From Salegentibacter sp. 24 (GTDB lineage Bacteria; Bacteroidota; Bacteroidia; Flavobacteriales; Flavobacteriaceae): a stretch of DNA of 36,773 bases. How positions within the stretch are numbered: the stretch's first letter is position 1; the number at the start of each line of letters is the position of its first letter. Position numbers and translations under genes: made by a program. Positions 1 through 36,773 of this stretch are shown here, in pieces. Location of the stretch: positions 1 through 36,773 of the forward strand of contig NZ_SNWE01000030.1 of the NCBI RefSeq assembly GCF_004362395.1, written 5' to 3'. The notes beneath the pieces are model-generated. The model ran no database searches. It worked only from the letters and a program-made list of their open reading frames with translations, and was not told the DNA's origin.

Positions 1-66
1 ATTGGGCTGTTTTAGTGTTAGTAAAGAGACCGTCAAGCTCTTTAAATATAACACTTTACGCCCAAT
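1..66. repeat. Nested inverted repeats at the susC break
   Basis: Three nested pairs of arms share one centre: ATTGGGC (1-7) with GCCCAAT (60-66), AGTGTTA (14-20) with TAACACT (49-55), and AAAGAG (23-28) with CTCTTT (38-43). Either strand could fold into a long interrupted hairpin. It sits where susC homology ends, so it may be the end of an inserted mobile element or a terminator. The element itself lies outside the window, so its type is unknown. Confidence 0.5.
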
Positions 67-1285
67 TCTTCTTTATATCCCATGAATTTTTCGGGCTAAA
101 ATTATCAGTAATATTAAACTGGCTATTTACCCTTGCTGTATATCTTTCATAAAATGTATTTATTAAAGTACCTTCCTGATCCATGTAATTTAAAGAAAAA
201 AGGAAATTACCTTTTTCTCCACCCTGGCTTACAGAAATGTTATGATTCATAATAGGGGCATTACTAAAAATTTCCTGAAACCAATTGGTTCCTTGTTGAT
301 TTGCTCGTATAATCTGATTAAACCCATTTACTGCACCAGATTCAGTATAATATGGGTCTACATAATAAGTAGACTCATCAACTTCTCCCTCGCTTGCGCC
401 CCCTGGTAGTATATAATAAGGTAGCGTTGGTTCTGCTCCAGAGCCGTATTGTCTGTCGGTAATGGGTTCTCCCGGGTTTGTATTTTCCATTGCCGCCCAT
501 CTAAGGTCAGCATGTTCCTGAGGAGAAAGAATATCATATACATTACCCTCTGGCACCATTTGAGTTCCATAATAACCACTATAGTTTACTTCTAAATCTC
601 CTGTACCTTTCTTGGTGGTAATAATAATCACACCATTTGCAGCACGGGCTCCATATATAGAGGCTGAACCGGCATCCTTAAGCACTTGCATACTGGCAAT
701 ATCATTAGGATTTAAATAGTTAATGTCTTGAGCAGGCACACCATCTACTACATAAAGTGGACTACTATCTCCGAATGTATTTATTCCCCGTATACGAACT
801 TGAGGTGGTTCCCCGGGTTGTCCAGAACTAGTAACTGTAACACCAGAAGCCTGACCTTGAAGTTGCTCAGAAACCTGAGGGCTAGGCTGTCTATTCATAC
901 TTTCCATATCAACCACAGACACGGCTCCAGTAAGATCTACTTTTCTCTGGGTTCCATATCCTACCACAACTACTTCTTGCAAAGCAGCCGCTTTGGGCTC
1001 GAGGGAAACCTCAATTTCTGTTCGGCCATCTACCTGAATTTCATTGTTTGCATATCCAATATAACTAAAAACCAAGGTAGCTTGTGGTGGTACTTCAATA
1101 GAGAATTCACCGTCAAAATTAGTAAGCACCCCATTTGAAGTTCCCTTTTCAATAACGTTGGCACTGGGGACCGGCATTCCGCTTTCCGTATCTATCACCA
1201 CTCCCGTTACGAGGATTTCATCCTCTTGAGCAAAAATGGTTACTGGAAATAGTAACACAATAAACATAAATAATGGTATCCTCAT
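56..1285 (-). pseudogene. SusC/RagA TonB-dependent receptor, truncated N-terminal part
   Basis: This is the N-terminal 409 residues of a SusC-type outer-membrane receptor, which imports glycans or other large substrates together with a SusD lipoprotein. Residues 1-19 form a signal peptide. Residues 25-97 are a carboxypeptidase-D-regulatory-like domain. The SusC signature EVVVVGYGTQ is at 104-113, and a plug domain at about 115-227 contains VRIRGINT, PLYVVDG and SIYGARAANGVI. Family members are usually about 1000 residues, but recognisable homology stops at residue 395 (NITDNFS, near base 97) and an unrelated 14-residue tail runs to a stop. Most of the beta barrel is therefore missing. No susD is seen. 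It lies 34 bp downstream of the GMC oxidoreductase gene and may share its transcript. It is either broken by an insertion or recombined at the break. Confidence 0.85.
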
Positions 1286-1319
1286 ATTAATCTATTTTGG
1301 TTAGTAAAATATTTTAAAA

Positions 1320-3035
1320 TTATAATTTTTCTTCTTTAAATTGTTTTATCGCATAATTTGCCGCCCGGGCTGTGAGAGCCATATAAGTTAAAGAAGGATT
1401 TTGTGAAGCTGATGAGGCCATACATGCACCATCTGTGACAAATACATTAGGAACACTATGAACCTGATTATTCCCGTTTAAAACAGAAGTCTTGGGATCT
1501 CTACCCATTCTGGCGGTTCCCATTTCGTGAATCCCATTACCAGGAAAACATTCTTCTTCGTATCCTTTTACCTCTTTAAACCCGGAAGCTTTTAGCATGG
1601 CTACAGCCTGCTCTTTTGCATCTTCCCTCATTTTTTTCTCGTTCTCCTTGTATTCACAATCAAAAGTTATTGTTGGTAAGCCCCATTCATCCAGCTTTTC
1701 ATAATTCAGTGTCATTTTATTTTCATGATAAGGAAGACATTCACCAAAACAATTGATTCCTATTTGCCATCCGCCAGGTTTAACTATTGCCTCTTTTAAC
1801 TCTTTGCCATATGACATTTCACCTATAGCCTGCGTCCAATCTGATCTACTCGCTCCCCCCTGCATACCATAGCCCCGAACAAAGTCTTTCATAGTAGTTT
1901 TCTCATTAATATTTCGAAATCTTGGCACAAAAAAACCAGCAGGCTTTCGTCCCTTATAATAATCTTCCTGATGATTATCTGAAATACCGGTAGCACCTAC
2001 TTTGAAATGATGGTCCATTAAGTTATGGCCTAATTCCCCGCTATCATTCCCTAGACCAGATGGGAATCTGTCAGAGATTGACTGCATTAAAATGGAAGTG
2101 GTAGGTATAGCCCCTGCACAGCAAAAAATAATATTTGCCTGAAACTCTATTCTTTCTCCAGTTTCAGCATCAATTACTTTTACCCCAGTTGCTTTGGACT
2201 GTTCTTGATCATAAACAATTTCATGAACTATCGAATTTGGTCGTAGGGTCATATTTCCAGTTTTCACTGCAGCAGGTAATGTCGAAGAATTACTACTAAA
2301 GTAAGCACCATAAGGGCAGCCCCTAATACAACGGTTTCTAAACTGGCAATTTGATCTCCCCTCCCTACCTTCGGGGTCGGTTAAATTTGCCGTTCTGGAA
2401 TTGATAATTTGCCGATCTGAAAAATTTGAAGCTACCCCATCCTTTAATTCTTCCTCCACACAATTCAGAGGCATTTCAGGGGTAAAAATACTATCGGGTA
2501 ATTGAGGCAAGCCTTCAGCTTTACCGCTAATCCCTACAAATTTTTCTACTTTTTCATACCAGGGCTTAAGATCGTTATATCTTATAGGCCAGTCTACACC
2601 ATGTCCGTCATTCTTATTTGCCTCGAAATCTAAATCGCTCCAGCGGAACGACATCCTGGCCCACATCAGGGATTTTCCTCCTACATGATATCCCCTAATC
2701 CAGTCGAATCTTTTCTTTTCATTATAGGGATGTTTCAAATCGTTTACAAACCAGTGTTTACTGGCATCATTAATTGTATAACCTGTTCTGGCCTGCTTTT
2801 CCTGCTTTTTAAGCTCCTCTCTTGTAACCTGGCCTTTAAATTTATAATCCCAGGGATCATCATGCATTGTCGGATAATCCTTTACATGCTCAACCATTCT
2901 GCCCCTTTCCAAAACAAGGGTTTTAAGACCTCCTTCTGTCAATTCCTTTGCAGCCCAGCCACCCGTTATTCCAGTGCCTATAACGATTGCGTCAAATTTT
3001 TCTGAAAAGGTTTTATAAGTGTCTTTTTTGTTCAT
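1320..3035 (-). CDS. GMC family oxidoreductase
   Basis: This is a 571-residue FAD-dependent glucose-methanol-choline oxidoreductase. The dinucleotide-binding motif GTGITGG is at residues 20-26 and is followed by the strand ending LVLERG. A cysteine-bearing stretch (CQFRNRCIRGCPYG) lies in the middle. The C-terminal GMC domain has HEMGTARMG with the likely catalytic His503 and SQNPS with Asn546. There is no clear signal peptide. Bacteroidota members of this type often sit beside sugar isomerase/epimerase genes and are thought to oxidise sugars or glycosides to keto forms; the divergent gene at 3341 fits that. The exact substrate cannot be read from sequence. It is upstream of, and close to, the susC fragment on the same strand. 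Confidence 0.85.
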   Translation of the reverse strand: MNKKDTYKTFSEKFDAIVIGTGITGGWAAKELTEGGLKTLVLERGRMVEHVKDYPTMHDDPWDYKFKGQVTREELKKQEKQARTGYTINDASKHWFVNDLKHPYNEKKRFDWIRGYHVGGKSLMWARMSFRWSDLDFEANKNDGHGVDWPIRYNDLKPWYEKVEKFVGISGKAEGLPQLPDSIFTPEMPLNCVEEELKDGVASNFSDRQIINSRTANLTDPEGREGRSNCQFRNRCIRGCPYGAYFSSNSSTLPAAVKTGNMTLRPNSIVHEIVYDQEQSKATGVKVIDAETGERIEFQANIIFCCAGAIPTTSILMQSISDRFPSGLGNDSGELGHNLMDHHFKVGATGISDNHQEDYYKGRKPAGFFVPRFRNINEKTTMKDFVRGYGMQGGASRSDWTQAIGEMSYGKELKEAIVKPGGWQIGINCFGECLPYHENKMTLNYEKLDEWGLPTITFDCEYKENEKKMREDAKEQAVAMLKASGFKEVKGYEEECFPGNGIHEMGTARMGRDPKTSVLNGNNQVHSVPNVFVTDGACMASSASQNPSLTYMALTARAANYAIKQFKEEKL

Positions 3036-3340
3036 TGATTTCTTAATTATGGAAATTTGGGGTCTATTTTTAAAAGAAAGAAAACCAAAGCTTAAAATTT
3101 TAACTTTAATTAAATCTAAACGTGGTTTTTTTAGTAAATTATTAAGAACTAAATTATACTATGAAGGATAGTCTTAATAATACTATTTAATCACTTTGTT
3201 GTATTATTCTGTCATTATTGAATTTTTTAGTTTTAATATTGATTATTTAATAATAAATTATATTTAGATTAGATAATTGAGTAATTAAAAGCCTAATCTA
3301 TTAAGCTTTATAAAAAATTTGTATTCTGAAAATTATAAAT
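3036..3340. other. AT-rich divergent intergenic region
   Basis: This 305-bp spacer separates the divergent GMC oxidoreductase and sugar isomerase genes and must hold both promoters. It is very A+T rich. I see no convincing hairpin, no direct repeat and no clean TAnnTTTG box, so no promoter is placed. Confidence 0.5.
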
Positions 3341-4204
3341 ATGGTACATAGAAGGAATTTTATTAAACAAACCGGATTGGCATTAGTAGCCTGCTCGATC
3401 GCTCCAAGTTTCAGTTTCACAACTAAGGAAAAGTTACCTATAGGTATTCAGCTTTACTCTTTAAGAGAAACAATTGCCGATAATCCCAGGGATATCTTGA
3501 AAAAGCTGGCCAATATTGGTTTTAATGAGATAGAAACTTATGGATACAATGATGGAAAATTTTGGGGATTGAGCGTTGCAGAGTTAAAAGAAGAACTCTC
3601 CAAGAATAAACTGACATCACCTAGCGGCCATTACGATGGTAATTCACTTATAAAAGGTGACTTTGATAACTTCAAAGAAATAATTTCAGTAGCAAATCAA
3701 CTCAATCAGGAGTATATTATAATTCCAAGTATTTCAGAAAATCTTCGTGGATCCAAATCAGATTACCTAAACATTGCGGAAAAATTTAATCAAGCTGGTG
3801 AAATATGCAAGTCGGCAGGAATCACCCTGGCCTACCATAATCATGCATTTGAATTTGAAAAAATGGATAATACTACTGGATATGACATTTTATTAAATAA
3901 TACAGATGAAGACCTGGTTACTTTCGAAATGGATATTTACTGGGTGGTTAGAGCAGGAATAAATCCTATTTCATTATTTAAAAGATATCCGGGAAGATTT
4001 AAATTATGGCATGTAAAGGATATGGATAAAGAAGATCCGGAGCTGAATACCGAAATTGGCAATGGAAGTATTGATTACGACGAAATATTCAAAAGCGCAG
4101 AAATTTCTGGTGTAGAGCATTATATCCTAGAGCAGGAAAATTTTGAAATGCCAGATTTTAAAAGTTTAAAGGAAAGTTATAATTATATAAATCGTCTTCT
4201 TTAA
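3341..4204 (+). CDS. Exported TIM-barrel sugar phosphate isomerase/epimerase family protein
   Basis: This 287-residue protein belongs to the xylose isomerase-like TIM barrel family. It begins with a Tat-like signal (HRRNFIKQTG, residues 3-12, then a hydrophobic stretch ending near FSF), so it is probably exported. The barrel starts at PIGIQLYSLRE. Likely metal ligands are the Glu and His residues in IETYGY, YHNHAFEFE, FEMDIYW, LWHVKDMD and ILEQENF. Such proteins epimerise or isomerise sugars or keto-sugars. Its place opposite a GMC oxidoreductase suggests a shared periplasmic sugar-oxidation route, which is inference. The ATG at 3341 gives a complete signal peptide. Confidence 0.8.
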   Translation: MVHRRNFIKQTGLALVACSIAPSFSFTTKEKLPIGIQLYSLRETIADNPRDILKKLANIGFNEIETYGYNDGKFWGLSVAELKEELSKNKLTSPSGHYDGNSLIKGDFDNFKEIISVANQLNQEYIIIPSISENLRGSKSDYLNIAEKFNQAGEICKSAGITLAYHNHAFEFEKMDNTTGYDILLNNTDEDLVTFEMDIYWVVRAGINPISLFKRYPGRFKLWHVKDMDKEDPELNTEIGNGSIDYDEIFKSAEISGVEHYILEQENFEMPDFKSLKESYNYINRLL

Positions 4205-4329
4205 TTTTCTTTATAAATGGGATTTTCGATTTTTATTATTTTGGTATTGCAGAACTAAATCACTTTGAATAAAACAAATAAACTTTAGCAAATAACCATT
4301 GCTTTAAATTAAACTCTTGTAAGAAACCA

Positions 4330-4918
4330 ATTCATCTTGTCCGGAGATTTTATTCACAGATATTGGAAGAACCTACCTATGCCCTGGATGAAATTGATGT
4401 CTATTTAAATCTTAAACAAAACCCAGCCTCTAACAATTTTACAATGGCAACTCACTGATGATTATTCGTCAATGTCTGGTTGTGGAATTTTTGGGAAAGT
4501 TGAAGAAAATCTGTTCCCTACGTAGCGGTTTTTTAACCTTCAACAATTAGAAAATACTCCAAAAGGTCTGTTCGCACTTCCCATAACTACCAATAAAGAT
4601 GCTATTACGCCAGTAGCGCTGGAAGACAAGGATAAAGATACTTATGCCATTCACCTGGTGAACAGGTAAAATTAAAGGTACTACCCGGGGAGTAAGCCTA
4701 AGCGGGATTCCGGAAGTCTTTAGCCAACTTAATGCCTACCTTACAATATAGAAAGCTCTAATGAATTAGTGAAAACGGTATCGGTAAAAAACGGTAAGGC
4801 AAGCTTTGAATTACAAGGGGAAGGATTTACTAGCTTGATGAATAAAATAGTATTTAGCATATACCTAATTGAGAATTTTATTTTACTAAATAGTAATCGT
4901 TGGGCACATATAGAGAAC
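4330..4918 (+). pseudogene. Decayed C-terminal part of a glycoside hydrolase
   Basis: Pieces of one protein can be followed across frames: EEPTYALDEIDVYLNL (about 4367-4414), QPLTILQWQLTDDYSS (about 4423-4470), GCGIFGKVEENLFPT, then an in-frame TAG at about 4522 where a Gln would be expected, then RFFNLQQLENTPKGLFALP and ALEDKDKDTYAIHLVNR to about 4668. Two further shifts lead to VSLSGIPEVFSQLNAYLT and SNELVKTVSVKNGKASFEL, ending in GFTSLM near 4842. The order matches the end of the catalytic domain and the C-terminal beta domain of Bacteroidota glycoside hydrolases, GH30-like in flavour. At least one nonsense change and three frameshifts mean it cannot work. The family assignment is tentative; the decay is directly visible. 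Confidence 0.65.
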
Positions 4919-5250
4919 TAATTTAGATTTTATTCCCCACTTGGATCTTACTGGCCATCAAACAACGGAGATGCACTACACCTGCATTTTGAAGAGAAGT
5001 TAGAAATTCCGAAAGGTTCTGGTCAAACTTAATTATAGCCACGGATTCCACAAGAAAATAACAATGCAAGATTTCCTTGTTCATAGTTAGAAGGTACTCT
5101 TGCATACAAAACGCAATCGTTGGCACATTAAAAAAAGCTAAGAGGTTTTCCGGACCAATATAATTGTCTAGTTCCACAATCAGGCTTCATTCAGAAAAAT
5201 AATAATGAAATAAAATCGTGTTGTACCTCCCTATTTTGTACCCACCAAAA

Positions 5251-5282
5251 AAAACAAAGCCATTCAATTTCTTGAATGGCTT
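5251..5282 (-). terminator. Intrinsic terminator of the interrupted tRNA-Asn
   Basis: Perfect 10-bp arms AAGCCATTCA (5257-5266) and TGAATGGCTT (5273-5282) enclose a 6-nt loop. Read on the minus strand the hairpin is followed by a run of T (A-run at about 5247-5254). It lies 12 bp past the tRNA discriminator base, where a tRNA terminator belongs. Confidence 0.8.
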
Positions 5283-5294
5283 GTCTTTACTAAG

Positions 5295-5336
5295 CTCCCC
5301 CTCTTGGGCTCGAACCAAGGACCCTCTGATTAACAG
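5295..5336 (-). tRNA. tRNA-Asn(GTT) 3' fragment, integration site
   Basis: Read on the minus strand this is the 3' portion of a tRNA. It has the loop CTGTTAA (5330-5336) with anticodon GTT, the 3' arm of the anticodon stem TCAGA, a 5-nt variable loop, and a T arm CTTGG-TTCGAGC-CCAAG with perfect pairing. The acceptor strand AGGGGGA and discriminator G follow, as expected for Asn. The 5' half is absent: sequence homology stops at the first base of the anticodon loop. Tyrosine-recombinase elements typically cross over in the anticodon loop, leaving such a displaced 3' end at one junction and a rebuilt intact tRNA at the other. The intact copy is not in the window. Confidence 0.85.
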
Positions 5337-5484
5337 CCGCGAAAATGGTGTTTCAGATAATTTCATTTAGCTTCTTATGTATTGATAACCAATATTTTAT
5401 AACTTTTTCCTTGTCATTTAGTTTTACAATATTTACCTTTATTTGCCCATTTGTTGTACCTATGTTGTACCCAATTTAAGCCGC

Positions 5485-6693
5485 ATGATTACTATAAAAA
5501 TTGTACAGAGAACAAAGAAATTAACCGATGGGTTGTACCCAATCTTCTTGCGTGTTACCAAAGATCGGCAAACTAAATATTATAAAACCCCATTTAGTTC
5601 AGAGATTTCCGAATGGTCACCTTCAACAGGAACCTTTAACAAAAAGCTGAAAAATCATTTTCAGTATAATCGGTTACTGGTAAAAATTAAGGATCGGGCT
5701 TACCAGGTAGCATCGGAAATTGAAATTCAAAACCCCGATTATACACTTGAAGATTTTGATAAGCTTTATAGAGTTACCTTCAATCCAGTTAAAAATGATG
5801 TCTTTGCCTTTTTTGATGAAATAGTAGAGGAAATGACTTACGCCGGTCGTGTAGGAAACGCAAAGTCCTATAAAGACACTAAAACATCGGTACAAATTTT
5901 TCATAAGAGCAAAAAACTTAGTTTTCGGGAAGTTAACTCTACTTTTTTAAGTAAATATGATGCTTTCTTAAGGTCAAGAGGTGGAACCGACGGAGGGGTT
6001 GGCGTAAAGATGAGAGCCATAAGGGCATTGTTCAACAAAGCCATAGAACGCGGTATTGTGAAAGAAAGTTTATACCCCTTTAAGAAATATAAAATTTCAG
6101 GCTTGAGAGGCAAAGGTTTTAAACGTGCCCTGGATTTTGAAGAAATAATGCGCATTGTTAATGTAGATTTGAGTAATCATCCGCATTTAGTTGATACCAG
6201 AAATTACTTTGTTTTTAGTTTCTATACCAGAGGAATGAACTTTGCCGACATGATGGGCCTGGAATGGAAAGATGTAGAAAAAAATGTTATCTATTACACC
6301 AGGGCAAAAACCAAAGGCAATTTCTCAATTGCCATAATGCCCCCTGTAAGAGAAATCCTTGACTATTACGGGATTAATGGGTATGGAAATAAATATGTAT
6401 TCCCATTATTGTATCGTGAAAACTACACTCCTACCCAGCTTGCAGATCGAAAACATAAAATGCTAGGGATTTACAATAAGAATCTAAAGGAATTAGCTAC
6501 GATTTGTGAGATTACGAAAAATGTTAGCAGTTATGTGGCTCGGCATAGTTTTGCTAATTGCCTAAAACAAAAAGGAGTGGCTACTGATGTGATTAGCGAA
6601 TCGTTAGGGCACCAAAACCTAACTGTAACCCAAGCATATTTAAAAGAATTAGATACTCAGGTTGTGGATAAAGCTCTGGAAGTATTATTGTAA
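5485..6693 (+). CDS. Tyrosine recombinase (site-specific integrase)
   Basis: This is a 402-residue phage-type integrase of the Bacteroidota mobile-element family. The N-terminal arm-binding part (ITIKIVQRTKK, LYPIFLRVTKD) is followed by a SAM-like core-binding region and a catalytic domain. Catalytic residues are seen as Arg in FYTRGMNFADM, Lys in YTRAKTKG, HxxR-type ARHSFA, and GHQNLTVTQAYLK with the nucleophile Tyr. The set looks complete. An upstream ATG at 5443 would add 14 residues that cross two TTGTACC repeats and look non-coding, so the ATG at 5485 is preferred. It reads away from the tRNA-Asn junction into the island and probably drives its integration and excision. Confidence 0.9.
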   Translation: MITIKIVQRTKKLTDGLYPIFLRVTKDRQTKYYKTPFSSEISEWSPSTGTFNKKLKNHFQYNRLLVKIKDRAYQVASEIEIQNPDYTLEDFDKLYRVTFNPVKNDVFAFFDEIVEEMTYAGRVGNAKSYKDTKTSVQIFHKSKKLSFREVNSTFLSKYDAFLRSRGGTDGGVGVKMRAIRALFNKAIERGIVKESLYPFKKYKISGLRGKGFKRALDFEEIMRIVNVDLSNHPHLVDTRNYFVFSFYTRGMNFADMMGLEWKDVEKNVIYYTRAKTKGNFSIAIMPPVREILDYYGINGYGNKYVFPLLYRENYTPTQLADRKHKMLGIYNKNLKELATICEITKNVSSYVARHSFANCLKQKGVATDVISESLGHQNLTVTQAYLKELDTQVVDKALEVLL

Positions 6694-6724
6694 TCGAGTT
6701 CTTCAAAAACACCTGGAATTAGAA

Positions 6725-7681
6725 CTAGAATTTTAAGTTAATTAGATCAAGATATTCTCTCAGTCTCTGAAATTCTGCTGAACCAAAATCTTTGATCTTT
6801 CCATTAGTAATCTGATATGGAATTCTTAAAGTTGGATTTTGACAATTGGCCAATGGCAAAACATCCTTTAGATAATCTCTAAAGGCTCTTTGCCTGATTC
6901 GATTATCCTGGGCTTCCCCGGGAATCATTTCAGGGAATAATGGATCATTGCTTTTTAGTTTAGTGAATCCCGATTTACCAGGTTGAATTTTACTTGCTTT
7001 ATTTAATGTTTTATAATAACTGAGTGGAAAATTTGTTCCTATGTTTTTATAATGGTGCAAACAAAAATACCGATATTGATTGAAGTGTTGTTTCTCATCA
7101 AATTCCACTGCAAAATTGAAAGGTTCTCCAATCCAGATGTCGTAAGATTGTTTTCTGTTTCCTGCTGCAGAAGATATCTTTTGCAGCTGGTCCTCCAGGT
7201 TATACTTTTTATCAACCAAATCGGAATACAGTTCATTTAAAACCGGGTACTCCTTTAATATCTCCTGAGACGGATAGGACAATAACCAGTTCGGTTTATG
7301 TTCCAGAAAGTAATCTGGTTTCTTTTTAAAGTTTTGTTCCAGATAAAGGCATAGCCATTTTGCCAAAGTTTCGAGTTTATGATTACCTGAATTTTTAAGC
7401 TTTGGCTGAAATGGTTGTTCCTTTTTTACAGATTTCAGTGGCTTTAAATTTTGCCATTTCCCGGAATGTGGAATTACCCATCGTGAACCGTTTTGATATG
7501 CGTGGGGAATCTTTCCAGTCCTGAGTAAATTTCGTAAAGGTTTACCCCGGCTTGCCGGGTTATCATCTAAAATCCCTTTTTTATCTAAATATTCAGCTAC
7601 TTCTGGTGGGGTTGTAGACATTTTGCTATTAATTTCAAGGAAATTATCAATAGCACTAATAATAATTGGAATATGGGGCAT
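6725..7681 (-). CDS. PD-(D/E)XK-like nuclease at the end of the BREX operon
   Basis: The 318-residue protein is not one I can name. Residues about 21-73 resemble a small winged or excisionase-like DNA-binding region (TPPEVAEYLD, RNLLRTGKIPHAYQNG). The middle has YDIWIGEPFNFAVEFDEKQHF, which reads like the strand pair of Vsr/DUF559-type nucleases where E-x-D-x-x-x-H or an equivalent carries the active site. It starts 21 bp after brxA on the same strand, so it is probably the last gene of the BREX operon. The start may instead be Met21 (7621). A role as an accessory restriction nuclease is inferred from the motif and position. Confidence 0.55.
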   Translation of the reverse strand: MPHIPIIISAIDNFLEINSKMSTTPPEVAEYLDKKGILDDNPASRGKPLRNLLRTGKIPHAYQNGSRWVIPHSGKWQNLKPLKSVKKEQPFQPKLKNSGNHKLETLAKWLCLYLEQNFKKKPDYFLEHKPNWLLSYPSQEILKEYPVLNELYSDLVDKKYNLEDQLQKISSAAGNRKQSYDIWIGEPFNFAVEFDEKQHFNQYRYFCLHHYKNIGTNFPLSYYKTLNKASKIQPGKSGFTKLKSNDPLFPEMIPGEAQDNRIRQRAFRDYLKDVLPLANCQNPTLRIPYQITNGKIKDFGSAEFQRLREYLDLINLKF

Positions 7682-7702
7682 ATAAAACTGGAGTTTATTT
7701 AA

Positions 7703-8320
7703 TCAATGGAGGAAATAAAAATAAGGGTCATTTTGATCCATCTCGGCTGATTTTATGGTGTTTTTATTAATGCGAAAGCTTTCCTGATACAGAATCCTAC
7801 TAATTGGTAATTGAGGCCTGAATGGCTTTTCGAATTTATAAATTCCTGGTTTCTCTCTGGTGAAGAAATTAGCTTCCACAAACATAGGCACAACAGCGTA
7901 AAGTCCATTTTCCATAGATCTATTACCACCATAAATCGATGAAATAGTTTTCTTAATAGCCTCAGTACTAATAATGTCCTGAACCGAAAAATATTTACCG
8001 AAGGTGGCCAGAACATCAAAGGCAAATGGGAGCGCAGCATTTACCAGCGCAATTAGTATTACATTCCGATCATCTTTTTTCTTGATGGCATTCAGTACTT
8101 CTTCCTTATGTTCCAGGAGTTCACTTTTTAATGGATTATTCGGAATAATTTTAGCTAAAAGCGTGGAAGCTTTTTTAATTCTATTATCTCCAGAAAATTC
8201 CAATGCCAATTGTTCCTGAATATATTCACGGGAGTAATTATTATTCAGAAAACTAATTAATGCCACCTCCAAAGTATGTAATGGGAGACGCTGATTTATT
8301 ATTATGGGTTTTCTGTCCAT
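7703..8320 (-). CDS. brxA: BREX protein BrxA (DUF1819 type)
   Basis: The 205-residue protein has the size and mostly helical make-up of BrxA, a small DNA-binding protein with a NusB-like fold present in several BREX types. Seen here are LHTLEVALISFLNNNYSREYIQEQL near the N-terminus, a central LVNAALPFAFDVLATFGKYF and YGGNRSMENGLYAVVPMFVEA. Its start codon overlaps the pglZ stop by one base (TAATG), indicating translational coupling. The last position in the core set, right after pglZ, is where BrxA lies in type 3 BREX. Identification rests on size, composition and gene order; no catalytic motif is expected. Confidence 0.75.
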   Translation of the reverse strand: MDRKPIIINQRLPLHTLEVALISFLNNNYSREYIQEQLALEFSGDNRIKKASTLLAKIIPNNPLKSELLEHKEEVLNAIKKKDDRNVILIALVNAALPFAFDVLATFGKYFSVQDIISTEAIKKTISSIYGGNRSMENGLYAVVPMFVEANFFTREKPGIYKFEKPFRPQLPISRILYQESFRINKNTIKSAEMDQNDPYFYFLH

Positions 8321-9768
8321 TATTTAGTAATCTTTACAAAAGGTATAAGCACTTCCAGAATATGACTTCCACCGTGTGTAATTAGTCGTTCTTTGGAAGA
8401 GAAACTGTAGTTATTTTTAAAATAAATGGTATTATCGTCCTGAGCAATATATTGTCCAAGATCTGGATTTTGTTTAAGGAAACTTTCTGCAATCCAATTT
8501 TCGGAATAATTCAGATGCCTTTGACTTCTGGAATTATGAGCACCTAATTTTTCTTTTCCGTTTAAACTACGCCATCCTTTAGCCTGGATATTTCCGTGAT
8601 CTGTAGTTAAAAAAACCTGATAATTAGCTTGTAGAAGTTTTTCTAACATTGGAATCATCTTACTTCTTTCGATCCAATTATTGGTGAGGCCTATCAAATC
8701 CTTGTAATCTTCGGAACCGTGCATTTTTTCATCCAAATCCTTCAGAACAATTGCAAGGCGGGCAACATTTGTTTGCTTTAAAGTGTTATAATCATAGCCA
8801 ATTTCATAATCAAAAAAGCCTTTAGTCTGCCAATAGCTTCTCCAAAGTTTTTCTTCATTACGCGGGTTTTGAACATAATCGAAGTCGGGAGCACTGCCTT
8901 TAAAAATAGCCTGTCGAGAAAGTTCGGTTACTGATGGTACCCAGGAATGCGTAAAATTCTCTTTAATATTAAACCCGGAGTGAAATTTATCTTTCAACAT
9001 CAAATACTGCCAAAAACTTAAGCCGTCTATAACTATTAAAGCTAATTTTTGTTCCCGTTTAAAGTGACTTAAATGTTCTTGAATTTTTGATACAATCTTT
9101 GGTTGCTTAAGCGCATTGGAAGTAATTAGGTTCTTGAAATTTGAGGATAAATACCCCTGAAAAGATTCATTTATTTCCTCAATTATTACAGTGATTTCTT
9201 TATGAAATTTTGAATTAATTCCCTGTTGAATATTTTCTGAGACTAACCTGATGACAGACATCCAATCGATATTATTTACCGATTTGAGACTGAACCATCT
9301 ATTTTTAAAAATATTTAAATCATCCAGGGAGTATCCAAGTTCAGTTTTGATTTTGTCAATATGCTTTTTTGTTTCTTTCTGACTAAGCGGATTAATATTT
9401 TTTGAAGGATATAAACTTTCTAAAATATCGATAGTTTCCATTTTTAATACTGAGGAATGGTATCCATATAAATAATGCTGAATATTAAAATTGTAGGTAC
9501 CCGAAGTATCAAGCATATCTTCGAGATATTCCTGATTTTCTTCCTGGATGAACACCAAATAGGCATCTTCATATTCACTATTTCTTAATTCAAAATAGAT
9601 ACGTTGATTAATAACAGGTGGAATTATTATCAGAATATTTTCTTTCTTTAAATCTTGCTGCACTTGCGGGCGACTAAGGAATTCATCAGGATCTTTTATA
9701 ATAAGCATCCTGGAACCCTGGTTTTTTAGGTCTTTTACGATATGTTTAATTAGGGATTCAGGCATCAA
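8320..9768 (-). CDS. pglZ: BREX alkaline-phosphatase-like protein PglZ
   Basis: This 482-residue protein is the PglZ hallmark of BREX. It has the alkaline phosphatase superfamily motifs: VIDGLS at 246-251, TTDHGN at 388-393 and THGGSHILEVLIPFV at 464-478, with the Asp and His residues expected as metal ligands. The N-terminal part (MLIIKDPDEFL, NILIIIPP) resembles PglZ N-terminal regions. It overlaps the helicase gene by 11 bp upstream and brxA by 1 bp downstream. PglZ is required for phage defence and host DNA modification in BREX, though its chemistry is unclear. The length is on the short side for PglZ proteins, in line with the BREX-3 form. Confidence 0.9.
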   Translation of the reverse strand: MMPESLIKHIVKDLKNQGSRMLIIKDPDEFLSRPQVQQDLKKENILIIIPPVINQRIYFELRNSEYEDAYLVFIQEENQEYLEDMLDTSGTYNFNIQHYLYGYHSSVLKMETIDILESLYPSKNINPLSQKETKKHIDKIKTELGYSLDDLNIFKNRWFSLKSVNNIDWMSVIRLVSENIQQGINSKFHKEITVIIEEINESFQGYLSSNFKNLITSNALKQPKIVSKIQEHLSHFKREQKLALIVIDGLSFWQYLMLKDKFHSGFNIKENFTHSWVPSVTELSRQAIFKGSAPDFDYVQNPRNEEKLWRSYWQTKGFFDYEIGYDYNTLKQTNVARLAIVLKDLDEKMHGSEDYKDLIGLTNNWIERSKMIPMLEKLLQANYQVFLTTDHGNIQAKGWRSLNGKEKLGAHNSRSQRHLNYSENWIAESFLKQNPDLGQYIAQDDNTIYFKNNYSFSSKERLITHGGSHILEVLIPFVKITK

Positions 9769-12523
9769 TACGCAGGCTTATTAAGTGTTTAATTTTAGGC
9801 AAGTTGCGTTGGTATAGTTTGAATTCATTTGTCCATTCATCCTTTTCTTTTCCCAACTTTTTCAACTTAGATTCCTTAATATTTTCAATTCCTATTTTTT
9901 CAATCCGGGATTGCCGGAAAGCGAAAGATCTCAACTTATTTTCACGTTTATTTCGTAGCCTAGAAACTAACTCTGTTTCAAGGTTTTTGAATACTGAAAA
10001 AAGGTATTCTTCCAGGTCCTGTTCAAGTTTCTGAAAGTCAATTTCAGTTTTTGTGGTTTTATATTTAAAAGTATGTTCTGAAGTGATTAGTCTCTGCCAA
10101 ACATCATTAGCATATGCAGTATATTGCTTTCCATTATCGGTTAGGAAAAATGCCTGATAGGTGGTTTTTTTCTCAAAATGATTTTGAGCTGTTACTTCCC
10201 ATAGGCTCCATATTCCTGGAGTGTCATAATCTTCATTAGATGAGATTACGGGTAGACCTCTCTCTGTATTAAATTCACCAAGTTCGTTGAGAATCTTTTT
10301 CACCCAGGAATGTTGCAGCGTAATATGTTCCAGACCAGGATGTGCCATAGCTTTTTCTGCCTCAAAAGTGAATTTAAATTTTCCTGAATTAGTTTGTATC
10401 TGATAAGTTGATTCCTGAATCTTTTCCGGAGGCTCCCCATTGATTTCAGAATAAATTTTCACCAGCTTTTCCAACCACAGAGGTAAAGGGCTGTTTTTAA
10501 TTTCAGAAGCTTTCTTATATTCAATTTCTTCTTCTTTCACTTCTGGAAGTATTCCTTCTGTGCTTTGGTAATCTTTTAGCTTGGCTCTAATTTCATTAAG
10601 CCATTTATCCCCAAAAAAATCAAACTTTTCCGGATCAAGGAGACTTTGCAGGTAAAGAGTATTCACATTCTTTGGATCTATAGCTGAATCCAGAACATCT
10701 GAGGTTTTGTCTATTCCCAGTTGATTAAGAATTGTGCTCAGTTTTTCTTCTATAACCTCATATACCCGTTGATCTACTGTATTATTGGAAAGCATATTAT
10801 AAGCTCTCACTCTGTTCTTTTGCCCAATTCGGTCTACCCGACCTATGCGCTGCTCAATCATCATAGGATTCCAGGGAAGATCATAATTAAAAACTATATG
10901 GCAAAATTGCATATTAAGAGATTCACCGGCGGCATCTGTTGCAACAAGAATTTGTGCATTTTCTTTAAAGTTTACAAGTGCCTTTTTACGAGTTTCTATA
11001 TCCTGACTTCCATTAATTACCTCGCAGCTGAAACCTTGTCTTTCAAACACCTTTTGCAACATCCCCTGTGTTGTACGGAATTCTGTGAAAACCAGAATTT
11101 TTAATTGCTCATCCCCATATTCCCGGCGCAGTTCTTTATATTTTCTGATTAAAGCTTCAGCCTTGGCATCTGTTTCACTGTTAAGACAATCCTTTGCCTG
11201 CTCTATTAAGTCCTGGAGGATACTTTCCTCGTCCTCTATACCTTCTTCAATAGAAGCATGAAGATGATCAAATTCAATTAAATCGCTATAATTTTGAACA
11301 TTCTCATCGTATTCTGATACATAATCCTCATTATCCAAATCTCCGGTTTGCAAGCGATTTAGTCTGCCTTGCATAGCCGATAGGATGGCTGCTGTAGAGC
11401 TACTCACCAGGCGTTGGAAAAGCACCATTATCAAACCTGTAGCCTTGTTTTTCGAAAGTCGTGCTGTTTTGAATCCTTTCCTTACATAATTGGTGACAGC
11501 GTCATATAAGGCTATTTGATTTCTATGAGATACCTGGTCTAAAATTACATCCAGCTTTATTGTTTGCCGTTCATTAAAAAGCTTTTTACCTTCATAATCC
11601 ACCGCTAATCTCTTTTCGGTCCTAATTACGTAAGGTTCCAGTTCGTTTAGAGAAGGGATGCCTTCTCCCTGAAAAGCATCTGGATCCAGGAGTTTTAAGA
11701 TACGGCGAAAATGATCTGATTTCCCCCGGTGTGGTGTGGCGGTAAGTAATAATACATTGCTCACGGCATTACATAATGCCTGGGCCAACTGGTAGCGGGA
11801 AACCGTTTGATTTGCGCCTCCCATTTTATGAGCCTCGTCTATAATTACCAGATCAAAGTCTGCATTGAGTACCGCTTCCAAACGATATTTATTATATTCA
11901 TCTACCCGCTCCTGAGACCAGCCTTGTCTTGTTTCCAAAGGTTTAAGGGCATCGGTAGAAACTATAATCTGGTTATGTTGTTCCCAAAAATTCAGTTCCT
12001 GGTCTGCAGAAATATTTGCGAATGTTCTGGCGTAAGAGCTTATGGTTTCGGAATCATATATATGGAATAACTCATTAAAATGTTCCTTTAACTCACTCTG
12101 CCATTGCAGAATTGAAGATTTTGGAGTAATTACCAAAATTCTTTTTATTTCTTCTCTAAGTTTTAATTCCTTAAGAATAAGTCCGGTTTCTATAGTTTTC
12201 CCCATCCCCACTTCATCAGCTAGTAAAAACCGATTATGTGGAGATTGCATTACTTTTTCCAGGACCAGCACCTGATGCGGAAGTGGTATAAGACTACTTT
12301 CATAAGGAGCCAGGAGATGCTTTTTAGCTATCTCATCTCTAATTTTTGCTCCCAGGGCGATGAACTCTAAGTATGGAAGAGAATAATTTGAATGAGGTTT
12401 TTCCAAATCGTCTATGGCAATTTCCTTAAAGCTGCCATCCTCAAGCATTTTGATCCAGGCGAGGTCCTGACCGAAAACTTTTTTAGTACTAATTACTTCA
12501 ACCGGTTTTCCCTGATACTTCAT
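9758..12523 (-). CDS. brxHII: BREX SNF2-type helicase BrxHII
   Basis: The 921-residue protein is a superfamily 2 DNA translocase of the SNF2/HepA kind. Walker A is DEVGMGKT (103-110), the DEAH box is at 229-232 and motif III is TATPHRG (261-267). The second RecA domain has ILVFTEFRTTQGML, VATDAAGESLNMQ and motif VI QRIGRVDRIGQ (557-567). A long C-terminal region without a recognised domain follows. Its ATG overlaps the stop of the upstream nucleotidyltransferase gene by 4 bp (ATGA), so the two are translationally coupled. In type 3 BREX the helicase normally follows the methyltransferase gene; here two AbiE-like genes come between. Confidence 0.88.
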   Translation of the reverse strand: MKYQGKPVEVISTKKVFGQDLAWIKMLEDGSFKEIAIDDLEKPHSNYSLPYLEFIALGAKIRDEIAKKHLLAPYESSLIPLPHQVLVLEKVMQSPHNRFLLADEVGMGKTIETGLILKELKLREEIKRILVITPKSSILQWQSELKEHFNELFHIYDSETISSYARTFANISADQELNFWEQHNQIIVSTDALKPLETRQGWSQERVDEYNKYRLEAVLNADFDLVIIDEAHKMGGANQTVSRYQLAQALCNAVSNVLLLTATPHRGKSDHFRRILKLLDPDAFQGEGIPSLNELEPYVIRTEKRLAVDYEGKKLFNERQTIKLDVILDQVSHRNQIALYDAVTNYVRKGFKTARLSKNKATGLIMVLFQRLVSSSTAAILSAMQGRLNRLQTGDLDNEDYVSEYDENVQNYSDLIEFDHLHASIEEGIEDEESILQDLIEQAKDCLNSETDAKAEALIRKYKELRREYGDEQLKILVFTEFRTTQGMLQKVFERQGFSCEVINGSQDIETRKKALVNFKENAQILVATDAAGESLNMQFCHIVFNYDLPWNPMMIEQRIGRVDRIGQKNRVRAYNMLSNNTVDQRVYEVIEEKLSTILNQLGIDKTSDVLDSAIDPKNVNTLYLQSLLDPEKFDFFGDKWLNEIRAKLKDYQSTEGILPEVKEEEIEYKKASEIKNSPLPLWLEKLVKIYSEINGEPPEKIQESTYQIQTNSGKFKFTFEAEKAMAHPGLEHITLQHSWVKKILNELGEFNTERGLPVISSNEDYDTPGIWSLWEVTAQNHFEKKTTYQAFFLTDNGKQYTAYANDVWQRLITSEHTFKYKTTKTEIDFQKLEQDLEEYLFSVFKNLETELVSRLRNKRENKLRSFAFRQSRIEKIGIENIKESKLKKLGKEKDEWTNEFKLYQRNLPKIKHLISLRIDA

Positions 12524-13365
12524 TCTGTAATTCCTGTTTTAAATTCAACTAGGATTTCCTGAGCCAGATCAAGATCCCAAGCTTCCTGGCTAGCCCACTT
12601 CTTTAAAAAATCGGAAGAGGCAGCGGAAGAAGTATGTTCTTCAAGGATTTCCAGAACTCTTCTCTCCAGCCTTTCTGAAGCATTAAGATACTTGCGGGCA
12701 TTTCTCCCCAGGACACGAGCAGCTATTTTTAACTTTCCTGTTTTATTTAATTCCCCTTCAGGAAAAACATCATTATGTTCTTCCAGAATTTCATCAAAAT
12801 TATAATCAAAGTAATGCTTAATTATCTTTAAGATATCCCCCGGGTCCTGGCCCCGGTCTTCAGGCCTGTCACTCCAGGCTACCAGTTTTAAAATAATCAT
12901 TCCCGGGAGCGGAGGAATTTGCACTAATTTTTTGTCTATATACACCTCCCGCGAATCTTCCAATACTTCCTTAAGGCCAACAACGTGAAGATCTATTTGG
13001 CGTTTATCAAAATTCTGGGTGAATTCCTGCTCAATTTCTCCAAAGGGAAGCACATCTATTACAGCATTAAAAGCTTTATTATAAAAGGTCCAGGGAGCTT
13101 TTACTTTTGTAAAATTTTTCTCCTCCAGGTCTTTGGTGATTTTTTTATAATCCTCACCAGAAGAAATCATAACCGCAAAATCGATATCCTTGGTACCCCG
13201 GCTGGGTTTAATGCCCTCTTTTAATAATTCCAGCGCAATGGCATTAACGCCGATTAAGTAATAAGGGATCTTATTCTTTTGCATTATCTCATCGATAATT
13301 TCAAAAACCTCCTTAAAATAAGGAATAGCAAGTTCTTTATAGGACTGGTTGGATGTACTCATCAA
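12520..13365 (-). CDS. AbiEii-like nucleotidyltransferase
   Basis: The 281-residue protein has the minimal nucleotidyltransferase pattern: YYLIGVNAIALELL (35-48) corresponds to the usual hG-G/N motif and TKDIDFAV (58-65) carries the D-x-D metal pair. A further Asp in AVIDVLPFGE can be the third ligand. This matches the AbiEii/AbiGii toxin family, in which such enzymes pair with an AbiEi antitoxin-repressor and can arrest growth by acting on tRNA or other targets. It overlaps the AbiEi-like gene upstream by 29 bp and brxHII downstream by 4 bp, so it is built into the BREX operon. Whether it is a toxin here is inferred. The start could be the next ATG, 3 bp on. Confidence 0.75.
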   Translation of the reverse strand: MMSTSNQSYKELAIPYFKEVFEIIDEIMQKNKIPYYLIGVNAIALELLKEGIKPSRGTKDIDFAVMISSGEDYKKITKDLEEKNFTKVKAPWTFYNKAFNAVIDVLPFGEIEQEFTQNFDKRQIDLHVVGLKEVLEDSREVYIDKKLVQIPPLPGMIILKLVAWSDRPEDRGQDPGDILKIIKHYFDYNFDEILEEHNDVFPEGELNKTGKLKIAARVLGRNARKYLNASERLERRVLEILEEHTSSAASSDFLKKWASQEAWDLDLAQEILVEFKTGITE

Positions 13366-14308
13366 AAATCTTTTGTGCGGTTTCCCGGCAACGTTTGTCT
13401 TCTTTTAGAATTAGATCGGCATAGACCAGGAAAGGAGGGGCAACAGGACCAAAATCTCCCTTCCAGAATTTTTCATAAACAAATAATTCTCCTTCAGCAT
13501 TAGGTCTAAGGCTATAATTTTTCATCAGGTTTACCGGAGACTCGTTGCTATACAATATGAATTCTTCCGGCCTTAAGTAACCGGTAAGTAAATCACCTGC
13601 AGGCTCTCCTCCCCAATGAGTTTCTCCCTTATTTAATTTGAGATTTTTCCAATCTTCCCGAAGTTCATAACGCGCCCGGAATAATTTAGGTTTCAGTTGT
13701 TGTTCGTAATCATTAATCCAGCGATCTAATAAAGCCTTACGATCTTCCCAGAGATAATTGTTTTTGTGAGCGATTAAATAGCCTTCCTCTTTTAAGGTTT
13801 TAATCACTTTAGGCACGGTGCCCAGACTTACGCCACTTTTTTCTGCTATGATTCTTTGCCTTGCATTTACTAACTCAGGATCAATTAAAAAACTGAAAAC
13901 CAGTTTTAATCCGGTTTTGGTGAAGGCCTTTTTACCAGAATACTTTTTATTTTTAATTGACTTTTTGGATTCTATAAAGACATAATTGTTTTCATAATTT
14001 ATAAAAACACTTCCGTTTTCCTCCAGGTAGGCTATTCCCTCTTTCTGCAAGCGTTTTTTTATAGCCGGATGCAGCTTTTCCGCTACCAGTATAAAATTTC
14101 CATACTGCTGCTTTCTTTCCAATAGCTGGGGAATTTGATGCTGGCGTAATTCTTTTTTAATTTCAAAAACCATCCTTAAAGTCTCCTTGCTGAAGGGAAA
14201 ATGGAAAAGAAGGTCTCCATCTAGAGTATGAGATTCTTCTAATTTCGCATAGATGTGCCCTGGTCTTTCTAAATTGCTCAACGCATTATAAACGATCTCT
14301 GTTTCCAT
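13337..14308 (-). CDS. AbiEi-like antitoxin/transcriptional regulator
   Basis: The 323-residue protein looks like the AbiEi_2 type of regulator paired with nucleotidyltransferase toxins. An N-terminal nuclease-fold-like region has strands such as NFILVAEKL, GIAYLEENGSVFINY and YVFIESK. A winged helix is seen at about 147-185 (RQRIIAEKSGVSLGTVPKV, then TLKEEGYLI). It is translationally coupled to the nucleotidyltransferase through a 29-bp overlap. Upstream is a 76-bp spacer after pglXI with a 53-bp four-half-site operator, one half-site touching the start region, so self-repression is likely. AbiEi proteins are known to repress their own promoter through inverted repeats. The same operator layout occurs ahead of the BREX operon. 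Confidence 0.7.
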   Translation of the reverse strand: METEIVYNALSNLERPGHIYAKLEESHTLDGDLLFHFPFSKETLRMVFEIKKELRQHQIPQLLERKQQYGNFILVAEKLHPAIKKRLQKEGIAYLEENGSVFINYENNYVFIESKKSIKNKKYSGKKAFTKTGLKLVFSFLIDPELVNARQRIIAEKSGVSLGTVPKVIKTLKEEGYLIAHKNNYLWEDRKALLDRWINDYEQQLKPKLFRARYELREDWKNLKLNKGETHWGGEPAGDLLTGYLRPEEFILYSNESPVNLMKNYSLRPNAEGELFVYEKFWKGDFGPVAPPFLVYADLILKEDKRCRETAQKIFDEYIQPVL

Positions 14309-14309
14309 T

Positions 14310-14362
14310 TGTTCACGTTTTTTCTTTGTTCACGATTCGTGAACATCGTAAATTTATGAACA
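14310..14362. promoter_or_regulatory. Four-half-site operator before the AbiEi-like gene
   Basis: Half-sites are TGTTCA at 14310-14315, TGTTCA at 14327-14332, TGAACA at 14340-14345 and TGAACA at 14357-14362. The centre is a perfect 19-bp palindrome (14327-14345) with spacer CGATTCG between GTTCA and TGAAC. Starts are spaced 17, 13 and 17 bp. The outermost half-site begins 2 bp before the start codon. A bound dimer pair here would block an internal promoter of the BREX operon. Confidence 0.8.
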
Positions 14363-14384
14363 AATATACAAATCCCATCCTATT

Positions 14385-17015
14385 TTATACTCTTGAAGAA
14401 GCGATATCATAGAATTGTAATAGGACCTCATCTTCCATAAGCAGCTGATTTGGAATTTTATCTCCTACGGTAACTATGGTTTTAAAATCTTTATCCTGAT
14501 AGCTTTGTTTAAAACCTGCACGTAATGCTTCTACCCTCGCTTCTTTAATTTTCCCTTTAGGTTTAAGTGCCTCCTTTTTATATTCCTCAAACTGGCGAAG
14601 CAGGCGTTTGTTTCTTAATTTTTCTAAATCTGCTTCATTCTCAGGGTCTGGCACATACCATTTACCGTTAGCATTTTTAAGAAAATTTTCTTCCAAAATA
14701 GCACTAAGCTCAGGAATAATATCTCCTTTTCTTACCCCAGCAAGAGCCTGCATCCATTGGGGATGAATATCCTGATAAGTTTGTTCTTTCTCCTGGAGTA
14801 GGTTTTTAAGCCATAAAACTCCATCCTGCTCTGATGATACTAAAATAGAAAGCTGAACAAAATCTGGCACCTCCGCCTTCTTCTTATCATATTGCTGTAC
14901 CTGTTCCTGGGTAAAGAACATCCCGTCTCGCTCTGCAAAATTTTTATTAAGAAAATTTCTAAAAGCAATAGAATCTAACGGTACTGGCAAATTAAATACT
15001 AAATAATGTTTCAATATTTTATCATAAATCAACTTTGACGACCTTTCCAGAATATTCATTCTTGAATTTTTGCGAATAATTGTAACTGGAAGGTGCTCCA
15101 AAAGTTGTTCTGTCAATTCAAGAATAGAAATGTTCTCAGTATTTGCTGAGTCCTTTCCAAATTCTCCTTCAGGCTTGAAACAATTAATTATCAAATTCTG
15201 TTTCACAGCTGTAGGACCTATCATAGCATGTAGTCCACCTCTCTCATTATTATTAGTAATAATATTAGAGACGATAAAACCAGATCTATTCAAAGCGTTT
15301 TGAATTGTATTCCAGATCGCAGCACTTGTATTGGAAAATTGTAAGGTCATATATTTGCCAGGCTTTAACACTCTAAATAATTCGGAAAAAGAAGTAATCA
15401 TAAGATTCTGATAATCGAACTTAGATTTCATTTGAGTTTTATTCTCAATTGCTTCTTTATCGTTATTAGTTCTTAAACCCAACCAACTTTCAGTTAACTG
15501 ATTCAATTCTGAATACATAATATTAGCACCAAATGGCGGATCAATAAATATATAATCTATACTAGATGGTTTTAAATTAGAAAGATGCGTAGCGGATCCT
15601 ATTTGTGAAGCGTTTAAAGAATGATTATTTACAAAAGCCTTAAAAATCTTCTTTGATTGAAATTCTAATTGTCTTAGTGGGTTATTTTCTACATACATAG
15701 GTGGGATATACAAGGTATTGGCCATAGGACCTACAAGGGCTCTACTCCCATGTTTCGGCATATACCTATTCATACGGGTTAATTTTGGTAATATAGATGT
15801 AAGAAGAAACAGAAAGAAATTTTGGTCAGTTAATTTTTGTTGTTTTACTAAATCAAAATAAATTTTCAGAAAACTTCTTATTCGAGGAGAATAAAATTGA
15901 TGAATATACTTTACTCCTACTCTATATGGATCACTAGATTTATCTCCTTTTTCTAGTTTCACCGCAGGAAACAAATCCTTCAGTTGACTGTCAAAATCAT
16001 TATTAGAATGTTTTAGATCTTGTTTATCAGGAGTTTTTATTTTTCTTTTTTTGTCTACAGAGAAATTAATATGAACAGGCACATACTTAACCTGTTCTAT
16101 TGGCTCATTAAGATATTGATCAAAAGTCGTCTCTTTTACAGGATTAGCTTCAGTCCTTTTTTGACTTGTTCCACATTTAGGACAAACTATAATATCAGTG
16201 AAATTTTTGTTCACATAATCAGAAGTAAGATTATGAAAATTTAGTTCTTCACCACATGAATAACAAAGAAGCACTTCACTCCAAACCTGATAATTTATTT
16301 GGTAATCTTTTGATGCATTTTGAGTGTTGAATAAATAGCCAACCTTTTCTTCTAAATCTTTCTGAAAAATTTTATATTTCTTTCTAATTTCATTTACATC
16401 AAAATTTGAATTAAAAATTTTAGAAATATGAAATGCTAATGGAGCCAAATCATTAAGAATTGCCTTTCTCTTTCCTATATTTTCTTCCTTGACCCCGAAC
16501 TCGTGAATAAATCTATTTTTTAATTCGTGATCATTTCCATCACATTTCCTTGCTGCGACACCTGCCATTCCAGTTCCAGCAAAGGTATCAATAACTATAT
16601 CTCCAGGCCTTGTAAAATGAAAATAGAGCCTACAAATAGCAGGATGAGGAACTTTGGTATGATAAGAGTGAGATCTATAAATGTCATTGTTAACAGATTC
16701 AATAATATTTTCGGAAAAGGGTAAAACCAAATTTGAGTCTGCCCCTCTTCTTCCTTTTTTTTCCAGTTCCAGCTTTTCTTCCTCCCATTGCTCAATAAAA
16801 TCATTCAGCCAGGGATTGGGACAGGCTGTATAATACGGTGGGTCGGAGAGGTTCAGGATATCCTCGTCTTCTCCAATAGGAAAACCTTCCATCTTCTTAA
16901 GCTCAGGTAGTTTTTTCCGCAGTTCTTCCCTGAAATATTCCCTTCTTTCTTCTTCGCTGGAAAAAGTTTTTCCTAATACAGTGATCGTTTCTTCTTGTAT
17001 CTCCTGGTTTTCCAT
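14385..17015 (-). CDS. pglXI: BREX adenine-type DNA methyltransferase PglXI
   Basis: The 876-residue protein is a DNA methyltransferase. SAM-binding motif I is DTFAGTGMAG (143-152) and catalytic motif IV is DPPFGANIMYSE (492-503). An additional SDPPYYTACPNPW at 57-69 is characteristic of large PglX/DUF1156-like enzymes. A zinc ribbon with Cys251/Cys254 and Cys278/Cys281 sits between the motifs. In BREX the methyltransferase marks host DNA and is also needed for phage exclusion. It starts 5 bp after the brxC stop. A 76-bp operator-bearing spacer follows before the AbiEi-like gene. Confidence 0.88.
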   Translation of the reverse strand: MENQEIQEETITVLGKTFSSEEERREYFREELRKKLPELKKMEGFPIGEDEDILNLSDPPYYTACPNPWLNDFIEQWEEEKLELEKKGRRGADSNLVLPFSENIIESVNNDIYRSHSYHTKVPHPAICRLYFHFTRPGDIVIDTFAGTGMAGVAARKCDGNDHELKNRFIHEFGVKEENIGKRKAILNDLAPLAFHISKIFNSNFDVNEIRKKYKIFQKDLEEKVGYLFNTQNASKDYQINYQVWSEVLLCYSCGEELNFHNLTSDYVNKNFTDIIVCPKCGTSQKRTEANPVKETTFDQYLNEPIEQVKYVPVHINFSVDKKRKIKTPDKQDLKHSNNDFDSQLKDLFPAVKLEKGDKSSDPYRVGVKYIHQFYSPRIRSFLKIYFDLVKQQKLTDQNFFLFLLTSILPKLTRMNRYMPKHGSRALVGPMANTLYIPPMYVENNPLRQLEFQSKKIFKAFVNNHSLNASQIGSATHLSNLKPSSIDYIFIDPPFGANIMYSELNQLTESWLGLRTNNDKEAIENKTQMKSKFDYQNLMITSFSELFRVLKPGKYMTLQFSNTSAAIWNTIQNALNRSGFIVSNIITNNNERGGLHAMIGPTAVKQNLIINCFKPEGEFGKDSANTENISILELTEQLLEHLPVTIIRKNSRMNILERSSKLIYDKILKHYLVFNLPVPLDSIAFRNFLNKNFAERDGMFFTQEQVQQYDKKKAEVPDFVQLSILVSSEQDGVLWLKNLLQEKEQTYQDIHPQWMQALAGVRKGDIIPELSAILEENFLKNANGKWYVPDPENEADLEKLRNKRLLRQFEEYKKEALKPKGKIKEARVEALRAGFKQSYQDKDFKTIVTVGDKIPNQLLMEDEVLLQFYDIASSRV

Positions 17016-17020
17016 TTTCC

Positions 17021-20000
17021 TTACTTTAAAATAATTCTAATCGTCTCGCGGTCTTTTCCTTTGGTCACTTCATCTATATAGGCTTTAAAAGCCTCAATAG
17101 CTTCATCAGGTTTCAAAGGTTTATTAAAAGTAGTTTTAAGGCTTTCCGGGGAAAGTTCAACTTTATTAAGGCCTCTTTGTAGTTCTGCAATCGCGGTTTT
17201 AATACTCCGTACATTAGCTTTTTTTAGCTCTGTATTTCCTGCTTTAAAATCCTGCAATAATTTTTTATCGCCTTCTTTTAACAAAGAAAGATTTTTAACC
17301 AACATAGGATCTTCCAGGGTTTCTCTTAGCATTAGTTGAAAATGCTCCGTGATTTCCTGTAGTTGCTTTTTCAGTTCCTTAATACTCTTTGGTTCCTTAT
17401 CGAGATACGCTATCGGGTTAAAGTCGTGAAAGGGCGCAGTAAGAATTAAATCTAAGGTAACTTCAGGATCGGCTGCTTTTAAACGGTTAAGATCTTCCTT
17501 CCATGCAAGATACTCGGCGGTAGGGAGGAACTCTGCGGTTTGGAGTTCATCACAGATAAATTTCTCTTCTGAATCCTGCAGGATGTCCTTTTGTGTATTA
17601 TCGGCCTCAGAGATGCGATATTTCAGGTAAAAATGTTGATAATAGTGAGCGTACTCCTTACGCAATGTTTCCAAATGATGTTTGTGCGCCTTGATCTTCT
17701 GCACGTTCCCGGATGAAAGAATTTCAGGAAGTTCATTTATAGCCTTTGTGAATCGCTGCCGCAAATCATCATCCGCGATATAAGCTTTGGCCTGTTGAAG
17801 GTAGTTAAGTATTCCTTTATATTCTTCTTTTTCCTGGAGCTGCTGTTCTACTTTTTCAACCTCCGGCTTTACCTGCATTTGCTTCTTCACCTCCTCTACC
17901 GAATAGGGGAAATTTTTAATACGCGCTTCAGAAGTATAAGTAGCCAGTTTATCACAGAAGCGGGAAAAGGCCAGGAAATCATTTTCATAATCTTTGGCAT
18001 CGGCTTCAGAGATAATTTCTACCGCTGAAAACTTAACACCACCGCGAATCCTATAAATAATCTTTTGAGTTTTCTGGGCCCAATCGTTAGCAGACGCAAC
18101 CAATTTAGTATAGGTCTCGGGATCTTTTAATTGTTTGCTTAGATCTCGACCTAATAAGCCTACAAACATTTCCCTAAGTGCAGCTTCATTAACTCCTTTA
18201 GGAGGTCTTATACTGGAGAAATTAAAATACTCATTCGGACTAAGGTTAAGTAATTCCGGCAAATTAGTGGAATTGATATTTAAACCGGAATTAAAGCTAA
18301 TTTCAATTTCCCCCAGTGCAGCCAGGGCAGCAAGGACTAAGAATTCCAGTTCGGCTTCAATCTTAAAGTCGGAGCTCACCCATAGTTGAGTTGGCGCGTG
18401 GCGACATTCCAGAATTTCATCGCGATTTATTACTTTACCATCCCGTTCTTTAAGCTTATTAAGAATGTTCCTGGCATAGGGAGAGTGAGTATAATCAAGA
18501 CGGCCCGGCACCCAAACGCCTAAACCTGCCAGCATACCTTCCCCATCCCGGTTAGCCTGGTTTGGATTTATAATTTTCCCCAGGCCTTGCTTGACCATTC
18601 TTACGAAATTATCTTTTGTAACCGGAGTATTTAGTTGGGAAAAATCAGGATAGTCCGGCAGTTCTTCTTCAAACCATTTCTCCAATACCTGAGAAGCGAC
18701 TTCAGAAAAAATTTGCTCTTTGGTTGCTCCACTTCCCGGGAGCTGGTAGCCGTTAAGAGGTAATTGATTTCCACGATATTCTACCTGGGTAATACGAAGA
18801 TATTCTTCATTAAAAATGTCCCGGGCTTTTTTATTGAGTTCCTTAATTTTTTGATTGTAGATAGTCTTCTGAGATGAGTCGGCCCGGGCCTCCAGGGCGA
18901 TGGCTGCACCATAGAAGCTTACCGCTTCTTTAAATTCCTCTGAAAGCTTATCCAATATAAAATACACCTCATCATTCTTATGATTCCTCTTTTTTCTGGA
19001 ATCATCAAAAATGGGCATAAAATACATGTAGAAATGCTGGATAGGCTCTGTAGTCGTCCGCTCATTCGGATTTCCGAAGAAAATGTAACCTTCCCTAAAG
19101 GTCTTATGGGATTTCCATTCCAGCGTGTGTTCCCAGATTTTAAATCCTGTGCGATAAGTGCTATTTTCCATAGGTAGGTTGTTCTCCAGGAATCTGAAAA
19201 AATATTCATCTTTCTGATCCTCATTCATTGAGCCGGCGTAATCCTTGATCTTCTGATCAAAATTAATACCGCCTTCAATTCTTAAATGAAACTCGCCATT
19301 ATTCACGTCCTGGTCAAAGTACTGGCCTGAAGTCGCCGAGATGATATGTTTTGCTGTAGAATTCATAATATCCAAAAGAAACTCCCGGTCATCGGCCAAT
19401 TTATCGGTAAGACAGAGATCATCAACCATTTCCTCTGTATTGGTGCCGTTTTGTTTATGCAATTCGTGTTGCAGGATTTTGATGGCACAGGCGTGGGAAA
19501 TACGTTCTGCGATATGCTTTTTTGAAGCCCTGGCGCCAATAAAGTAGGAGTCAATTTTATCTTTAATGGTATCGGTAACTTGTTTGATCTTTCGAACATC
19601 TGGGATTGCCATTAAATCCTGGCTACGGGTCATATCTTCCCAATAACGATCGTAGGTGAGCATCCCGGGATTATCTTTTGGAATCTCTTCCTCTAGTAAA
19701 TCTTCGAATTGTTTAGAAAGCGTTTTTAAAATTTCCCGTTGACTTTTACCAATTCTAATGCGTTCGAAATTTTCAAAATAAGTAGGATGTACAGGGAACA
19801 GTTCTATATAATCACCCGTGCGAGCGTGCATGTCGGTAAATAGGTGCAGAAAACCATCAAGATGTTGCTTGATATGTTGCTTTTGATGTTCATTTTTCTG
19901 CAATAATCGATTTTTTACTATGTAGGCAACATCCTCTTTGGTGATAATGATCCCTTTGTACCGGTCGTTTACTTTTTGCAGGGTTTCGGCGGCAAACTGG

Positions 20001-20677
20001 AATTCTGGAGAATGATAAATTAACTCCTGAACACCGAATATAAACTTGAAACGAGAAGCATCGCAAGCCTGGCCCAAAGCCTGAAGGACCTGAAGATCCT
20101 GGTTGAGTTTGTCGGCGGTACTTCTCCCTTTCAGATAAGAAAGCATTTCATCTATAACCACCATCAGGCCTTTGTCGGGATATTTTTCCTCAAATTCGGC
20201 CATCATTAATTTGATCTTCTCGGCATAGGTAATAGGGCCGTGACCTTCAAAAGAGAATGGAACACCAATACCGTCCAGGTAGGTTTCCAGTTTATAGGTT
20301 ATCACTTCCCAAAGGCTTTCCGTATTTCCCAATTCAAAGCGAAGCACCTTAAATTTACCGGCAATTTTTTCCAGTTCATTTTTAGGTTTTTCTTCTGTGA
20401 CCAAGTCGAGCAGTTCGCTGTCTTCTGCAATCAAAGAAATCAATGACATCATATGGGATTTACCTGTCCCGTAATTACCCACCACCTGTAGGCCAAATGC
20501 TTCCTGAGATTGCTTGAAATCAAGGTTCCGAATCATCAAAGGCAGTAAATTATCGCGAAAGGCATTTGAGAAAACAAAAGTTTTTACAAGATTTTGCTGG
20601 TAATCTTTCTTTTCAGTTTCGCTAAACTTTACAATCTCTGTGATTGGATTAAAGTTTAATATGTCTTTATATTTCAT
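17021..20677 (-). CDS. brxC: BREX ATPase BrxC
   Basis: The 1218-residue protein is the large AAA-type ATPase of BREX (DUF6079/PglY kind). Walker A is GNYGTGKSH (67-75) and Walker B is LMVVIDEM (171-178). The long C-terminal part is helical, with coiled-coil-like segments (for example VEEVKKQMQVKPEVEKVEQQ). BrxC is thought to form oligomers that work with the methyltransferase and PglZ. Its ATG overlaps the brxF stop by 4 bp, so the two are coupled. The length is normal for the family and no interruption is seen. Confidence 0.88.
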   Translation of the reverse strand: MKYKDILNFNPITEIVKFSETEKKDYQQNLVKTFVFSNAFRDNLLPLMIRNLDFKQSQEAFGLQVVGNYGTGKSHMMSLISLIAEDSELLDLVTEEKPKNELEKIAGKFKVLRFELGNTESLWEVITYKLETYLDGIGVPFSFEGHGPITYAEKIKLMMAEFEEKYPDKGLMVVIDEMLSYLKGRSTADKLNQDLQVLQALGQACDASRFKFIFGVQELIYHSPEFQFAAETLQKVNDRYKGIIITKEDVAYIVKNRLLQKNEHQKQHIKQHLDGFLHLFTDMHARTGDYIELFPVHPTYFENFERIRIGKSQREILKTLSKQFEDLLEEEIPKDNPGMLTYDRYWEDMTRSQDLMAIPDVRKIKQVTDTIKDKIDSYFIGARASKKHIAERISHACAIKILQHELHKQNGTNTEEMVDDLCLTDKLADDREFLLDIMNSTAKHIISATSGQYFDQDVNNGEFHLRIEGGINFDQKIKDYAGSMNEDQKDEYFFRFLENNLPMENSTYRTGFKIWEHTLEWKSHKTFREGYIFFGNPNERTTTEPIQHFYMYFMPIFDDSRKKRNHKNDEVYFILDKLSEEFKEAVSFYGAAIALEARADSSQKTIYNQKIKELNKKARDIFNEEYLRITQVEYRGNQLPLNGYQLPGSGATKEQIFSEVASQVLEKWFEEELPDYPDFSQLNTPVTKDNFVRMVKQGLGKIINPNQANRDGEGMLAGLGVWVPGRLDYTHSPYARNILNKLKERDGKVINRDEILECRHAPTQLWVSSDFKIEAELEFLVLAALAALGEIEISFNSGLNINSTNLPELLNLSPNEYFNFSSIRPPKGVNEAALREMFVGLLGRDLSKQLKDPETYTKLVASANDWAQKTQKIIYRIRGGVKFSAVEIISEADAKDYENDFLAFSRFCDKLATYTSEARIKNFPYSVEEVKKQMQVKPEVEKVEQQLQEKEEYKGILNYLQQAKAYIADDDLRQRFTKAINELPEILSSGNVQKIKAHKHHLETLRKEYAHYYQHFYLKYRISEADNTQKDILQDSEEKFICDELQTAEFLPTAEYLAWKEDLNRLKAADPEVTLDLILTAPFHDFNPIAYLDKEPKSIKELKKQLQEITEHFQLMLRETLEDPMLVKNLSLLKEGDKKLLQDFKAGNTELKKANVRSIKTAIAELQRGLNKVELSPESLKTTFNKPLKPDEAIEAFKAYIDEVTKGKDRETIRIILK

Positions 20678-21093
20678 AGTTTTAATAAACTTAGATGGTC
20701 TAGATTGATTTTAATGCCCCTATTTTCTGAAAGGTAAAAAAGCGTTTTCCCTTTAATCTGCCCTGGCCAACATAGTACAATTAAAGTATCACGGGAAAAA
20801 TTTTCCAGAAATGATATGAAGCTAAATTTCAACTCAGGTTCCAGTAATATACCCGGATTTTTTATGGCTATCAGTTTGCCTAAAGCGGGCTTCAAAATTA
20901 CATTTTTATCGATTAGCTTTTGAATTTCAGTTTCCGCTATTAGAGGTAGTCTTCTCGTAAGATTTTTATCCTTTAAGATCATTGCCAATTCTTCCCCTAT
21001 ATTCAAATAGGAGAAATCAAGTATTTCCTTATTAGAAATAATAATTTTATTTCTGGGATTCTGATCTAAAAAATCTGGGATGGAACCCGGCAT
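20674..21093 (-). CDS. brxF: BrxF-like small BREX-3 protein
   Basis: The 139-residue protein sits directly before brxC with a 4-bp overlap, the usual place of BrxF in type 3 BREX. YLNIGEELAMIL (40-51 region) and the C-terminal IVLCWPGQIKGKTLFYLSE resemble the ends of BrxF proteins as I remember them. BrxF is described as a small P-loop protein, but no G-x-x-x-x-G-K-S/T is present in this frame; the equivalent N-terminal segment reads NKIIISNKEIL. The P-loop is therefore lost or the protein is a divergent relative. Function is unknown beyond being part of the complex. Confidence 0.6.
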   Translation of the reverse strand: MPGSIPDFLDQNPRNKIIISNKEILDFSYLNIGEELAMILKDKNLTRRLPLIAETEIQKLIDKNVILKPALGKLIAIKNPGILLEPELKFSFISFLENFSRDTLIVLCWPGQIKGKTLFYLSENRGIKINLDHLSLLKL

Positions 21094-21203
21094 TTGCAGT
21101 GTTGGTTAGGTTTGGGTAATGCTTGTTCGTAGGGATCGTAAATCTAAAGATTTTCTTAAAGAATGGAAAGTAGCTTGCTATTTACTTTCGAGCCTATTTA
21201 CTT

Positions 21204-21437
21204 TTATTCATCATTTTTCCAATCGTTTCTGTTATTGTTTTTTAATTCCTCTAGTTGAGATAATATTAGGCCTAGCATAGAGATTCTAACAGCAGACCTA
21301 CTCTCTGCGAGGAACTTTGTATTATGTACAGTCAAAAGCACTTCGTGGGGCTCATTAGAATTTACTTGGTTGGAAACTTTGCTAACTTCGTCCAGCTTAG
21401 AAGCAGCTTCTTTAATAAAGTCATTATTTCTATACAT
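21204..21437 (-). CDS. Small hypothetical protein, first gene of the BREX cluster
   Basis: The 77-residue protein is not recognised. It is charged and mostly helical (FIKEAASKLDEVSKV, ISMLGLILSQLEELKN), with no membrane segment. It starts 10 bp after the four-half-site operator at 21447-21499 and ends 110 bp before brxF, so it probably leads the BREX transcript. It could be a small regulator or a leader peptide-like gene; this is inference from position. Confidence 0.5.
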   Translation of the reverse strand: MYRNNDFIKEAASKLDEVSKVSNQVNSNEPHEVLLTVHNTKFLAESRSAVRISMLGLILSQLEELKNNNRNDWKNDE

Positions 21438-21446
21438 TGCTCTGTA

Positions 21447-21499
21447 TGTTCATTATTACTAGTTGTTCAGTGACAATGAACGCTTTCATATAATGAACA
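21447..21499. promoter_or_regulatory. Four-half-site operator before the BREX operon
   Basis: Half-sites are TGTTCA at 21447-21452, TGTTCA at 21464-21469, TGAAC at 21477-21481 (next base g instead of a) and TGAACA at 21494-21499. Starts are spaced 17, 13 and 17 bp, exactly as in the operator at 14310-14362. The core is GTTCA-GTGACAA-TGAAC. It lies just upstream of the first small gene, where a repressor would control the whole BREX cluster. Confidence 0.8.
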
Positions 21500-21764
21500 T
21501 CTTTCTAATTATCCTAGATTTTTCTATACCCTTAAGTTCGTTGGCCTCGTTCTATAGTTCCTTTTCAAAATCGATATCTGCTTTTGCCATGTATGGTAGG
21601 TTGGGTCTTGTAGTTTTTATTTAAACAGCCTGAATATAATAATTTGGCTACGATTAAATATTCCTGTTTGGAGGGAATATGACAAATATAAGGGAAATGG
21701 GGAGAATGGTTAAATGATAAGATATTGAGAAAGGAAATACGAGGACAAAAATAAAATTTCAATT
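21500..21764. other. Intergenic region before the BREX cluster
   Basis: Together with the operator this forms a 327-bp gap between the membrane protein gene and the BREX cluster. I see no gene, strong hairpin or repeat here beyond the operator. The BREX promoter probably lies in its left part, near the operator. Confidence 0.4.
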
Positions 21765-22994
21765 TCACCAGGAAAATATCCAAGGCGTACAAATAACTTG
21801 ATTGTTCAATAAAAAATAAAGAATAACTGAAAGAATTACCAGTATAATTAATTTCGCAAAACTTGTTTTGTGGGAAAAGTAATATTTTCCATTTTTATCC
21901 TTGACTGGGATAAACATTGCTATAAGCTGGTTTAGATAAATTATAGCAAAAATTTTGCCCCAAAGTGTAGATTTTCTGAAATAAGAATTTAAAACAGAAT
22001 CCTCATTAAATCCTATAAAACCTGAAAAGATATGAATGAAGATTATTATTAATGTAATAGCCGTAAGAGTGTATGACAACCACTTAAATTTAGCTTGTTT
22101 CTCTTCATCTCGTTTCTCTTCTATTTTTTTTGATGGAATGAAGGTTAAGTTAATGTTTAAAATATTTTTCCCGGAAACCACTAATAAATCACCTGGTATA
22201 TTTATTCTTGTTCGCGATGAATAAGAGTCTTCGTCGTCAATTTTTGAAAACTCATAGGAGTTATTTGTAGAATTTGTATTTTGAAAAATGCCTGAATCGT
22301 TGAAGCCAGAACGATTAGGCTTTTTATAGCGATATGCATCGAGTAAATAAATTTTGTCAAGTTGAGAGATGTCATCTTGGTTTAAATCATAGTCCACAAC
22401 AAAACCCGTGTATAACTCTCTATTTCCTTGTGGATTGGCAATTAAAATATCAGCATAAGTAATTAGGATTTTCTGATTTTCCGGTAATGAATTGAAATGT
22501 AATCCTTTTGCTTTCTTGAACTTTTGGAAACTTAATACTTCACCGCTGAAAATATAATACCACTGATTTCTGAATCTAAAGATCTTGTATTTATGGTCTA
22601 GGTTGAAAGCCCTTAAAACTCGAGCACTTAAATTTCCGATTACGGCAGAAGAGCTGAAAATTATTAAGGAGTATAAGATAAATTTTCCTAAGCCGTATTT
22701 TAAAAATTCTTCAGTGTCGTTTCCGACTTTTTTACTTTCTAAGTATGCAAAGTCATTAAATACATTAAAAACTTTTAAATTCTCAATATCAAAATATTGG
22801 AAATTACTCAAGAAATAAAAGCCCCCTAACTGTAAACAAACACCGGGTATAATACTGAGGAAAATAGAATGTAGAACCGGGTCTTTTGTATTAAATTGCT
22901 TTGAAAATTCACCATAATAATAATAGCGTCGGAATAATAATCCAGGAATAATTATGGAAATAAAAAAAGCTATGAATCCAAACGTAAGATTCAT
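21765..22994 (-). CDS. Membrane protein of unknown function
   Basis: I do not recognise this 409-residue protein. Membrane segments are visible at about 4-22 (FGFIAFFISIIIPGLLF), 43-63, 105-125, then after a soluble domain of some 180 residues at about 310-330, 345-362 and 380-398. The soluble part contains strand-like stretches (GELYTGFVVDYDL-like, GDLLVVSGKNILNINL), probably on the cytoplasmic side. It begins 5 bp after a 74-residue protein with one membrane segment, suggesting a two-gene unit. Lying inside a defence-rich island it might be an effector, but nothing in the sequence proves that. Confidence 0.6.
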   Translation of the reverse strand: MNLTFGFIAFFISIIIPGLLFRRYYYYGEFSKQFNTKDPVLHSIFLSIIPGVCLQLGGFYFLSNFQYFDIENLKVFNVFNDFAYLESKKVGNDTEEFLKYGLGKFILYSLIIFSSSAVIGNLSARVLRAFNLDHKYKIFRFRNQWYYIFSGEVLSFQKFKKAKGLHFNSLPENQKILITYADILIANPQGNRELYTGFVVDYDLNQDDISQLDKIYLLDAYRYKKPNRSGFNDSGIFQNTNSTNNSYEFSKIDDEDSYSSRTRINIPGDLLVVSGKNILNINLTFIPSKKIEEKRDEEKQAKFKWLSYTLTAITLIIIFIHIFSGFIGFNEDSVLNSYFRKSTLWGKIFAIIYLNQLIAMFIPVKDKNGKYYFSHKTSFAKLIILVILSVILYFLLNNQVICTPWIFSW

Positions 22995-22999
22995 TAAGC

Positions 23000-23224
23000 T
23001 TAAATAATGCTATTCAATTCAGTTTTTGACCAGTCTCCCGTTTGGTGATATTCATCTACGGCTTTTCTTAACTCTATCTTTTTATCAGGGTCTTCTAATA
23101 TTTCCAGACCTTCATTTGAAATCACATTAGTATCTGTATTCTGTGAAATTAAATCTAGGATATATTTAACTACAGCGATTATGGCAATAATCCCAATCAT
23201 ATTTGCAAGTTTATTAATATCCAT
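23000..23224 (-). CDS. Small single-pass membrane protein
   Basis: The 74-residue protein has one N-terminal membrane segment (MIGIIAIIAVVKYILDLI, about 9-26) and a short acidic soluble tail (EILEDPDKKIELRKAVDEY). No family is recognised. Its stop lies 5 bp before the start of the 409-residue membrane protein, so the two are probably made together and may form one complex. Confidence 0.55.
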   Translation of the reverse strand: MDINKLANMIGIIAIIAVVKYILDLISQNTDTNVISNEGLEILEDPDKKIELRKAVDEYHQTGDWSKTELNSII

Positions 23225-23388
23225 ATCTAGTTTGGTTTTTGAAGAACACCAAAGATAAGAATTAAATTTTTAAACTTAAATTTCGATATAAAGGAATTCC
23301 TTTTCACAATTTCTTTCTCGGTATGTAAAATTACACTTTTTCGACAATACCCGTCTTTATTTGCGGTGAACCGACTTGTTGGTAGTAG

Positions 23389-23775
23389 TTATTGTTCTTG
23401 ATCGTTATGGAAGTCGCTAAAACTGGCTTCCTCATCATAATCCTTTTCTAAATATTCCCTTTCAAACTGGTTGTGAAGTACAATATTTAACCTCTTAAAT
23501 ATTACATCTAATATTTCCCTTTCATCCGCAATTTCTAAAGATATTTTAACGATATGCTCTTTTTCTGCAGTGCTTTTTTCATTATCCACACAGATTAATG
23601 AGACTCTAAAATTCTCTGTTCCATATACTGATAATCCGACAATTTTGAACCTATCTGTATCCAGTTCAAAATGTTTTGCTATACTATTAAGATCATCACC
23701 ATTTCGTGATAGACCATCTGAAATGTCAGCCGCAACTGTACCTAAAAAATCATTGTATTGTGTTTTTGCTTTCAT
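23389..23775 (-). CDS. Hypothetical protein
   Basis: The 128-residue protein is soluble and acidic towards its C-terminus (REYLEKDYDEEASFSDFHND). Strand-like stretches FKIVGLSVYG, FRVSLICVD and EHIVKISLEI suggest a small alpha/beta fold. No family is recognised. It follows the GIY-YIG gene by 44 bp on the same strand and may be its partner. Confidence 0.5.
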   Translation of the reverse strand: MKAKTQYNDFLGTVAADISDGLSRNGDDLNSIAKHFELDTDRFKIVGLSVYGTENFRVSLICVDNEKSTAEKEHIVKISLEIADEREILDVIFKRLNIVLHNQFEREYLEKDYDEEASFSDFHNDQEQ

Positions 23776-23819
23776 TGATTAAGTTTTTAAAGGTTTAATT
23801 TTAATAATTATTGTAAATT

Positions 23820-24392
23820 TTATAAACCACTTCTTTTTCCAAAAATGGGTTGTAATTCATCCCATATTTGCTGTTCAATTAATTCGACTAATATCCTATC
23901 AGGTTTTTTATCATTTTCCGAAATTATTTCATAGGTACAAAGTTTTATTTGGTAAGTAAGATTATCATCCCACTTGCATAAATGAAGACTATATACTCTA
24001 TTGCCTCTTGTACCAAAATGGTTTTTTATTCTATCTCTAAATTTTGTTGTAGAACTTCCTACATATAAAAAGTCAGAATTGGTATTATTGAATCTGGAAA
24101 TATTGACCCGATCCTTATTTTTAACTCGGGTTTTATTCTCTGTATGAAAATTTTTAAATTTTTCAATTAATACAGGAAGTTTTTTTCTTTCCAAAAACTT
24201 AATTGTATAGATTATTGGGTTTGAATTCTGTTTGATTTTTTTGCAATTCTTATTAAAGATTTCACGATTTCTATACTCCGAAGAATCAAATTGAATTTCT
24301 TGGAATGGAACAATTGATACAGAGGATAAATCCAATTTTAATTGATTTAAGTTTTCATCTGTAAGTTTTAAAATCTTTTTTTTATCGAACAT
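23820..24392 (-). CDS. GIY-YIG nuclease domain protein
   Basis: The 190-residue protein has a GIY-YIG-like pattern in its second half. IIYTIKF can stand for the GIY strand, SDFLYVGSSTTKFRDRIKNHF for the YIG strand with the catalytic Arg, and LVELIEQQIWDELQPIFGKRSG for the helix with the catalytic Glu. Such domains cut DNA in homing, repair and restriction. Insertion of about 50 residues between the first two motifs is unusual. The N-terminal 65 residues are unassigned. It may be a restriction or mobile-element nuclease in this island. Confidence 0.65.
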   Translation of the reverse strand: MFDKKKILKLTDENLNQLKLDLSSVSIVPFQEIQFDSSEYRNREIFNKNCKKIKQNSNPIIYTIKFLERKKLPVLIEKFKNFHTENKTRVKNKDRVNISRFNNTNSDFLYVGSSTTKFRDRIKNHFGTRGNRVYSLHLCKWDDNLTYQIKLCTYEIISENDKKPDRILVELIEQQIWDELQPIFGKRSGL

Positions 24393-24572
24393 TCCGATTA
24401 ATTACTGCCAACTTGTTTTATACCGCATAAAATATTTTAATAACAAATACCCTGGGATAAACCCAATTTCGCTAAATATAAAACAATAAAATAAGAGAAA
24501 AATGCGGAAAACCGTAAAGAGAGTTAAAAAGAAAAGTTTGTAATATTAAATGTTGCAGAAAAAACTTCAATT

Positions 24573-24836
24573 TTACTTTTCAATCTTCAAATTAGGAAAC
24601 TTTTTTTCAAGTTGTCTAAAGAAATCTGAAACGCTTATTCGCCTTTCTTGACATATTTTGAAGAGTGTTTCCACTGGAATTCGATAATTCGGGGTGTTTT
24701 TGATTTTACGGACGGTACTTTCTAAGATGTTATGATGGTCGGCAAAACCTACTTGTGTGCCTCCGTTGGCTAAAAATGGATTGATCCATTCTTTAGTTAT
24801 AAACTCACAAATAGCTTTATTGATCTCCTTTGCCAT
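24573..24836 (-). CDS. Small HTH (XRE-like) regulator
   Basis: The 87-residue protein looks like a compact helix-turn-helix regulator. TQVGFADHHNILESTVRKIKN (27-47 region) gives the two DNA-binding helices, and TLFKICQERRISVSDFFRQLE is the typical following helices of XRE-like proteins in Flavobacteriaceae. It stands alone. An 18-bp perfect palindrome lies 33 bp before its start, so self-regulation is plausible. The neighbouring sigma/dCas12f locus begins on the other side of the same intergenic region, so it could also act there. Confidence 0.65.
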   Translation of the reverse strand: MAKEINKAICEFITKEWINPFLANGGTQVGFADHHNILESTVRKIKNTPNYRIPVETLFKICQERRISVSDFFRQLEKKFPNLKIEK

Positions 24837-24869
24837 ACTAACAAAGGAATTGCATACTTTTAAAACAAT

Positions 24870-24887
24870 CTCGTTCGATCGAACGAG
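24870..24887. promoter_or_regulatory. 18-bp perfect palindrome, probable operator
   Basis: CTCGTTCG followed by AT and CGAACGAG is a perfect palindrome (CTCGTTCGATCGAACGAG). It lies 33 bp before the start of the HTH gene in an AT-rich stretch, so its G+C-rich arms stand out. The HTH protein is the obvious candidate ligand. Confidence 0.65.
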
Positions 24888-25029
24888 TTTAAAATATTTT
24901 TATTATATTTATCTCATATTAATATATTTGCGAAACTTCTTAAAGTAAAATATTAGAAGCATTCGCTTTGATTCTCGCATCAAAAACTGGTAATTTTTAG
25001 CGACGAGATGATGAGTGTAAATGCTCACG

Positions 25030-25108
25030 ACCCGGGCGTGGGCTTTACTTATTGTCGTGCGGTATACCAGTACCTTGATGCTATAAGTTGAGTCTCCACG
25101 CCTTTTTT
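25030..25108 (+). ncRNA. Rod-like structured RNA with intrinsic terminator
   Basis: GGCGTGG (25035-25041) pairs with CCACGCC (25096-25102), ACTTAT (25047-25052) pairs with ATAAGT (25083-25088), and GGTA (25061-25064) pairs with TACC (25071-25074). Six T follow the outer stem (25103-25108). The result is a rod with internal loops that ends in a terminator. It lies 126 bp before the sigma gene. The outline recalls 6S-type RNAs or an attenuator leader. I cannot assign a family. The 5' end is not defined and may lie upstream. Confidence 0.5.
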
Positions 25109-25205
25109 CGTTTGTAGGAAACAGGTATTTTTCTCAATTGTTTTCAAAGCTATCTTCTCTTAATTCTTTATAAGAATTCGCATAAGCTAAATTCAGTTTA
25201 ATTCT

Positions 25206-25221
25206 GGAGGCATTTACCTCC
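25206..25221 (+). promoter_or_regulatory. Hairpin holding a GGAGG sequence
   Basis: GGAGG (25206-25210) pairs with CCTCC (25217-25221) around a 6-nt loop. The GGAGG is 24 bp from the ATG at 25235 and would be hidden in this hairpin. It may affect leader RNA structure or start selection. Bacteroidota rarely depend on Shine-Dalgarno pairing, so its role is uncertain. Confidence 0.35.
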
Positions 25222-25234
25222 GGCTTAAAAGCGA

Positions 25235-26023
25235 ATGCTTATGTTACAGCGTATTTTTGAATTATTACAACAAGGACATCCCGATGCTTTGGAATATATC
25301 TATAGCAAGTACCACCGTAGGCTCTTTTGGTTAGGAAAGCAATTAATTCAGGATGAATTTGTCATTGAAACCATCCTTCAGGATACATTCTTGAAACTAT
25401 GGGAGAATAGAGATGGGATAGAACGACCAGAACATATTTACTTTTTCCTTCGCTATGTAATGAAAAGAGATTGTACCTATTATTATGCCCGCCCTAAGAA
25501 TAATTTTTACCGGAACATCAACCGGCTGGAATATTATGAAAACTATCAAGAATACATGCACGGCTATGATCCCGAGAAGGAGGATGAACTTCTACTGGAT
25601 AGCGGAACCCAGCAGAAAGCCTTTGACCGGGTAAGCCGTGTTTTTCCATTACTTAGCCCTGAAAGACGACGCCTGATAGAACTCTGTTTAAAATACGGTT
25701 TTCAGTATAAAGCCATTGCCCAGCTTATGGGAACCAGTATTACCTACACCAGCAACGAGGTAAAAAGGGCTATCGAGGATATTAAAAACATCATTCACCA
25801 AGGGAGCAATTTGGTATCAAAACCAAAACCGGTGGTAGCAATTAAGATTCAGGGGGAAATGACCGAGGAACAGGAAAAGGTCTTAAAGCTTCGTACGGAA
25901 AGACAGTATTCCTTCGCTGCCATTGCCAAAGAACTGAACCTTTCCCAAAAGGAAGTCCATAAGGAATTTATGGCCGCCTATAAGCTACTGCAACTCAAAC
26001 ACGAACAACAACAATCGGCTTAG
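25235..26023 (+). CDS. ECF-like sigma factor partner of dCas12f
   Basis: The 262-residue protein is an ECF-type sigma factor. Sigma region 2 is at about 16-85 (DALEYIYSKYHRRLFWLGKQ, IETILQDTFLKLWENRD, YFFLRYVMKRDC). Sigma region 4 is at about 139-187 (LLSPERRRLIELCLKYGF, YKAIAQLMGTS, SNEVKRAIEDIKNII). Unlike ordinary ECF factors of some 180-200 residues it continues with a linker and a second helix-turn-helix at about 209-252 (TEEQEKVLKLRTERQYSFAA, AKELNLSQKEVHKEFMAAYK). No anti-sigma gene is adjacent. The Cas12f-like gene follows after 2 bp. Sigma factors next to nuclease-dead Cas12f in Bacteroidota have been reported to be recruited by the Cas12f-guide complex and to start transcription there. 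The start may be ATG 25235 or 25241. Confidence 0.85.
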   Translation: MLMLQRIFELLQQGHPDALEYIYSKYHRRLFWLGKQLIQDEFVIETILQDTFLKLWENRDGIERPEHIYFFLRYVMKRDCTYYYARPKNNFYRNINRLEYYENYQEYMHGYDPEKEDELLLDSGTQQKAFDRVSRVFPLLSPERRRLIELCLKYGFQYKAIAQLMGTSITYTSNEVKRAIEDIKNIIHQGSNLVSKPKPVVAIKIQGEMTEEQEKVLKLRTERQYSFAAIAKELNLSQKEVHKEFMAAYKLLQLKHEQQQSA

Positions 26024-26025
26024 TT

Positions 26026-27123
26026 ATGGGAAAAGATACGCTAAAACTAACCCGAAAGATACAGTTACTGGTTGATCTGCCTACCAAAGAAGAACGAAAG
26101 GAGGCTCTGGATAAACTCTACCAGTGGCGCAACCGCAGCTTTAAGGCGGCTAATCTTATCATTAGTCATCTCTATGTTCAGGAAATGATCCAGGAATTCT
26201 TTTATTTAACCGAAGGCATAAAATATAAACTGGCCGATGAAAAGAAAGATGAAGCCGGCATCCTGAACCGCTCCCGCATCAATGCCACCTACCGGGTAGT
26301 GTCCGACCGCTATAAAGGGGAAATCCCTACCAATATTTTAGGTAATATCAACCACAATTTAATGGGTACCTTCCAGAAACATAAGGTAGAATACTGGAAG
26401 GGGGAACGCTCCCTGATGAACTTTAGAAGGGATATGGCTTTTCCGTTTGATATGGAGGGCATGAAAGGATTATGTTATGACGAAGAGAAAAAAGCCTTTT
26501 GTTTTCGTTTGTTTTCCATTCCGCTAAAAACATATTTAGGAAGGGATTATTCCGATAAGCGAAAGCTACTGGAGGGGGTAGTAGCAGGAGAAACCAAGCT
26601 TTGTACTTCCCAAATTCAAATAAAAAAGGATAAAACTTTTTTGCTGGCCACCTTTGAAATTGAAAAAGAAAAGCATCTTTTAAAACCTAATGTAATCGCG
26701 GAAGCTTCTTTATCACTGGAATATCCGATTATAGTAAAGACCGGAAAGACAAAACTCAACATCGGCTCCCGGGAAGAATTTCTATATCGCAGGTTGGCCA
26801 TACAAGCCGCCCGTAAAAGGGCACAGGAAGGAGTTACCTATGCAAGATCAGGGAAAGGGCGAAAACGAAAAACCAAAGCAGTGCAAAGGTTCCACGAGCT
26901 GGAAAAGAATTACGTGACTAACCGGCTGCACCTCTACAGCCGGCAATTAATCAACTTTTGCGTCAAACACCAGGCCGGCACGCTTATTTTGATCAACCAG
27001 GAAGATAAGATTGGAATTGCCAAAGAGGAGGAATTTGTGCTGAGAAACTGGAGCTATTATGAACTGATAGCCAAAATAACATACAAGGCCGAAAAAGCCG
27101 GCATTGAACTGATAACAGACTGA
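26026..27123 (+). CDS. Nuclease-dead Cas12f homologue (dCas12f)
   Basis: The 365-residue protein aligns by eye with Cas12f. The N-terminal part has the Cas12f recognition/wedge-like pattern (LYQWRNRSFKAANLIISHLY; RRDMAFPFDMEGMKGL; TFLLATFEIE). The RuvC part follows the family order: GSREEFLYRR, a Lys/Arg-rich stretch at 262-285, KNYVTNRLHLYSRQLINF, AGTLIL, NWSYYELIAKITYKAEKAGI. The RuvC-I motif G-x-D-L-G reads ASLSL, putting Ser228 in place of Asp. In RuvC-II Ile323 replaces the Glu of ILME-type strands. The protein ends at GIELITD, before the zinc finger and RuvC-III Asp. It should bind a guide RNA and DNA but not cut. It is fused in operon to the sigma gene and followed 14 bp later by three guide-like repeats. 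No TnpA, Cas1 or Cas2 is present. Confidence 0.88.
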   Translation: MGKDTLKLTRKIQLLVDLPTKEERKEALDKLYQWRNRSFKAANLIISHLYVQEMIQEFFYLTEGIKYKLADEKKDEAGILNRSRINATYRVVSDRYKGEIPTNILGNINHNLMGTFQKHKVEYWKGERSLMNFRRDMAFPFDMEGMKGLCYDEEKKAFCFRLFSIPLKTYLGRDYSDKRKLLEGVVAGETKLCTSQIQIKKDKTFLLATFEIEKEKHLLKPNVIAEASLSLEYPIIVKTGKTKLNIGSREEFLYRRLAIQAARKRAQEGVTYARSGKGRKRKTKAVQRFHELEKNYVTNRLHLYSRQLINFCVKHQAGTLILINQEDKIGIAKEEEFVLRNWSYYELIAKITYKAEKAGIELITD

Positions 27124-27136
27124 AAAATGACATTTC

Positions 27137-27235
27137 GAGGGTGCTTGTACATCCATAAGGTGAGGTTAAAAATTACACTCACTAAATGCGCATAGCATAT
27201 ACAATGGCGTGTCATCCCACTTTTATTGAATAGTG
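27137..27235 (+). ncRNA. Guide-RNA-like unit 1 (75-nt scaffold plus guide)
   Basis: The scaffold is 27137-27211, starting GAGGGTG and ending GGCGTG. Predicted stems are GGGTG/CATCC around CTTGTA (with a G-U pair), GTGAG/CTCAC, and ATGC-GCATA-GCAT. The next nine bases TCATCCCAC (27212-27220) differ from the other units, after which the conserved T-rich flank TTTTATTGAATAGTGAA follows. It starts 14 bp after the dCas12f stop on the same strand. The guide probably begins at 27212; its length is not certain. It is my reading that this is a guide RNA. Confidence 0.75.
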
Positions 27236-27298
27236 AATTATATATACAGAAGCTTATTTGGAAGAATTGAACAGAAAAAAATTAAAATAATTAACGAA

Positions 27299-27398
27299 GA
27301 GGGTGCTTGTACACCCATTAGGTGAGGTTGAAAATTACACTCACTGAATGCGCTTAGCATATACAACGGCGTGAGTTGCTCTTTTATTTGAATAGTGA
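27299..27398 (+). ncRNA. Guide-RNA-like unit 2 (75-nt scaffold plus guide)
   Basis: The scaffold is 27299-27373 and differs from unit 1 at about six of 75 positions. The first stem is perfect here (GGGTG/CACCC), the second is GTGAG/CTCAC, and the third is ATGC-GCTTA-GCAT. The variable segment is AGTTGCTC (27374-27381), followed by TTTTATTTGAATAGTGAA. Its start is 162 bp after that of unit 1. The downstream flank also shares CAGAGGCTTATTT with unit 1, so the units arose by duplication of blocks of about 160 bp. Confidence 0.75.
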
Positions 27399-27457
27399 AA
27401 AATATGCAGAGGCTTATTTTAAAATAACTAAAATGAAAAGTACATTATGATAATTTC

Positions 27458-27558
27458 GAGGGTGTTTGTACACCCGCAAAGTGAGGTTGAAAATTACACT
27501 CGCTAAATGCGTTTAGCATATACAACGGCGTGGGCTCTTATTTTTTGATAGTAGTCCG
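27458..27558 (+). ncRNA. Guide-RNA-like unit 3 (75-nt scaffold plus guide)
   Basis: The scaffold is 27458-27532, 159 bp after unit 2. Stems are GGGTG/CACCC with loop TTTGTA, GTGAG/CTCGC (kept by a U-G pair), and ATGC-GTTTA-GCAT. The variable segment is GGCTCTTA (27533-27540) and the T-rich flank TTTTTTGATAGTAG follows, more diverged than in units 1 and 2. Changes in the stems that keep pairing support a functional RNA. No fourth unit is seen before the next gene. Confidence 0.72.
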
Positions 27559-27804
27559 GACTTCTTATTTCAGCAATTGATTGAAGGTAATCCTTAGACT
27601 GAATTCAATGGTATTATAAAAATGATCTAGTTAAGGGAAAGCCTGGAATGGAAATTAAGCATTCCTGTATAGTAAATGGGCAATATTTATATGGAGAAAA
27701 TTTACCTGAAGCTGTTACTATCTTTTAAAATAAGCCTATAATTAAAATGTTTATATTCATTTCGAAATCAAAAAGATACTAATAATTTATATTCTGAAAG
27801 GATT
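27559..27804. other. Intergenic region after the guide units
   Basis: This 246-bp stretch completes the 681-bp gene-free region behind dCas12f. It holds a weak hairpin GGAATG/CATTCC (about 27646-27666) and presumably the promoter of the RhuM-Fic gene. No further scaffold copy and no match to the three variable segments was seen. Confidence 0.4.
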
Positions 27805-28800
27805 ATGGGATCGCAGCAGGACCAAATACTGATTTATAAAACCGAGACCGGGCAAACTCAAATTGATGTCAGGCTTGAAGAAGAAACGGTTTGGCTTACA
27901 CAAGCTCAAATGATTGCATTATTTGAATCCAGTAAGGCTAATATCAGTGAACACATTAAGCACATATTCTCATCTGGTGAGTTAGATGATAATTCAACTG
28001 TTCGGAAATTCCGAACAGTTCAAAGTGAAGGAAAGAGAGAAGTAGCCAGAGATAGAATGCACTATAATTTAGATGTAGTAATATCTGTGGGTTATCGGGT
28101 TAACTCTAAACGGGGTATTCTATTTAGACAATGGGCCAATAAAGTTCTAAAGGAATTCTTACTACAGGGATATTCCATCAATGAAAAAATACTTCGAGAA
28201 AAAACCAGCCAGCTCGAAGAACTAAAAAATGTAGGTCGCCTGCAAGAAAAAGTTATTTCTGAACACGACCTCAATACTGATGAATCTGCAGGTTTAATAA
28301 AAATTATTGCACAGTATTCTCGCGCCTTGGACCTATTAGATGACTATGATCACCAGCGGCTGGAGGTCCCTGAGGAAGGAAGTCGGGAAGTTTTTCAAAT
28401 CACCTACAGCGAAGCTCGAAAAGCAATAGATGAATTAGGAAGACAAACAAAATTCGAAGGACTATTCGGCCGGGAGAAGGACGATTCTTTTAAGGGCTCC
28501 CTGGAAAATATTTATCAAACCTTTGGAGGGGAAGACCTCTATCCCACAACCGAAGAAAAAGCAGCTCACTTGCTGTATTTTGTGGTTAAAAACCATTCAT
28601 TTTCCGATGGAAACAAACGAATTGCTGCATTTTTATTTGTCTGGTTTCTAGACCGAAACAAGATACTTTACACCCAAACCGGTAATAAAGTAATCCCGGA
28701 CAACGCCCTGGTAGCATTGACCTTATTAATTGCTGAAAGCCACCCAGGCGATAAAGAAATGATGATCAAGGTAATAGTCAATCTCATATCTCGCCACTGA
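27805..28800 (+). CDS. RhuM-family protein with C-terminal Fic/Doc domain
   Basis: The 331-residue protein joins two known domains. The N-terminal RhuM-like DNA-associated part contains VRLEEETVWLTQAQMIALF, the conserved NSTVRKFRTVQ and YNLDVVISVGYRVNSKRG. The C-terminal Fic/Doc part has the active-site motif HSFSDGNKR (264-272). Fic enzymes transfer AMP or phosphate groups to proteins. This RhuM-Fic arrangement is frequent in mobile regions, often as a single-gene toxin-like or defence-linked unit; its target is unknown. No clear inhibitory alpha-helix partner gene is adjacent. The ATG at 27805 gives the conserved N-terminus. Confidence 0.85.
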   Translation: MGSQQDQILIYKTETGQTQIDVRLEEETVWLTQAQMIALFESSKANISEHIKHIFSSGELDDNSTVRKFRTVQSEGKREVARDRMHYNLDVVISVGYRVNSKRGILFRQWANKVLKEFLLQGYSINEKILREKTSQLEELKNVGRLQEKVISEHDLNTDESAGLIKIIAQYSRALDLLDDYDHQRLEVPEEGSREVFQITYSEARKAIDELGRQTKFEGLFGREKDDSFKGSLENIYQTFGGEDLYPTTEEKAAHLLYFVVKNHSFSDGNKRIAAFLFVWFLDRNKILYTQTGNKVIPDNALVALTLLIAESHPGDKEMMIKVIVNLISRH

Positions 28801-28954
28801 AGAAAATGAGAAAGAATTCTCTATGGGATTAACACCGATCATCAGTGATTAGCCTTTACCAAGTAAAACATCTTGAAAAGCGAGCACGCGCCATTAATTC
28901 TAAAATCCAGAATTTCAGGAACAATTGTTGATTACTTCTCTTAAATCCTTTCTT

Positions 28955-29749
28955 ATGAATAAAATTATAATGTTACTATTCATTTTAACCGGTACTTCTC
29001 TTCAGGCCTCTACAGATTATGAATGTGCGATATCTGGAATGAACTACTATCCAATTCAGCAAGAAATAAGCTTAAACCCACAGATTCTTATCCAGGGTTA
29101 CGCTATGGATCAAAAAACTATTCGTGGGTTTGAAGAATTACCTCCTTATCTTGAGACCGAATCCGGTGAAAAAGTAATGCTTGAATTACTAGCTATAAAT
29201 GAAGGGCAAATGTCTCTAACCCAGGCTATATTTAAGCCTGTTACTTCTTTAAAACCCAATACTGATTATTATTTAAATTTTCAGAGGGCCAAACAAAATG
29301 AAAAAGAAGATCCTACAAGGTATAATTCAGAGAAAAAAGAAAGAGAACGCATAATCTGGTCTACCACCAATACAAAAGATTTAAAACCCATGGACAGCGA
29401 ACTCGAAATCACTTTCGATAAAACCAACGTGGAATGGTATGGTTGTGGTCCTGAAGCAAATGCTCTTTTTAAAATAAATAATACTAAAGGTCAGGAGATA
29501 TGGTATCGAACGGAGTTTGTAGATCTCGAAACCGGTAAGTCCAGCACTTATATTTTGAATACATGGAAAGATAAACTCTATGTGGGTCACGGGATGTGTA
29601 GTGGAGCATTTACGTATGCTAAAACAGGAAAATACAAAGTAAGGTTTACCCCTATGAATATTGATGGAAAAATATCTAAAACTACTAAATGGTTCACCTA
29701 CGAAAGCCCATTTGTAGGGGAAGAGAATCCCTGGGGATTTAGAATTTAA
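28955..29749 (+). CDS. Secreted protein of unknown function
   Basis: The 264-residue protein starts with a signal peptide (MNKIIMLLFILTGTSLQA) and so is probably periplasmic or cell-surface. The body looks beta-rich: an Ig-like first half (QEISLNPQILIQGYAMD, LKPNTDYYLNF) and a second half with paired aromatic strands and Cys residues (WYGCGPEANALFKI, GHGMCSGAFTYAKTGKYKV). No family is recognised. A TTG at 28925 would add ten residues in front of the signal peptide and is less likely than the ATG at 28955. Confidence 0.65.
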   Translation: MNKIIMLLFILTGTSLQASTDYECAISGMNYYPIQQEISLNPQILIQGYAMDQKTIRGFEELPPYLETESGEKVMLELLAINEGQMSLTQAIFKPVTSLKPNTDYYLNFQRAKQNEKEDPTRYNSEKKERERIIWSTTNTKDLKPMDSELEITFDKTNVEWYGCGPEANALFKINNTKGQEIWYRTEFVDLETGKSSTYILNTWKDKLYVGHGMCSGAFTYAKTGKYKVRFTPMNIDGKISKTTKWFTYESPFVGEENPWGFRI

Positions 29750-29789
29750 GTACAGTTCCCTTTAATGTTGGTTAAACCTAATGATGCCC

Positions 29790-29890
29790 CCAATATCTAC
29801 CATAACATGAGCCGAATCCCATGCTTTTTTTATAGTGTACGGGAAGTTAAGCGTAAATTTAAAATGGGCAGTAGATCACACTACCACCCA
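29790..29890 (+). repeat. Structured dispersed repeat, copy A
   Basis: This roughly 100-bp sequence recurs at 31895-31990 in the same orientation. Shared parts are AATATCTACCATAAC and TATAG(T/C)GTACGGGAAG with TAA and CGTAAA following. The arms CCCAT (29818-29822) and ATGGG (29864-29868) can pair, and TTTTTT follows the repeat at 29891. It may encode a small RNA or be a REP-like element. Confidence 0.55.
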
Positions 29891-29953
29891 TTTTTTAATT
29901 CTTATGCTTGCATTGAATTCCATCATTATCTTCCATAAAATTAATTAGAAATA

Positions 29954-31018
29954 CTATGGAATCAATTTATCGCTGCGAAGTTCCTCGAATAGTTCAGTGA
30001 AAGAATCAAGTGTAGGTTTATAAACTTTAAATCCCAATTTCCTGCTTTTGGACATATCTGTCATAATCTCCATAGGACGACTTAAGTCCAAATCGGTATG
30101 CCAGGCCGAGGCCAGTTTCGATAGGTTGTTTTCTTTCAGATTGTATTTTGAGGCTATTTCATTCCATACTTCATCGTAATTCTCCATTTGCTTTTCTAAA
30201 GGATTAATTTCTCCTGTACAACCGACAGTTTCAACCTGGAAATAATCTGCGATCTGTTGCCACATCCATTTCCATCTAAAAATATCCCCGTTTGTGATAT
30301 TAAAAGCTTCGTTTTTAGCAGCTTCTGTGGTAGATGCCCAAATTAAATGATCTGCAAGTACATTTGCATCTGTCATATCAGAAATTCCTTCCCACTGTGC
30401 CTTAGATCCAGGCCAGGTAAAAGGCTGATTCTTCTCTTTACAAATACTGGCATAAACGGCAAGAGTGGTCCCCATATTCATTTGGTTTCCCACTGCTTTG
30501 CCAATAACGGTATGAGGGCGATGAATGCTCCAGGTGAACCCATACCTATCAGCTGCTGCGTATACTTCATCTTCCTGGGCATAATAAAAATTCAGAATAT
30601 CCAATCGCGGATGTTCTTCTCTTACGGGTGTTTTTGGCGATTCTCCTTTTGCATAATCATCAAACGGACCTAAATAATGTTTTAAGCCAGTTACCAAAGC
30701 CACGTGCTCAATAGATTTTTGTGGCGAAAGGACATCCAAAAGATTCCTGATCATCGCGCCGTTCACTTTTATATTTTCGGCTTCGGTTTCCTTCCGCATC
30801 CATGTAGAAATATACACGTGGGTAGGCTTTATACCTTCCAAAGCTGATTTCAGGTTCTCTTTATCCAACAAATCGGCGGCTACAGGAATTAAACCATCTA
30901 CGTTCTTATTTGGGTTTCTGGCTAAGCCATATGTTTTCCAGCCTTCTTTAATTAAAGAATTGGCAACACTACTCCCTGTTATTCCGGTTACTCCAACTAC
31001 TAATGCTCTTTTTTCCAT
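29954..31018 (-). CDS. SDR family oxidoreductase, PRISE-like
   Basis: The 354-residue protein is an extended short-chain dehydrogenase of the progesterone 5-beta-reductase/iridoid synthase-like type. The NAD(P) motif GVTGITGSS is at 9-17. Other family marks are VTGLKHYLGPFDDY (with the Lys of this family), LNFYYAQEDEVY (Tyr of the active site), WSIHRPHTVIG and NITNGDIFRWKWMW. Such enzymes reduce enone double bonds of small molecules; the native substrate cannot be read. A strong Crp-type site lies 68 bp upstream and a Crp-family gene precedes it on the same strand, so that regulator probably controls it. Confidence 0.85.
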   Translation of the reverse strand: MEKRALVVGVTGITGSSVANSLIKEGWKTYGLARNPNKNVDGLIPVAADLLDKENLKSALEGIKPTHVYISTWMRKETEAENIKVNGAMIRNLLDVLSPQKSIEHVALVTGLKHYLGPFDDYAKGESPKTPVREEHPRLDILNFYYAQEDEVYAAADRYGFTWSIHRPHTVIGKAVGNQMNMGTTLAVYASICKEKNQPFTWPGSKAQWEGISDMTDANVLADHLIWASTTEAAKNEAFNITNGDIFRWKWMWQQIADYFQVETVGCTGEINPLEKQMENYDEVWNEIASKYNLKENNLSKLASAWHTDLDLSRPMEIMTDMSKSRKLGFKVYKPTLDSFTELFEELRSDKLIP

Positions 31019-31086
31019 CTTCTTTCCTTTTTTTCAAATTTCGAATAATGAGCCCGTCTATTCAAGGACATAGATCACATTTTAAA

Positions 31087-31102
31087 TGTGAGATAAGTCA
31101 CA
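31087..31102. promoter_or_regulatory. Crp/Fnr-type operator before the SDR gene
   Basis: TGTGA-GATAAG-TCACA matches the classical Crp half-site pair with a 6-bp spacer. Pairing extends outwards through TTTAAA (31081-31086) and CTTTAAA (31103-31109). An overlapping TCACA-N7-TGTGA lies at 31075-31091. The site sits between the Crp-family gene stop (31105) and the SDR start (31018). Confidence 0.7.
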
Positions 31103-31104
31103 CT

Positions 31105-31671
31105 TTAAATGGACAATCGGCTGAGGGTTTCTCGACTAACACCAAGATAAGAGGCTATTAATTTTTTGGGTATCCTGTTTATAAGGACAGGGTAAAGTTC
31201 CTCAAACTGGCGGTAGCGATCTTCAGAATTTTGACTCATCAAGGATAATATCCTTTTTTGCAAAGCGATATAGCCGGCAGTGGTTTTTTTCATAAAAAAA
31301 TACTCCATCTTTTTACATTCATAACACAGTGCTTCCCTATTATCTATAGTAATTGCTAAGGCTGTAGTATCTTCAATACAGTCAATATTCAAAGTTGCCG
31401 GTAAACGATTATGGTAAGCCTGGGGATCTGAAATCCACCAATCTTCCATAGCGAATTGAAGGATATGCTCCTTACCGTCTTCATCAATAAAATAGGATTT
31501 CAAAAGCCCTGAAGTCACAAAATGATCTAACGGAGCAGCTGCTCCTGCCTGCACCAAATATTGGTTTTTCCGATAATTCTTAATTTCAAAATAGCCTACC
31601 ACAAATTGAAATTCCTCATCGGTCAACTTTACAATAGCCTCTATTTGTTTTCTTAATAATTGTTCAGTCAC
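31105..31671 (-). CDS. Crp/Fnr family transcriptional regulator
   Basis: The 188-residue protein has a cyclic-nucleotide-binding-like beta barrel (YLVQAGAAAPLDHFVTSGLL, KEHILQFAMEDWWIS) followed by a dimer helix and a short winged helix (IPKKLIASYLGVSRETLSRL). Many Bacteroidota proteins of this group do not bind cAMP, and the ligand is unknown. It lies 86 bp before the SDR gene, separated by a consensus Crp-type site, so the pair looks like regulator plus target. The protein ends right after the recognition helix, which is common in this subgroup. Confidence 0.85.
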   Translation of the reverse strand: MTEQLLRKQIEAIVKLTDEEFQFVVGYFEIKNYRKNQYLVQAGAAAPLDHFVTSGLLKSYFIDEDGKEHILQFAMEDWWISDPQAYHNRLPATLNIDCIEDTTALAITIDNREALCYECKKMEYFFMKKTTAGYIALQKRILSLMSQNSEDRYRQFEELYPVLINRIPKKLIASYLGVSRETLSRLSI

Positions 31672-32189
31672 CTTGGTATTTTATTGATTTTCATATAATT
31701 GAAATTAAGCATTTTCTTTACTCCTGATTTTACTCTCAGAAAGCACTCCTTTTTATAAAGTTAATGAGAAAAACTTTTAATTATCTAGATTCATCATCTT
31801 AGTGAAGATTGATTTTACAAAGTTCCCATTAATAATAGCTTATTCTTTAATTTGAAACGTTTATTATAAAAGAAATCTTAAGAGTTTTGCATCAGCCCAA
31901 ATATCTACCATAACCAGCGCTGGATCCAATGCTGTTTTTATAGCGTACGGGAAGGTAATCGTAAAGTAAAAACAGCATAGGTCGCTACCTACTTCTATTT
32001 ACAAAACCAGTAAATTTCAACCTGTTATCAGGGCCTTGAGCACATTTACTGGAGTATCCACTCAGTATCCACTCATCTAAAAAAATGCTTCAATTTTTTA
32101 CTAATTTTTTACCACAAATTCTAAGGGTTATATCGGGGTTTCAGGGCATTTGCCGCAAATTCCAGGATTTTACACTAAGCCATTTGTCA
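31672..32189. other. Gene-free region with structured repeat
   Basis: These 518 bp between the Crp-family gene and the mobilization module hold structured repeat copy B (31895-31990). A directly repeated TATCCACTCA (about 32053-32072) is also present. No coding region is convincing. It may mark the joint between the mobilization module and its cargo. Confidence 0.4.
31895..31990 (+). repeat. Structured dispersed repeat, copy B
   Basis: Same orientation and layout as copy A. Here the hairpin is strong: ATGCTGTTTTTA (31929-31940) pairs fully with TAAAAACAGCAT (31967-31978) around a 26-nt loop that carries the conserved TATAGCGTACGGGAAGGTAA. The arms differ from copy A yet still pair, which points to a conserved structure. 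Confidence 0.55.
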
Positions 32190-32654
32190 TTACAAACCCT
32201 GGTATCCACCCTCTAGCCACCAACAGTATTCCTCGTGGATTTTCGGGTGTGCTGCAAAATAATCCTCGTATTGATTATTCTGAGATTTCATTTTCATCAT
32301 CGCCCCATAAACCGAAAAGCTTTCCTCCAGTTTTTCATTGGCGGTATAACCAAAATACCCCACCAGGCCCAAAGCAAGAATTCCAAGTACCCCTAAAAGG
32401 ATAAGCAGGTAATTGGGGATGACCCTGGCACGTTTTAATTTCCGGTCTATTTCCTTTAGAATTTCATCTGTTATTTCCTTTTCTGCTTCCTGCTTTTTAA
32501 GGAATATGCTTAGATTATTTTCCAAAGCATCAGTGCTAATTGGAATACTCATAGTTACCAATTGCTTCGAAAGCTTTTGAAGTTCCAGCACAGCAGCTTT
32601 AAAATCAGCCATCTCATCGGCCATCAGTTCCATAATTTCATCTAGTTTTTTCAT
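32190..32654 (-). CDS. Small membrane protein of the mobilization module
   Basis: The 154-residue protein has a helical N-terminal half with coiled-coil character (MADFKAAVLELQKLSKQL, EKEITDEILKEIDRKLKRA), one membrane segment (YLLILLGVLGILALGLVGYF, about 102-121) and a short tail ending in WWLEGGYQGL. Proteins of this kind lie directly behind relaxase genes in Flavobacteriaceae mobilizable elements. It begins 11 bp after the relaxase stop. It could anchor the relaxosome at the membrane; this is inferred from position. Confidence 0.65.
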   Translation of the reverse strand: MKKLDEIMELMADEMADFKAAVLELQKLSKQLVTMSIPISTDALENNLSIFLKKQEAEKEITDEILKEIDRKLKRARVIPNYLLILLGVLGILALGLVGYFGYTANEKLEESFSVYGAMMKMKSQNNQYEDYFAAHPKIHEEYCWWLEGGYQGL

Positions 32655-32665
32655 AACTTAAAGTT

Positions 32666-33538
32666 TTAATATCCATATCCTATACCGGTATCTCTTATAA
32701 TCTTAACTGCTCCTTTTACAAGCTCTTTGGTTATTTTGGTAGACAGGTTACCGCTTAATTGCACGGTCTTATTCAAGACCTGTAGTTCCTTTGGTGCCTG
32801 CGTTAGTCTTTTTAAACCCTGGTTTTGCGAAATAGCAGGAATTAACCGGTTACCACTCATCGACCGGTGTACTTCACTGGCCTTAAGGTTCACCCCCTTG
32901 TATTCCATCCGGAAGCCCTGCAGTTGATTCGCTTTATTTATTGTGGGAATCACTTCCACCTTTTGGGACTTCATCCTGGCTATATACTCATCCAGGGATC
33001 TTGGCCTCGACTGAAGCACCCGGTCATGTATATTCCTGATTTCCTGCCGCAAGCCCTTTAACTCATGAAGCTTTTCCTGCTGTACTTCCCGAACCCTTTT
33101 AAAACCTAATTCCCTGGCAACATTATCAGCGGCGAGCTGGCTTCGTTTCCCGATAAAGCGGTCATTGTAAGTCTTACCATCAAAGCCGATCCTGTTGGTA
33201 TAGATATGAACATGGGTATGCGCCTTATCCCTGTGAACAAAGCCAATAGATTGATGGTCTTGCAGTTTCATCTCCTTTAAAAACTTCTTAGCGAGCTCTT
33301 CCAGGTCCATTTTACTGAGATCCTTCCCGTCCTCAATGTTCGGGCTGACGATAAAGCTTAAGGTGTTATTGGTACAGCGCTCATTTTGCGATTGGATAAT
33401 CCTGAACTCTTCAGCGATCTGGGCAGGAGTATTCCCGGCCACATGTTCTCGGAGTACAATTTCAGCTTCCTTTTCCTGGTTCCAGCCATAGGATATAGAA
33501 GCCCTGGTCCTGGAAATAGCATGTCCTTTTCCTATCAT
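32666..33538 (-). CDS. mobA: Relaxase/mobilization nuclease (MobA/VirD2 type)
   Basis: The 290-residue protein is a relaxase that would nick the oriT strand and stay bound to its 5' end. The metal site is HTHVH (107-111) within FVHRDKAHTHVHIYTNRI, with His102 before it. The N-terminal SISYGWN (14-20) offers the catalytic Tyr. It overlaps the mobC stop by 4 bp, so the two are coupled. It is shorter than many relaxases, as usual for Bacteroidota mobilizable elements that borrow the transfer machinery of other elements. Confidence 0.88.
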   Translation of the reverse strand: MIGKGHAISRTRASISYGWNQEKEAEIVLREHVAGNTPAQIAEEFRIIQSQNERCTNNTLSFIVSPNIEDGKDLSKMDLEELAKKFLKEMKLQDHQSIGFVHRDKAHTHVHIYTNRIGFDGKTYNDRFIGKRSQLAADNVARELGFKRVREVQQEKLHELKGLRQEIRNIHDRVLQSRPRSLDEYIARMKSQKVEVIPTINKANQLQGFRMEYKGVNLKASEVHRSMSGNRLIPAISQNQGLKRLTQAPKELQVLNKTVQLSGNLSTKITKELVKGAVKIIRDTGIGYGY

Positions 33539-33831
33539 TTTTTAAAGTTTTTTAAATGTTCCCTGATTTCCCTGGCAAGGTCTTGCACCTCCCTGGCCAG
33601 CCTCGGATCCCGCTTTCGAAACATATTTCCGATCCGGCTAAAATTGTTCTTGTACCGTACCAGCATCTGGTAGGTCTGCAATTGTTCAGGAGTGAGACGT
33701 TCCACGATATTCTTATCAAAGGCCGTAGCACGGATATATTCGGAAAGGGAGATTCCTGCCCTGGCAGCCCTTCTCTGGAGCAGCTTTTTCTCATAGATCG
33801 AACAGCGCACCTGGATGTATTCCCTTTTCAT
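33535..33831 (-). CDS. mobC: MobC relaxosome accessory protein
   Basis: The 98-residue protein has a ribbon-helix-helix-like N-terminus (YIQVRCSIYEKKLLQRRAAR, ISLSEYIRATAF) and the MobC-type NFSRIGNMFRKRDPRLA. MobC proteins bind oriT and help the relaxase. It is coupled to mobA by a 4-bp overlap. A strong inverted repeat 35 bp upstream of its start is a candidate binding site. Confidence 0.85.
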   Translation of the reverse strand: MKREYIQVRCSIYEKKLLQRRAARAGISLSEYIRATAFDKNIVERLTPEQLQTYQMLVRYKNNFSRIGNMFRKRDPRLAREVQDLAREIREHLKNFKK

Positions 33832-33865
33832 TTTTTTATTTTTAAATCCTTTGCAACCACCGGGC

Positions 33866-33906
33866 GCAAAGCAAGATTGTCATGACAATGACACATCTTG
33901 CTTTGC
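33866..33906. other. Candidate oriT
   Basis: GCAAAGCAAGA (33866-33876) is perfectly inverted as TCTTGCTTTGC (33896-33906). The loop begins with a palindrome TTGTCATGACAA (33877-33888). The structure lies immediately upstream of mobC-mobA, where many mobilizable elements have their transfer origin. A terminator for the primase gene is the alternative, though no T-run of good length follows. Confidence 0.45.
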
Positions 33907-33960
33907 CTTTTCAACTGAAAATTCCGATAGGTATTTACTATTTGCCAACGCATCAATTTT

Positions 33961-34836
33961 CTACTTCTCTGCTTTCCCAAAACTTCTTTCAGCCTTAAGT
34001 TTTTCATTGAGATCTATATATCCCGAATAGGAATCACTACAATCCGTGATATGCTCATAAAGGTTAACAAGTAAAGCAGTCGCTTTTTTACCTGCAGCAT
34101 CATTATCCAGGTAGAGTAAGACTCGCTCATATTTCGGAAGTAAGCCTTTAATACGATCCACAAAAGCCAGGGAATTTAAAACGATAGCATCCGAAGAATT
34201 CACTAAAACTTCCTCCATAGTAGCCAGGGATAGAAAATCAAACATCCCCTCCGTAACAATTAACTGTTTCGAACCATTTTGAATAAGGGAATAGGTCTTG
34301 GGACTACTGGAATTTTTAAAGTACTTATTGCGAAGTTCCCAGCCTCCCTTATTATTCCTAAGTCCTATGGCATAAAACTGCCGGTCTTTATACTGGTACC
34401 ATACCTGGGCACAATATATCCTGGCAATTTCAACAGGAATTTTCCGGGACTCCAGGTACCCGATAAGCGCCTGGTGATTTAAAGCTTCCACCCTTAGGAC
34501 CTCAATCCCTTGTTTTACTACCGGCTTCTTTACAGGTGGATGAAAAGAAGTAATTGTACCGGCTTCCAAAAATTCCAAAGCCTCCCTGTTGGAAAAAGAC
34601 TTTAGCAGCATAACAAGGTCAATCACATTCCCTCCTTTTCCTATCCCGAAATCATACCACAGGTTCTTTCTTAAAGAAACGCTGAAAGAGGCATGTGTTT
34701 CTGACCGCAGGGGACTCAGAAACCAGGCTTCTTTTTCCGTTGTTTTGCTGGGAAAGTGCCCTAATTTTGCAAGCGTTTTTACGATGCAAATATTACGGGC
34801 TTTTTCCCAGCTTTTAGATGTTGCTGTTTTTTCCAT
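33961..34836 (-). CDS. Toprim-domain DNA primase
   Basis: The 291-residue protein has the layout of small mobile-element primases. An N-terminal CHC2-like part at about 38-80 (FLSPLRSETHASFSV, WYDFGIGKGGNVIDLVMLL) keeps the fold pattern but lacks the zinc cysteines. The Toprim domain has TEGMFD (195-200) and YLDNDAAGKK (242-251) with the acidic residues that bind metal. It would prime replication of the excised element. It lies between mobC and the primase-helicase gene on the same strand. Confidence 0.85.
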   Translation of the reverse strand: MEKTATSKSWEKARNICIVKTLAKLGHFPSKTTEKEAWFLSPLRSETHASFSVSLRKNLWYDFGIGKGGNVIDLVMLLKSFSNREALEFLEAGTITSFHPPVKKPVVKQGIEVLRVEALNHQALIGYLESRKIPVEIARIYCAQVWYQYKDRQFYAIGLRNNKGGWELRNKYFKNSSSPKTYSLIQNGSKQLIVTEGMFDFLSLATMEEVLVNSSDAIVLNSLAFVDRIKGLLPKYERVLLYLDNDAAGKKATALLVNLYEHITDCSDSYSGYIDLNEKLKAERSFGKAEK

Positions 34837-34878
34837 TTTTTTTCATTTTATATCAACTGCTATCATATAACTTCAAAT

Positions 34879-34930
34879 CCCCGCATCGTTTTAATTTTGA
34901 TGACAAAACGATGACAAAACGATGCGGGGG
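34879..34930. other. Candidate replication origin with iterons
   Basis: CCCCGCATCGTTTT (34879-34892) is perfectly inverted as AAAACGATGCGGGG (34916-34929). Inside are two tandem copies of GATGACAAAAC (34899-34909 and 34910-34920), followed by GATGCGGGG. The 274-bp spacer lies between the primase and primase-helicase genes. This combination suggests a binding site for the element's replication proteins; a terminator of the helicase transcript is the alternative. Confidence 0.5.
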
Positions 34931-35110
34931 TTAAACCCTTGCTATCACTGGGCTTATTTAATATCTCTCATCATTCATCAAAAAAAAGAAATAATAAAAG
35001 GTATAAATCCCGGTGGTTGTTTCTTTGTTCCTTTTCAAAATTGAGGGTGATCGGGCACAAAGCCTTTGAGTCACTGGCCTCCCGGGCTTCATCAGTCTTT
35101 CATCAATTCA

Positions 35111-36316
35111 TCAGTTTAAATCTTCCTGGAACTGTTGTAGTAGAAAGGATTTTTTAACGGTATAATACCGGCCTTTAGCGTCGATCATGCCCAATCCCCC
35201 TTCCTGCCACATAATTATCTTTTGGTATTTTAGCGAATTATCCTGGTTACTTAACTTCCAGTCCTTCTTTAATATCTTTCGCAATTGGGTTAAGTCAGTT
35301 TTAACCCGGGTGCGATTTAATACCTGCAAGGCATCGATGGGACAAATAGCTACTTCTTCCAGCTCGAAGGTTTCCATGGCATCCAGCATCACACTGGCCA
35401 GTTCCTTTTCCACCCGGTTTCGGTTGTTTTGTATCAGGTTTTCCAGGGCATCAGTTCGTAGCTGCTCCGGGCTAAACCACATGCGGGTTTTATGAGTTGT
35501 AGCTAATTCCCGCTGCTGCAGGTAATTTATAAAGGCTGGTATTTCCGTCTTCAGGTGTTCCAGAAAATGAGTTTCTTCATTTTTTAGGGTAGGAACTTTC
35601 AAAACCCAGAAACGGGTTTCTTCGCTATCGATCTTGATAAAATTATCTTCGTTATTGCTACACAGGATAAACTTTCCAAAGAATTCTATTTCCCGCTTAT
35701 CCTTTCCTTTGGCCTCCAGTTTATTAGAATCGGTGGTGCTCAGGTATTTAATGCGTTCGGTAAGCTCCTCCCTGTTAAACAATACTTCATCAATGCAGAT
35801 CAGCAGTTTGTTCGTCCAGTCTGCATTAAACTGGCTGCTGAAGCTATCATTGGTCAGGTAGGTCAGGTTACTTTCAAAAATAGCCTTCAGCCATTTCAAA
35901 AAAGTGGTCTTTCCGGTAACTCGTTCTTTGGATACCAGGCATAGTATTGGCAGCATCTGGATCGGCTTTGTATACAAGAGTTGCAGGTAATCAAGGCCTA
36001 ATTCGTATTGGTCGGCGAAGATGTGTTTTAGGAATTGCAGGGAATGATCTATGCCGCCTGGTTTTGGGGAATAGGATAAGGGCGCATAGGTATTATAAAA
36101 CCCGTGATGCACCTGTTTAAAATCCCTGTGGCTTGGGATACAGGTAAAGCCTTCATATTTTTTTATACTGCCAACAAAACCTTTCCCGTGGTCCTGTCGC
36201 AAGGTCTCGATATTCCAGGGAATCAACACTTCGTTGAAGTTCCCGGAAATAGTGGGCATCGCTGCTATCTTATAGTAACTGGTACCCACACGGATATAGG
36301 CTGTCTTTTTCATCAT
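35111..36316 (-). CDS. Primase-helicase family ATPase
   Basis: The 401-residue protein has a P-loop SKERVTGKTTF (129-139), Walker B LLICIDEV (171-178) and sensor-like FILCSNNEDNF, as in primase-helicase or VirE-linked helicases of Bacteroidota elements. The C-terminal part (ICPIDALQVLNRT, GRYYTVKKSFLLQQF) is a likely winged helix. It would unwind the element for replication or transfer, with the neighbouring primase. It is preceded by the excisionase-like HTH gene 33 bp upstream. Confidence 0.8.
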   Translation of the reverse strand: MMKKTAYIRVGTSYYKIAAMPTISGNFNEVLIPWNIETLRQDHGKGFVGSIKKYEGFTCIPSHRDFKQVHHGFYNTYAPLSYSPKPGGIDHSLQFLKHIFADQYELGLDYLQLLYTKPIQMLPILCLVSKERVTGKTTFLKWLKAIFESNLTYLTNDSFSSQFNADWTNKLLICIDEVLFNREELTERIKYLSTTDSNKLEAKGKDKREIEFFGKFILCSNNEDNFIKIDSEETRFWVLKVPTLKNEETHFLEHLKTEIPAFINYLQQRELATTHKTRMWFSPEQLRTDALENLIQNNRNRVEKELASVMLDAMETFELEEVAICPIDALQVLNRTRVKTDLTQLRKILKKDWKLSNQDNSLKYQKIIMWQEGGLGMIDAKGRYYTVKKSFLLQQFQEDLN

Positions 36317-36349
36317 AACATTTTTAATGGATGAGTAAAAGGCAAAAGC

Positions 36350-36640
36350 CTACTTCCGGTTCTTTATCAGGCTCCTGTTGAACTGATCCTCCAGAAAGGC
36401 ATCGGAGAGGTCCGGTTCTCCCAGGAGCCAGGCATCAATCTTTTCCTTGTCAAAAAATTTCTGACGAATGTTAGGATTGTTCCCCATAGGGATAAGCTTC
36501 AAATGCGTAAGCTTATAGATCTTACTTTTGGAAAGTCCGGTATATTGTGCCAGGTCTTCCACGTTCATTACTTTTTTCGTGTGGGAAAGAAGGGTTTTAA
36601 TATCTTCCAGTAAACCCACTACTTGTTCCTGCTCATTCAT
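36350..36640 (-). CDS. Excisionase-like HTH protein
   Basis: The 96-residue protein has a MerR/excisionase-type helix-turn-helix (MNVEDLAQYTGLSKSKIYKL, about 25-44, then PNIRQKFFDKEKIDAWL). Such proteins commonly head the replication-mobilization operon of Bacteroidota integrative elements and act in excision or regulation. The 133 bp upstream to the window end hold no gene I can support. Confidence 0.8.
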   Translation of the reverse strand: MNEQEQVVGLLEDIKTLLSHTKKVMNVEDLAQYTGLSKSKIYKLTHLKLIPMGNNPNIRQKFFDKEKIDAWLLGEPDLSDAFLEDQFNRSLIKNRK

Positions 36641-36773
36641 AACTATATGGTTAAAATTAAAAATGAGTAAAAGGCCTTTTAACCTGAATTCGATCTAAGG
36701 ATTTAATAGAACAGTGCAATTTGATTGGTTGTTTGAGTTTCAAATTTGATCGCTGGTTTTTTTTCCTGGAAAG

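Follow-up and report, generated by a model that had tools for sequence, protein, structure and literature searches.

A dCas12f-sigma operon in Salegentibacter whose guides match an attenuator-like leader element

On a contig of Salegentibacter sp. 24 we find an operon of an ECF-like sigma factor gene, a nuclease-dead Cas12f (dCas12f) gene and three guide units, preceded by a leader RNA element that shares a core sequence with the guides. On balance we favor the reading that this is a dCas12f-sigma RNA-guided transcription operon whose guides land on leaders and would thereby switch on the operon itself, its paralogues and susCD operons. Judged from sequence, RNA-guided activation at the locus is likely, and a cascade of guides landing on leaders is plausible. 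The stretch of DNA that we analyze (the window, 36,773 nt) is the entire contig C30 of an assembly of 4.15 Mb in 61 contigs (99.91% complete). New in this analysis are the presence of five such operons and 12 scaffold matches in one genome, a leader with two folds, the distribution of this leader, and the matches of guides to leaders. In the literature and in Rfam we found no description of the leader, its two folds or its use as a guide-matched site; the main dCas12f-sigma paper may report part of this.

The sigma and dCas12f genes and their guide units

The two protein genes lie on the forward strand 2 bp apart, and both open reading frames are intact end to end. The first (25235–26023, 262 codons) encodes the sigma factor, whose best relative of solved structure in sequence comparison is 9n9q_C, named 'RpoE' (E 2.5e-93); going by this homology, the true start is probably the second ATG, at 25241. 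The second (26026–27123) encodes a protein of 365 amino acids, of which residues 1–363 align to PDB 9n9c, 'Nuclease-deactivated Cas12f' (E 7.6e-183), and which also matches the PADLOC Cas12f model (E 5.1e-52). Both the Cas12f and the adjoining sigma factor are thus homologous to solved proteins, the latter to the solved partner. We take the entries 9n9c, 9n9m, 9n9o and 9n9q to represent dCas12f-sigmaE RNA-guided transcription systems, presumably of Flagellimonas origin.

Aligned to the Cas12f of entry 9nzo, the window protein has Ser228 in place of the RuvC-I Asp and Ile323 at the position of the RuvC-II Glu, and it stops about 92 residues short of the end of the 9nzo chain (506 residues), so that the zinc ribbon and the third Asp are absent; these three acidic residues are the catalytic ones. 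The protein therefore lacks the active RuvC nuclease that would place it in CRISPR-Cas12f (type V-F) immunity. The initial annotation had described a sigma gene and a nuclease-dead Cas12f gene separated by 2 bp, with three guide units on the same strand; the reading frames, the unit copies, the scaffold profile and the comparison with 9nzo all confirm this description, and the homology to 9n9c and 9n9q gives good support to its proposal of an RNA-guided transcription locus.

The guide units follow on the same strand, starting at 27137, 27299 and 27458, that is, at spacings of 162 and 159 nt. They are three copies of a 107-nt unit, the second 84% and the third 73% identical to the first, and in their length, spacing and divergence they are unlike a CRISPR array of short identical repeats. 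Unit 1 (27137–27228) has its scaffold at 27137–27205 and its guide, GGCGTGTCATCCCACTTTTATTG, from 27206; unit 2 (27299–27390) has its scaffold at 27299–27367 and its guide, GGCGTGAGTTGCTCTTTTATTTG, from 27368; unit 3 (27458–27551) has its scaffold at 27458–27526 and its guide, GGCGTGGGCTCTTATTTTTTGATAG, from 27527. The window guides read GGCGTGTCATCCCACTT, GGCGTGAGTTGCTCTTT and GGCGTGGGCTCTTATTT. A profile of the scaffold scores the three units at E 2.7e-20, 2.2e-21 and 3.5e-20, values that arise partly by construction, as the window's units are among the ten seeds of the profile. Over 46 units from many species the scaffold folds into three hairpins, and 7 of its 17 pairs show compensated changes, as expected of a conserved-scaffold guide RNA encoded beside dcas12f. 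A scan of the window stretch against Rfam returned no family for the window guides.

Guides that begin with (G)(G)CGTG follow 35 of 63 scaffold matches (14 genomes). We call these class A; their frequent form is CGTGGGCT with a CTTAT-like tail. The guides have in common with positions 25035–25044, upstream of the sigma gene, the core GGCGTGGGCT.

The window operon is one of five sigma-dCas12f operons in this genome, the others being on contigs C4, C32, C38 and C21. The 12 scaffold matches are distributed as three on C30, three on C32, two on C21 and one each on C4, C38, C29 and C14; the unit on C38 is truncated, and those on C29 and C14 are solo, the latter being a weak match (E 1e-4). Copies of the last 28 dCas12f codons precede three units on C32 and C29, which points to growth of the guide units by tandem duplication of the end of the dCas12f gene together with a guide. 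Among 119 related genomes, 12 have dCas12f (E <= 1e-40; one copy is broken by two stops) and 14 have the guide scaffold, and 37 loci turned up in a scan of named genomes, most of them flavobacterial to judge from their titles.

A leader element with two folds

Upstream of the operon, at 24957–25112 of the forward strand, lies a leader RNA element of about 155 nt (our model R1) with two mutually exclusive folds, one of which is an intrinsic terminator. In the terminator fold GGGCGTGGGC..CTTAT pairs with ATAAG..CCACGCC, followed by six T. By fold and sequence the 3' arm and T run occupy 25083–25108, and the 5' arm of the stem is the guide-matched core of the leader (25034–25051, forward strand), a 5'-G plus GGCGTGGGCT and the bases that follow. 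The alternative fold is a long hairpin that reuses the bases of the terminator.

Both folds covary in leader copies that a profile search collected upstream of sigma genes in many relatives (25 copies have a mean column identity of 79%). The terminator fold is paired in 97.7% of cells with double changes at 7 pairs, and the alternative fold in 91.9% of cells with 11 pairs changed on both sides, against 30–53% of cells when the folds are slid along the alignment, a comparison biased in favor of the two folds because both were derived from the tested sequences. When the letters of the 3' side are shuffled, the observed measures are reached in 0 or 1 of 500 shuffles, with the exception of the measure 'further pair types', which is reached in 7 of 500 for the terminator and in 289 of 500 for the alternative fold. 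The leader thus has two mutually exclusive covarying folds, one of them a terminator with a U run. We also considered a long-range helix between the 5' end of the leader and the start codon of the sigma gene; it folds well in the window, and we rejected it since the partner is not generally conserved in relatives.

The signals flanking the folds recur as well. In the window the box TATATTTG (24923–24930, forward strand) matches TANNTTTG, the consensus of the Bacteroidota housekeeping -7 box. Of 76 leaders, 55 have a TANNTTTG box in the preceding 60 nt, nearly always at -35 to -29, compared with an expectation of 4.2 from mononucleotide shuffles and 3 of 76 in a displaced control. A T run is present in 55 of the 59 leaders in which the 3' arm could be parsed. 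Rfam has no match at the window leader or at any of 12 further leader loci; two Rfam matches in those 12 loci lie away from the leader and below their cut-offs.

A small divergent reading frame (24573–24836, reverse strand, 87 amino acids) precedes the leader. It is probably a DNA-binding repressor with a helix-turn-helix, and finds no family in Pfam. In other genomes, 24 of 71 leaders are accompanied by a divergent frame related to one of three such small frames (blastp E <= 1e-3). The palindrome CTCGTTCGATCGAACGAG (24870–24887), listed as a terminator-like stem of the reverse strand, is a candidate operator.

With the R1 covariance model we find five leaders in this genome, of which three precede sigma-dCas12f operons (C21, C32 and C30) and two precede susC (C3 and C31). 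The model finds no leader at the sigma-dCas12f operons on C4 and C38, so that three of the five operons have one. In the 119 related genomes, source genome included, there are 76 leader copies in 34 genomes; downstream of them blastp against a few references recognizes sigma-dCas12f in 14 cases, SusC in 27 and neither in 35, and the SusC reading frames begin 0.3–1.3 kb downstream. All 12 genomes with dCas12f have the leader, as do 22 genomes in which dCas12f was not detected, a co-occurrence that is confounded by kinship since the genus is over-represented. Because the leader is found where dCas12f is not detected, and because neither gene is recognized downstream of 35 of its 76 copies, it has a role of its own. 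It is older than the RNA-guided system or independent of it. The leader at 24957–25112, apparently the common landing site, is missing from the initial annotation.

Matches between guides and leaders

Targets in this genome were sought as a 5'-G plus 17 nt with up to 3 mismatches, over the whole genome. Since reversed patterns give 1–3 matches per search, a match with 3 mismatches in 18 is no more than chance would give and by itself carries no weight, and only seed or near-perfect matches are used below. Guide 1 has three non-self matches, and the one with a single mismatch (17 of 18 including the 5'-G) occurs only at C3:25285. This site is in the leader of an operon of susC, susD and an M16 peptidase gene, some 0.6 kb upstream of the start codon of susC. 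The G-preceded seed of guide 1 there is 12 nt, a length that shuffled guides reached in none of 780 trials over 26 susC upstream regions. Guide 2 has no non-self match at up to 3 mismatches in 18 in the whole genome. Guide 3 has three non-self matches at this threshold, among which only the leader of the sigma-dCas12f operon on C32 makes sense, so that guide 3 would serve auto- or cross-regulation and not a third nutrient operon; its seeds are 12 nt at the C32 leader and 10 nt at its own leader. The guide of the C4 operon in turn has a 12-nt seed at the window leader.

The initial annotation had expected three guides to serve three or more target genes, and had proposed searching the genome for G plus each guide sequence upstream of genes such as susC. 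This expectation holds for guide 1, which has a near-perfect G-preceded target upstream of susC; it fails for guide 2, which has none, and for guide 3 it yields a seed at a sigma-dCas12f leader. In the regions upstream of susC (26 of the 27 susC matches above cut-off, a fragment on C2 being left out; sense strand, one register), 13 guides were tested; apart from guide 1 and the solo guide on C29, the remaining 11 reach seeds of at most 9 nt. As a separate observation, targets of the guides on C32 and C21, which are of the CCTTCCCC... type, look like a hairpin that lies shortly before the susC start in two cases, though the ungapped fit is poor.

In the related genomes 66 of the 76 leaders yielded a parsed target site, the ten others being weak matches in other genera. 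For 17 of the 35 class-A guides, one of the parsed leaders in their own genome contains a G-preceded seed of at least 10 nt; for the other 18 none does. Considering each operon with its own leader, 21 named sigma loci have a full leader and 8 of these show such a seed, which reaches 18 nt in locus L034; the 15 loci tested that lack a full leader (14 named loci plus C4) show none. C38, and also C21 and C32, which do have leaders, are outside this comparison. Beyond the seed, guide tails agree with same-genome leaders to no greater degree than when the genomes are shuffled (p 0.49 for the match and 0.80 for the seed; 13 genomes), so that a test for coevolution of tails and leaders within individual genomes was negative. 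In the dCas12f-sigma family a short seed with a loosely fitting tail may be the usual arrangement.

This absence of a within-genome fit for leader-type guides raises the question of whether leaders are landing sites at all. Transcription could be RNA-guided as we propose while the true targets are conventional sites nearer susC, the core shared with the leader having been inherited through recombination; we consider this unlikely, though more probable than the other alternatives. It draws on two further findings. In five Flagellimonas genomes the guides have 14 matches (up to 3 mismatches of 19), 5 self and 9 non-self, and SusC is recognized downstream of 4 of these 9 G-preceded partial matches, with reading frames that start at 218–262 nt in three. 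In the window genome an 11-nt seed of the solo C29 guide lies 236 nt ahead of the SusC profile match on C14; 2 of 780 shuffles reach this seed length. Yet the 9 non-self Flagellimonas matches compare with 10 in the reversed control, so that this evidence comes down to position and seed, whereas guide 1 matches a susC leader almost perfectly and has no comparable match elsewhere in the genome. The registers of the class-A guides also argue for leaders as targets: these are GG in 22 guides, G in 10, none in 2 and GGA in 1, and a leader ending in GGG leaves a preceding G for each of the first three. Counting the other way, the base before the GG-register site is G in only 30 of the 66 parsed sites.

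It is also conceivable, with a quite small probability, that the window locus is a decaying duplicate without regulatory output and that one of the other four operons carries out the function. Guide 2 without a target, guide 3 with a fit in the seed only, and the truncated paralogous unit on C38 are what one would expect of decay; the two full-length reading frames and the near-perfect target of guide 1 are not.

A proposed mechanism and its place among known systems

In homologous dCas12f-sigma systems the guide RNA directs dCas12f to DNA that matches the guide and is preceded by a 5'-G, and the bound sigma factor recruits RNA polymerase; the start site is set by the distance from the target, about 46 nt. 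Applying this to the favored reading, in which guides land on leaders, we infer binding, initiation at the leader and bypass of the terminator as follows. The guide RNA with dCas12f would bind leader DNA at the 5'-G and guide match (25034–25051), and the bound ECF sigma would bring RNA polymerase to the leader. Initiation some 40–50 nt downstream would fall near 25080, between the 5' arm of the terminator and its 3' arm (ATAAG from 25083). A transcript started there would lack the 5' arm and the terminator could not form; the bypass is proposed because the guide matches the 5' arm and the start falls downstream of it. A transcript from the upstream housekeeping-type promoter, by comparison, would contain the leader in full and come under attenuation. 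The least probable alternative is that the guide RNA instead acts in trans on leader RNA, mimicking the 5' arm, pairing with the 3' arm and blocking termination: the guide sequence is indeed that of the 5' arm, GGCGTGG is complementary to CCACGCC, and tail mismatches would be of little consequence, but the pairing spans only about 7 nt, the dCas12f and sigma homologues are together in the solved entry 9n9q while the window operon encodes a sigma factor, and the mechanism of the homologues is directed at DNA.

Under the leader-landing model the operons would activate not only susCD operons but also themselves and their paralogues. Several of the results above count against this model: the lack of a better tail fit within genomes, the 18 class-A guides with no such seed, guide 2 with no target, the leaders in genomes with no detected dCas12f or with neither gene recognized downstream, the two operons of this genome that have no leader, and the 0.3–1.3 kb between leaders and SusC reading frames. 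The matches in this genome would arrange into a chain in which the C4 guide acts on the C30 operon, guide 3 of C30 on the C32 operon and guide 1 of C30 on the susC operon of C3; the order of the chain depends on two matched bases in addition to a 10-nt core that the leaders share, and taken alone it is weak. More tentatively, and here we are somewhat doubtful, RNA-guided transcription may have been built onto an older attenuator RNA, with initiation inside the leader and a self-amplifying chain that overrides attenuation; we propose such a chain within one genome because the sigma-dCas12f and susCD operons have a common leader.

In the features that can be tested here, the activator fits the known dCas12f-sigma kind, except that a clear target is found for one of three guides. 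It shares with the dCas12f-sigmaE systems the homologous dCas12f and sigma factor, the gene order, the downstream scaffold, the link to susC and, for guide 1, the G-preceded target. It differs from them in that the genome has five operons and the window locus three tandem guides, and in that the guides match an attenuator-like leader that also stands ahead of some of the operons themselves. TldR is described as a nuclease-dead TnpB repressor with a guide RNA (Wiegand 2024, as cited in PMC13418256); by that description the two have in common a nuclease-dead TnpB/Cas12 relative, a guide RNA and control of genes, whereas the window locus couples a sigma gene to them. Like riboswitch and attenuator leaders in general, the window leader combines a promoter box, alternative folds and an intrinsic terminator upstream of transport genes; unlike them, it has no match in Rfam and part of it doubles as a guide-matched site.

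The analysis adds a leader RNA absent from Rfam, which 34 of 119 related genomes carry ahead of genes that include susC and sigma-dCas12f. If the leader-landing model is true, it would give natural targets and wiring of RNA-guided transcription, with positive feedback and cross-talk among paralogous operons, and it would provide a case in which a terminator is bypassed by starting transcription inside it.

Neighboring genes in the window

Directly 3' of the three guide units lies the gene for a RhuM-Fic fusion protein (27805-28800, plus strand; PF13310 and PF02661). At the left end of the contig, the minus strand carries a 409-aa N-terminal fragment of a SusC-like protein (56-1285, profile positions 2-343). 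A BREX-like defence island occupies 6725-21093, also on the minus strand; our PADLOC scan of the island took in 8 ORFs, of which all but two gave matches, to BrxC/PglY, PglX, the BrxH helicase, PglZ, BrxA and BrxF. Reading translations by eye, we find a putative relaxase-like ORF at 32666-33538 (minus strand), and because of it the sequence suggests that this region is part of a mobile element.

Guide scaffolds and hairpins near susC

Two related genomes contain a guide scaffold, the conserved three-hairpin part of a guide unit, with no dCas12f detected in either (G008:C17:361712-361781 and G035:C1:23457-23523); these can be read either as orphan guides or as lost operons. In two comparison loci, on the minus strand of L060 (~2120) and L061 (~1190), inspection by eye places a second hairpin, CCTTCCCC...GGGGAAGG, immediately 5' of two susC starts, and this hairpin looks similar to guides from the paralogous operons on contigs C32 and C21. 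Flagellimonas targets likewise resemble, by eye, an inverted repeat's 5' arm. Hairpin arms are perhaps a general aim of the guides.

A susC-type upstream region and weaker leader RNA copies

In Salinimicrobium marinum (locus L010, upstream of 9217), we see by eye a susC-type upstream region preceding the sigma-dCas12f operon, together with what looks like the relic of a susC start; from the sequence, it is as if the operon had taken the place of a susC gene. Weaker copies of the leader RNA (L188-L208), many from other families within the order, precede genes for diverse proteins, several of them short with signal-like starts, and the leader RNA family therefore reaches beyond susC control.
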